Below, one piece after another: positions 1 to 64,000 of a DNA stretch of 64,000 bases. A model generated the notes under the pieces. It was not told where the DNA came from, did not search any database, and saw only the letters and a list, made by a program, of their open reading frames with translations. The stretch's first letter is position 1; every line of letters begins with the position of its first letter. This DNA comes from Siphonodentalium dalli (taxonomy: Eukaryota > Mollusca > Scaphopoda > Gadilida > Siphonodentaliidae). The position numbers and the translations under genes are program-made. The stretch is taken from the NCBI GenBank assembly GCA_032622095.1, contig CP136068.1, positions 154,963,151-155,027,150 of the forward strand. The letters run 5' to 3'.

Positions 1-360
1 AGAAGTCATTGTAAGAATTACTATGAGTTATGGCCCTGGTTTCTCAACTAATTGACCGGGTGACCTCATTTGAACAAATCTGAACACCAGTCACCCAAGG
101 ACCCTCCATACCAAATATTAGCTAAATCGGCACAATGGTTATGGACAAGAAGTTGTTGTAAGAATTACTGTGGAGGAATAGAATTATGGCCCTGGTTTCG
201 CAACTATTTGACCCAGTGACCTCATTTGAACAAATCTGAATGAGAGTCACCTAGGGAACATCCACACCAAATATGAACCAATTTGGTATGATGGTTTCAG
301 AGGAGAAGATGTTTAAAAAAAAAGTTGACGGACAGACAGACAGACGGACAGACGGACGGA
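1..360. repeat. Mollusc-type dispersed repeat, two direct copies
   Basis: Two diverged direct copies of about 150 bp each contain ATTATGGCCCTGGTTTC and CCTCATTTGAACAAATCTGAA. They are followed by a GACGGACAGACGGACG-type tail at 325-362. I know this style of repeat from bivalve genomes, and a related one lies at 27.36-27.84 kb. No coding potential is visible; open frames here are accidental. Confidence 0.6.
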
Positions 361-370
361 CGTACCTACA

Positions 371-650
371 TTTGAACATTTGTTGGGTAGTCCAAAAAAA
401 CCCTTGTTGGTTACTTACTGTTGGGTACTTAAAAACAGTTCTTACGAAAGGTCAGTTATTGGGTATGTGTCCGTCCGGGTTTTATTGGGTATTAGTCCAT
501 TTGAATTTCTTACAAGAGCACACTTGATGGGTTGTTGTCCGGACAACATACGATTGTGCATTTATTGGGTAGTCCAAAAAAACCCTTGTTGGTTACTTAC
601 CGTTTGGTATTGGGATGTGTCCAAGAAACTTTGTTGGGTAATCTGATCAT
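371..650. repeat. TTGGGTA-containing degenerate direct repeats
   Basis: The motif TTGGGTA(G/C/T) recurs, and the phrase AGTCCAAAAAAACCCTTGTT occurs twice (about 391 and 571), giving a roughly 180-bp direct repeat. It is not a telomeric array because spacing and unit are irregular. Short open frames across it look accidental. Confidence 0.45.
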
Positions 651-1344
651 TGTTGTGTACTGAACCACCTTCCATGGACAGATTTGTAACATTTTCTATG
701 GACAATCTATTGCATGATATATTTAAAGGATGCCAGCTGTGCTTCAGTGTTCATCAGATCAACCTGACATTAAGCAACATTGAGAGTGGTTAGTACTTGT
801 TTGGGTGACCCACTACTAGCAGCCAATAACTGATCAGCAAGCTGATTAGAATCCTTGGATAATATTCTAAGTCCGCACTTATCTCATCGCACACAAACGA
901 AAATGTGACTTGGTTGGTTGAGTGGAAAATGAAGCATTGATCATGACTGTTATATAATAAAGTTTGATGGGAACCAGTTTATTGAAACCGGGGCGATCCC
1001 GTAAACAATAAACAATAACAAACCATACAACTGGTCATCGGCAGACAAATGTAATTACCTAAATTGTGATCGACATGTGTTTACATATATACATTATCTG
1101 ATTTGCATCATTCAACGCTTTGTAGTCAAATATTTACTCAAACATGCATTCGCGTTGTGGAACATGAATGCAGGACGTTGGTTGGTTGAAATTACGTCAT
1201 ATGACGTCGGGCGCTGACCCCAACTTGCATCCATTTTAGTGTAGACGCAACTTGCTCCGAGCCACGATAATAACATTGGAAATGGACGCTTAAAACTTAT
1301 TAATCTGCCAGTTGACTCAGTTGAGTGTAAATATAAGTAATGAA
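651..1344. other. Stretch without recognisable genes
   Basis: AT-rich sequence with no long open frame, no splice-bounded exon and no clear repeat structure that I can see. Confidence 0.5.
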
Positions 1345-1480
1345 TGTTCATTTTGTTGCGTTCCATAAAGTATGGATGCAAGTTGGTATGACATTTTCAT
1401 GTGTGGAACGCTTTCGCGTTCCACACAAAATCTCAGACCAGCTTGCATTCATACTCTATGGAACGCAACAAAATCAACAT
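1345..1480. mobile_element. Foldback (hairpin) element
   Basis: Two arms of about 63 bp are imperfect reverse complements around a CTTTCG centre near 1412. The left arm carries TTTTGTTGCGTTCCAT and the right arm ATGGAACGCAACAAAA. This is typical of a small non-autonomous foldback element. Target duplications are not clear. Confidence 0.6.
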
Positions 1481-1943
1481 CCATTTCTTAAATGGATCTT
1501 ATTCAAAAACATGCCAGATCCATTGTCGGATTTATTTTTTCTAAATGGAGGCATCCAAATGTGAAGCCATATGGACCAAGAACAAAGAAACAACACACAG
1601 CCACTGATGATACAAGTTTATTAATAAATGACAGTAGTGATGACAGTCATAAATAAACAATGACAAAGATAATCAAATTCAATGATTCAATATTAAACAA
1701 TTCTATGTTTATTTTCATGCGTATTTTTGAATGTACATTAGGCCATACACACAAAATAATTCGTTTCTCAGGGATCGGCGCGTCCCAAAAATCAATGCGG
1801 CTCCCACATATTTATTGGCAGCTGTAAATAATAAATATATAACAGGGCCGGGAACCTCGAACCTCTAAACCAAAGCGTTTTGTGTTTAAAATTGGATTGA
1901 AACAGAAATAAGCGACTGTCTGAGAGAAGAAACTTGTTCATGA
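1481..1943. other. Stretch without recognisable genes
   Basis: No exon-like sequence or repeat that I can support. Confidence 0.45.
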
Positions 1944-2068
1944 GCTGTAGAAAATCACAGTGCACAAGCAGATATCAATATTTTATTGAAACTAACTTTT
2001 ATGTAGAAAATATATGTAAATCACTAATTTTTCGTCTAATTTTCTAGTGCACTGTGATTTTCTACAGC
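1944..2068. mobile_element. 125-bp MITE with perfect 22-bp inverted ends
   Basis: The left end GCTGTAGAAAATCACAGTG and right end CACTGTGATTTTCTACAGC are exact reverse complements over 22 bp. The interior is AT-rich and has no coding capacity. No convincing target-site duplication is seen, so the superfamily is undetermined. Confidence 0.65.
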
Positions 2069-2645
2069 GGATGGTACATTCACCAAAAATCAAGGGGGGT
2101 AATTCGTGTTGAACTTCCTGTTTCTGTAAAGCAACATGGCCACGCTAGTAAATACTTGTTTCTCAAAAAAACAATCTGAAGGGAAATATCATTTCAGTTG
2201 ACAAGATGAAAACTATTCAGCAAATGGCTATTGATTATGCTTCTTTGTAGCACATTGAAGATGAGTGCAGATAAAAACTGTTCGTCAAATGGTTGATGAT
2301 TTCATGTCCATGAAAGACGTTGACGATGATTTTGCCCTGGTTGTTTCAAAAACTAAAACGGGACTTTGACACAGTTGCAGGAGACATCATGATCATGTTT
2401 TCTCGAGTCACGATATTTTCAAATTCGAGTGAACAAAGAAGATGAACCAGAGAAGAAATCGGGAGAAGTAGTTGATGTATTCGCGCTGCTGATGACAAGT
2501 TGCAAGGAGGTGGTGTTGCCCAGTAAGACAAATGTGAAAAACAAACGGTGTTGCCCAGTAAGACAAATGTGAAAAACAAAAGCGACAAATTGTGCAATTC
2601 ATTCATTGACTGGAGTGGTTAGGTGAAAACAACACTTCCAAAAGG
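2069..2645. other. Non-coding stretch with one short tandem duplication
   Basis: A 35-bp unit containing GTTGCCCAGTAAGACAAATG is present twice in tandem (2512-2546 and 2547-2581). Otherwise no gene or element is recognised. Confidence 0.45.
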
Positions 2646-4026
2646 ATAGCGTTGACAGTGTGGGTCGGCAAACCCTAATTTTATGGCAGTAGAGGGTGAC
2701 TTCTGTTCCTCAATGTCATCGAAATAATTTGAGATAATCGTATTCATAGATATGCAAATAAGCTATTTTCTTATACAGTTTACCTATAACACATTCCCAA
2801 ACATACAAAACTGTCACTCTGTCCGGAAATAGTAAATTTTCTGTAATTTTTTTTATTTTGCATCTTGACTCACTTTGGTGAGGTCCAGACCTTATTTACT
2901 AAACTCGTCTTGTAAATTCAATTAGGAACTGGTGACGTGTTGAAGATTCTATTTAACGTCGGAAGCAAGCGATCAATCATTCCCCTTGCATTCTAGAAGA
3001 TGTGTAGTATTTCCTTTTAAGACGATTTCCAATAGTTTTGGTGATCCACATATTGCCAAGGGAAATTATGAGGTTGTCATTTTGAGATTGAGCTGTAACA
3101 TCATCGTTTGTCATAATAGGAAAAACTTCTTTTTCTAGGAGATCGCTGGCTTCAGGGTTTAACCTCTGAGACATACCAAGGCTACAAACTCGCAGTTCGT
3201 TTGCTGTCGCATGAGAATCGTTTGCTGTCGCATGTGAATTGTCTGTCTGTCCCAGAATAACTGCTGGACAACACTTCTGGTGCCTATACATAGTTCTGTC
3301 CAATTTGAGCCAAGCGAAACAACCAGGACAAGGACCGTAATTGGAGAAATCAAATGTTTCATGTTGTCGCCTGGAAACAATGACTTCACCTCTTCCCTTT
3401 GACAGAACTTCAATATTATTGACATGGTCACCCTTGTTCCTCAAAATGTCCCACATCGGTCTAACCTGTTTGTGTCGAGATCCCTTTTCCTTTGAAATTT
3501 TCAGGATATTCTGAACATCAGGCTGACATTTGTGATCCCTCTTGTTTTGCATGTTTAGCAAAGTTTGTTATTATTTTTTTGCAGAATTTACATGCATGAA
3601 CTTGGTTCCAAACAAACGACTTTTTTCTTAACACCGTGGGATGTTGTATGTGATTTTATCAGTTTGCGTGTGAATACCTTTGGACCTTTAACACTGGACA
3701 TTTTTCTTCTTTTTTCAATCTGGTCATCAGAAGTCCCACTGCTACTTGAAACATATATCATCCTCTTCGCACCCTTTGGAGATCCTTCATCCACTGATGC
3801 CACGTCATCAACGTCCGTATCCATGACCTCCTCCTCTTGTTCATCTCCAGAATCCTCAGATTCTTCACCCACTGGTGGCCTCTCATCATGGTCATCAGAA
3901 TTCCAACTGCTGCTTGAAACGTATCTGATCCTCTTCTCACCCTTTGAAGATACTTCATCCACTGGAGACACGTCATCAACCTTGTCCCTATCCTCTTGCT
4001 GTTCATCTGCATCCTTGCATTCTACT
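2646..4026 (-). pseudogene. Rearranged broken copy of the YR/zinc-finger gene
   Basis: Three non-collinear blocks match the gene at 17164-22811. Bases 2675-2722 match about 20590-20640, 2723-2980 match intronic 19954-20207, and 2981-4023 match 20773-21970. The last block encodes the acidic VSSSSWNSDDHDERPPVGEE repeats and both zinc-finger-like motifs. A 2-base deletion near 3555 (TTGCATGTTTAG against TTGCATATGTTTAG in the intact gene) and a 1-base loss near 3630 break the frame. Open frames on the plus strand are shadows. The order of blocks differs from the parent and intron sequence is present, so this is a DNA-level rearranged copy, not a processed pseudogene. Confidence 0.75.
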
Positions 4027-4051
4027 ATAACAAGCTTTATAAAACATTAAA

Positions 4052-5320
4052 GCTGGATTATCTCTTTGTAAACATGTATTATATAGTTACCGGGGTATCA
4101 AATATTAGATCTGAGTCGAAGACTTCTGTCTGGAAATTAATGCTTCTATCGATTAATATTGATTTTATTTAGAATATTTCTGGTCTGAAAAGATGTTGTT
4201 GTTCAGCTCACAGGTATTAGGCACAAACTTTTTTCTTTTTTTTAAATTTAATCAAAATCTCGGAAAGGTAAGTATCAAGGCTGATAGTGAAAATAGGAGG
4301 TCAAAACATCATCCTCACAAAAGCAAAATTTTGAAAATCATTCGAAGTTGTCAATGAAATTTATTTTTTGGTACCCAAAACATCCGTCCAATGAAAAATC
4401 AAAAAATCAAATAATCTATCCCCTAAATCTATACTATTATCATCAAACTAAATAGCCCTATTGTCAAACAGACGTTGTTTCATGAAGTACAGCTAATTTG
4501 GGGGTGGTACTCAACATACATCGTGTTTAATAACGATTTATGTTCTTTCTTTTGGTCAGTTTTACAGATTTCAATTCCCGGGAAGCCATTTTGCAAAACT
4601 GAAAGCGAAACTAACTTGAACTTTATTAAATTAATTTTAATATCTCTCTTTTAATTGATATCCGGCATTCTTAATGACAAAAATCATGCGGTGGATATAT
4701 AATACCCACTAGATAAGGAATTTGATAAAACATTATTTTTTATTGATGTAAAATTATTTTATTTTGGAGTCATTTACGGCAGCGTTTCTCGAGTTTGTTT
4801 CGCACTTTCAAAATGGCCTCCCGAGAATAGAATCATGTTAAACTGACGGGTATAAAAGACAAAAATCGTTATTAAACTTGATGCATGTTGAGGACCACAC
4901 CCAAATTAGCTGTCCTTCGTGAAACAACGTCTGTTTGACAATAGGGCTATTTAGTTTGATGATTAGAGTATAGATTTCGGTAATTTAGTTGTTGGATTGT
5001 TTGATTTTTTTGATTTTTCATTGGACGGACGTTTTGGGTACCAACCAAATAAATTTGATTTATAAACTTTAAATGTTTTTCTATGTTCACTCATCTCAAA
5101 TACGACGGCGAACCAAACTTTTTTGAAAACTACGAATATTTGGTCACATAGTGCTGCAATTACAGATCAATAAAAAATAAAATGTTGCTTTTGTAGAGAA
5201 AAATGCTGACCTCAATCAAAAATGAGATAGATACCTTTCCGAGATTTTGATTAAATTAAAAAAAAAATTGTGCCTAATACCTGTGATTCAGCTAATGAAC
5301 AATAGTAGTTACTGTTAACA
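4052..5320 (+). repeat. Dispersed repeat A, split by a foldback insertion
   Basis: The left part (4052-4207) and right part (5287-5320) match, in inverse orientation, sequence around 24195-24970 (GCTTCTATCGATTAATATT; AACAATAGT.GTTACTGTT). In the 24-kb copy the two parts are contiguous at this point, so the 4208-5286 block is an insertion into this repeat. The left end motif AAAGAGATAATCCA (as read on the other strand) also occurs near 5567 and 17140. Confidence 0.65.
4208..5286. mobile_element. 1.08-kb foldback element with 6-bp target duplication
   Basis: Termini TCACAGGTATTAGGCACAA and its complement are followed inward by long inverted arms. For example ACAGACGTTGTTTCATGAAG at about 4470 pairs with its diverged complement at about 4920. 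The whole unit folds on itself. TTCAGC flanks both sides (4202-4207 and 5287-5292). The paralogous repeat at 24.23 kb has the uninterrupted site. No transposase frame is present, so it is non-autonomous. Confidence 0.75.
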
Positions 5321-5458
5321 GAGACCATAAATGTTATTGCGTAATTTTGTCACAAATAAATGTTAAATAAACGTTAATTATACCCATTATCGCCTATAAC
5401 TATGGAATAAAATAATACAACCAATCAATCTAGGACATTTGACATTCGGTACATAGCC

Positions 5459-5945
5459 ATAGGAACAGCCTAATGCCCTCTATCGCTATGTAGTATCACC
5501 CGAATGGTCTTCAGTTCATATTGATTATTTTATACCCATGCAACTATTTAAAATTTGTTATTTAAATAGATAATCCATCTTTAACTTTAATATTATATTA
5601 CGAACCATTCAAAGTGATATCTTCGAGTTTCTTTCCTGCATACTTTCCAACGAGATTGAATTCCTGCAGAAGCATCATTTTTGATATGTCTACCCTTTCT
5701 ATCAACCCTGATGTCATGTGGTAATGTATCTTTTTAATGTCCATTGAATGGCTCACGTGGTTGGTAATCCATGACTGTTGTTGATGACTCCGGAGAGGCT
5801 GTCACCAACGCTGCTGCGGCGAGATCTTCAAAATGTGCTATAGGTATATACCTTGCCACAAACTTGTATCAATTCCTGTGATTCCGGCAATTTCTTCTCC
5901 AACTATTCAAGGACGTCCTCATTGATAAATCCAGATTAGATACAC
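5459..5945 (-). pseudogene. Shuffled YR-gene fragments (last exon, core piece, exon 2)
   Basis: Bases 5459-5790 match 17034-17355, which is the last exon plus downstream DNA. This is joined to a 47-bp piece of the big exon (CTGCTGCGGCGAGATCTTC, parent about 20660). That in turn is joined to the second exon with its splice donor and intron bases (TATAGGTATATACCTTGCC, parent 19592-19705). The order is not that of the parent gene and no continuous frame runs through, so it is a mosaic pseudogene. Confidence 0.75.
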
Positions 5946-5949
5946 CTGT

Positions 5950-6570
5950 TTGTCGCTCCACTTCTGTCTGACATTTGTGATGCGTTAACAGTGTGGGTCG
6001 GCAAATCCTAATTTTATGGCAGTACAGGGTGACTTCAAGTCCTCAATGTCATCGAAATCCGGAGAGACTGTCACAAACGCTGCTGTGGCGAGAACTTCAA
6101 AATGTTCGGGTACTAAAAAATTACCTAATTGCTTCAATCTCTCCAGCACGTCTCTTGTTGTAGAGGAGCAGTCTCGTTTCAGCCAATTCACACACCCTTT
6201 TGTAAGACGTCGAAGACATATCCCCGAGATCCAAATCCAATTCTTTCAACTGGTCTTTGATGTATCTTTGTAGGTTTACAAGATCATTAGGGTCTGGGAG
6301 TAGTTGTTCTTTGTTGAATTTCCGCAACTGTAGAGTGGTTGTTGCGAATTTTGTAACCCTCATGAACCACTGCAATTCTATCAATTTGAAGAAATCCTTG
6401 CAATTTGTCTTGTCTGCAGAATTCTTGTCTTTCATGGCAGGGCCTGACCCCATTTGGATGCTGCCATATATTTTCTCAAATTCACTGATGTGATCTTCTC
6501 TGGATGCTTCAGTTTGATTTCACAGCAAATTCTTTTTAAACTGTCATAGGCTCTGATAACTCCATCTCGC
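5950..6570 (-). pseudogene. Shuffled YR-gene fragments (core domain fused to exon 4)
   Basis: A short piece encoding RQKWSA is followed by a copy of parent 20590-20705. Then come parent 20233-20570 (the region with the YNKRRAGE box, including its splice donor GTAATT) and parent 17539-17638 (the LRKYMATITQ exon). The junction at about 6465 falls in GCCATA, which both parental sites share (20572-20577 and 17534-17539). One 110-residue frame survives locally. The arrangement cannot encode the parental protein. Confidence 0.75.
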
Positions 6571-6572
6571 TT

Positions 6573-6835
6573 TCAAACTTTCTTTTTACCCAGGAGTTGT
6601 GGATGTCTCGAGATTTTCTTATTTATTTCGTTCCACAGTTTTTTCTTTATTGTCTCCCAGTTGGGTCGTTTATAAATGTGTCCATGCTGTTTTTCACTTA
6701 TCTTCATCGCTTTCAAACATTCTTTTTGTCCAGGAGTTGTGGATGTCTCGAGATTTTCTTTAAAGATAATTCTAATTGCAGCCATCTCTTTGGCACTCCA
6801 CTTCTGTCTGACATTTGTGATGGGTCGGCAAACTC
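6573..6835 (-). pseudogene. Myb-like C-terminal domain fragment, partly duplicated
   Basis: Read on the minus strand, 6835-6597 gives WSAKEMAAIRIIFKENLE, then TPGQKECLKAM, then RPNWETIKKKLWNEINK. The W-[ST]-x-E...GKxEC...RxWxxIKxxVxN pattern is one I associate with the C-terminus of this animal YR/zinc-finger family. A second partial copy of the LETSTTPGQK part abuts it (6573-6610). This domain is absent from the spliceable gene at 17164-22811. Confidence 0.6.
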
Positions 6836-7380
6836 TAATTTTATGGCAGTAGAGGGTGACTTCAGGTCCTCAATGTCATCGAAATCCGGAGAGGTTATCA
6901 CAAACGCTGCTGCGGCGAGATCTTCAAAATGGGCTATAGGTATATACCTTGCCGATGTCCTCTTGCCGTTGTTCATCTGCATCCTTATTACGAACCATTC
7001 AAAGTGAAATCTTCGAGTTTCTTTCCTGCATACTTTCCAACGAGATTGAATTCCTGCAGAAGCATCATTTTTGATATGTCTACCCTTTCTATCAACACTC
7101 ATGTCATGCGGTAATGTATCTTGTGAATGTCCATTGAATGGCTCACATGGTTGGTAATCCATGACTGTTGTTGATGACTCCGGAGAGGCTGTCACCAACG
7201 CTGCTGCGGCGAGATCTTCAAAATGTGCTATAGGTATATACCTTGCCACAAACTTGTATCAATTCCTGTGATTTTCCGGCAATTTCTTCTCCAAACTATT
7301 CAAGGACGTCCTCATTGATAAACCAGATTAGATACACCTGTTTGTCGCTCCATTTATGTCTGACATTTGTGATGCGTTAA
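6836..7380 (-). pseudogene. Shuffled YR-gene fragments with repeated junction
   Basis: The blocks in order are: core piece (parent 20590-20690), exon-2 donor piece, a scrap of acidic repeat, the last exon (6990-7165, ending in the same stop), the core piece again, and exon 2 (7225-7345). A 178-residue frame crosses several of these joins, but they connect coding and intronic bases from different places. I treat it as a fortuitous fusion frame. Confidence 0.7.
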
Positions 7381-7383
7381 CAG

Positions 7384-8035
7384 TGTGTCCATGCTGTTTT
7401 TCACTTATCTTCATCGCTTTCAAACATTGTTTTTGTCCAGGAGTTGTGGATGTCTCGAGATTTTCTTTCAAGAGAATTCTAATTGCAGCCATCTCTTTGG
7501 CACTCCACTTCTGTCTGACATTTGTGATGGGTCGGCAAACTCTAATTTTATGGCAGTAGAGGGCGACTTTAGGTCCTCATTGTCATCGAAATCCGGAGAG
7601 GTTGTCACAAACGCTGCTGCGGGGAGATCTTCAAAATGGGCTATAGGTATATACCTTGCCGATGTCCTCTTGCATTTGTTCATCTGCATCCTTGCATTCT
7701 TCACCAGTTGGTGGCCTCTCCTCATCAACCTCGTTGACGTCCTCTTGTCGTTTTTCATCTGCATCCTTGCATTCTTCACCAGTTGGTGACCTCACATCAC
7801 GGTCATTATAATTCTCACCTAATGCCCAATTGACATCCTCCTCCAGTGCCTGACAGCTAATTAATTTCTCTTTCTTTGTCAAAATCCCTTTTCCTTTGAA
7901 ATTTTCAAGATATTCTGAATATCAGCCGACATTTGCATCCTTGCATTCTTCACCAGTTGGTGGCCTCTACTCATCAACCTTGTCCATGTCCTCTTGCCAT
8001 TGTTCATCTGCATCCTTGCATTCTTCACCTGTTAG
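7384..8035 (-). pseudogene. Shuffled YR-gene fragments ending in acidic repeats
   Basis: Bases 7384-7520 are another Myb-like fragment. Next comes the core piece with the exon-2 donor (7530-7670), then two and a half units of the acidic RPPTGEECKDADE repeat (7675-7800). It continues into a block matching the start of the big exon (SCQALEEDVNWALGENYN, about 7805-7860). Immediately beyond, ILKISKEKG-coding bases from the zinc-finger region are fused in (7880-7935), followed by one more acidic unit. Confidence 0.7.
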
Positions 8036-8278
8036 TGTAATTGTATCCTTATTAAATCTCTGACTGATAGGCCATAACACGCAACAAACAACTGGAATGG
8101 ACCAGAGTATGAGATTATAAGCTATTGTATGTAATGCACTCTGGTTTGTGGATCAGCACTATTCCAAACTTCCAAGATGTTTATTAGAGTCTGTGATTAA
8201 TTAGAAAATGAACCTTTTATTTCATAAATTATTGTTGTGATTTAATATTATCAATTCATGTGTAGTCCAGTGGAACTA

Positions 8279-8360
8279 CTTCCAATAAAGCTTGATCTGG
8301 TCGGTGGTCACCCTGATTTACATCAAATTTCACCGATGTAGTTTCCACATCTTCTGCCAT
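8279..8360 (-). CDS. Candidate first coding exon, copy 1 (acidic N-terminus)
   Basis: On the minus strand an ATG at 8360-8358 opens MAEDVETTSVKFDVNQG and continues HRPDQALLE. A GT follows at about 8279 (GAA|GTAGTT). Diverged copies lie at 9295-9335 and 15090-15175, so it is a conserved unit repeated with the YR fragments. I infer a first exon of a family member. In this location no downstream exon can be connected with confidence, so it may be an orphan fragment. Confidence 0.35.
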
Positions 8361-8640
8361 GAGTGAATAACTCATACTGTTTCCTCTATATGAGCTGTAA
8401 CATCATCATTTGTCATAATTGGAAAAACTTTTTATCAAAATCGAGTGAAGCAACTGTGAATAGAAACTAAAAACGAAACAGATTATAGAACTAAAAACAC
8501 CCAAATCAGAGCGTGAATGCTCGATTGGGGCCAGAACCATTTAGAAACTGACCATTGTGCAAACACATAAAACAGAATATCAAAATAGCAAACATAAAAA
8601 CTACATGAAAACGTTTTTTTTTTGGTTTACAAAAAGAAAA
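8361..8640. other. Mostly unrecognised, with one YR-gene scrap
   Basis: Bases 8391-8432 match the zinc-finger exon region (parent about 20873-20912; AGCTGTAACATCATCATTTG). The rest shows nothing I recognise. Confidence 0.45.
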
Positions 8641-9182
8641 ATATCGACAACTAGCCCAGCAGCCGCCGTGGACTACCCTTCAAATTCTGGTCGGGTCAAA
8701 GACTGGTACATAGCTGAAGAGGTGACCCGTTTAGCCACTGCATATAGCAGCCTCCCAGTACCTCCCCACAGTGAGACAAGCGTGAACAATACATGATTCA
8801 AAACTCAACAATCATCAGAATGAACACAACAGAGACAAGAGAGGACAGAAACATCATACATGAAAACACAGGCGACAATACTTCAAACATCAGACAAAAA
8901 TTGAATCTGAAACGCTGTGGAGAGGCGTGACTAGCCGATTGATTGAGCCGGGTCAACTCAACCACCCGTCTTGAAGAGATGTAGGACCGAAGAGGACCAT
9001 GAGCTAAGTTGTATCCGCAGGTCGATGCCTCACGTGATACAACCGCCCTAGTACCTCCAGGACTCCTACACCACACCTCACGGGATGCACCCCACGGCAA
9101 ACAGGGTGCCACATTAGGGGATTTTTACCCCTCGCAGTGGGGCGGTAGGCACATTCTACCCCGGGCCTACACGGTGTTGCTG
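8640..9182. repeat. GC-richer block, probable transposon fragment, unidentified
   Basis: This is clearly more GC-rich than its surroundings. It contains short palindromic stretches such as GGGGATTTTTACCCC (9117-9131). Frames of 79 to 104 residues exist on both strands, but I recognise no domain. The sharp composition change and the position between YR fragments suggest inserted repetitive DNA. Confidence 0.35.
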
Positions 9183-9335
9183 TCGCATGTGAATTGTCTG
9201 TCTGTCCCAGAATAATTGCTGGACAACACTTCTGGTGCCTATACAAAGACCGTAATTGGAGAAATCAAATGTTTCATGTTGTCGCCTGGAAATTTCACCG
9301 ATGTAGTTTCCACATTTCTGCCATGAGAAACGAAC
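9183..9335 (-). pseudogene. Zinc-finger scrap fused to first-exon scrap
   Basis: Bases 9183-9290 match the parental zinc-finger coding region (TGTCTGTCTGTCCCAGAATA, parent about 21027) with an internal deletion. They run directly into a broken copy of the MAEDVETTSV exon (9294-9333). This is another junction of originally distant coding pieces. Confidence 0.65.
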
Positions 9336-9339
9336 TATT

Positions 9340-9865
9340 TTGTGTGTATGGCCTTACATGTACTTGCTCAACATCTGTCAGTTGTCATTATACATATGTT
9401 TTCTTTACTTTAATCACCCTCCCATAAACATCTAATCAATATCAGGCAACTGCTAACCAATTACCTTGGGATGAAAATAACCGCTAATAAAATATTTTCA
9501 AGCAATACACACCCTGCTGAATACAGTTAAGCCAAGAATCTTGCTCAACATCTGTCTGTCAGTTGTCATTTAAACATGTTTTCTTTACATAAATCACCCT
9601 CCACATAAACTGAGAATCAATATCAAGCAACTGCTAACCAATTTAAAGTTTTCTTTACTTTAATCACCCTCCCATAAACTACTAATCAATATCAGGCAAC
9701 TGCTAACCAATTACCTTGGTCGGAAAATAACCGCTAATAAAATATTTTCAAGCAATACACACCCTTCAAATTAAACTGAGCATCTTGATCAACATAGGTC
9801 AGTTGTCATATACACATGTGTTTCCTTTACTTAAATCACCCTCCATAAAAACTGGGAATCAGTAT
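9340..9865. repeat. Tandem direct repeats with TCACCCTCC and GCAACTGCTAACCAATT
   Basis: Phrases such as TTAATCACCCTCCCATAAAC and ATCAGGCAACTGCTAACCAA recur at about 9410-9460, 9590-9640, 9660-9710 and 9830. The copies vary in length and divergence. There is no coding signal. Confidence 0.6.
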
Positions 9866-10060
9866 TAAGCAACTTTTTTCTTTATTGTCTCCCAGTTGGG
9901 TCATTTATAAATGTGTCCATGTTGTTTTGAACTTATTTTCATCGCTTTCAAACATTCCTTTTACCCAGGAGTTATGGATGTCTCAATATTTCCTTTAACC
10001 CTTTACTCAAGATTTTCTTTAAAGAGAATTCTAATTTCAGGCATCTTTTTGACATTCCAC
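9866..10060 (-). pseudogene. Myb-like fragment with remnant of a MITE end
   Basis: This matches the 6640-6800 fragment. At 10006-10022 the sequence CCTTTAACCCTTTACTC is the left tip of the piggyBac-type MITE found at 10293, but the rest of the element is missing. The gene fragment then restarts (AAGATTTTCTTTAAAGAGAA). Confidence 0.6.
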
Positions 10061-10144
10061 TTCAAATAGAAAATAGAAATAATAATATGAGCAATTTGAT
10101 TATGCAACATTATTTCAGCCATTTGTTAACATTAATTTAATCTT

Positions 10145-10290
10145 CTTTTTTTTTATTTCGTTCCACACTTTTTTCTTTATTGTCTCCCAGTTGGGTGTTT
10201 ATAAATGTGTCCATGCTGTTTTTCACTTATTTTCATCGCTTTCAAACATTCCTTTTACCCAGGAGTTATGGATGTCTCAATATTTCCTTT
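10145..10290 (-). pseudogene. Myb-like fragment interrupted by piggyBac-type MITE
   Basis: Another copy of the same coding fragment (TTTATTGTCTCCCAGTTGGG). It stops at 10292 and resumes at 10630 after the MITE (AAAGAGAATTCTAATTTCAG). The tandem reiteration of this fragment (9.87, 10.15 and 11.16 kb) suggests local duplication before the MITEs landed. Confidence 0.6.
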
Positions 10291-10292
10291 AA

Positions 10293-10629
10293 CCCTTTAC
10301 CCAACAAACCGGCCAAATAAAGCTGCAACAGCCTAAATTATCTTGGCTCTGTCTCAATAGAACCATACAAATATGGATATCATTGGAACCGGTTCATTGA
10401 CCACATTGTGATGGTTACAGTTATGCCCTGTGCCAATGCATTCTCTTATATATGCGAGTCGACCATAGGTCGCCTCGCATATATAAGAGAATGCATTGGC
10501 CTAAAAAAATTCTTTTAACACTTTTTACCATTTTTTCTTACATTCTTTAACAATTTTATTATTTGTAAATGGTCGACTCGCATATATAAGAGAATGCATT
10601 GGCACAGGTCCGTTCTGTTGGGTAAAGGG
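10293..10629. mobile_element. piggyBac-type MITE, TTAA duplication
   Basis: A 337-bp element with inverted ends CCCTTTACCCAACA and TGTTGGGTAAAGGG, flanked by TTAA on both sides (10289-10292, 10630-10633). Uninterrupted copies of the host fragment (for example 11290-11310, TTTTCTTTAAAGAGAATTC) confirm the TTAA target. A CCC..GGG terminus with TTAA is characteristic of piggyBac. Inside is a strong palindrome (10434-10500, AATGCATTCTCTTATATATG and complement), whose arm is repeated near the right end. There is no transposase. Confidence 0.85.
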
Positions 10630-10714
10630 TTAAAGAGAATTCTAATTTCAGCCATCTCTTTTGACATTCCACTTCAAATAGAAAATAGGAATAATAAAAT
10701 GAGCAATCTGATTA

Positions 10715-11105
10715 GGCCAAAAATAAGAAGATACTATGTTTCCGTAATATAATGGGTGTATTATTGGTAAAATTCTTATAAAAAGTTAGTGACATCAATT
10801 TCGTACCAAGTTTATAGCCAAATTTATGAAAATGTGGTATGAGAATAATAAAAATCATACTTATTAAAGCATGAAGTAAGTTTGATTTGTTATCAATCTT
10901 GATGTATATTTCCACTGTGTTGATCAAGAAATACTTTTCCCAAAGCACGGGTTGGCATTTTATGTCACTTTGGTCGAGGTAGTTCAATATTTCTGCAGCT
11001 GGATAACAAATATCGAAATAAACTACAAAAATACAAAATTTCCCCACCTACCTACCCTAATTTTTTCGCTCCGTTACCGGAAACATACTATCTTTTTTTT
11101 TGGCC
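10715..11105. mobile_element. Harbinger/Tourist-type MITE, TTA duplication
   Basis: A 391-bp element with inverted ends of about 33 bp (GGCCAAAAATAAGAAGATAC on the left, complement TATCTTTTTTTTTGGCC on the right), flanked by TTA (10712-10714, 11106-11108). The empty paralogous site is at about 10108-10120 (TTTGATTATGCAACATT). GGCC ends with a TTA duplication fit PIF/Harbinger elements. The frames of 111 and 140 residues that cross it are accidental. Confidence 0.8.
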
Positions 11106-11154
11106 TTATGCAACATTATTTCAGCCATTTGTTAACATTCATTTCATCTTCTTT

Positions 11155-11345
11155 TTTTTATTTCGTTCCACACTTTTTTCTTTATTGTCTCCCAGTTGGG
11201 TCGTTTATAAATGTGTCCATGCTGTTTTTCACTTATCTTCATCGCTTTCAAACATTCTTTTTGTCCAGGAGTTGTGGATGTCTCGAGATTTTCTTTAAAG
11301 AGAATTCTAATTTCAGCCATCTCTTTGGCACTCCACTTCTGTCTG
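11155..11345 (-). pseudogene. Myb-like fragment, third tandem copy
   Basis: This best-preserved copy of the KLWNEINKK / WETIKKK-type fragment ends with the ...CAGACAGAAGTGGAGTGCC (WSA) start. No intact open frame of the domain persists across the whole copy with a start or splice site. Confidence 0.6.
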
Positions 11346-11391
11346 AAAAAAACACCAGTTCATTGATCAAATGAAAGTGTTAATATCACTG

Positions 11392-11517
11392 AGGGGATAA
11401 CAGTGTGGTGTTTTGTGATTTCGGAAAGGTACATGACGAATATACAGTGGCAAATTTAGTAAATGGGCAGAGCCCATTAAGGGGTATTTGCCACAGTATA
11501 TTCGCCATGTTATCCCC
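11392..11517. mobile_element. Foldback element with GGGGATAACA ends
   Basis: GGGGATAACA at the left pairs with TGTTATCCCC at the right. Inside, GACGAATATACAGTGGCAAA pairs with its complement around a GGGCAGAGCCC centre (11467-11477). It is small, non-coding and self-complementary. Confidence 0.55.
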
Positions 11518-11525
11518 ATTCTAAT

Positions 11526-13098
11526 ACTCTTCGAACTTATAAACGTTATTTTGACAAAGAAATGCCTCGTAATTATCAACAAATGAGGGGCCAATTCACG
11601 ACTTTTTATTTTAAATTTAATGCGCTAGATAAAATATAGTCCCTCAATTAGCATCGCTTTTATTGTTAAAAATGCTGATAAACAGGAAAAATTGCCACCT
11701 CAAATGGAAATAAATATGCACAACAATTAGTTTCTGCATGTACCCAATTCAGATGTTTACCACTTACAAATTGTGTTTTTTATTTTACCACGAACTTGAA
11801 GTTGAATTGAAACAATGGGAAATTGTTTACTCAATGCGATGCATTTCATGCCGTGTCTGTCGCGGTTTCATGTCAAGAAATTTGGTCAAGATGGCCGCCA
11901 GCAGCAATGTTATTTAAATGGGCGTGGCAAAAAAAACTTGTTTGCATCTACATGTCAATATAAATATACACAGGAAATTTCAAGATTGGACGAAAGATGT
12001 GGACTGTAGTCCGTGCTGAAGGTAATGTTAACAGATGCAGACGCTGCATGATGGCAATGGCTTATCTTGACTTCGTCAAGTTAAGCTAATAATATTCAAC
12101 GAGAGCAATATATACAGTGGTCAGCCAACCTGGTGGGTTATATTGACAAAGCCTGGAACAGTTGCATAATATTACACTGCACGAAGCAATTGTGAGCTAT
12201 GTGTATAGTAGTAATATTGGCTTCAAGCGCAATGTACTTTTCTTAAATGTCACATCCCAAAGTCATTCCCATGTCATTTCATTGATAGCCTCATACACCT
12301 ATTTCAGCAGTATTATGACATATAAGTGATAACTAAATTATAAAACACAGGTCTGTGTGTCATGATCATGCAATATTTAGGAAATCCTGAAAAATTGCTG
12401 ATGTTTACAAAAGAATATTATATTCACAAAGTGGCTAAGACCATATATGATAATGCCTCAATTGCCTTCATGTGTAATACAAAATAGAACCACAATATAT
12501 CAAGCTATCCAAAGTCCCAAAAAAAGCTTTTTTGTTGTAGTTTTTCTTCAATTTTTGACATGCTAATAAACTCCCAATAAAACACTACGACTATTTATTA
12601 CACAAATTTCTTCTTTCATAGCAATGAGTACCACTTGAATAATCAATATATATAATATTTATTACATGATCCTACCCTTATTCCAGTCAATAAACCCATT
12701 CTATAAATTGTGATATTAAACAAACTTTAATAACAGGAAATAGCGCCAGGAGGCCTTTGATATCCGGTTTGTCATCTGTTAACAATCCGTATGCTACATC
12801 TCAAAATAATATGGCTTCCAATATATTTCCAACAAACTACAATGGATGAAGAGTTTGAAAAGTTATGACATTAAATATATGCCATTAAATACGCCATGCA
12901 GAGTCGTAATTTATCGGGGACTATTTCTTTAAGCGGATAAACAATGCAGTGTTACGTGAAACATCATCGCATGCCTTACAGCAGCTGATGTTAGTTTCGC
13001 GTCCCATTTGTTGATGCGAGTATGTTTTGGTCCCCTAGAGTCTAGGTTTTGGATCATGTAATAAATAGAATCTACAACTCGTCCCCAGTTTAAGGCGA
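11526..13098. other. Stretch without recognisable genes
   Basis: AT-rich DNA. A 64-codon open frame from 11815 has no supporting domain or splice context. The phrase AAGATGGCCGCC (11889) resembles a start-codon environment, but the local frame does not continue from it convincingly. Confidence 0.4.
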
Positions 13099-13188
13099 AA
13101 TTTACAATACTCGTCCAGTAAATTAGGTCTGGACCTCGCCAAAGGCTCACTCAGTCCAGACCTAATTACTGGACTCGTTTCGTAAATT
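13099..13188. mobile_element. 90-bp palindromic MITE; half-copies at 2.88 and 20.10 kb
   Basis: AATTAGGTCTGGACCTCGCC pairs with CAGTCCAGACCTAATT, and the outer TTTAC ends also pair. The half-site GGTGAGGTCCAGACCTTATT recurs at about 2877 and 20104 inside the duplicated intronic block. Confidence 0.5.
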
Positions 13189-13448
13189 CTGCTATAAACT
13201 GAGGACTCGTAGATCCTCTATATATTATTTTTGTTTTCGAACATTGTTTCTTTGGTTCCTGTGCAGCACCAGTTACATTTATTTGAATTGGCTGTCTTTG
13301 AATGGTTCAATAAAGTACATGATGGACATCAGTAACTATAATTGATCTGTCAGTTAAACTGATGATTTCATAAGTCAATTTATCTTTTAAATTTACGTAT
13401 TTCCCATAAAAGTGTGAACAGAATACTTCGCAGAAATCATATACAAAC

Positions 13449-13520
13449 CATTTTTCAGTGGCACATTGGGTGCATCTCCTTCACCCTCTTCGTCAAATTT
13501 GAAATCGTCACGGTCTTGAA
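13449..13520 (-). CDS. Acidic 72-nt mini-exon (phase 1-1)
   Basis: On the minus strand an acceptor TTTCCAG precedes sequence encoding QDRDDFKFDEEGEGDAP followed by NVPLKN, then a GTTTGT donor. Length is a multiple of three and both boundaries are in phase 1, as in the exons at 14877-14948 and 15592-15648. I infer that the three belong to one acidic-protein gene or its remnant on the minus strand. Product unknown. Confidence 0.4.
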
Positions 13521-14036
13521 CTGGAAACAATATTTATTTTATAGATATATAAGTTGACAATGTAATACTAAAAAACATGATGTGTTTCCGTTGGATCTTA
13601 TTTGTCAATGCGATAATAATCCTCTATTGACAAGGATGTAATGATAGAACGGTTTTCCAGTTTGTTACACAATGTCAACATGAGTTTTAGTCATTTACAT
13701 TGATCCTTGGAACACATTCATTTTTCTCAAATATACTCTAATCGCAATTTTGTTATTTCACCATCAGTTTAATGAAAACCACCTGCCTCTGAGTTACAAG
13801 ATCTAATGTGGGAAAAGGGCAAAATGGCAAGACCTCCAGGTTAGGGGAAAATGCTGAAAAGACAAAATAGTCGATAACAGTTTTGACCTAGAAAATACTT
13901 GGGACTAAGTTGGTTTTTATTCCACTTTGAAGAGGAATAATAATTATATCCTCTACAATATATCCAAAATCCGATAAATCCACTTCGAGCAAAATTTTCT
14001 ATTCAAAATGGCATCCATGACGACAATTAGTATTAT

Positions 14037-14152
14037 ACAGTTATCGCATTGTTTCGAGGTTGACACGAGGAATTGTCAACCCGAGGAAGTCAATATTGAC
14101 TTCCAAGGGCTGACCGTTCCTCGTGTCAACCAAGAAACAATGCGATAACTGT
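14037..14152. mobile_element. 116-bp palindromic element
   Basis: ACAGTTATCGCATTGTTTC at the left is matched by GAAACAATGCGATAACTGT at the right. GGTTGACACGAGGAA and its complement continue the hairpin inward. Flanks look similar (ATTATACAG and CTGTTTTATTAT), but a target duplication is not certain. Confidence 0.6.
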
Positions 14153-14876
14153 TTTATTATATGAAACGCGCTTTGATTGGACAAGACGTTGTGACGTTGA
14201 ACGTCGCTGGAAAAATCCTATCTATTTTCAGGTCTGATAATAAGTTATTTTAACCCCTGAAGTATCTGACGTCACCCAGAACTGTTATATTAACCTGTTG
14301 CTTCATTAATGAGGTGAACATCGTAGATATCTCGATTTTTTCATTACGTTTTAACATAGGAATTGGGGAAAGAAACTTATGATCATATAATAATGAAAAA
14401 TGCTGACTTTCTGTGATAGGTGGCATTATGTGCACCAACTATCGCCATGTTTAAATAGTAATAAAATGAAATATACACAAACAATGCTTAGTAGTCGTAA
14501 ACCATATAATTATGTAGAATGTCTGTCCCAAAATGGCCTTATCACACCTGTTACTCCATTTGTTATTGGAATAGTTAGAAAATAGACATGAAAAATAACA
14601 CCCGAAAATCCTCAGCTGTTGTCGGTGGTTGCATCATCCAAAATGGCTGGTTGTTTGTTTGGGATCCGAACAATACGATTTTGTTGTAATTTTCATGTCT
14701 TGAATGCCTCTTTTTGGGACATATATTGGTTGTAGACAGGTAGTTTTGGGCATTTATCTACCTATATTGATACCGGGAAAATTCCAAAAGCGATATTATT
14801 TGGTGTATTTTGGAGCGCAAACCGCCTTGTAGCTTTAATATATTAAAAGTAAATTTATAATCATGTTTAGACTCAC

Positions 14877-14948
14877 CATCTTCAAAACCTGGTTGGAAAT
14901 CTTCATCGTCATGGTTCTCCAGCATACTTATTTCGGTGTCCCTGCCAA
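14877..14948 (-). CDS. Acidic 72-nt mini-exon (phase 1-1)
   Basis: An acceptor CTTGCAG (minus strand) is followed by codons for GRDTEISMLENHDDEDF and QPGFED, then a strong GTGAGT donor. Size and phase equal those of the 13449-13520 exon. Acidic content is high. No known domain is visible. Upstream and downstream partners are probably the exons at 15592-15648 and 13449-13520. Confidence 0.45.
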
Positions 14949-15089
14949 CTGCAAGAGAGTTAAAAAAATTTAAATTGGAACCGGGCGAATCATGTTTTGT
15001 TTTAAAGCTGATCATTGCAGAAGTTTTCAGTTATTTAGAAAAGAGAATCAACCTTTTTATTTCATAAATTATTGTTGTGATTATATATT

Positions 15090-15175
15090 ATCAATTCTCC
15101 TTCAATAAAGCTTGATCTGGTTGGTGGTCACCCTGAGTTACATCAAATTTCACCGATGTAGTTTCCACATCATCA
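15090..15175 (-). pseudogene. Broken copy of the MAEDVETTSV first exon
   Basis: Matches 8279-8360 closely (ACTACATCGGTGAAATTTGA on the minus strand), but 6-7 bases after the start codon are lost, so the ATG is out of frame. The flanking 15050-15090 also matches DNA around 8215-8270, so the whole surrounding block was copied. Confidence 0.6.
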
Positions 15176-15591
15176 TGAGTGAATAACTCAAACTGTTTCC
15201 TCTATGCAACTTTATTACAAATCTAGATTATTAAGGGGATATATGATGGTCAGCTTCCCTGCTTCGGTATATTGCCCATATTCAGTATTACTGTTTAATA
15301 TGGGATTCCAGTAAATTTATACTTGATAAATAAATACCTGCCTCACCACAAAATTAATTTGAAAAAAATAATAAATATAAATAACTGCCTCCCTCATCAC
15401 TTTGAAAAAAAAAATCCCTGAGAAACAAACTATTAAGCGCAAGGTTCTCACAGCCAACATGATCCTGATCGGCCCTGTGAAGTTGTAGATGTCAATTAAA
15501 AAAGTTGTTAAAACATGAGTCGATAGATGGAGTTCCATGATTTTTCAGGAAGCAATCAGATTCCATGTGTATAAGCAAAAACGGAACTTAC

Positions 15592-15648
15592 CCACATTCT
15601 CCTCTTCCGACGCTGTACTGATATGTCCTTCAGCATCATATACCAGTT
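15592..15648 (-). CDS. Acidic 57-nt mini-exon (phase 1-1)
   Basis: On the minus strand TTTTTTTAG precedes codons for LVYDAEGHISTASEEENV, with a GTAAGT donor following. It is phase 1 at both ends and a multiple of three. It is the most upstream of three similar exons on this strand. The 63-residue open frame seen across it is this exon plus intron bases. Confidence 0.45.
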
Positions 15649-15729
15649 CTAAAAAAATATATATCATGATGTGTAGTGTTGTTTTTGAAAGACCCATGTT
15701 CAAACGAAACATTTTCTGCATTATTATCT

Positions 15730-16424
15730 GAATCAAAGCATAGTTGTAGCCACAAAGATCGGTAGTAGTTTATTTGCAATGGAATACGAAGATCGGTAGT
15801 AGTTTATTTGCGATGAAATTATAATTACTGTTTTAGTTTGACCGTCGAATCAATCATACAAGGAAATTGCATTTCTGAGGTTCAATATGAGTACCGGTAT
15901 AGTGAAACCTCTGTACTCCGAATACCGGACAGCTTTATTAGTTCATAAGTGAACAAATACACTAATCTTTACCTCCAAAATCCGATCAGCATCACAATTA
16001 ATTACAAACGGACAAAGTGTTCTTGGTAAATTAATCAAATTTAATTACAAATTAAAACAAATATAATGCCTGATAATAAAATGATACGGCCATATTTATA
16101 TTTAATCTCATTCTAAATAAATTCTGAAAGAAATATCAGACGAACGAGCGTATACAGAGGTACTCTTAGTAAACTTAGAGTACATTTGCTCCCAGAGTCG
16201 CACACGGTATGTCTTATCGAAATGGCAGTCAAGGTCATTTGCTCGAGCTCGAAAAAGAACAGAGCGAGTGATGTCATTATCATGGCAAGCGACTCCCAAA
16301 ATAGACTAATTTATGCACAGTCCAAGACTGATTTTTTGTCGGTCAAATCAGGGTAAAGTTTATATGTATCATGCCTGTCACTATCACTACTAGTACTTGT
16401 TTTACTTAATATGCACTTACTAAC
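15730..16424. other. Mostly unrecognised sequence
   Basis: A direct repeat of AAGATCGGTAGTAGTTTATT occurs at about 15756 and 15790. A 63-residue minus-strand frame (16108-16299) has no recognised domain. Confidence 0.4.
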
Positions 16425-16490
16425 CAATGGTGCAATGTGGTGTGGAAGACTTTTCCCAAAGCCAGTGGGAAGAATACACAAAGCATCCGA
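16425..16490 (-). CDS. RecQ-like helicase motif I exon fragment
   Basis: The minus strand reads SDALCILPTGFGKSLPHHIA then PL before a GTTAGT splice donor at 16424. LPTGxGKS is the Walker A (motif I) sequence of RecQ-type DNA helicases, with the usual DAL(x)ILPTG lead-in. The 5' boundary is not clear and I could not find the following DEVH exon in the window. It is probably an isolated remnant of a RecQ-like, possibly transposon-associated, helicase. Confidence 0.4.
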
Positions 16491-16639
16491 TTTTTTAATA
16501 AATATGTAAAGCGGAAGAGATTCCTGTTTGGACTGCTCATGCGCGAAGTCATTATGTTATCGATTATCCACACCCATAGGCTAAAATTAGATGTTCCACG
16601 TGTTTATTTGTATACAAAAGCTGGGGTTTTTTAAAGACG

Positions 16640-17033
16640 CCAGCCAATCAGGTGGCAGGATTTCCCAGGGCTTCCCCGGGATGTGCAAACGTACGAGCGC
16701 GACTAGCAATTGTACTTCGAAATTCATTTACGACTGACAGAGGTAATGTACTTTCGTACTATTGAATAAGCGTACCAATTTAATTAGCGGTCTTTTGTCT
16801 CGGCGAAGCTTTGAAACGGATTAAAACAACAGGTGTTCTAATTGGATATGCCTTAACCAGAATTTGTTTCTGCACTGCACCACCTTCAGATACACATATA
16901 TACATGTTAACAGTTTGTTTATTTTGCAAATTGATTGAACAATGGTGACTTCACAGATAATTAAAGCAGCGACACGTTTTTATATCAGTTATTGCGCTGT
17001 AAAGGGACTCTTTGTTTGTACAACAATTGGAAC
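16640..17033. other. Stretch without recognisable genes
   Basis: No exon or element that I can support. Confidence 0.4.
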
Positions 17034-17163
17034 ATAGGAACAGCCTAATGCACTCTATCGCTATGTAGTATCGCCCGAATGGTCTTCAGTTCATATTGAT
17101 TATTTTATACCCATGCAACTATTTAAAATTTGTTATTTAAAGAGATAATCCATCTTTAACTTA

Positions 17164-20100
17164 TTACGAACCATTCAAAGTGATATCTTCGAGTTTCTTT
17201 CCTGCATACTTTCCAACGAGATTGAATTCCTGCAGAAGCATCATTTTTGATATGTCTACCCTTTCTATCAATCCTGATGTCATGCGGTAATGTATCTTGT
17301 GAATATCCATTGAATGGCTCAGGTGGTTGGTAATCCATGACTGTTGTTGGTGACTCAGGTCAAATGCCTGAAAAATAATGGATAGGGCGATTGAGTATAT
17401 TATATTTACTCAATTATTTACAATAGATAAACAAATACTTGTTTTATAATCTGACAGCTATCCTAGTCAAAACAAACAATTAAATTGATCATGTATTAGA
17501 ATTAAAATTGTATTGCTCACCTGTGTGATTGTGGCCATATATTTTCTCAAATTCACTGATGTGATCTTCTCTGGATGCTTCAGTTTGATTTCACAGCAAA
17601 TTCTTTTTAAACTGTCATAGGCTCTGACAACTCCATCTCCTGAAATTTAGTGGAAGTGTTACTCAAACTGTACTAAACCATGACATATACATGTTAAGGA
17701 TATGCTAGCGCTTGTTTAAAAGGCGCCCTATTTCCATTCGATTTTTAATTTTCCATGTACCAATTCCATTAGTTCCATATTTTATAATTTTTTCACACTC
17801 AACATGCTTATATACAAGTTGTCATATTGATCATAATGTACAATGATGTAGTTAATGTCTGTGAGGTACAACTGATGTCAAAATTATGGGCAGTATGAAA
17901 GCAAGAAAAACAGTTCATCTCAAATTCAATGCAGATCTTTATCTTAATTGTAATACTTACTAGATGAGGCAAACAAGTATGTGTTTGAAGTTCTCCTTCC
18001 AGCATTCTGCCTGACACTGGCACTAGCCAGAAACTGTAGAACGTCCTTTGTGTCTGCCGGCACAATAACTGGAACACCACGATTATACTAAACATAAGGA
18101 TGAAAGAACATACTATAGCTACATCAATATGAATACAATGCGCTTATAATAACTGGCAATGAGCTTCACTTCACACCTAGTTATTGTAATGCTTGTCTTT
18201 TTATTAAAAAATTACTTTAATATAAATATGACAACATTGAGTAATAGAATGATCTATGTTACAATTCAAAGAGCCTCACATTCTCATTCATGTGAAGCAA
18301 CATACAACTTTCATTAAATCTTGCAGGGCTATTATTAAATAGTGTTAGCCAACAAGATTAATTAACATTCACATCATTTAGTGGGGGGGGGGGATTTGTC
18401 AACTATATTTTACATTGGGAAAATATCAGATCCATTACAGATGCGCTTGCTTCGATTCGATTTATCCAAAACCATAATCGAATAGTTTCGATTCGGACTG
18501 TACCGCACCGGACTGTTTGTTACAAATCTGTAACCATTAATCGTGAATCAAATGAAAATTCAAATATTTTGGGATGATCCTACACCTCCCCTTATCCCCT
18601 TCTTTTAAATGAGTCATGTGCTCGATAATAATAACTTAAAATGTAGTTCAAACAGAAACAAATACTGAGTAGTCAGTCACTTAGCTATAGTCTAGTCACT
18701 CACTATTCAATATTATTTTCATGTTGAACTATCAGTCTTATCACTATTCACTAAGCCATTCACCCTCTAACATTGAAACATGTACTGAATTGTACTCCTT
18801 GTCTCAAACTTTCAAATGGACCTCCAGTCTATTGTTTTGATCTAGTTGAGGAATGAGGATTTACATTTATCAATTGCAACAAATAAAAATCTGGACCTCA
18901 CTTTCATGGCTTTCTTTGAAAGTTGGCACTTGCACAATGTACAGTATGGTTTAATTTAATATTGGATCCCAGAAGTACATGTACATGTTATTCAGAGATA
19001 TTGGACCTGTCGACTCGCACATACTCAGTCCCAAGTATGGGCATATGGCCATTATGGGGTAAATTCCGGGTAATACGTGAACATTGAACAACATCTCTAA
19101 AAGTAAATGGTACCATTGGAAATGCTTTTGGTAATTGATTTATTAACAGTGTTTAGCAACTTTAGTGCTGTTTAGTATTTACATATTGGATACATACATA
19201 GCAGTATAGATGACAGAATCATGACACAATACATGAATGGTATTTAATGTTTTCAAATATACTTTCTGGGATACAGTGCCCCTGTCATGCCTCTAGCAGA
19301 CCTGTTTTTGCCGGTAACTTGCATCGCGATGCGCATCGCATCGTGGACAAATAATCGCGATGCGCATCGCATCGTGACCCCTCCGCATCGTGGCAGCCCT
19401 AATTACTAGTAGCTAATAAAATATGAATGTATAGAAAAATCATTACTGTATAACTTGTAAGTTGTAACTGCATGATTGGCATCACGTTATTCACTAAAAA
19501 TAATATACGAATACCAAACTACCAATAAAATGCATGAAAGTGCATGTTGCTTTTAACCCTTGCTAACATTTCAAATGTTTGACGATTACCGGTGCTATAG
19601 GTATATACCTTGCCGCGAACTTGTATCAGTTCCTGTGATTCCAGCAATTTCTTCTCCAAACTATTCAAGGACGTCCTCATTGATAAATCCAGATTAGATA
19701 CACCTGTTTGTCGTGCAATATAGTCTTTAACCCTGAAACAATGTATAAATTAATACACGACGCTAATAATAGTAAGAGCAAAGGAAAGTGTGAACAACAA
19801 TCGAAATATGACCGGCCATATCAAAACCAGTCTCGTGTCCGAAAAAAATAATATTTTAGTTATATCTGTTGCATTCGATAGATGTTGATACGAGCTTTAA
19901 ATAGAACGAAAACAGGGGTATACCTCGTTCCAACATGAACAATTTCCGGACATAATTTGAGATAATCGTATTCATAGATATGCAAATAAGCTATTTCTTA
20001 TACAGTTTACCTATAACACATTCCCAAACATACAAAACTGTCACTCTGTCCGGAAATAGTAAATTTTCTGTAATTTTTTTTATTTTGCATCTTGACTCAC

Positions 20101-22811
20101 TTTGGTGAGGTCCAGACCTTATTTACTAAACTTGTCTTGTAAATTCAATTAGGAACTGGTGTCGTGTTGAAAATTCTATTTAACGTCTGAAGCAAGCGAT
20201 CAAACATTCTTCTGCAAATATGATAGTTGTAATTACCTAATTGCTTCAATTTCTCCAGCACGTCTCTTGTTGTAGAGGAGCAGTCTCGTTTCAGCCAATT
20301 CACACACCCTTTTGTAAGACGTCGAAGACATATCCCCGAGATCCAAATCCAATTCTTTCAACTGGTCTTTGATGTAACTTTGTAGGTTTACAAGATCATT
20401 AGGGTCTGGGAGTGGTTGCTCTTTGTTGAATTTCCGCAACTGTAGAGTGGTTGTTGCAAATTTTGTAACCCTCATGGACCACTGCAATTCCATCAATTTG
20501 AAGAAATCCTTGCAATTTGTCTTGTCTGCAGAATTCTTGTCTTTCAGGGCCTGACCCCATTTGGATGCTGCCATACGTTTTATATCAAACCCTAATTTTA
20601 TGGCAGTAGAGGGTGACTTCAGGTCCTCAATGTCATCGAAATCCGGAGAGGCTGTCATCAACGCTGCTGCGGCGAGATCTTCAAAATGTTCGGGCACTAA
20701 AAAATCGTTCATTTTGTAGTTTGGTTTGTTTGTATGTTTTCGGGCATTTATCAGGAGCCGTGCTGCCCCTCGCATTCTGGAAGATGTGTAGTATTTCCTT
20801 TTAAGACGATTTCCGATAGTTTTGGTGATCCACATATTGCCAAGGGAAATTATGAGGTTGTCATTTTGAGATTGAGCTGTAACATCATCATTTGTCATAA
20901 TAGGAAAAACTTCTTTTTTTAGGAGATCGCTGGCTTCGGGATTTAACCTCTGAGACATACCAAGGCTACAAATTCGCAGTTCGTTTGCTGTCGCATGAGA
21001 ATCGTTTGCTGTCGCATGTGAATTGTCTGTCTGTCCCAGAATAACTGCTGGACAACACTTCTGGTGCCTATACATAGTTCTGTCCAATTTGAGCCAAGCG
21101 AAACAACCAGGACAAGGACCATAATCGGAGAAATCAAATGTTTCATGTTGTCGCCTGGAAACAATGACTTCACCTCTTCCCTTTGACAGAACTTCAATAT
21201 TATTGACATGGTCACCCTTGTTCCTCAAAATGTCCCACATCGCTCTAACCTGTTTGTGTCGAGATCCCTTTTCCTTTGAAATTTTCAGGATATTCTGAAC
21301 ATCAGGCTGACATTTGTGATCCCTCTTGTTTTGCATATGTTTAGCAAAGTTTGTTATTATTTTTTTGCAGAATTTACATGCATGAACTTGGTTCCAAACA
21401 AACGACCTTTTTTTCTTAACACCGTGGGATGTTGTATGAGAAGTTAAGAGTTTGCGCGTGAATACCTTTGGACCTTTAACACTGGACATTTTTCTTCTTT
21501 TTTCAATCTGGTCATCAGAAGTCCCACTGCTACTTGAAACATATCTCATCCTCTTCGCACCCTTTGGAGATCCTTCATCCACTGATGCCACATCATCAAC
21601 GTCCGTATCCATGACCTCCTCCTCTTGTTCATCTCCAGAATCCTCAGATTCTTCACCCACTGGTGGCCTCTCATCATGGTCATCAGAATTCCAACTGCTG
21701 CTTGAAACGTATCTGATCCTCTTCGCACCCTTTGAAGATACTTCATCCACCGGAGACACGTCATCAACGTCCATGTCCTCCTCTTCTTGTTCATCTCCAG
21801 AATCCTCAGATTCGTCAACCACTGGTGGCCTCTCATCATGGTCATCAGAATTCCAACTGCTGCTTGAAACGTATCTGATCCTCTTCTCACCCTTTGAAGG
21901 TACTTCATCCACTGGAGACACGTCATCAACCTTGTCCCTATCCTCTTGCTGTTCATCTGCATCCTTGCATTCTTCACCAGTTGGTGGCCTCTCCTCATCA
22001 ATATCGCTGATGTCCTCTTGCCGTTTTTCATCTGCATCCTTGCATTCTTCACCAGTTGGTGGCCTCTCCTCATCAATATTGCCGATGTCCTCTTGCCGTT
22101 TTTCATCTGCATCCTTGCATTCTTCACCAGTTGGTGGCCTCCCCTCATCAACTTCGATGTCCTCTTGCCGTTTTTCATCTACATCCTTGCATTCTTCACC
22201 AGTTGGTGGCCTCTCCTCATCAATATCGCTGATGTCCTCTTGCCGTTTTTCATCTGCATCCTTGCATTCTTCACCAGTTGGTGGCCTCCCCTCATCAACT
22301 TCGATGTCCTCTTGCCGTTTTTCATCTACATCCTTGCATTCTTCACCAGTTGGTGGCCCCCCCTCATCAACTTCGATGTCCTCTTGCCGTTTTTCATCTA
22401 CATCCTTGCATTCTTCACCAGTTGGTGGCCTCCCCTCATCAACTTCGATGTCCTCTTGCCGTTTTTCATCTACATCCTTGCATTCTTCACCAGTTGGTGA
22501 CCTCTCCTCATCAATATCGCTGATGTCCTCTTGCCGTTTTTCATCTGCATCCTTGCATTCTTCACCAGTTGGTGGCCTCCCCTCATCAACTTCGATGTCC
22601 TCTTGCCGTTGTTCATCTACATCTTTGCATTCTTCACCAGTTGGTGGCCTCTCCTCATCAACCTCGTTGACGTCCTCTTGCCGTTTTTCATCTGCATCCT
22701 TGCATTCTTCACCAGTTGGTGGTCTCTCATTATAATTATCACCTAATGCCCAGATGACATCCTCCTTCAGTGCCTGACAGCTACTGAATTTCTTTTTCTT
22801 TGTTAAGATAG
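17164..22811 (-). CDS. YR (tyrosine-recombinase-like) protein with acidic repeats and zinc fingers, 5 exons, 5' end not found
   Basis: I read the exons as 22811-20237, 19732-19609, 18087-17961, 17639-17521 and 17367-17164, with stop TAA at 17166-17164. All have AG/GT borders and matching phases, giving about 1,045 residues. The first listed exon starts at a TTTTCAG acceptor, so at least one upstream exon is missing. Order of parts: 11 acidic RPPTGEECKD repeats; three VSSSSWNSDDHDERPP repeats; CKFC...H...H and CPGC...H..CC zinc-finger-like motifs; a helical core (SPSTAIKLGFDIKRMA); then a YR domain. YR residues visible are the Arg box YNKRRAGEIEAI, the KYNRGVPV strand, LRKYMAT (Arg of HxxR, with the His not conserved), LSH, and Tyr in HKIHYRM. 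I recognise the layout as a multicopy animal YR family. A mobile-element origin is inference. A Myb-like C-terminal domain of the family is lacking. Confidence 0.75.
19323..19376. repeat. Tandem repeat of ATCGCGATGCGCATCGCATC
   Basis: Two copies, 30-31 bp apart, of a self-complementary GC-rich phrase lie in an otherwise AT-rich intron between exons 2 and 3 of the YR gene. It is probably the end of an inserted element; the other end was not identified. Confidence 0.45.
19954..20207. repeat. Intronic block duplicated at 2723-2980
   Basis: Nearly identical to 2723-2980 (GATAATCGTATTCATAGATA through ACTGGTG.CGTGTTGAA.ATT). In the parent it lies in the first intron after the big exon. In the copy it sits between blocks that are not its neighbours here. 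Its presence shows that the pseudogene mosaics were copied from genomic DNA, not mRNA. Confidence 0.7.
21962..22735 (-). repeat. Coding minisatellite of 72/75 bp (acidic repeats)
   Basis: Eleven tandem units encode RPPTGEECKD(A/V)DEKRQED followed by a variable acidic linker (IEVDE, ISDIDE, IGNIDE or VNEVDE). Every unit is a multiple of three, so unit number can change without frameshift. The mosaic copy at 7675-7800 has only two or three units. The long open frames on the opposite strand here are shadows. Confidence 0.85.
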
Positions 22812-22829
22812 CTGAAAACAAAGTTTGAA

Positions 22830-23251
22830 TTTGTAGTGAACTTCTGATGAGTACGAACTGTCACATTGTTTTCCAAGCAAATCCGCCATATGGGGGGGGG
22901 GAGACACAGTGGGAATTTTTGCACAGGCAGCGATGAGAAATTGAGTGCTAATTTCAGACACTAAATTTATATGCGTTTCGACTTTCGATAAGTACGATTG
23001 CGATCATTGAATCAGGTATGATGTATTACATGTCGCATGTTGAAAGATGATTAATTTAACATTGAAGGAAGGTACATATTTAATAAGCAAAATATTTTTC
23101 AAATACAACTGCGCGTACGTAATTGTTTCTTATTGATAACAATATTTAATATGATAGAAACATATTTACAAACACTAAATTATATAAACCAATATTATTT
23201 TATAGGTTGATTTTCGAATCACTTGTACAAAGTTTTGACAGATTTCCCTAA
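22830..23251. other. Stretch without recognisable exons; G-run
   Basis: Contains a run of ten G at 22892-22901. The missing 5' exon(s) of the YR gene could lie here or further right, but I could not identify one. Confidence 0.4.
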
Positions 23252-23256
23252 AACAA

Positions 23257-24134
23257 CACCCCATGCATCTGGACATGCTCGTAGCGGAAGATATTCTCGT
23301 AGCGGAATAACCACATGGCCCGCGATTTGCACACCGTTCAAGGTTAGACACATGTTGCACCGAAACCAACACATACCAGTGGTGGTACTATTTGTGGCTA
23401 TAATTTACCCAACTGCACATCAAACTTCTTTAAACATGGACGCAGTTTAATCCTATTTTACCGGGAAGTTAGTCCAAAAATTGGGGCAAAATTTGCATTT
23501 CTTACATAAAATTACGATTTATGTGGTAACAGCCCAGACAATATAGTCTTTGCATACATTGCTATTTCCGCGGATATTCCATTAATATAATAGACAACAT
23601 TTTCAGTAATGTTCTACATTTCCATAGTAAAAAATAACCATATATGCAGGTCATAGCAAGAAAATATGGTATGTCTATAGCAGTGGTTTTACGTTTGCTA
23701 TAGACATGCCCCAAAATCAAGTGAGCGACTCCATGGAAATTAATTTTTCGGGCACTAATATGATTGACATCGCAAACATGTCCAGTTCATTTTGAAGCTA
23801 AGATATCGTACTTTGAGAGACTGTATGTTATATAATGTGTCAATGCAAAGATTCATTAAAATTTGATAAAACTTATATCGAGTAAGTATTTCAGGTCATA
23901 ATTTTCGTATAAAACCAGATTATCAAACAGTAATATGCAAATTGCGGAAACCACAACCGCTCATTTCTGTAGACCGATTATCGCTGTTAACGTTTAAAAA
24001 AAATCAAGTTAAAATAAACTGTGTTTTTAAGAAATAACTTACGATAACTAAAGACGATGTGCAAATCGCGGGCCATGTGGTTATTCCGCTACGAGCATGT
24101 CTTCCGCTACGAGCATATCCGGATGCATGGGGTG
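23257..24134. mobile_element. 878-bp TIR element with 5-bp target duplication
   Basis: Inverted ends of about 78 bp begin CACCCCATGCATC. Each end contains two copies of GCTCGTAGCGGAA and then TAACCACATGGCCCGCGATT. AACAA flanks both sides (23252-23256, 24135-24139). The interior is AT-rich with no transposase frame, so it is non-autonomous. Superfamily not assigned. Confidence 0.75.
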
Positions 24135-24189
24135 AACAAATTGTGAACAGATGGACAGACTAAGACTCATTACATGTGTCATGTCTATT

Positions 24190-24970
24190 ATATATACCGG
24201 TATAAACAGTAACCACTATTGTTTGTTAGCTAAACAACCCCACACCTTTTTAGACCAGAAAATATTTGAAATATATTTAATATTAATCGATAGAAGCATT
24301 TCCGGACAGGAGTCTTCAATTCAGATCTAATATTTTATACTCGTGTGTGCTAAATAATAGTACAGGGCGGAAAATGCGGACAAAATTAATAATAGTACAG
24401 GGCGGAATACTAGTACAGGGCGGAAAATGGGGACAAAATTAATAATAGTGTAAATTTCAAGTCATTTTATTGCACAACTGATACCTAGTCTAGCCGTGTG
24501 TAATATCACCATTGCAGAGTTGTGAACTAAAAGCAGAACGTTCCATTGCGTCATTGAGATAACTGGTTAGCGACTGATGCGAACCACGTGGTTCCCTTCA
24601 TAGTACATTCAACAATCATTACCGAGTCACCAGAGATATGTGGGCTAAACAAAAGTAGACTCGTACCCTGTTTTGTCGGAACATGATGGAAGCGTTTTTC
24701 CACGTGTCCAAATGTTTACAACCAGCCGACTGTCCCCCAACAATACACATTTGATGAAATAAAAAAACGATAAACTGATCTGTTTGCCGAGTTCTTCGTG
24801 GTCAGATCCATTGATTTTTAATAACCGTACAGGTGCGAATAAGGATCGTACAGGGCAGATTTTTTATTGAAAATTAATAATCGTACATGTACGATTATTT
24901 GGCACACAAGAGTACCCCGGTAACTATATACATGTAATACATGTTCACAAAGAGATAATCCACCTTTAAC
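24190..24970 (-). repeat. Dispersed repeat A, second copy, with a different nested insertion
   Basis: In inverse orientation it matches 4052-4207 plus 5287-5320, contiguous across the point where the 4.2-kb copy carries a foldback element. It is itself split at about 24337/24915 by another element. Both ends match (ACTAT.GTTTGTTAGCT; ACAAAGAGATAATCCA). Confidence 0.6.
24338..24914. mobile_element. 577-bp TIR element nested in repeat A
   Basis: Ends TACTCGTGTGTGCTAAATAA and complement of CCAAATAATCG...GGCACACAAGAGTA form imperfect inverted repeats of about 25 bp. The 4.1-kb paralogue lacks this block. A TA duplication is possible, which would suit a Tc1/mariner-like MITE. Inside, TAATAGTACAGGGCGGA occurs three times. 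Confidence 0.5.
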
Positions 24971-24984
24971 TTTGTCAAAATATT

Positions 24985-25338
24985 AAAGGCCCACCTCCCA
25001 TTTGAACCTCCAAATTTTTTTTTTTAAATGATTTTGGAACGAATTGCTGGTGTTAATATTTATGTAGAAATAGATGGGAAAACTTATATATACCCGTTCT
25101 ATTAAATACATGTACATGTAGCCTAAAAGTCATACCTCAAAATGATTTAATAGAGATAAAAGGTACCCAACTTTTCTTTTAATCATATCATAGAGTAAGT
25201 AGTCAATGTTTAGGCTACATGTATACAATACAACGGGTATACATGTATATATATTTTTCCCCCAACATACCGGGTATATATTACCACAAGCAACTGGTTC
25301 CAAAAATGTGTTGGAGGTCAATTGGGAGGTGGGCCTTT
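24985..25338. mobile_element. 354-bp foldback element, AAAGGCCCACCTCCC ends
   Basis: The left end AAAGGCCCACCTCCCATTTG pairs with CAATTGGGAGGTGGGCCTTT. Further in, ACATGTAGCCTAAA pairs with TTTAGGCTACATGT, so nearly the whole unit is self-complementary. TTAA/TTA/TA at the borders makes the target duplication ambiguous. Confidence 0.65.
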
Positions 25339-25344
25339 AATAAG

Positions 25345-26249
25345 AGAAACTAAAAAGACTTAAAAGAATACAATTGAAGAAAAAGTTTAATGCAACTTAA
25401 ATTAGTATAGTCCAGGGACTATTGAGCGCTTGTCTCAGGTGAGGTAAACAATTGAACAAAACTAAGCTCATTACTAAAGCAGAATAACCAGTTACCACAT
25501 TTCTTGCCTTGAAGTTAAATTTCAGACTACCAAATGTTCATATCACTTGTGTGATGTTTTGGCCAAATAAAAACAATTCTGTGTTCTCAGGGACTCATCA
25601 CTGAAATAACATTCAGCCTTGTCAAACAATTTTCCAACCTTTCTGGCAGATATATTAGAACTAAACCATGAAATGTTATATTTTTATTGTTTTGGGGTAT
25701 GTTGTCCAGATTTTGAGACAAAATGTCAATATTTTACTACATATTTTGAGGGGATACCAGTGATTGAAATATATTTTGTGAAATCTTAAGTGTTGTTGAT
25801 ATTGGCTTCTGCAATGTCATTGAGCATCTTTTAAAACCAAAATTTTAAAATGTAAAACAAGCTACACCACACCAATGCTGTTATTTTTTATGTCATCTGA
25901 TGGACCCGGAAAATCAAACAGTTGGGCCTTTGACACTCTGAAGCTGAAACAAATATTACATTAAACATGCATGAGTATTATTCTTGTTTTAATAATCATT
26001 GGCATTCAACATTTATTTTGTTCAATAAATTAAATAAAATAATTAATACCTAATCAATGTGTCCATGTTATCATTCCCATATTGAGCTACCAGTACGGTA
26101 CTACCACAACTACATGGTACATAATTGGCAAATAAATTTCATCTTCACAAGTGAAATATTTCCTTTGTCAATGTGTTTATAGGTGTGACACCAAATTGTA
26201 CAGTTTTCAGATATTCCCCTATTGTGTGATACAACACTGCCGGTAATTA
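25345..26249. other. Stretch without recognisable genes
   Basis: No exon-like or repeat structure that I can support. Confidence 0.4.
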
Positions 26250-27050
26250 GGCTTCCCGCGATTTTGGGAATAATCGAACAATCGTCAGTGGTGCCGATTA
26301 ATCGATTTTTATTTTGAAAATCGACTTTTTTAGTTCAAATAACAATGCATATTATACAACACAAGAACGCTGGCATACAGCGTATTTGCAAAGAACTTAT
26401 CTCAACTTAAGAGGCAATATTAACTTTCAGTTGCGGCATCTTTTGAGGTCGGGCCGACAGAGTAATCTAGTTCCGTATTGGTTTCACGTCACGGCGGTTT
26501 TTCATTTAATGTGCCGACGCATGTGTATACATGTACTCCGCGGACAAACTCGTATTCTTGTATAAGAATATTGACAATCGAATGAATTGAGAGATTCCCA
26601 ACTTTGAATTAAGGCACGATCCCGAACTTCAAATTCAATTAATGCACGATCCCAAAATCACGAACAGTCTCACGAAGCACGTGGCCCGACCAGAGTTGGG
26701 AGATTTTTCCGATTTTTTCGTTCAATTTGTTTACTCAAAATGATTTCTGAATCTGCTTAGTAGTTACATAAAGTTCATAAACTACGAGTAATTATTTTGT
26801 TTTTATTGTTTACTAGAGGCATTTGAATTTACATGTATATGGGAGAAAATTCTCAGAAATAATGCCCTTCATTTCCAATGTGCGGTGCCCGTAAAACGGG
26901 AGTTATACTGATCATCTTACACTTACCAGACGTCCAGACGCACCTCTTTTTTGGCATCTATTTACTACAAATTAAATCTCTATTTGAGATTTAATTTCAT
27001 GGGTAGAAAAATCGATTAATCGTCGATTATAGCCACCGATTTATGGGTCA
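26250..27050. mobile_element. Possible TIR element with CGATTAATCG-containing ends
   Basis: The left side has GGTGCCGATTAATCGATTTT (about 26291). The right side has AAAATCGATTAATCGTCGAT (27007) followed by CACCGAT, suggesting degraded inverted ends about 800 bp apart. The interior 83-residue frame is not recognised. Immediately to the right, 27058-27085 (ATATAAGAGAATGCACTGGTA) resembles the internal palindrome of the piggyBac-type MITE at 10.3 kb. Confidence 0.35.
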
Positions 27051-27359
27051 CTAGCATTTATATAAGAGAATGCACTGGTACAGCTAAACCACCACAGCCT
27101 TGGGTTAAATGTGTAAGGTGACCAGGACATGGACTACATGGTTTAAGAGAGTTTACAATAACCAGAGTATTAAAGAGTGCAAATTAATTAGATAGAGCTA
27201 CTGCCTGCAAGCCTGTGTCCTGTACCTCAAAAACATACCTGGTTTCACCTCACACTAATGTCTAAAAATAACTCTAATTATCAATAACTCAGATACTGCA
27301 TGTCTCTCATAGAGCTAAAGTTTTACTGCTGGTAATCAATTAGTTGTTATCTGTTCAAT

Positions 27360-27840
27360 TCTTAGTTGAAAAAGGGCCATAACTCTGGTATAAAATGTTG
27401 GATCTAACCCATATTCAATCTCGATTTGTATTTTGAGTTGAGAAACTCGCATACCAAATTTGGTTCTTATCAGTTGAAAAATGGTTGATTTATCAAAATA
27501 TGCAGAAATTCTATGTCAAAGGGCCATAACTCCATTGAAAAATATCGGATCAAACCCATATTCGAACTCGATGTGTATTTTGGGTCCGAGAAACTTGCAT
27601 ACCAAATTTGATTCTGATCAGATAAATTTTTTTTGAGTTATGGTAGCATGCATGAATTCTAAGTCGAAAAAGGGCCAAAACTCGGATCGAACCCATATTC
27701 GAACTCGATCTGTATTTGATGCTGAGAAATTCATATACAAAATTTGGTTCCGATCAGATAGAACATATTTCAGTTATCGCACCATGCGTAAAGTGTCTAC
27801 AGACAGACAGCCAGACGGACGGACTAACGACGATTGGTCA
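27360..27840. repeat. Mollusc-type dispersed repeat, direct copies
   Basis: GGGCCATAACTC, CATACCAAATTTG and ACCCATATTC.A(A/T)CTCGAT recur about every 140-180 bp, and the block ends in GACAGACAGCCAGACGGACG. This is the same style as 1-360. Open frames across it are not genes. Confidence 0.6.
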
Positions 27841-27899
27841 ATCCGGACAACGACACTATGTTTACCATACTATGGTATGTGTAAACATAAAAAATGGGT

Positions 27900-28381
27900 G
27901 AGTCTGTAACCGTCCCCCCACATGACGTCCCCGGATGACGCGAAAGCGCGGAACGAGAATTACATTAGAATCTCAGTGAAAAAACAACTCGAAAACTCAA
28001 TGCTAGAAACATTTGTACAAGTAGTTGATGTCTATATTGCATGTTTTTGTCTCTTATGGACACTATACTATACTTATGTCTGTTCATTTCAGCTGTATTC
28101 ATGTTTTTATAACGCTCGACTGAACACTCAAAGTCTGTGCCATGCTTTTCATTTGTTAAATTTTCGAAAGAGCGTCCATGACAACATGAACACAAATTAT
28201 TATGAATCAGGCTGATCAACATGGCAAATTTTATTGGAAATAAATAAAATGTGTTACCCGATTACAACCATATCAACATTGTTTTGAACTTGAAAACTGG
28301 ACGATTGATGACATGTTATGAGTATATATAGGGACGCATGTAGGCTAGCGTGAATGTGAACAGTTATTAAAAAGTACTTAC
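27900..28381. other. Unrecognised sequence downstream of a minus-strand exon
   Basis: Overlapping frames of 97 (plus) and 85 (minus) residues lack a known domain. Later exons of the gene starting at 28515 could lie here, but no splice-bounded exon is convincing. Confidence 0.35.
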
Positions 28382-28515
28382 AAAGCTTCGTCTGCATTGC
28401 AGTACACCAAGACTGTTTCTGATGGATCCAGGGGATTCACCAGCTTGACGGGCCACTTAACATTAAGTGGCAGGCCCGGAAGGCTGCTCCAACATAGAAC
28501 ACTACTAGTAGCCAT
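28382..28515 (-). CDS. Candidate first coding exon, unknown protein
   Basis: On the minus strand TTTTGTTACAG (acceptor) is followed two bases later by an ATG at 28515. It opens MATSSVLCWSSLPGLPLNVK and ends with VLVYCNADEA, then a perfect GTAAGT donor at 28381. Coding length is 134 nt, phase 2. Clean acceptor, start and donor make a real exon likely. I do not recognise the protein. It could be the start of the YR gene at 22.8 kb only if further exons intervene, because the phases do not join directly. Confidence 0.45.
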
Positions 28516-28519
28516 GCCT

Positions 28520-29737
28520 GTAACAAAATATATGAATCAATTATATACAACATCAATTACATGTATATACAACATTATTCATTTTGATGGACATAGACAT
28601 AGACAGAACACAACGCGCATCTTAATCGAGACTCTTTTATCGAATGAGTTGCAAATGGCGAAAAATATAACTTTGCGCCGTCCTCAACGAGTTCAATAAA
28701 AGATTTGAGATTATGATGCAAGTTGTGTTCTGTATTTATTCTACACCGTTCAGTCAGATAAGTTCAATCCATGAATGTCACCTTCATTGTTACTATAGCT
28801 ACATTTATTGTTATTTAAGTCTGTCAAATAACCAGTAATTATGGGGGGGATCACCGGAAGCGGATGATCGACGTAATGTACGTCATCATTCTTGGCGATA
28901 ACGTCAACAATAATAGTTACGGCTTGTATTCCACTAGAGGTATACACTAATATGTATTCAATGGCTGGGATTCCGTTGAATACATGTGTCTCACTTCAAT
29001 GGGTGTGGAATAAAATCTGCCCATCTACATTGCGTAATTTTCAATTCACGGCATGTTCACGGGTGCTATAATTGGCAACCGTCCCTCTTCGTAAAATACT
29101 AATGGACACTAATTGTTGGTTCAATATTGAACTTGATCTACCATTTCCTTCGAAATTCCCTGATACAATTGGCGATAACGAATTGGCGATAACAGCATCC
29201 GTATCGTTACTGCAGTTGCGATACAAGGCGCTCGTGACGTCGTTGACTGACCAGTTCAAAATCATGAATGAACTGACGTCACATCAATTCTTGTGTACTA
29301 TAAACAAATATTTCCAAGGTTTACTAGTAACATTATTTGATTACCTACCAGGCTACCATCATGGGTCTTATGGTATGACATATCACAAAGTAACTAATAT
29401 GTATATGTTCAGTATTTATTATAAGTGTTCGAGATTTTGTCCATTGAATACAATTTACATTAGGCATATTCGCGTGAACTTGCAGGTTGTGAGAATTTAG
29501 CAAAGCCAGCTAATCGCGTGACACAGATACCTTTGCAGGCAACTCAAGAAAGCTAATTGTCTGACACAAATTCAACAGTTTTGGTATTTAAGAAAGTTCT
29601 AAAATGTAATTTGTGTGGTGGATTCTTTCACAACAATGGTATGAACCACGATGTTCAGTGTGTTATATACACAATGTGTTTGTTACAATTAATGTAACGA
29701 TTGTAAAACCATACTTACTTACAATTATAGGATGGTT
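28520..29737. other. Stretch without firm genes
   Basis: A 142-residue plus-strand frame (29072-29500) has no start context, domain or splice support that I can recognise. Upstream regulatory DNA of the exon at 28515 may lie here. Confidence 0.35.
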
Positions 29738-30369
29738 TTTTTATCAATCTCCGAACATGAAATATATTTTATTTGTTGCAACAAACTACTCATCAATGTG
29801 ATGGACAATCTACCCAAGATTATTACGGACTGCGTATCCAACTAGTGTAAGGACATTTTTTCAATCTCTGAACGTGAAATATAATTTATTTTATTTGTTG
29901 CAATGAACTACTCATCAATGTGATGGACAATCTACCCAAGATTATTACGGACTGCGTACCCAACTAGTGTAAGGACATTTTTTTCAATCTCCGAACATGA
30001 AATAAATTTTATTTGTTGCAACGAACTACTCATCAATGTGATGGACAATCTACCCAAGATTATTACGGACTGCGTACCCAACTAGCGTAAGAAAATATTT
30101 TCAATCTCTGAACATGAAATAAAAGTTACCAAATAATGAAAATTTCCTCACGAATAGTAGTATAATGATAGTATGAATGCAATATTATCCACAAAACACA
30201 TTATTTGAGCCGTACGTTTGTTTATATACAGCACATAAAGAGTGCACGATAAGCAAAACACTGAACATCGTGGTTATTTTTTTTTAGGAGTTATTCATGG
30301 TGACCCATTCAACAACGAAATACTGAGTGCGAGAATTAGCAAGCGCTAAACTGCTATGTTGTAAACAAC

Positions 30370-30647
30370 ATGGCAGCAGTTTTAACCAAAGTGAGGCCTC
30401 CTGGTCTTGAGTGTTTCGCGTATCAGACATTCTTTATGTACTGTACTGTAACATAATTTGAGTTTTGTTTACATATTTTAATATTCTTTCTGTATATGGC
30501 AGTTTTAATGGATCAGACTATTTTAACAGCAATCCCCATCGCGAAATTCCCCAGTTGAAGTTGGTGATGTTCACCCAAATAGGGACCTTGATTATGCAGT
30601 TTATCTTCTGCAAATTAGCAATATAGACACTGAACAGAAGAGAAAAA
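30370..30647 (+). CDS. Two 5' coding exons carried in the spacer (7 copies)
   Basis: An ATG in AACATGGCAG opens MAAVLTK and stops at a GTGAGG donor (30391). An acceptor TTTTAACAG (30529) then opens, in the same phase 0, QSPSRNSPVEVGDVHPNRDL and DYAVYLLQISNIDTEQKRK, ending at AAAAA|GTAACT (30648). The exons are 30370-30390 and 30530-30647. The ATG recurs at 34113, 37692, 39639, 43218, 48758 and 52806. No following exon is identifiable inside the spacer. I do not recognise the protein. It looks like the start of a gene trapped and amplified with the satellite. The 69-residue minus-strand frame here is a shadow. Confidence 0.4.
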
Positions 30648-30884
30648 GTAACTAAAAACAATGTTAATTTGTGAGTGACTATAGATACTTCCCAAAAGAT
30701 GAGGCCCAAGCAGAATGAGATCCCCACAGAATGAATTTGGTGATACTAGCCCACTGTGTGGGGTGTATCACTAAATTCACCCTCTGGGACCTCTGTCTGC
30801 AAATAACAGACACACTATTTTAAGGCATTGAACTAAGGTGTGGATGAGAATAGAGGAGATTACTGTACCTGTCAGAATATCTTC

Positions 30885-30965
30885 TTAATGAATGGTCTTA
30901 TGCTTCCACTTCTGTAGATATTTGAACAAGGTCACATACAGTGGGTATACAGATTCATCTGATTC
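30885..30965 (-). CDS. Terminal-exon candidate in the spacer, minus strand
   Basis: The acceptor ATATTGCAG is followed by ESDESVYPLYVTLFKYLQKW then KHKTIH and a TAA stop. In spacer copies 2-7 the acceptor and first residues are duplicated 77 bp upstream. There is no recognised domain. It could be the last exon of a minus-strand gene, copied into the spacer. Confidence 0.3.
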   Translation of the reverse strand, partial: ESDESVYPLYVTLFKYLQKWKHKTIH

Positions 30966-33862
30966 CTGCAATATAATATGAATACATCAGCATGTATGGA
31001 CAACCCCCAACACGTAGGCCTACATCTATAAACTGATATTAAATGAATATAATTTATTGAGCCTCATTACAACAATTGCAATATTTTCCATTATAACAAT
31101 GTAAACATTTGAGAAAATATAACATAAAGCAAGAAACAGACTAGATGAGGTAGTGAGGGTTGAAGGTGAGAAGTTAAAAAGTAAGTGAGTGATAGCTTTA
31201 CAGAGTTGATCTAGAGCATTAAATATATATTTGCATGGGAGTGCCCACATATTTTATTTGTTGCAACGAACTACTCATCAATGTGATGGACAATCTACCC
31301 AAGATTAGTATGGACTGCGTACCCAACAAGTGTATGCCCATTTTTTTCAATCTCCGAACGTGAAATATATTTATTTGTTGCAACGAACTACTCATCAATG
31401 TGATGGACAATCTACCCAAGATTATTACGGACTGCGTACCCAACAAGTGTATACATCTTTTCAATCTCCGAACATGAAATATATTTTATTTGTTGCAACA
31501 AACTACTCATCAATGTGATGGACAATCTACCCAAGATTATTACGGACTGCGTACCCAACTAGTGTATGGACATTTTTTCAATCTCCGAACATGAAATATA
31601 TTTTAATTGTTGCAACGAACTACTCATCAATGTGATGGAGAATCTACCCAAGATTATTACGGACTGCATACCCAACAAGTGTATGGACATTTTTTCAATC
31701 TCCGAACATGAAATATATTTTATTTGTTGCAACGAACTACTCATCAATGTGATGGACAATCTACCCAAGATTATTACGGACTGCGTACCCAACAAGTGTA
31801 AGGACATTTTTTCAATCTCCGAACATGAAATATATTTTATTTGTTGCAACGAACTACTCATAAATGTGATGGACAATCTACCCAAGATTATTACGGACTG
31901 CATACCCAACTAGTGTATGGACATTTTTTCAATCTCCGAACATGAAATATATTTTATTTGTTGCAACGAACTACTCATCAATGTGATGGACAATCTACCC
32001 AAGATTATTACGGACTGCATACCCAACTAGTGTATGGACATTTTTTCAATCTTCGAACATGAAATATAATTTATTTGTTGCAACAAACTACTCATCAATG
32101 TGATGGACAATCTACCCAAGATTATTACGGACTGCGTACCCAACTAGTGTAAGAACATTTTTTCAATCTCCGAACATGTCAGAAATATAATATATTTGTT
32201 AAAATGAACTACTCATCAATGTGATGGACAATCTACCCAAGATTATTACGGACTGCATACCCAACTAGTGTATGGACATTTTTTCAATCTCCGAACATGA
32301 AATATATTTTATTTGTTGCAACGAACTACTCATCAATGTGATGAACAATCTACCCAAGATTATTACGGACTGCATACCCAACTAGTGTATGGACATTTTC
32401 AATCTCCGAACATGAAATATATTTTATTTGTTGCAACGAACTACTCATCAATGTGATGGACAATCTACCCAAGATTATTACGGACTGCGTACCCAACTAG
32501 TGTATGGACATTTTTTCAATCTCCGAACATGAAATATATTTTATTTGTTGCAACGAACTACTCATCAATGTGATGGACAATCTACCCAAGATTATTACGG
32601 ACTGCATACGCAACTAGTGTATGGACATTTTTTCAATCTCCGAACATGAAATATATTTTATTTGTTGCAACGAACTACTCATCAATGTGATGGACAATCT
32701 ACCCAAGATTATTACGGACTGCGTACCCAACAAGTGTAAGGACATTTTTTCAATCTCCGAACATGAAATATATTTTATTTGTTGCAACAAACTACTCATC
32801 AATGTGATGGACAATCTACCCAAGATTATTACGGACTGCGTACCCAACTAGTGTATGGACATTTTTTCAATCTCCGAACATGAAATATATTTTATTTGTT
32901 GCAACGAACTACTCATCAATGTGATGGACAATCTACCCAAGATTATTACGGACTGCATACCCAACAAGTGTATGGACATTTTTTCAATCTCCGAACATGA
33001 AATATATTTTATTTGTTGCAACGAACTACTCATCAATGTGATGGACAATCTACCCAAGATTATTACGGACTGCGTACCCAACAAGTGTAAGGACATTTTT
33101 TCAATCTCCGAAAATGAAATATATTTTATTTGTTGCAACGAACTACTCATCAATGTGATGGACAATCTACCCAAGATTATTACGGACTGCGAACCCAACT
33201 AGTGTATATGGACATCTTTTCAATCTCCGAACATTGATAAGTAGTTTGATGCAACAAATAAAATATTATGTTATTTGTTGCAACGAACTACTCATCAATG
33301 TGATGGACAATCTACCCACGATTATTACGGACTGCGTACCCAACTAGTGTAAGAACATTTTTTCAATCTCCGAACATGTCAGAAATATAATTTATTTGTT
33401 AAAATGAACTACTCATCAATGCGATGGACAATCTACCCAAGATTATTACGGACTGCATACCCAACTAGTGTATGGACATTTCTTCAATCTCCGAACATGA
33501 AATATATTTTATTTGTTGCAACGAACTACTCATCAATGTGATGGACAATCTACCCAAGATTATTACGGACTGCATACCCAACTAGTGTATGGACATTTTT
33601 TCAATCTCCGAACATGAAATATATTTTATTTGTTGCAACGAACTACTCATCAATGTGATGGACAATCTACCGAAGATTATTACGGACTGCATACCCAACA
33701 AGTGTAATAGTGTATGGACATTTTTTCAATCTCCGAACATGAAATATATTTTATTTGTTGCAACGAACTACTCATCAATGTGATGGACAATCTACCCAAG
33801 ATTATTACGGACTGCGTACCCAACTAGCGTAAGAAAATGTTTTCAATCTCAGAACATGAAAT

Positions 33863-35065
33863 AAAAGTTACCAAATAATGAAAATTTCCTCACGAATAGT
33901 AGTATAATGATAGTATGAATGCAATATTATCCACAAAACACATTATTTGAGCCGTATGTTTGTTTATATACAGCACATTAAGAGTGCACGATAAGCAAAA
34001 CACTGAACATCGTGGTTATTTTTTTTTAGGAGTTATTCATGGTGACCCATTCAACAACGAAATCTTGAGTGGCGAGAATTAGCAAGCGCTAAACTGCTAT
34101 GTTGTAAACAACATGGCAGCAGTTTTAACCAAAGTGAGGCTTCCTGGTCTTGAGTGTTTTGCGTATCAGACACTCTTTATGTACTGTACTGTAACATAAT
34201 TTGAGTTTTGTTTACATATTTTAATATTCTTTCTGTATATGGCAGTTTTAATGGATCAGACTATTTTAACAGCAATCCCCATCGCGAAATTCCCCAGTTG
34301 AAGTTGGTGATGTTCACCCAAATAGGGACCTTGATTATGCAGTTTATCTTCTGCAAATTAGCAATATAGACACTGAACAGAAGAGAAAAAGTAACTAAAA
34401 ACAATGTTAATTTGTGAGTGACTATAGATACTTCCCAGAAGATGAGGCCCAAGCAGAATGAGATCCCCACAGGGTGAATTTGGTGATACTAGCCCACTGT
34501 GTGGGGTGTATCACTAAATTCACCCTCTGGGACCTCAGTCTGCAAATAACAGACACACTATTTCAAGGCATTGAATTAAGGTGTGGATGAGAATAGAGGA
34601 GATTACTGTACCTGTCAGAATATCTTCTTAATGAATGGTCTTATGCTTCCACTTCTGTATATATTTGAACAAGGTCACATACAGTGGGTATACAGATTCG
34701 TCTGATTCCTGCAATATAATATGATTACATCAGCATGTATGAACAAGGTCACATACAGTGGATATACAGATTCAACAGATTCCTACAATATAATATGATT
34801 ACATCAGCATGTATGGACAACCCCCAACACGTAGGCCTACATCTATAAACTGATAAATGAATAGAATAGAATTTATTGAGCCTCATTACAACAATTGCAA
34901 TATTCTCCAATATAACAATGTAAACATTTGAGAAAATATAACATAAAGCAAGAAACAGACTAGATGAGGTAGTGAGGGTTGAAGGTGAGAAGTTAAAAAG
35001 TAAGTGAGTGATAGCTTTACAGAGTTGATCTAGAGCATTAAATATATATTTGCATGGGAGTGCCC
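33863..35065. repeat. Satellite spacer copy 2
   Basis: A 1,203-bp copy with the 77-bp internal duplication. It keeps the ATG exon (34113) and the second exon. It is almost identical to copies 3-6. Confidence 0.85.
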
Positions 35066-37441
35066 ACATATTTTATTTGTTGCAACGAACTACTCATCAA
35101 TGTGATGGACAATCTACCCAAGATTATTACGGACTGCGTACCCAACTAGTGTAAGAACATTTTTTCAATCTCCGAACATGAAATATATATGCAACGAACT
35201 ACTCATCAATGTGATGGACAATCTACCCAATATCATTACGGACTGCATACCCAACAAGTGTATGGACATTTTTTCAATCTCCGAACATGAAATATATTTT
35301 ATTTGTTGCAACGAACTACTCATCAATGTGATGGACAATCTACCCAAGATTATTACGGACTGCGTACCCAACAAGTGTAAGGACATTTTTTCAATCTCCG
35401 AACATGAAATATATTTTATTTGTTGCAACGAACTACTCATAAATGTGATGGACAATCTACCCAAGATTATTACGGACTGCATACCCAACTAGTGTATGGA
35501 CATTTTTTCAATCTCCGAACATGAAATATATTTTATTTGTTGCAACGAACTACTCATCAATGTGATGGACAATCTACCCAAGATTATTACGGACTGCATA
35601 CCCAACTAGTGTATGGACATTTTTTCAATCTTCGAACATGAAATATAATTTATTTGTTGCAACAAACTACTCATCAATGTGATGGACAATCTACCCAAGA
35701 TTATTACGGACTGCGTACCCAACTAGTGTAAGAACATTTTTTCAATCTCCGAACATGTCAGAAATATAATATATTTGTTAAAATGAACTACTCATCAATG
35801 TGATGGACAATCTACCCAAGATTATTACGGACTGCATACCCAACTAGTGTATGGACATTTTTTCAATCTCCGAACATGAAATATATTTTATTTGTTGCAA
35901 CGAACTACTCATCAATGTGATGGACAATCTACCCAAGATTATTACGGACTGCATACCCAACTAGTGTATGGACATTTTCAATCTCCGAACATGAAATATA
36001 TTTTATTTGTTGCAACGAACTACTCATCAATGTGATGGACAATCTACCCAAGATTATTACGGACTGCGTACCCAACTAGTGTATGGACATTTTTTCAATC
36101 TCCGAACATGAAATATATTTTATTTGTTGCAACGAACTGCTCATCAATGTGATGGACAATCTACCCAAGATTATTACGGACTGCATACGCAACTAGTGTA
36201 TGGACATTTTTTCAATCTCCGAACATGAAATATATTTTATTTGTTGCAACGAACTACTCATCAATGTGATGGACAATCTACCCAAGATTATTACGGACTG
36301 CGTACCCAACAAGTGTAAGGACATTTTTTCAATCTCCGAACATGAAATATATTTTATTTGTTGCAACAAACTACTCATCAATGTGATGGACAATCTACCC
36401 AAGATTATTACGGACTGCGTACCCAACTAGTGTATGGACATTTTTTCAATCTCCGAACATGAAATATATTTTATTTATTGCAACGAACTACTCATCAATG
36501 TGATGGACAATCTACCCAAGATTATTACGGACTGCATACCCAACAAGTGTATGGACATTTTTTCAATCTCCGAACATGAAATATATTTTATTTGTTGCAA
36601 CGAACTACTCATCAATGTGATGGACAATCTACCCAAGATTATTACGGACTGCGTACCCAACAAGTGTAAGGACATTTTTTCAATCTCCGAAAATGAAATA
36701 TATTTTATTTGTTGCAACGAACTACTCATCAATGTGATGGACAATCTACCCAAGATTATTACGGACTGCGAACCCAACTAGTGTATATGGACATCTTTTC
36801 AATCTCCGAACATTGATAAGTAGTTTGATGCAACAAATAAAATATTATGTTATTTGTTGCAACGAACTACTCATCAATGTGATGGACAATCTACCCACGA
36901 TTATTACGGACTGCGTACCCAACTAGTGTAAGAACATTTTTTCAATCTCCGAACATGTCAGAAATATAATTTATTTGTTAAAATGAACTACTCATCAATG
37001 CGATGGACAATCTACCCAAGATTATTACGGACTGCATACCCAACTAGTGTATGGACATTTCTTCAATCTCCGAACATGAAATATATTTTATTTGTTGCAA
37101 CGAACTACTCATCAATGTGATGGACAATCTACCCAAGATTATTACGGACTGCATACCCAACTAGTGTATGGACATTTTTTCAATCTCCGAACATGAAATA
37201 TATTTTGTTTGTTGCAACGAACTACTCATCAATGTGATGGACAATCTACCGAAGATTATTACGGACTGCATACCCAACAAGTGTAATAGTGTATGGACAT
37301 TTTTTCAATCTCCGAACATGAAATATATTTTATTTGTTGCAACGAACTACTCATCAATGTGATGGACAATCTACCCAAGATTATTACGGACTGCGTACCC
37401 AACTAGCGTAAGAAAATGTTTTCAATCTCAGAACATGAAAT

Positions 37442-38644
37442 AAAAGTTACCAAATAATGAAAATTTCCTCACGAATAGTAGTATAATGATAGTATGAATG
37501 CAATATTATCCACAAAACACATTATTTGAGCCGTATGTTTGTTTATATACAGCACATTAAGAGTGCACGATAAGCAAAACACTGAACATCGTGGTTATTT
37601 TTTTTTAGGAGTTATTCATGGTGACCCATTCAACAACGAAATCTTGAGTGGCGAGAATTAGCAAGCGCTAAACTGCTATGTTGTAAACAACATGGCAGCA
37701 GTTTTAACCAAAGTGAGGCCTCCTGGTCTTGAGTGTTTTGCGTATCAGACACTCTTTATGTACTGTACTGTAACATAATTTGAGTTTTGTTTACATATTT
37801 TAATATTCTTTCTGTATATGGCAGTTTTAATGGATCAGACTATTTTAACAGCAATCCCCATCGCGAAATTCCCCAGTTGAAGTTGGTGATGTTCACCCAA
37901 ATAGGGACCTTGATTATGCAGTTTATCTTCTGCAAATTAGCAATATAGACACTGAACAGAAGAGAAAAAGTAACTAAAAACAATGTTAATTTGTGAGTGA
38001 CTATAGATACTTCCCAGAAGATGAGGCCCAAGCAGAATGAGATCCCCACAGGGTGAATTTGGTGATACTAGCCCACTGTGTGGGGTGTATCACTAAATTC
38101 ACCCTCTGGGACCTCAGTCTGCAAATAACAGACACACTATTTCAAGGCATTGAATTAAGGTGTGGATGAGAATAGAGGAGATTACTGTACCTGTCAGAAT
38201 ATCTTCTTAATGAATGGTCTTATGCTTCCACTTCTGTATATATTTGAACAAGGTCACATACAGTGGGTATACAGATTCGTCTGATTCCTGCAATATAATA
38301 TGATTACATCAGCATGTATGAACAAGGTCACATACAGTGGATATACAGATTCAACAGATTCCTACAATATAATATGATTACATCAGCATGTATGGACAAC
38401 CCCCAACACGTAGGCCTACATCTATAAACTGATAAATGAATAGAATAGAATTTATTGAGCCTCATTACAACAATTGCAATATTCTCCAATATAACAATGT
38501 AAACATTTGAGAAAATATAACATAAAGCAAGAAACAGACTAGATGAGGTAGTGAGGGTTGAAGGTGAGAAGTTAAAAAGTAAGTGAGTGATAGCTTTACA
38601 GAGTTGATCTAGAGCATTAAATATATATTTGCATGGGAGTGCCC
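37442..38644. repeat. Satellite spacer copy 3
   Basis: 1,203 bp, exactly 3,579 bp after copy 2. It is followed by a short satellite run of about 744 bp before copy 4. Confidence 0.85.
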
Positions 38645-39388
38645 ACATATTTTATTTGTTGCAACGAACTACTCATCAATGTGATGGACAATCTACCCAA
38701 GATTATTACGGACTGCGAACCCAACTAGTGTATATGGACATCTTTTCAATCTCCGAACATTGATAAGTAGTTTGATGCAACAAATAAAATATTATGTTAT
38801 TTGTTGCAACGAACTACTCATCAATGTGATGGACAATCTACCCACGATTATTACGGACTGCGTACCCAACTAGTGTAAGAACATTTTTTCAATCTCCGAA
38901 CATGTCAGAAATATAATTTATTTGTTAAAATGAACTACTCATCAATGCGATGGACAATCTACCCAAGATTATTACGGACTGCATACCCAACTAGTGTATG
39001 GACATTTCTTCAATCTCCGAACATGAAATATATTTTATTTGTTGCAACGAACTACTCATCAATGTGATGGACAATCTACCCAAGATTATTACGGACTGCA
39101 TACCCAACTAGTGTATGGACATTTTTTCAATCTCCGAACATGAAATATATTTTATTTGTTGCAACGAACTACTCATCAATGTGATGGACAATCTACCGAA
39201 GATTATTACGGACTGCATACCCAACAAGTGTAATAGTGTATGGACATTTTTTCAATCTCCGAACATGAAATATATTTTATTTGTTGCAACGAACTACTCA
39301 TCAATGTGATGGACAATCTACCCAAGATTATTACGGACTGCGTACCCAACTAGCGTAAGAAAATGTTTTCAATCTCAGAACATGAAAT

Positions 39389-40591
39389 AAAAGTTACCAA
39401 ATAATGAAAATTTCCTCACGAATAGTAGTATAATGATAGTATGAATGCAATATTATCCACAAAACACATTATTTGAGCCGTATGTTTGTTTATATACAGC
39501 ACATTAAGAGTGCACGATAAGCAAAACACTGAACATCGTGGTTATTTTTTTTTAGGAGTTATTCATGGTGACCCATTCAACAACGAAATCTTGAGTGGCG
39601 AGAATTAGCAAGCGCTAAACTGCTATGTTGTAAACAACATGGCAGCAGTTTTAACCAAAGTGAGGCCTCCTGGTCTTGAGTGTTTTGCGTATCAGACACT
39701 CTTTATGTACTGTACTGTAACATAATTTGAGTTTTGTTTACATATTTTAATATTCTTTCTGTATATGGCAGTTTTAATGGATCAGACTATTTTAACAGCA
39801 ATCCCCATCGCGAAATTCCCCAGTTGAAGTTGGTGATGTTCACCCAAATAGGGACCTTGATTATGCAGTTTATCTTCTGCAAATTAGCAATATAGACACT
39901 GAACAGAAGAGAAAAAGTAACTAAAAACAATGTTAATTTGTGAGTGACTATAGATACTTCCCAGAAGATGAGGCCCAAGCAGAATGAGATCCCCACAGGG
40001 TGAATTTGGTGATACTAGCCCACTGTGTGGGGTGTATCACTAAATTCACCCTCTGGGACCTCAGTCTGCAAATAACAGACACACTATTTCAAGGCATTGA
40101 ATTAAGGTGTGGATGAGAATAGAGGAGATTACTGTACCTGTCAGAATATCTTCTTAATGAATGGTCTTATGCTTCCACTTCTGTATATATTTGAACAAGG
40201 TCACATACAGTGGGTATACAGATTCGTCTGATTCCTGCAATATAATATGATTACATCAGCATGTATGAACAAGGTCACATACAGTGGATATACAGATTCA
40301 ACAGATTCCTACAATATAATATGATTACATCAGCATGTATGGACAACCCCCAACACGTAGGCCTACATCTATAAACTGATAAATGAATAGAATAGAATTT
40401 ATTGAGCCTCATTACAACAATTGCAATATTCTCCAATATAACAATGTAAACATTTGAGAAAATATAACATAAAGCAAGAAACAGACTAGATGAGGTAGTG
40501 AGGGTTGAAGGTGAGAAGTTAAAAAGTAAGTGAGTGATAGCTTTACAGAGTTGATCTAGAGCATTAAATATATATTTGCATGGGAGTGCCC
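39389..40591. repeat. Satellite spacer copy 4
   Basis: 1,203 bp, 1,947 bp after copy 3. The short interval shows that most of a block was lost or never gained between these spacers. Confidence 0.85.
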
Positions 40592-42967
40592 ACATATTTT
40601 ATTTGTTGCAACGAACTACTCATCAATGTGATGGACAATCTACCCAAGATTATTACGGACTGCGTACCCAACTAGTGTAAGAACATTTTTTCAATCTCCG
40701 AACATGAAATATATATGCAACGAACTACTCATCAATGTGATGGACAATCTACCCAATATCATTACGGACTGCATACCCAACAAGTGTATGGACATTTTTT
40801 CAATCTCCGAACATGAAATATATTTTATTTGTTGCAACGAACTACTCATCAATGTGATGGACAATCTACCCAAGATTATTACGGACTGCGTACCCAACAA
40901 GTGTAAGGACATTTTTTCAATCTCCGAACATGAAATATATTTTATTTGTTGCAACGAACTACTCATAAATGTGATGGACAATCTACCCAAGATTATTACG
41001 GACTGCATACCCAACTAGTGTATGGACATTTTTTCAATCTCCGAACATGAAATATATTTTATTTGTTGCAACGAACTACTCATCAATGTGATGGACAATC
41101 TACCCAAGATTATTACGGACTGCATACCCAACTAGTGTATGGACATTTTTTCAATCTTCGAACATGAAATATAATTTATTTGTTGCAACAAACTACTCAT
41201 CAATGTGATGGACAATCTACCCAAGATTATTACGGACTGCGTACCCAACTAGTGTAAGAACATTTTTTCAATCTCCGAACATGTCAGAAATATAATATAT
41301 TTGTTAAAATGAACTACTCATCAATGTGATGGACAATCTACCCAAGATTATTACGGACTGCATACCCAACTAGTGTATGGACATTTTGTCAATCTCCGAA
41401 CATGAAATATATTTTATTTGTTGCAACGAACTACTCATCAATGTGATGGACAATCTACCCAAGATTATTACGGACTGCATACCCAACTAGTGTATGGACA
41501 TTTTCAATCTCCGAACATGAAATATATTTTATTTGTTGCAACGAACTACTCATCAATGTGATGGACAATCTACCCAAGATTATTACGGACTGCGTACCCA
41601 ACTAGTGTATGGACATTTTTTCAATCTCCGAACATGAAATATATTTTATTTGTTGCAACGAACTACTCATCAATGTGATGGACAATCTACCCAAGATTAT
41701 TACGGACTGCATACGCAACTAGTGTATGGACATTTTTTCAATCTCCGAACATGAAATATATTTTATTTGTTGCAACGAACTACTCATCAATGTGATGGAC
41801 AATCTACCCAAGATTATTACGGACTGCGTACCCAACAAGTGTAAGGACATTTTTTCAATCTCCGAACATGAAATATATTTTATTTGTTGCAACAAACTAC
41901 TCATCAATGTGATGGACAATCTACCCAAGATTATTACGGACTGCGTACCCAACTAGTGTATGGACATTTTTTCAATCTCCGAACATGAAATATATTTTAT
42001 TTATTGCAACGAACTACTCATCAATGTGATGGACAATCTACCCAAGATTATTACGGACTGCATACCCAACAAGTGTATGGACATTTTTTCAATCTCCGAA
42101 CATGAAATATATTTTATTTGTTGCAACGAACTACTCATCAATGTGATGGACAATCTACCCAAGATTATTACGGACTGCGTACCCAACAAGTGTAAGGACA
42201 TTTTTTCAATCTCCGAAAATGAAATATATTTTATTTGTTGCAACGAACTACTCATCAATGTGATGGACAATCTACCCAAGATTATTACGGACTGCGAACC
42301 CAACTAGTGTATATGGACATCTTTTCAATCTCCGAACATTGATAAGTAGTTTGATGCAACAAATAAAATATTATGTTATTTGTTGCAACGAACTACTCAT
42401 CAATGTGATGGACAATCTACCCACGATTATTACGGACTGCGTACCCAACTAGTGTAAGAACATTTTTTCAATCTCCGAACATGTCAGAAATATAATTTAT
42501 TTGTTAAAATGAACTACTCATCAATGCGATGGACAATCTACCCAAGATTATTACGGACTGCATACCCAACTAGTGTATGGACATTTCTTCAATCTCCGAA
42601 CATGAAATATATTTTATTTGTTGCAACGAACTACTCATCAATGTGATGGACAATCTACCCAAGATTATTACGGACTGCATACCCAACTAGTGTATGGACA
42701 TTTTTTCAATCTCCGAACATGAAATATATTTTGTTTGTTGCAACGAACTACTCATCAATGTGATGGACAATCTACCGAAGATTATTACGGACTGCATACC
42801 CAACAAGTGTAATAGTGTATGGACATTTTTTCAATCTCCGAACATGAAATATATTTTATTTGTTGCAACGAACTACTCATCAATGTGATGGACAATCTAC
42901 CCAAGATTATTACGGACTGCGTACCCAACTAGCGTAAGAAAATGTTTTCAATCTCAGAACATGAAAT

Positions 42968-44170
42968 AAAAGTTACCAAATAATGAAAATTTCCTCACGA
43001 ATAGTAGTATAATGATAGTATGAATGCAATATTATCCACAAAACACATTATTTGAGCCGTATGTTTGTTTATATACAGCACATTAAGAGTGCACGATAAG
43101 CAAAACACTGAACATCGTGGTTATTTTTTTTTAGGAGTTATTCATGGTGACCCATTCAACAACGAAATCTTGAGTGGCGAGAATTAGCAAGCGCTAAACT
43201 GCTATGTTGTAAACAACATGGCAGCAGTTTTAACCAAAGTGAGGCCTCCTGGTCTTGAGTGTTTTGCGTATCAGACACTCTTTATGTACTGTACTGTAAC
43301 ATAATTTGAGTTTTGTTTACATATTTTAATATTCTTTCTGTATATGGCAGTTTTAATGGATCAGACTATTTTAACAGCAATCCCCATCGCGAAATTCCCC
43401 AGTTGAAGTTGGTGATGTTCACCCAAATAGGGACCTTGATTATGCAGTTTATCTTCTGCAAATTAGCAATATAGACACTGAACAGAAGAGAAAAAGTAAC
43501 TAAAAACAATGTTAATTTGTGAGTGACTATAGATACTTCCCAGAAGATGAGGCCCAAGCAGAATGAGATCCCCACAGGGTGAATTTGGTGATACTAGCCC
43601 ACTGTGTGGGGTGTATCACTAAATTCACCCTCTGGGACCTCAGTCTGCAAATAACAGACACACTATTTCAAGGCATTGAATTAAGGTGTGGATGAGAATA
43701 GAGGAGATTACTGTACCTGTCAGAATATCTTCTTAATGAATGGTCTTATGCTTCCACTTCTGTATATATTTGAACAAGGTCACATACAGTGGGTATACAG
43801 ATTCGTCTGATTCCTGCAATATAATATGATTACATCAGCATGTATGAACAAGGTCACATACAGTGGATATACAGATTCAACAGATTCCTACAATATAATA
43901 TGATTACATCAGCATGTATGGACAACCCCCAACACGTAGGCCTACATCTATAAACTGATAAATGAATAGAATAGAATTTATTGAGCCTCATTACAACAAT
44001 TGCAATATTCTCCAATATAACAATGTAAACATTTGAGAAAATATAACATAAAGCAAGAAACAGACTAGATGAGGTAGTGAGGGTTGAAGGTGAGAAGTTA
44101 AAAAGTAAGTGAGTGATAGCTTTACAGAGTTGATCTAGAGCATTAAATATATATTTGCATGGGAGTGCCC
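42968..44170. repeat. Satellite spacer copy 5
   Basis: 1,203 bp, 3,579 bp after copy 4. The block to its right is the longest and holds the LINE fragment. Confidence 0.85.
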
Positions 44171-46085
44171 ACATATTTTATTTGTTGCAACGAACTACTC
44201 ATCAATGTGATGGACAATCTACCCAAGATTATTACGGACTGCGTACCCAACTAGTGTAAGAACATTTTTTCAATCTCCGAACATGAAATATATATGCAAC
44301 GAACTACTCATCAATGTGATGGACAATCTACCCAATATCATTACGGACTGCATACCCAACAAGTGTATGGACATCTTTTCAATCTCCGAACATGAAATAT
44401 AATTTATTTGTTGCAACAAACTACTCATCAATGTGATGGACAATCTACCCAATATCATTACGGACTGCATACCCAACAAGTGTATGGACATCTTTTCAAT
44501 CTCCGAACATGAAATATAATTTATTTGTTGCAACAAACTACTCATCAATGTGATGGACAATCTACCCAAGATTATTACGGACTGCATATCCAACTAGTGT
44601 AAGAACATTTTTTCAATCTCCGAACATGAAATATATATGCAACGAACTACTCATCAATGTGATGGACAATCTACCCAATATCATTACGGACTGCATACCC
44701 AACAAGTGTATGGACATCTTTTCAATCTCCGAACATGAAATATAATTTATTTGTTGCAACAAACTACTCATCAATGTGATGGACAATCTACCCAAGATTA
44801 TTACGGACTGCATATCCAACTAGTGTAAGAACATTTTTTCAATCTCCGAACATGAAATATAATTTATTTGTTGCAACAAACTACTCATCAATGTGATGGA
44901 CAATCTACCCAAGATTATTACGGACTGCATACCCAACTAGTGTATGGACATTTTTTCAATCTCCGAACATGAAATATATTTTATTTGTTGCAACGAACTA
45001 CTCATCAATGTGATGGACAATCTACCCAAGATTATTACGGACTGCGTACCCAACCAGTGTAAGAACATTTTTTCAATCTCCGAACATGAAATATAAATTA
45101 TTTGTTAAAATGAACTACTCATCAATGTGATGGACAATCTACCCAAGATTATTACGGAGTGCGTACCCAACTAGCTATATATAGTGTAAGAACATTTTTT
45201 CAATCTCCGAACATGAAATATAATTTATTTGTTGCAACAAACTACTCATCAATGTGATGGACAATCTACCCAAGATTATTACGGACTGCATACCCAACTA
45301 GTGTATGGACATTTTTTCAATCTCCGAACATGAAATATATTTTATTTGTTGCAACGAACTACTCATCAATGTGATGGACAATCTACCCAAGATTATTACG
45401 GACTGCATACCCAACTAGTGTATGGACATTTTTTCAATCTCCGAACATGAAATATAAATTATTTGTTAAAATGAACTACTCATTAATGTGATGGACAATC
45501 TACCCAAGATTATTACGGACTGCATACCCAACAAGTGTATATGGACATCTTTTCAATCTCCGAACATGAAATATATTTTATTTGTTGCAACGAACTACTC
45601 ATCAATGTGATGGACAATCTACCCAAGATTATTACGGACTGCGTACCCAACTAGTGTAAGAACATTTTTTCAATCTCCGAACATGAAATATAAATTATTT
45701 GTTAAAATGAACTACTCATCAATGTGATGGACAATCTACCCAAGATTATTACGGACTGCGTACCCAACTAGTGTATGGACATTTTTTCAATTTCCGAACA
45801 TGAAATATATTTTATTTGTTGCAACGAACTACTCATCAATGTGATGGACAATCTACCCAAGATTATTACGGACTGCGTACCCAACTAGTGTAAGAACATT
45901 TTTTCAATCTCCGAACATGAAATATAAATTATTTGTTAAAATGAACTACTCATCAATGTGATGGACAATCTACCCAAGATTATTACGGACTGCGTACCCA
46001 ACTAGTGTATGGACATTTTTTCAATCTCCGAACATGAAATATATTTTATTTGTTGCAACGAACTACTCATCAATGTGATGGACAA

Positions 46086-46600
46086 ATTTGATCATGTTAC
46101 CCCACTGTTGTATAAATTACATTGGCTTCCCATATTTGAACGAATTGTGTACAAACATGCTACTTTGTGTTATAGAAAGTCGGATATTGATAATGCTTTG
46201 CCACCATATATTGATACATTGTTGGTCAAATATGTACCTGCTCGACCACTTCGATCACAGGATGCGAATGCGATGGTTGTACCTAAACGAGATCTGATGT
46301 ACTTTGGTCGCCGTTCTTTCGAGGTCTACGGGCCGACCATTTGGAACAACCTTCCCAAAGAGGTGAAACAGTCTGACTGTTTGGAAACATTCAAATCGGC
46401 CCTAAAAACTCACCTATTCATCTCCCATTTCGGACAAATAACATCAGAAAACGTTGAGGAGACTTAATTATTGAAATACATGCATATTATTTATTGCGTA
46501 TATGTTATAGTGTGAATGTGTGTGACTGCGTTTGTGTGAATTGTTCAGCGCCATGAGCCATACGGGATATGGCGCTATACAAATACTCTATATTATTATT
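46086..46600 (+). mobile_element. 5'-truncated LINE (L2/CR1-like) tail in a satellite monomer
   Basis: The 515-bp insert encodes the end of a non-LTR retrotransposon ORF: HVTPLLYKLHWLPIFERIVY, PARPLRSQDA, GRRSFEVYGPTIWNNLP and FKSALKTHLFISHFG, with the stop at 46465-46467. After the stop comes a short 3' tail with GGCGCTATACAAATAC and a (TAT)n end, as in L2/CR1-type elements. The 8-bp duplication ATGGACAA flanks it (46078-46085, 46601-46608). The same monomer in the next block (51549-51665) is uninterrupted. The 152-residue frame is satellite plus LINE. Confidence 0.85.
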
Positions 46601-48507
46601 ATGGACAATCTACCCAAGATTATTACGGACTGCATACCCAACAAGTGTATGGACATTTTTTCAATCTCCGAACATGAAATATATTTTATTTGTTGCAACG
46701 AACTACTCATCAATGTGATGGACAATCTACCCAAGATTATTACGGACTGCGTACCCAACAAGTGTAAGGACATTTTTTCAATCTCCGAAAATGAAATATA
46801 TTTTATTTGTTGCAACGAACTACTCATCAATGTGATGGACAATCTACCCAAGATTATTACGGACTGCGAACCCAACTAGTGTATATGGACATCTTTTCAA
46901 TCTCCGAACATTGATAAGTAGTTTGATGCAACAAATAAAATATTATGTTATTTGTTGCAACGAACTACTCATCAATGTGATGGACAATCTACCCACGATT
47001 ATTACTGACTGCGTACCCAACTAGTGTAAGAACATTTTTTCAATCTCCGAACATGTCAGAAATATAATTTATTTGTTAAAATGAACTACTCATCAATGTG
47101 ATGGACAATCTACCCAAGATTATTACGGACTGCATACCCAACTAGTGTATGGACATTTCTTCAATCTCCGAACATGAAATATATTTTATTTGTTGCAACG
47201 AACTACTCATCAATGTGATGGACAATCTACCCAAGATTATTACGGACTGCATACCCAACTAGTGTATGGACATTTTTTCAATCTCCGAACATGAAATATA
47301 TTTTATTTGTTGCAACGAACTACTCATCAATGTGATGGACAATCTACCCAAGATTATTACGGACTGCGTACCCAACAAGTGTAAGGACATTTTTTCAATC
47401 TCCGAACATGAAATATATTTTATTTGTTGCAACAAACTACTCATCAATGTGATGGACAATCTACCCAAGATTATTACGGACTGCGTACCCAACTAGTGTA
47501 TGGACATTTTTTCAATCTCCGAACATGAAATATATTTTATTTATTGCAACGAACTACTCATCAATGTGATGGACAATCTACCCAAGATTATTACGGACTG
47601 CATACCCAACAAGTGTATGGACATTTTTTCAATCTCCGAACATGAAATATATTTTATTTGTTGCAACGAACTACTCATCAATGTGATGGACAATCTACCC
47701 AAGATTATTACGGACTGCGTACCCAACAAGTGTAAGGACATTTTTTCAATCTCCGAAAATGAAATATATTTTATTTGTTGCAACGAACTACTCATCAATG
47801 TGATGGACAATCTACCCAAGATTATTACGGACTGCGAACCCAACTAGTGTATATGGACATCTTTTCAATCTCCGAACATTGATAAGTAGTTTGATGCAAC
47901 AAATAAAATATTATGTTATTTGTTGCAACGAACTACTCATCAATGTGATGGACAATCTACCCACGATTATTACGGACTGCGTACCCAACTAGTGTAAGAA
48001 CATTTTTTCAATCTCCGAACATGTCAGAAATATAATTTATTTGTTAAAATGAACTACTCATCAATGCGATGGACAATCTACCCAAGATTATTACGGACTG
48101 CATACCCAACTAGTGTATGGACATTTCTTCAATCTCCGAACATGAAATATATTTTATTTGTTGCAACGAACTACTCATCAATGTGATGGACAATCTACCC
48201 AAGATTATTACGGACTGCATACCCAACTAGTGTATGGACATTTTTTCAATCTCCGAACATGAAATATATTTTATTTGTTGCAACGAACTACTCATCAATG
48301 TGATGGACAATCTACCGAAGATTATTACGGACTGCATACCCAACAAGTGTAATAGTGTATGGACATTTTTTCAATCTCCGAACATGAAATATATTTTATT
48401 TGTTGCAACGAACTACTCATCAATGTGATGGACAATCTACCCAAGATTATTACGGACTGCGTACCCAACTAGCGTAAGAAAATGTTTTCAATCTCAGAAC
48501 ATGAAAT

Positions 48508-49710
48508 AAAAGTTACCAAATAATGAAAATTTCCTCACGAATAGTAGTATAATGATAGTATGAATGCAATATTATCCACAAAACACATTATTTGAGCCGT
48601 ATGTTTGTTTATATACAGCACATTAAGAGTGCACGATAAGCAAAACACTGAACATCGTGGTTATTTTTTTTTAGGAGTTATTCATGGTGACCCATTCAAC
48701 AACGAAATCTTGAGTGGCGAGAATTAGCAAGCGCTAAACTGCTATGTTGTAAACAACATGGCAGCAGTTTTAACCAAAGTGAGGCCTCCTGGTCTTGAGT
48801 GTTTTGCGTATCAGACACTCTTTATGTACTGTACTGTAACATAATTTGAGTTTTGTTTACATATTTTAATATTCTTTCTGTATATGGCAGTTTTAATGGA
48901 TCAGACTATTTTAACAGCAATCCCCATCGCGAAATTCCCCAGTTGAAGTTGGTGATGTTCACCCAAATAGGGACCTTGATTATGCAGTTTATCTTCTGCA
49001 AATTAGCAATATAGACACTGAACAGAAGAGAAAAAGTAACTAAAAACAATGTTAATTTGTGAGTGACTATAGATACTTCCCAGAAGATGAGGCCCAAGCA
49101 GAATGAGATCCCCACAGGGTGAATTTGGTGATACTAGCCCACTGTGTGGGGTGTATCACTAAATTCACCCTCTGGAACCTCAGTCTGCAAATAACAGACA
49201 CACTATTTCAAGGCATTGAATTAAGGTGTGGATGAGAATAGAGGAGATTACTGTACCTGTCAGAATATCTTCTTAATGAATGGTCTTATGCTTCCACTTC
49301 TGTATATATTTGAACAAGGTCACATACAGTGGGTATACAGATTCGTCTGATTCCTGCAATATAATATGATTACATCAGCATGTATGAACAAGGTCACATA
49401 CAGTGGATATACAGATTCAACAGATTCCTACAATATAATATGATTACATCAGCATGTATGGACAACCCCCAACACGTAGGCCTACATCTATAAACTGATA
49501 AATGAATAGAATAGAATTTATTGAGCCTCATTACAACAATTGCAATATTCTCCAATATAACAATGTAAACATTTGAGAAAATATAACATAAAGCAAGAAA
49601 CAGACTAGATGAGGTAGTGAGGGTTGAAGGTGAGAAGTTAAAAAGTAAGTGAGTGATAGCTTTACAGAGTTGATCTAGAGCATTAAATATATATTTGCAT
49701 GGGAGTGCCC
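48508..49710. repeat. Satellite spacer copy 6
   Basis: 1,203 bp, 5,540 bp after copy 5. The extra length of that block equals the LINE insertion with its duplication (523 bp) plus a 969-bp internal duplication of satellite (46.6-47.9 kb). Confidence 0.85.
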
Positions 49711-52556
49711 ACATATTTTATTTGTTGCAACGAACTACTCATCAATGTGATGGACAATCTACCCAAGATTATTACGGACTGCGTACCCAACTAGTGTAAG
49801 AACATTTTTTCAATCTCCGAACATGAAATATATATGCAACGAACTACTCATCAATGTGATGGACAATCTACCCAATATCATTACGGACTGCATACCCAAC
49901 AAGTGTATGGACATCTTTTCAATCTCCGAACATGAAATATAATTTATTTGTTGCAACAAACTACTCATCAATGTGATGGACAATCTACCCAATATCATTA
50001 CGGACTGCATACCCAACAAGTGTATGGACATCTTTTCAATCTCCGAACATGAAATATAATTTATTTGTTGCAACAAACTACTCATCAATGTGATGGACAA
50101 TCTACCCAAGATTATTACGGACTGCATATCCAACTAGTGTAAGAACATTTTTTCAATCTCCGAACATGAAATATATATGCAACGAACTACTCATCAATGT
50201 GATGGACAATCTACCCAATATCATTACGGACTGCATACCCAACAAGTGTATGGACATCTTTTCAATCTCCGAACATGAAATATAATTTATTTGTTGCAAC
50301 AAACTACTCATCAATGTGATGGACAATCTACCCAAGATTATTACGGACTGCATATCCAACTAGTGTAAGAACATTTTTTCAATCTCCGAACATGAAATAT
50401 AATTTATTTGTTGCAACAAACTACTCATCAATGTGATGGACAATCTACCCAAGATTATTACGGACTGCATACCCAACTAGTGTATGGACATTTTTTCAAT
50501 CTCCGAACATGAAATATATTTTATTTGTTGCAACGAACTACTCATCAATGTGATGGACAATCTACCCAAGATTATTACGGACTGCGTACCCAACCAGTGT
50601 AAGAACATTTTTTCAATCTCCGAACATGAAATATAAATTATTTGTTAAAATGAACTACTCATCAATGTGATGGACAATCTACCCAAGATTATTACGGAGT
50701 GCGTACCCAACTAGCTATATATAGTGTAAGAACATTTTTTCAATCTCCGAACATGAAATATAATTTATTTGTTGCAACAAACTACTCATCAATGTGATGG
50801 ACAATCTACCCAAGATTATTACGGACTGCATACCCAACTAGTGTATGGACATTTTTTCAATCTCCGAACATGAAATATATTTTATTTGTTGCAACGAACT
50901 ACTCATCAATGTGATGGACAATCTACCCAAGATTATTACGGACTGCATACCCAACTAGTGTATGGACATTTTTTCAATCTCCGAACATGAAATATAAATT
51001 ATTTGTTAAAATGAACTACTCATTAATGTGATGGACAATCTACCCAAGATTATTACGGACTGCATACCCAACAAGTGTATATGGACATCTTTTCAATCTC
51101 CGAACATGAAATATATTTTATTTGTTGCAACGAACTACTCATCAATGTGATGGACAATCTACCCAAGATTATTACGGACTGCGTACCCAACTAGTGTAAG
51201 AACATTTTTTCAATCTCCGAACATGAAATATAAATTATTTGTTAAAATGAACTACTCATCAATGTGATGGACAATCTACCCAAGATTATTACGGACTGCG
51301 TACCCAACTAGTGTATGGACATTTTTTCAATTTCCGAACATGAAATATATTTTATTTGTTGCAACGAACTACTCATCAATGTGATGGACAATCTACCCAA
51401 GATTATTACGGACTGCGTACCCAACTAGTGTAAGAACATTTTTTCAATCTCCGAACATGAAATATAAATTATTTGTTAAAATGAACTACTCATCAATGTG
51501 ATGGACAATCTACCCAAGATTATTACGGACTGCGTACCCAACTAGTGTATGGACATTTTTTCAATCTCCGAACATGAAATATATTTTATTTGTTGCAACG
51601 AACTACTCATCAATGTGATGGACAATCTACCCAAGATTATTACGGACTGCATACCCAACAAGTGTATGGACATTTTTTCAATCTCCGAACATGAAATATA
51701 TTTTATTTGTTGCAACGAACTACTCATCAATGTGATGGACAATCTACCCAAGATTATTACGGACTGCGTACCCAACAAGTGTAAGGACATTTTTTCAATC
51801 TCCGAAAATGAAATATATTTTATTTGTTGCAACGAACTACTCATCAATGTGATGGACAATCTACCCAAGATTATTACGGACTGCGAACCCAACTAGTGTA
51901 TATGGACATCTTTTCAATCTCCGAACATTGATAAGTAGTTTGATGCAACAAATAAAATATTATGTTATTTGTTGCAACGAACTACTCATCAATGTGATGG
52001 ACAATCTACCCACGATTATTACTGACTGCGTACCCAACTAGTGTAAGAACATTTTTTCAATCTCCGAACATGTCAGAAATATAATTTATTTGTTAAAATG
52101 AACTACTCATCAATGTGATGGACAATCTACCCAAGATTATTACGGACTGCATACCCAACTAGTGTATGGACATTTCTTCAATCTCCGAACATGAAATATA
52201 TTTTATTTGTTGCAACGAACTACTCATCAATGTGATGGACAATCTACCCAAGATTATTACGGACTGCATACCCAACTAGTGTATGGACATTTTTTCAATC
52301 TCCGAACATGAAATATATTTTATTTGTTGCAACGAACTACTCATCAATGTGATGGACAATCTACCGAAGATTATTACGGACTGCATACCCAACAAGTGTA
52401 ATAGTGTATGGACATTTTTTCAATCTCCGAACATGAAATATATTTTATTTGTTGCAACGAACTACTCATCAATGTGATGGACAATCTACCCAAGATTATT
52501 ACGGACTGCGTACCCAACTAGCGTAAGAAAATGTTTTCAATCTCAGAACATGAAAT

Positions 52557-53642
52557 AAAAGTTACCAAATAATGAAAATTTCCTCACGAATAGTAGTATA
52601 ATGATAGTATGAATGCAATATTATCCACAAAACACATTATTTGAGCCGTATGTTTGTTTATATACAGCACATTAAGAGTGCACGATAAGCAAAACACTGA
52701 ACATCGTGGTTATTTTTTTTTAGGAGTTATTCATGGTGACCCATTCAACAACGAAATCTTGAGTGGCGAGAATTAGCAAGCGCTAAACTGCTATGTTGTA
52801 AACAACATGGCAGCAGTTTTAACCAAAGTGAGGCCTCCTGGTCTTGAGTGTTTTGCGTATCAGACACTCTTTATGTACTGTACTGTAACATAATTTGGGT
52901 TTTGTTTAAATATTTAATATTCTTTCTGTATATGGCAGTTTTAATGGATCAGACTATTTTAACAGCAATCCCCGTCGCGAAATTCCCCAGTTGAAGTTGG
53001 TGATGTTCACCCAAATAGGGACCTTGATTATGCAGTTTATCTTCTGCAAATTAGCAATATAGACACTGAACAGAAGAGAAAAAGTAACTAAAAACAATGT
53101 TAATTTGTGAGTGACTATAGATACTTCCCAGAAGATGAGGCCCAAGCAGAATGAGATCCCCACAGGGTGAATTTGGTGATACTAGCCCACTGTGTGGGGT
53201 GTATCACTAAATTCACCCTCTGGGACCTCAGTCTGCAAATAACAGACACACTATTTCAAGGCATTGAATTAAGGTGTGGATGAGAATAGAGGAGATTACT
53301 GTACCTGTCAGAATATCTTCTTAATGAATGGTCTTATGCTTCCACTTCTGTATATATTTGAACAAGGTCACATACAGTGGGTATACAGATTCGTCTGATT
53401 CCTGCAATATAATATGATTACATCAGCATGTATGAACAAGGTCACATACAGTGGATATACAGATTCAACAGATTCCTACAATATAATATGATTACATCAG
53501 CATGTATGGACAACCCCCAACACGTAGGCCTACATCTATAAACTGATAAATGAATAGAATAGAATTTATTGAGCCTCATTACAACAATTGCAATATTCTC
53601 CAATATAACAATGTAAACATTTGAGAAAATATAACATAAAGC
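52557..53642. repeat. Satellite spacer copy 7, cut by assembly gap
   Basis: It matches copy 6 with a few changes (for example AATTTGGGTTTTGTTTAAAT for AATTTGAGTTTTGTTTACAT) until the Ns begin. Confidence 0.85.
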
Positions 53643-53742
53643 NNNNNNNNNNNNNNNNNNNNNNNNNNNNNNNNNNNNNNNNNNNNNNNNNNNNNNNNNN
53701 NNNNNNNNNNNNNNNNNNNNNNNNNNNNNNNNNNNNNNNNNN
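53643..53742. other. Assembly gap (100 N)
   Basis: Exactly 100 N separate satellite spacer from lectin-gene exon. Round-number gaps usually mark unknown length. The upstream exons of the lectin gene and more satellite may be missing here. Confidence 0.95.
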
Positions 53743-56700
53743 TCTGTCGGCGACGACCCTGGTTACTGGGGATCTTCATTTCCAAAAAATGTCGGTGGTA
53801 ATAAGGTGTTCGTGTATTACAGAGGCACTGAGTGGGAGAACAATGACGGTCTCCAAACCTACGATTACATTTGTGAGAATGGTATGTATTAACCATTTAT
53901 ACATACCTCATTGACGAGTAGTTATCCTTCGGGAAATGGTCAGATAATAAATAGGTCGTTTGTTGTACTTATTTATCTAAACATTTCCACCAATAAATAG
54001 AAATTTATTTTCACTTTTATTATGTTTCGTGTGCTTATATTTCCTGAACACTCCCCCAGATGAATAATAGACCATTCCATTCTACTTGTATACGTGGAGG
54101 GAAGCGTATAAAGGGTTAGAGTAGTACAGACTTGGATTATTTCAACATGGATTGTCGTCTTTCCACACTCTTAAAACAATAGGTACTCCATAGTACCTAC
54201 GTAGGTACTGAACTTGTCCCGTTGGGAGTAGCTCTGGAGTACTTGTCCAGGTACTCTGGAGTACCAAATGTCAAAACAGGTACCCCAGGAGTACGTGCTT
54301 ACGTGGATAGTACCTAGATATTTGGTACTCCAGAGTACCAAATATATAGATACTATGTGGAGAACCTGCCCAAGTACCAGCACTCGAAATTACGAAAAGA
54401 TGTCCGACGGCAAATTTAACAATGATGCCACGGCGTTTTAAACATCGAATTAAGTACAAAACCCCGATCGAGGTTCTTCGTGATTATGTTATGAGTTACA
54501 TGGACTCCCTGACATATTGCAAAATGAAATAATCCTAATTATATTACTTTTATCTTGATCGTGTTTTTGTAATTAATTCAAGATTTAATACATCGATTTC
54601 AGGATTTCCCCTGACCTGTTCCCTGCACGCGGAGTACAATATGTCTGACTGTCTAAAATAATCGGCCAAATTTCTTAATTTGTGTGTAATAATATTAAAG
54701 TAAACAAACAGTATTAGTCAAACAATCTTAAACAGGTCTGGGTGAAACACAAATCGATCTATAATAGCCCGATAAATAAAACACTACTTTGCGATAAATC
54801 GCAAACCTTTGCGAATTGCAAGCTACTTTGTGATAAATATATGCGATTTATCGCAATGGTTTGTGATTTATCGCAGATATATTTTTATGCGTTGGTATCA
54901 CAACACTATAAATCCGTATGCCTAACAGTATCATTTGGTCACAGAATCCGTAGAAACAACATTCAAAACAATGTTCAGCAGACTCCGCAACTGGACGATT
55001 TTGCGACACGGTTGTCAACTGGTAGTCGTGGCCGCACATATGTTTAGATGAAGATAGATGAGTATGGTGCACCATGAATGACTGCATGGTCTGTGTCCGT
55101 ACGTCAGTTCGCGATCATTAGTTCCGAAGAAGAGAATATCGACTCACCAATTCCAACTAAACTTTCTCAGTTTCTACATTGTTGTTGATATTGTCCTGTA
55201 CTAATCACTAGTGGTTGACATCATTAAAGCTTTGGGAAATTATTTTTTTGTCAGTATGCATACCAAGTGTAACATCATTGGCTTGGAATTTTGTGAACAG
55301 TGACAGTCAAATTAACAACTCGAAAATATCAACATCGATATTAGTTTAACAGCTTCTCCGGTTCACAGTCAGACTCAAATCAAACAGTGTTGACATTATT
55401 CCAAACATCTACAGTACACGCAGTAACTATTTGATCCAATATATAAATAAACACACGATCTCTGGCATTGCCTGAGATGATCCAATCTGTATGAAGGGTG
55501 GACAGGAAGAGAGCCATTTGCATGATTATGTTCACTCCAGGCCAAATTGAACCCAGTTGGGAGTGAGTGTGATGAAGTTTTCTTGGCCGCACTTGCTCCA
55601 AATTGGGCCAAAAACTTGTTTGCATATCTAAATCCGTTTTACGTGTATCAATGCTTTGTATTTAATGTATAATGTATGCTCTTTTGCCAATACAAATCAT
55701 CATAATTAGCATCATCATTACCACCACCATCATCATCATCATCATCACCAGCATCAGCACCATCAACAACATTATCAACACCATCGTCATTGTCATCAAC
55801 CTCATCACCATCAGAATCAGATTCACCACCACCACCACCACCATCACCATCATCATCACCATCACCATCATCGTCATCATCATCATCATCGTCATCATCT
55901 TCATCATCATCACCATCATAATCAACAACATCATCACCACCACCATTATCATCATCATTACGTCAAAATAAAAGCAGACGAAAATATTGTCAGTGTTATG
56001 GCGGTTTTGCAGATAATACCGCAACACCCAAAATCATCACCACCACCACCACCACCGCCACAACCGCAACCACCACAGCCACCACAACCACAACCACCGC
56101 ACCAACAACAACAACCACCACCACCGCCACCATAACCACCGCACCGACAACAACAGCCGCCACAACCACCGCACCAACAACAACCGCCCCACCAACAACC
56201 ACCACCAGCACCACCACCACCACAACCACCGAACCAACAACAACCACCACCACCACCACCGGACCAACAACAACAACCGCCGCATCAACAACAACAACCG
56301 CACCAACAACCACCACCACCACCACAACGACCGCACCAAAAACAACCACCACCGCACCAACTACGACAAATGGCGCACCAACCGTCATCACCACCACCAC
56401 TGCACCAACAACAACCACCGCACGAACAGCCGCGTCACCAACAACGACCACCGCACCAACAACCACCGTCGCGCCAACAGCCGCCACACCAACAACAGCC
56501 GCCACACCAACAACCACAACACCAACAATCACCACCGCACCAACACCCACAATCACAACGACGACAACAGGAGCTACCGTCGCATCAATAACTACAGCGT
56601 CAACAACAACAACAACAACAACAACCGCCGCACCGTCGACAGCCACCGCACCAACAACAGCCGGACCAATAACCGGGACCACCACACTGACGCAATCAAC

Positions 56701-57679
56701 AGGTAATCAAATATATACATGTAGCATTATTTAAATGATGCCAGTGAAGATAATTATAGCATTGACAGGAAAAGGCGAACTCTTACCCGGGATATTGTTA
56801 TCGAACAATCACCGGTCTTTGATATTGAGATTTATATTCCGCTGGTGGTTGGGTGACATTTAACGCTCTGTCCCTTAATAGCTTATACAGATATGCATGT
56901 AACAGCTTTACAGTTGTAAATATGTACACGTAAAGACGGTTTGACAGGTATACATATGTAAATGTGCAGTTTGAGAGTTATATATGCATTAAGATGTATT
57001 TAATTGCCGAATTTTAATTCACACACGACTGATTGATGATCGAGTTGAGAAACGATAAATTACTTTAGATGGAAGAGACAGCTCGGATTACAGCATATGT
57101 ATTTAATTTTGGCTTGTGTATTTAAAGGTTCGATCAGCCATACGGCTTTGATAACTCAATCGTCAAGTATTAACTGGTTATGTTCCAACGTCGAAGAAAC
57201 TAACATGCATTTGATTTGTATTCGTTTGTATTCTTGCCAATGGTTTCTGTGCTAATTAGCTATAAATAAACTAACTGTGTTGTCGCAGTTACCGTGCATG
57301 TATGCTAAGTTCTACCGTGCGAGTCAATGAAATGGAAGGGTAGAATTCATTAGATGCGAATTTTGTTTTATCTTTTCTAACTGTTATTTACTTCACAACA
57401 GCTGCTGCAACCAACCAAACAACGAAACCGCCAATACGGAACCCAAAGGGACTAACACTGCAACTGAGACGCGAGAACGGACCTGAAACCTCAGTCATTG
57501 GAACGATGCCGGACACACCAGCTCTCAAATGCGGCCGACTCTGCAAGAACACCGAGAGATGCACCAATATTGCTATTAGAGCCAACGTTTGCTCCATGTA
57601 CAGCTCAAACGTCGTCGGTCCAAATGATCAATGTGATTCTATAAACAAGGAATGTTACGATGTTGTCAGTCAACCTTAG
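53743..57679 (+). CDS. Secreted mucin-like C-type-lectin-like protein, 3' three exons
   Basis: The exons are 53743-53881, 56013-56702 and 57402-57679 (stop TAG). All junctions are GT/AG in phase 1, and I read them as one frame of 320 residues without a break. The first exon (5' end in the gap) encodes GYWGSSFPKNVGGNKVF and TEWENNDGLQTYDYICE, resembling the last part of a C-type lectin fold. The second encodes about 230 residues of Thr with Ala and Pro (TTTTTAPTTTT style), expected to be heavily O-glycosylated. The third has CGRLCKNTERCTNIAIRANV followed by CSMYSS and ECYD, resembling a PAN/apple-type Cys-rich module. A secreted or mucus lectin is likely. The Cys expected six residues into the WENNDG motif is absent. 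No transmembrane segment follows. Function in adhesion or immunity is inference. Confidence 0.75.
54178..54360. repeat. Cluster of GTAC-centred palindromes in the first lectin-gene intron
   Basis: GGTACT/AGTACC motifs recur about twelve times, for example AGTACCTACGTAGGTACT and TTTGGTACTCCAGAGTACCA. The outer parts pair with each other (GGTACTCCA.AGTACC on both sides), so it may be a foldback element. Confidence 0.5.
54785..54880. repeat. Cluster of TGCGATAAATCGCA palindromes
   Basis: TTTGCGATAAATCGCAAA, ATGCGATTTATCGCAATG and GTGATTTATCGCA lie within 95 bp. This is possibly the core of a small palindromic element in the same intron. Confidence 0.45.
55695..55970. repeat. ATC/CAT trinucleotide microsatellite
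   Basis: An imperfect (CAT/CAC)n run of about 275 bp in the intron just before the Thr-rich exon. Long Met/Val and Ile/Thr frames on both strands come only from this repeat. Confidence 0.9.
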
Positions 57680-58569
57680 ACATCAGTTCGCCCGACATTA
57701 CGTCCACTCCAAGAATATGAATTGACAATAATTTGTACCGACTCGCGCCACAAAGACACTTTTAACGATAATTAGTGTCTATATATATCATGCGTCATTT
57801 GAAGCGGAATTGTTACTGACTCTATCAAATCAGTCACGTCACATAGCAGCCCCGTACCTCTCGTATTTATTGAAAAGATCAGTTCCATGAAACAGATAGC
57901 TATCAACTAAATTTAAAAACGTCCATCTTGTCAAATTTTGTTAGGCGCCAGTCGGTACCAAGTTATGTCAAATCCGATTCTTGGAGTGGACGTCATGTCG
58001 GACGATAAAGAAAAAAAATAGCAGGTCGGCATCAGACCAATGGTCATGACCGGAGTTCTTTATAGACAATTTTTACACGGGATATATCAAATTGAAAGGT
58101 AATAAAATATATTTCTATCGATATATGAGGCTGTTATGTAACAAATATTATGTTTGTGTATTTTGAACCAGTTTGTTGACTTAGAATTGTTTTTCAAATA
58201 ATAGCCCCGAAGGTGATAGATAACTTTCTATAGGATTAAGTATTACTGAGGGTGGGTCATGTTATTTCTGGGAACCTGTGATTCTTCATTGCAATATCTG
58301 GGCGGTACGATGTTTTATTATATGCTTGCCAATATTGATACATGGGTAATAACATGCCCTTCTAGCTATATAGAGTCTTTTTTGTAACAAATATTATTTT
58401 TGTGTATTTTTATGGACTTAGAAAAATGATAAAATTATAGCCCCGAAGAAGATAGATATCTTTCTATATCTTTCTATAAGTATTACTGTGGTGCACGGGG
58501 CCATTTTATGTTCTGTGGACCTAGATTCTTCTTTGCAATATTTGGGGGCATATTTTATTATATGCGTGC
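57680..58569. other. Lectin-gene 3' flank and a diverged tandem duplication
   Basis: AATAAA at 58101-58106 is a possible polyadenylation signal, 420 bp after the stop. Two diverged copies of about 240 bp (starting near 58135 and 58377) share TGTAACAAATATTAT, TAGCCCCGAAG and AAGTATTACTG. Confidence 0.45.
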
Positions 58570-58787
58570 CAAGCCTTGAAATAGGGTATCTGTCATTTGC
58601 AGAATGAGGTCCCCAGAGGGTGAATTTAGTGATGCTACCCCGCATAGCGGGCTAGCATCACCAAATTCACCCTCTGGGGACCTCATTCTGCTTATATCTC
58701 AGCAGAATGAGGTTCCCAGAGGGTGAATTTGGTGATGCTAGCCCGCACCTCATTCTGCAAATGACAGACACCCTATTTCAAGGCTTG
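58570..58787. mobile_element. hAT-type MITE, 8-bp target duplication (7/8)
   Basis: A 218-bp element with 41-bp inverted ends (CAAGCCTTGAAATAGGGT... and ...ACCCTATTTCAAGGCTTG). It is flanked by ATGCGTGC and ATGCTTGC. Inside is a near-perfect palindrome of about 90 bp around CCCCGCATAGCGGG. A diverged relative sits in each satellite spacer. The 8-bp duplication and CA(A/G)-type ends suggest hAT. Confidence 0.75.
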
Positions 58788-58799
58788 ATGCTTGCCTAT

Positions 58800-59189
58800 A
58801 AAATAGCGGGAAATAACCGAAACGTAGCTCGTCGTGTGGATCTGAAGCCACAGTGAAATACGAGTTCGTTATTTCACTGTAGCTTTCGTTATTTCACTGC
58901 AGTTTTCGGCGGTTTACGAGAGCGCGAATGCCGGTCAACCAATTGTTTTTTTCCGGACATTGTTAAATTTGTTGGAAATGTCAAATGCATAACTGTTACA
59001 TTACATTTGTATTTTATATGAAATAAAGATTATGAATTACCAATACAGTTTTCTCAAGAATATATTATCCGGTTTGCCTATGTACGTGATGACAGTTAAT
59101 CAAACCGATTGCTACCGAGTGTGGCAGATAGTTACAGGTATGATTCTGTACTTATAATACAGTTGAACCACACGGGTGCCTTTGCCACT
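58800..59189. other. Stretch without recognisable genes
   Basis: GTTATTTCACTG occurs twice (58868-58900). No exon is supported. Confidence 0.4.
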
Positions 59190-59575
59190 CTTGTTCGATA
59201 GTTTCCACTCCCATGCATGGGTTGGATTGATTTTCATATACTCATCAAAGTGTACACCATCGTACAACCAAAGAGTACTTCACTTCACCTAAAATTGTAG
59301 TAGATATTGTGTGAATAAATATATCCAACTGTGTAAATTAGGGAAGTACACTTAACGTACACATTTGTGTACCACATTTCTACACAATATTGTGTAGGAA
59401 AGTGTACAAGTATACACCACGAAAGTGTAGCCACATTAATAGAGTAATATTATACTCTACTCAATTTCTAATATTTTATGGATTGGATCAACTTTAAGCA
59501 ATTAAAGAGTACTACTCGTTTGTGTAGATGATCTACACTTAAGTTTTTCAGTGTATAAACTTGATGCTCATGTCG
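59190..59575. repeat. GTGTAC/TGTAGA-rich self-complementary block
   Basis: Short inverted motifs (AAGTGTACACC, AAGTACACTT, TACACAATATTGTGTA, GTGTAGATGATCTACAC) recur in both orientations. This suggests a decayed foldback element between 59240 and 59555. Confidence 0.45.
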
Positions 59576-59892
59576 CTCCAATTTGGCTTATGACAGCGTG
59601 AACCCTACCCGGAATAGTCCATGCTAAAACGGAACCAGAATTTGACATATGTTTTCTAATGGTTAACAAATTAAATGCACACACTTGGATGAACGAACAT
59701 AAGTGCATTATTTATCAGCGCCAAACATTGTACCGTATCCATAACTTTTCTATTCGTAATTTTATTCGTCCAAAATAACACAAGTAACGGATATAGAAAC
59801 AGAAATCAGTTAGTTAAAATACAGTGGAAATACAAGACATTTATTATATATCTTACTATTTGATTAGTATATATTATACGGTATATATCATA

Positions 59893-60731
59893 CTAGCCGA
59901 TGAGCCCGACGTTGTCCGGGCTTTTCAAAAACCAAATTTCAAGTCGATAGCTCCACCCGTTTCCGAGATCTGGTCTGCGCATGCGCAAAGCTTGCGTCGC
60001 ACGGGCTCGGCGACCCGATAAAAATCGTATCCGGGGCAAGATACATTCACATACCAAATTTCAAGAGTAAAAAAATTAGAGTCTGAAAAAAGTGTATAAG
60101 CTCCACCCGTTTCCGAGATCTCGTCCGCGCATGCGCGAAGCGGGCGCCGCACGGGCTCGCCAATACGACAAGGTCGACTGCCTGGTCAAACTACACGCAC
60201 GTGTCTGTCATTTATACAAATCTACGATTCTCGACCGATCGGGACGAAACTTGGTACGTGCGTGTAGTTTGACCAGGCGGTGGACGTTGTCGTATTGGCG
60301 GGCCCGTGCGGCGCCCGTGCAATTTGCTATGTGAATGTATCTTGCCCCGGATACGAATTTTATCGGATCGCCGAGCCCGTGCGACGCCAGCTTCGCGCAT
60401 GCGCAGACGAGATCTCGGAAACGGGTGGAGCTATCGACTTGAAATTTGGTATGTGAATGTATCTTGCCCCGGATACGAATTGTATCGGGTCGCCGAGCCC
60501 GTGCGACGCCAGCTTCGCGCATGCGCAGACCAGATCTCGGAAACGGGTGGAGCTATCGACTTGAAATTTGGTATGTGAATGTATCTTCCCCGAATACGAA
60601 TTTTATCGGGTCGCCGAGCCCGTGCGACGCCAGCTTCGCGCATACGCAGACCAGATCTCGGAAACGGGTAGAGCTATCGACTTGAAATTTTGTTTTTGAA
60701 TAGCCCGGACAACGTCGGGCTCATCGGCTAG
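59893..60731. mobile_element. Inverted dimer of Helitron-like elements (both outer ends 3')
   Basis: It starts with CTAGCCGATGAGCCCGACG, the reverse complement of a Helitron-like 3' end, and finishes with the same end in forward orientation (GTCGGGCTCATCGGCTAG at 60731). The halves meet near 60228, where CCTGGTCAAACTACACGCAC faces its complement. Each half carries repeats of about 121 bp (GTATGTGAATGTATCTTG, GAGATCTCGGAAACGGGT). No Rep/helicase is present. Confidence 0.7.
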
Positions 60732-61293
60732 TCTCCTATATATTTTGAAGACCTCTGTATGTCTGTCTGTATGTCTGTATGTATGCCATTTATACAAATC
60801 TACGATTCTCGACCGATCGGGACGAAACTTGGTACGTGTGTGTAGTTTGACCAGGTGGTCGTCGTTGTCGTATTGTCGAGCCCGTGCGTCGTCCACTTCG
60901 CGCATGCGCAGACGAGATCTCGTAAACGGGTGGAGCTATCGACTTGAAATTTGCTATGTGAATGTATCTTGTCCCGGATACGAATTTTATCGGGTCGCCG
61001 AGCCCGTGCGACGCCACCTTCGCGCATGCGCAGACGAGATCTCGGAAACTGGTGGAGCTATCGACTTGAAATTTGGTATGTGAATGTATCTTGCCCCGGA
61101 TACGAATTTTATCGGGTCGTCGAGCCCGTGCGACGCCAGCTTCGCGCATGCGCAGACCAGATCTCGGAAACGGGTAGAGCTATCGACTTGAAATTTGGTT
61201 TTTGAATAGCCCGGACAACGTCGGGCTGGGTAGAGCTATCGACTTGAAATTTGGTTTTTGAATAGCCCGGACAACGTCGGGCTCATCGGCTAG
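60732..61293 (+). mobile_element. Helitron-like non-autonomous element
   Basis: 5' TCTCCTATATATTTTGAAG starts directly after the previous CTAG. It has internal 122-bp tandem repeats. The 3' hairpin AGCCCGGACAACGTCGGGCT ends seven bases before CTAG (61290-61293). The hairpin region is duplicated (61206-61228 and 61262-61283). Confidence 0.75.
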
Positions 61294-61949
61294 TCTACTA
61301 TATATTTTGAGACTTCGTATGTGTGTATATATGTGTGTATATATATACTTTATATAATCGAAAACGGCTGCACCGATCGAGACCAAACTTCCCATCTAAG
61401 GGTAAAAACACACGGGAATGTTCGTCGCGACGTTTTGGAGAAGCTCCGAGCACCCGTTCTCCACTTACAGTCACAAAAATGGCACTGCGGGGTTAATCGC
61501 GTTGATAGTTAAAGAGCGTTCGTATCCGCAGTGTCGTTGACAAAGAGCGTATGCGTGTAATGTGATTTTTACGTCTGGGTTCACGCGTGAGCGTGACAGT
61601 ATCCAGACATGAGCGTGTTGTGTGACTCTTACGTACTTATGGCTTCCTAGGAACGGGGGAGATTTTCATCGGGTCAGTTTTTCCTCCCGAGGTGATCTTC
61701 ACCTTGAAACGAGTACCCACAAATGATATATATGTGTGTGTCCTTTATAGACTCGAACCGATTGAGCTCAAACGTGCTACCTATGGGAAGTGTCATGGAC
61801 TGGTTAAATTGTGACCCCGACCTGATATTGACCTTGAAAAAGACACAATTAACTCATTGAAAAACCTAAAATTAAATTAAAAAATTAATTAACAAAATTA
61901 ATTAGAAAAATTAAAAACGATTGCCGCCCGTGGCGGGCTAACCTGCTAG
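61294..61949 (+). mobile_element. Helitron-like non-autonomous element
   Basis: 5' TCTACTATATATTTTGAG, then the phrase AAAACGGCTGCACCGATCGA common to such elements. The 3' hairpin GCCCGTGGCGGGC is followed by TAACCTGCTAG. 656 bp, no coding capacity. Confidence 0.75.
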
Positions 61950-62574
61950 TCTACTATATATTTTGAGACATACGAAATATTTATATATATATCCTTTATA
62001 GACTCGAAAACGGCTCGACCGATTGAGCCCAAACTTCCTTCTGAGAACGTCCGAGCACTCCATCACAATTCGACTGCCACCGAATCCAATGGGATTGGTG
62101 GGTTAATCGCGTGATAATTAATGAGCGTCTGTATATGAGGCGTCGCTATTAAAGAGCGTTTATCTGCTTTAGTGCAAATATTTGACCGTCTCGGAAACTG
62201 GGGATATCGAGACGAAACTTCGTACTTAGGGGTTCCAAGGGACGGGGGAGATTTTCGTCTGGTCAGTTTGTCCGCCCGATGTGACCTTGAACTTCAAATG
62301 GGTACCCACAAATGACCTTGGGCGATATCTCGGTAGTCAGCGATGACACCGATGTGAACTTTCTTATGTATGGTCAACTCGGGACGGGAAATATTTTTGT
62401 CGGGTTATTTTGTCCACCCAACATGACCTTGACACGGATACCCGCAAATGACCTTGTGCGATATTTCGGGCAAGAGCGGTGGCAGCGACGTACGGGTTTA
62501 CGTTGAAAAACAAAAATTAATGGATCGACCAAAGCCATGGGACCAATCCCGCAAGTGGCGAGCTAATTTGCTAG
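61950..62574 (+). mobile_element. Helitron-like non-autonomous element
   Basis: It begins TCTACTATATATTTTGAG immediately after the previous CTAG and ends GAGCTAATTTGCTAG. The hairpin (CCCGCAAGTGGCGAG) is weaker. It shares AAACGGCTCGACCGATTGAG with its neighbours. 625 bp. Confidence 0.7.
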
Positions 62575-63310
62575 TCTACTATATACTTTGAGACTTCCGT
62601 ATATATGTATATATATGTGTGTGTACTTCATAGAATCTAAAACGGCTGCGCGGATGAAGCTCAAATTTCGTATATAAGGTTAAAAACCCACGGGGATCGT
62701 CAACGTCGCGTTTTGGACGAGCTCTGAGCACTCATTATCCACTCCCAATCATCAAAATCACCGCAAACGACACTTCGGGGGTTAAGGCATCAACGATCTT
62801 TATATTGACCGTATTTGGAGTCGTTAACCGACTAACGCTCTTTATTGCCATCGACGTTGCTAAACGGTTAACCATGCGTACGAAACTACGGACGCAAAAC
62901 GCAAAATGCATTTATCTCGATTAAAAAGGCAGAATTAACGTGTTGTGTGATTCTTATGTCTGTCGTTCCTAGGAACGGGGGAAAATTGCAATCATACCTC
63001 TTTTAGGGACGAGTACTGCGTGTTGTGTGAAAACAAAAAATGCGTGTTGTGTGATTCTTATGTCTGTCGTTCCTAGGCACGGGGGAATTTTTCATCGGGT
63101 CAGTTTTTCCGCCCGATGTACCTTAAATCATACCCCTTTTAGGGACGGGTACTGCGCGTTTAGTGATGCTTATGTCTTCTTCACCTTAATCGGGTAAAGT
63201 AAGGTCTAATCGGGTAAAATATTGGAAAAATCAAAAATTAAATTAAAAAATTTATCAAAAAAATTAATTCAAAAATCCAGTAAATTAAAAATGCACAATT
63301 AACTCATGTT
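62575..63310 (+). mobile_element. Helitron-like element, 3' end not found
   Basis: It starts TCTACTATATACTTTGAG after CTAG at 62571-62574. Internal direct repeats of GTGTTGTGTGATTCTTATGT and CGTTCCTAGG occur at about 62940 and 63040. No hairpin plus CTAG is seen before the G-run at 63318, so the 3' boundary is a guess. Confidence 0.5.
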
Positions 63311-63339
63311 ATAAACAGGGGGGGGGGGTCGCACAAAAG

Positions 63340-63720
63340 TTTTATCATACAGGGCCGGGGTGGGTGGGTCCAAAAGAGGCCCGAAAAAATGAGTTTGTGC
63401 AAATTGTTTTCTTTTCACATTTTTGCCCTTGTTTTAAGTTGTTTTCAAATATATTCATTAATAATTGTGTTCTAAGGCAGGTTATGGCATTTACATACAC
63501 GTAGGAACAGGGTAGGTATAAGATATAAGTAATACAGGGGAGATCTTCCAAAAACATACCTATACCGGGCGGGGTGGGTGCATCTCAGAGGCCTGAAAAA
63601 AATTGTTTGTGCAATTTTTTTCAACCCACGTTATGGACATTGATTTAAGTTGTTTTCACTAATAAATGTATTCTAACATAGATTATGACCTTAACCAACA
63701 CTTAAGAACATATGTAGGTA
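63340..63720. repeat. Diverged tandem duplication of about 200 bp
   Basis: GGGGTGGGTGGGTCCAAAAG / GAGGCCCGAAAAAATGAG at 63357 and GGGGTGGGTGCATCTCAGAG / GCCTGAAAAAAATTG at 63571 begin two similar units. Both contain TTTAAGTTGTTTTCA and GTAGGTATAAGATA. Confidence 0.6.
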
Positions 63721-64000
63721 TAAGATAAAGCACTCGCTGGTGCCAAATAAAAGTGATGACTGAATAGTAGTGCTTGTTTGCATTTCAACTCAAATTAATA
63801 TTGAATAGTGCCTGATAGTGCTGGCATTTTCACTCTGGCATGTCTAATGACCAAATATTACTAGTGCTGCAGAGTGCTGGCTAACAAAATACCTCAAATT
63901 AAAAAATAAACATGCCAGCCTGTATATTTGGCTCCAAAGAGTGATACTTATATACTATATAACTGTCATTGCAGGTATGGCTATAAGGTGTTCTGATATG
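63721..64000. other. Window end, no gene recognised
   Basis: TAGTGCTGGCA-like phrases recur, suggesting low-grade repeat. No coding signal. Confidence 0.35.

Follow-up and report, generated by a model that had tools for sequence, protein, structure and literature searches.

Does this locus encode a tyrosine recombinase (YR), and is the gene the master copy of a mobile element or one that was domesticated by its host? Both origins had been suggested in an earlier note on the same window, a stretch of 64,000 nucleotides from Siphonodentalium dalli. Our best reading is a resident YR-derived DNA-binding gene whose catalysis is uncertain, and domestication is favoured over a mobile master copy.

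Five exons form a single open frame

Five exons on the minus strand, separated by GT-AG introns of 504, 1521, 321 and 153 nt, were found to join into a single open frame of 1048 codons (Table 1). The in-phase joins and canonical borders described in the earlier note were thereby recovered, but the set of five is probably incomplete. The roughly 420 codons of exon 1 that lie outside the repeats are open in the minus-strand frame of the gene only. Within the acidic repeat array, further frames are open besides the coding one, and the open frame of the repeats is therefore weak evidence when taken alone.

The N-terminal acidic repeat and the two zinc-finger-like motifs that had been noticed before were both found in exon 1. 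The repeat comprises 10.5 copies of a 72-bp unit coding ERPPTGEECKDADEKRQED..., and the Cys/His motifs, as read from the sequence, are CX2CX9HX6H and CX2CX12HX2C. A Pfam search of the protein gave a zinc-finger match for neither motif.

Table 1. Coordinates of the gene, its candidate extensions and its scattered fragments in the window
Feature	Position	Strand or orientation	Description
Candidate first coding exon	26927..26957	(-)	MPKKRCVWTS; donor CTG/GTAAGT; phase matches exon 1
Exon 1	20237..22811	(-)	Acceptor TTTTCAG at 22812, donor GTAATT; acidic repeats, two zinc-finger-like motifs, presumed core-binding region, Arg-I (KRRAGE)
In-frame tandem repeats, exon 1	21509..22726	(-)	72-bp units 21952-22726; 162-bp units 21509-21998
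Exon 2	19609..19732	(-)	3' end codes ...VRGK, with the beta-strand Lys
Exon 3	17961..18087	(-)	YNRGVPV...YLFASS
Exon 4	17521..17639	(-)	VNLRKYMAT, with Arg-II; Val at the His-II position
Exon 5	17161..17367	(-)	LSH (His-III) and Tyr; two stop codons (17166-17161) terminate the open frame
Exon-like segment 6	14877..14948	(-)	V-GRDTEISMLENHDDEDFQPGFED-G; strong acceptor and donor; phase fits after exon 5
Possible terminal domain exon	11144..11342	(-)	QKWSAKEMAEIRILFKENLETSTTPGQKECLKAM...WNEIKKRR stop; three predicted helices
Downstream mosaic of gene fragments	2669..10675	direct	Order scrambled

The gene probably extends beyond the five exons

Exon 1 begins at an acceptor and has no in-frame Met before one well inside the acidic region, so that an exon upstream of it is needed. 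The candidate for this position (26957-26927) is weak, as an equally good one was found in 29 of 500 Markov shuffles. At the other end of the gene, exon 5 could alternatively end at 17172, where a middling donor (AATG/GTTCGT, from 17171) would join it to segment 6. This segment was the top one of its kind in 5.8 kb; it was matched by 6 of 500 shuffles and by none of 38 overlapping real control segments. The domain exon may follow the five exons and segment 6. Direct splicing of segment 6 to the domain exon was ruled out, because their phases are incompatible; a 20-nt candidate (13802-13783) could bridge segment 6 to the second acceptor of the domain exon (11338), and is too short to judge.

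AlphaFold2 predicted three helices for the domain exon (pLDDT 62), and its model of the exon-1 tail alone was uninformative (pLDDT 40.5). When the domain-exon model was compared with PDB folds, none of the eight matches listed was significant (best E 3.6). In this non-significant list, a telomere-repeat binding protein ranked first and a homeodomain third. By its motif, the domain could at most be given the provisional label 'SANT-like'.

The C-terminus resembles tyrosine recombinases

All the motifs named in the earlier note are present and in order, namely YNKRRAGE, RGK/YNRGVPV, LRKYMAT, LSH and HKIHYRM. Five of the six catalytic residues are kept, again in order: Arg-I, beta-Lys, Arg-II, His-III and Tyr. 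The His of HxxR (His-II) had been described as not conserved; indeed, it is replaced by Val, whereas all 46 YRs in a comparison set picked by likeness to XerD have His there. The pattern is thus R-K-(V)-R-H-Y, as against R-K-H-R-H/W-Y, and because of this replacement we call the protein YR-like or YR-derived and not an active YR.

The distance from His-III to Tyr is 9 residues, identical to that in all 46 YRs, and the distance from Lys to Arg-II is 74 (median of the set, 73.5). Arg-II and His-III are 26 residues apart (23-24 in the set), and the 49 residues between Arg-I and Lys lie outside the range of 22-35 seen in the set. The ordered motifs occurred in none of 200,000 shuffles, with a pattern that was drawn post hoc and fits just 7 of the 46 true YRs.

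Aligned with a profile of the 46 YRs, the joined C-terminus obtained an hhalign score of 25.2, which none of 200 shuffles reached (mean 14.5, maximum 22.9). Despite this clear difference, the hhalign probability for the single sequence was just 7%. The alignment spans the junction of exons 2 and 3 and places RGK/YNRG on the catalytic-Lys hairpin of XerD (GKG.K). Sequence searches of Pfam, PHROGs, NCBIfam and PDB returned nothing or chance-level matches only, with no YR match from Pfam, PHROGs or PDB. The curated cut-off of Phage_integrase (PF00589) was not reached, and no match to this family appeared up to E 10; nor were relatives found in viral, phage and prokaryote sequence collections. The Pfam check proposed in the earlier note therefore gave no match, but the YR profile (200 of 200 shuffles beaten), residue identity and spacing support a C-terminus that is YR-like or YR-derived.

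Differences from the broken copies lean synonymous, and these copies are scrambled

Codon-level constraint on the gene is visible in its differences from the broken copies, which lean synonymous. Of 56 substitutions, 24 are synonymous, where neutral change would give 21-28% (p between 0.0002 and 0.01 according to the kappa assumed). In two of the ten alignments with a copy, no difference is synonymous (0/1 and 0/5).

The flanking duplications that might have marked an element did not turn up: the repeat listing for 15-26 kb, which covers 20 of the 27 direct families and 25 of the 40 inverted pairs, contains no pair bounding the gene and no split direct or inverted terminal repeats of the DIRS/Ngaro kind. 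The two copies of a 24-bp repeat (17139-17162 and 24949-24972) were weighed as possible element ends but discarded, since they belong to a dispersed short repeat, with four sites at up to three mismatches. With the minus strand scanned in all three frames over 22.8-31.0 kb and 9.0-17.1 kb, no Pfam domain, reverse transcriptase included, was detected at E values up to 0.1.

As the earlier note had seen, the intact copy lies among broken relatives. No whole-unit copy occurs in 1-11.1 kb, where there are scrambled pieces only. The mosaic consists of some twenty pieces in a single orientation, mostly exonic, and abutting pieces share 1-12 nt at their joins. Pieces of the domain exon sit in it together with pieces of exons 1, 2, 4 and 5. 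Filler preceding the domain-exon pieces was considered as a missing exon and rejected, since 14 of its 15 nt match exon 1, which makes it an exon-1 piece.

The exonic share of the mosaic is 86%, compared with 27% expected when all exon-like segments, including segment 6 and the domain exon, are counted, and with 53% expected for the five exons alone (p ~0.02; 349/20,000). When the test was restricted to the four fragments that lie outside exon 1, the exon bias was reached in 251 of 20,000 trials. The mosaic could have arisen via RNA or cDNA, by repeated template switching on sense transcripts of the gene, with the array being either a transcript by-product or a source of small RNAs or donor cassettes acting on the intact copy. 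We regard this origin as quite doubtful: without the downstream domain exon the bias reaches only the p of ~0.02 given above, which weakens it. No spliced exon-exon junction was seen by eye in the fragment list.

Comparison with known systems

The gene shares with XerD and other phage-type YRs (PF00589) the order and identity of Arg-I, Lys, Arg-II, His-III and Tyr and the spacing of the last two, and the Lys hairpin and an LF.S stretch align. It differs from them in the Val at His-II, the longer Arg-I-Lys segment, the lack of a Pfam-level match, its introns, and its zinc-finger-like and acidic N-terminus.

A multi-copy animal protein family has zinc fingers, a YR-like core and a C-terminal tryptophan-rich domain. 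An approximate consensus of this family aligned at 35% with the protein of our gene over the YR part, and RGVPV, LRK..AT and the H..Y region are common to both. A literature search over titles and abstract openings of freely accessible papers gave no recognised description of the gene family.

Crypton-derived DUF3504 genes (WOC, ZMYM2/3/4, QRICH1, KIAA1958 and KCTD1) resemble this gene, according to PMC3212892, in having an animal YR-derived domain, introns and, in several cases, a zinc-finger fusion. The same text reports that Tyr and the second Arg are lost in seven of seven human DUF3504 domains, whereas both are kept here. The DUF3504 profile gave no match to E 10 in the Pfam scan, in which HMMER filters drop most matches above ~0.1. 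CryptonA elements of animals likewise encode a YR protein and are reported to have no terminal repeats (PMC3212892); the YR tetrad is given there as R-H-R-Y, while our gene lacks that His. In DIRS1/ALOG-type YR retroposons of marine animals, a zinc-binding module lies N-terminal to the YR (PMC3537659), as the zinc-finger-like motifs do here. Unlike in these elements, no RT/RNase H or methylase domain was found in the minus-strand frames scanned near the gene (22.8-31.0 and 9.0-17.1 kb). An RT-RNase H in the gene's unit and strand, as in DIRS/Ngaro, was not found in the scanned stretches, and the Pfam scan of the protein gave no ALOG match.

Discussion

We lean slightly towards a spliced gene whose product would bind DNA in the nucleus and has a YR-derived domain at its core. 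From N- to C-terminus, the protein would carry an arm of acidic repeats, a pair of zinc-finger-like motifs, a region that occupies the position of a core-binding domain, the YR-like domain and an acidic linker, perhaps followed by a small three-helix C-terminal domain. The fingers and a core-binding/YR clamp would bind a DNA site, where the protein may oligomerise, and it would regulate host chromatin or transcription, as proposed for Crypton-derived animal genes. With its nucleophilic Tyr and the two Arg retained, the protein might still form a transient covalent nick.

Of the alternatives, the most probable, though still unlikely, is that this is an intact copy of a Crypton-like DNA transposon, active now or until recently, whose YR excises and integrates a circular element. 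The retained Tyr, both Arg, Lys and His-III fit such an enzyme, and the missing ends are not decisive against it, because animal Cryptons are reported without terminal repeats (PMC3212892). Against it stand the loss of His-II, the presence of four introns in 5.7 kb (a fifth if segment 6 is included), the synonymous lean, and the absence of whole units among the other copies in the window. With codon constraint, no bounding repeats among those listed and scrambled copies, domestication is the favoured half of the choice left by the earlier note.

That the YR likeness is convergent or accidental, with coincidental motifs on a different fold, is very improbable. The absent Pfam and PDB sequence matches and the low single-sequence hhalign probability would agree with it, but the profile score was out of reach of the shuffles, register, catalytic residues and His-Tyr spacing all agree, and the ordered motifs did not recur in shuffles, although their pattern was drawn post hoc. 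We give equally little credence to a pseudogene left open by chance, its exons being relics whose transcription has ceased. Exon 1 without an early ATG, the uncertain start exon, and the lack of a direct phase match between segment 6 and the domain exon would suit such a relic, whereas the synonymous excess and an open frame of 1048 codons, spread over five exons that have GT-AG borders, argue against it.

The exon-rich mosaic offers a concrete locus for testing the write-back of exon fragments into a germline genome. If the reading as a domesticated gene is right, the locus adds a YR-derived gene in which His-II was lost while the Tyr nucleophile and both Arg were kept, in contrast to the human DUF3504 genes, and it is for this reason a natural test of whether DNA can still be cleaved by a domesticated recombinase.

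Structure of the gene and its possible extensions

By its content the window looks eukaryotic, with GT-AG introns in the gene and a long 117-bp repeat array over about 30-52 kb; the protein family and the kinds of repeat suggest an animal, probably a marine invertebrate. The minus-strand gene was rebuilt from the sequence as five exons, separated by introns of 504, 1521, 321 and 153 nt that are all of the GT..AG type. When joined, they give 1048 open codons followed by two stops, in agreement with the earlier note, which had proposed that five exons join in phase. Exon 1 starts at an acceptor (TTTGTTTTCAG, position 22812) and has no early Met, so the model lacks one or more exons further upstream. 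The candidate first exon was equalled by 29 of 500 shuffled sequences.

Of the exon-like segments in the 5.8 kb that follow exon 5, segment 6 is the best. Its acceptor and donor are strong, and its phase fits a middling donor at 17171 within exon 5. Scores as high came from 6 of 500 Markov shuffles and from none of 38 equally long, overlapping real segments taken elsewhere in the window. A model with the candidate first exon and segment 6 is open over 1081 codons. The domain exon does not match in phase, so that one further small exon would be needed for joining. Before it, no linking exon whose two ends both suit the phase was found above thresholds; a candidate 20-nt linker would fit via the second acceptor of the domain exon, at 11338. 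It is possible that the domain exon is connected to the gene. Single-sequence AlphaFold2 predicted three helices for it (pLDDT 62), and a fold comparison of this model gave no significant match.

Features of the gene region and repeats in the window
Feature	Position	Strand	Remarks
Candidate first exon	26957-26927	minus	MPKKRCVWTS; donor GTAAGT; phase compatible
Exon 1	22811-20237	minus
Exon 2	19732-19609	minus
Exon 3	18087-17961	minus
Exon 4	17639-17521	minus
Exon 5	17367-17161	minus
Segment 6	14948-14877	minus
Candidate linker	13802-13783
Domain exon	11342-11144	minus	open; preceded by TTTTTTTCAG acceptor
Mosaic of gene fragments	2669-10675	gene's orientation	pieces mostly exonic; orientation holds for those of at least 88% identity
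ORF	16311-16556	minus	contains DALCILPTGFGKSLPHHIAPL; no Pfam match
Inverted repeat	23257-24134		upstream of exon 1; arms 81 nt, 94% complementary, spacing 716 nt
Dispersed repeat, ~165 bp	4047-4212, 17082-17162, 24224-24972		ends near TTAAAGATGGATTATCTCTTT
117-bp repeat array	29738-52557		very large; higher-order blocks
ORF inside the 117-bp array	46006-46467		no Pfam match
Tandem repeat	60321-61207		122-bp unit; GC-rich; ~7 copies

Of the two ORFs, we take the one with DALCILPTGFGKSLPHHIAPL to resemble a helicase Walker A region and the one inside the array to resemble a reverse transcriptase C-terminal tail. The inverted repeat bears a repeated CTCGTAGCGGAA motif and is of the fold-back type.

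The C-terminus resembles a tyrosine recombinase

When the gene's protein was searched against curated libraries and PDB sequences, no tyrosine recombinase (YR) signal was obtained. A direct comparison was made with a YR profile built from XerD and 45 viral-contig relatives (47 of 80 loci entered, two of which were removed for stops). The joined C-terminus alone scored 25.2 in hhalign at a low probability of 7%, exceeding all 200 shuffles (mean 14.5, maximum 22.9) and the reversed sequence (16.7). VRGKYNRG, which spans the exon 2/3 junction, was aligned to the catalytic-Lys hairpin. Adding a consensus raised the score to 39.7, with a match reaching through LRK..AT to LSH; this consensus came from no database and may be biased towards YRs, so the value serves as a lead only.

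At the level of single residues, Arg-I, Lys, Arg-II, His-III and Tyr were all found. His-III and Tyr lie 9 residues apart, as in 46 of 46 YRs, and the distance from Lys to Arg-II is 74 (YR median 73.5). The spacing is wider from Arg-II to His-III (26 versus 23-24) and from Arg-I to Lys (49 versus 22-35). The His of HxxR, already noticed not to be conserved, is indeed replaced: Val occupies the His-II position, where all 46 YRs of the comparison carry His. We therefore term the domain YR-derived and do not class it as a competent recombinase. The proposed YR-like C-terminus is thus supported by profile score and five catalytic residues, and unmatched in libraries and PDB; judged from sequence, it probably has the recombinase fold.

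A mosaic of mostly exonic gene fragments lies downstream

Painting of 1-11.1 kb with the gene region revealed 31 fragments. The 27 with at least 88% identity, corresponding to the "broken relatives" described earlier, all share the gene's orientation in scrambled order. We merged these by hand into 20 source intervals. With segment 6 and the domain exon counted as exons, 18 of 20 were mostly exonic; exonic bases amounted to 86%, against 27% when intervals were placed at random over the gene span (0 of 20,000 permutations), and outside exon 1 to 63.5% against 8.3% (0 of 20,000). Restricting the test to the five exons and the span they cover left a much weaker bias (86% versus 53% over 15 intervals, reached by 349 of 20,000; for the four of these that lie outside exon 1, 50% versus 18%, reached by 251 of 20,000), so the strong figure leans on the domain exon, some copies of which are local tandem copies (9.9-10.7 kb). 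Of the two non-exonic intervals, one derives from intron 1 (261 nt) and the other from the intron that follows exon 5 (26 nt); a fragment of exon 5 extends 139 nt beyond 17172. Neighbouring fragments form 26 pairs: in 15 of these the two overlap by 1-12 nt, and in the other 11 they lie 17-1446 nt apart. The mosaic also contains a tandem duplication (5596-5995 with 6986-7387; 6677-6986 with 7384-7693).

No correct exon-exon splice junction was seen within the fragments, which disfavors a plain processed pseudogene, while the single orientation and the scarcity of introns argue against random DNA breakage. An RNA-templated origin of the mosaic is possible, though of low probability.

Resident gene or mobile element

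The main rival explanation is that the locus is a Crypton-like element, Cryptons being YR-bearing DNA transposons. No repeat pair bounding the gene like element ends was present among the listed repeats of 15-26 kb (20 of 27 direct families, 25 of 40 inverted pairs). A Crypton would still be compatible with absent ends, since PMC3212892 describes animal Cryptons as lacking terminal repeats. A 24-bp repeat flanking the gene was rejected as element ends, as it belongs to a dispersed repeat at four places. One copy of the ~165-bp dispersed repeat overlaps the 3' end of exon 5, and another is split by ~570 bp. Across all three reading frames of the minus strand in 22.8-31.0 kb and 9.0-17.1 kb, no Pfam domain was detected up to E 0.1, and a reverse transcriptase partner is therefore not evident on the minus strand.

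Exons of the gene were aligned with fragments elsewhere in the window; over the ten alignments, 32 differences are synonymous and 50 nonsynonymous, including one stop. Without four later tandem duplicates (E, F2, G2, G3), 24 of 56 were synonymous, against a neutral expectation, computed on non-repeat codons, of 21-28% for a transition bias between 1 and 4 (p 0.0002 to 0.01), with exon 5 as originally drawn and substitutions taken as independent. The largest alignment, A, had 13 of 25 synonymous; the smaller ones were mixed, two being without any synonymous change. The seven human DUF3504 domains, which are Crypton-derived, have lost Tyr and the second Arg, according to PMC3212892; the gene in the window, in contrast to these, retains both. 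The best explanation is a resident, YR-derived DNA-binding gene.
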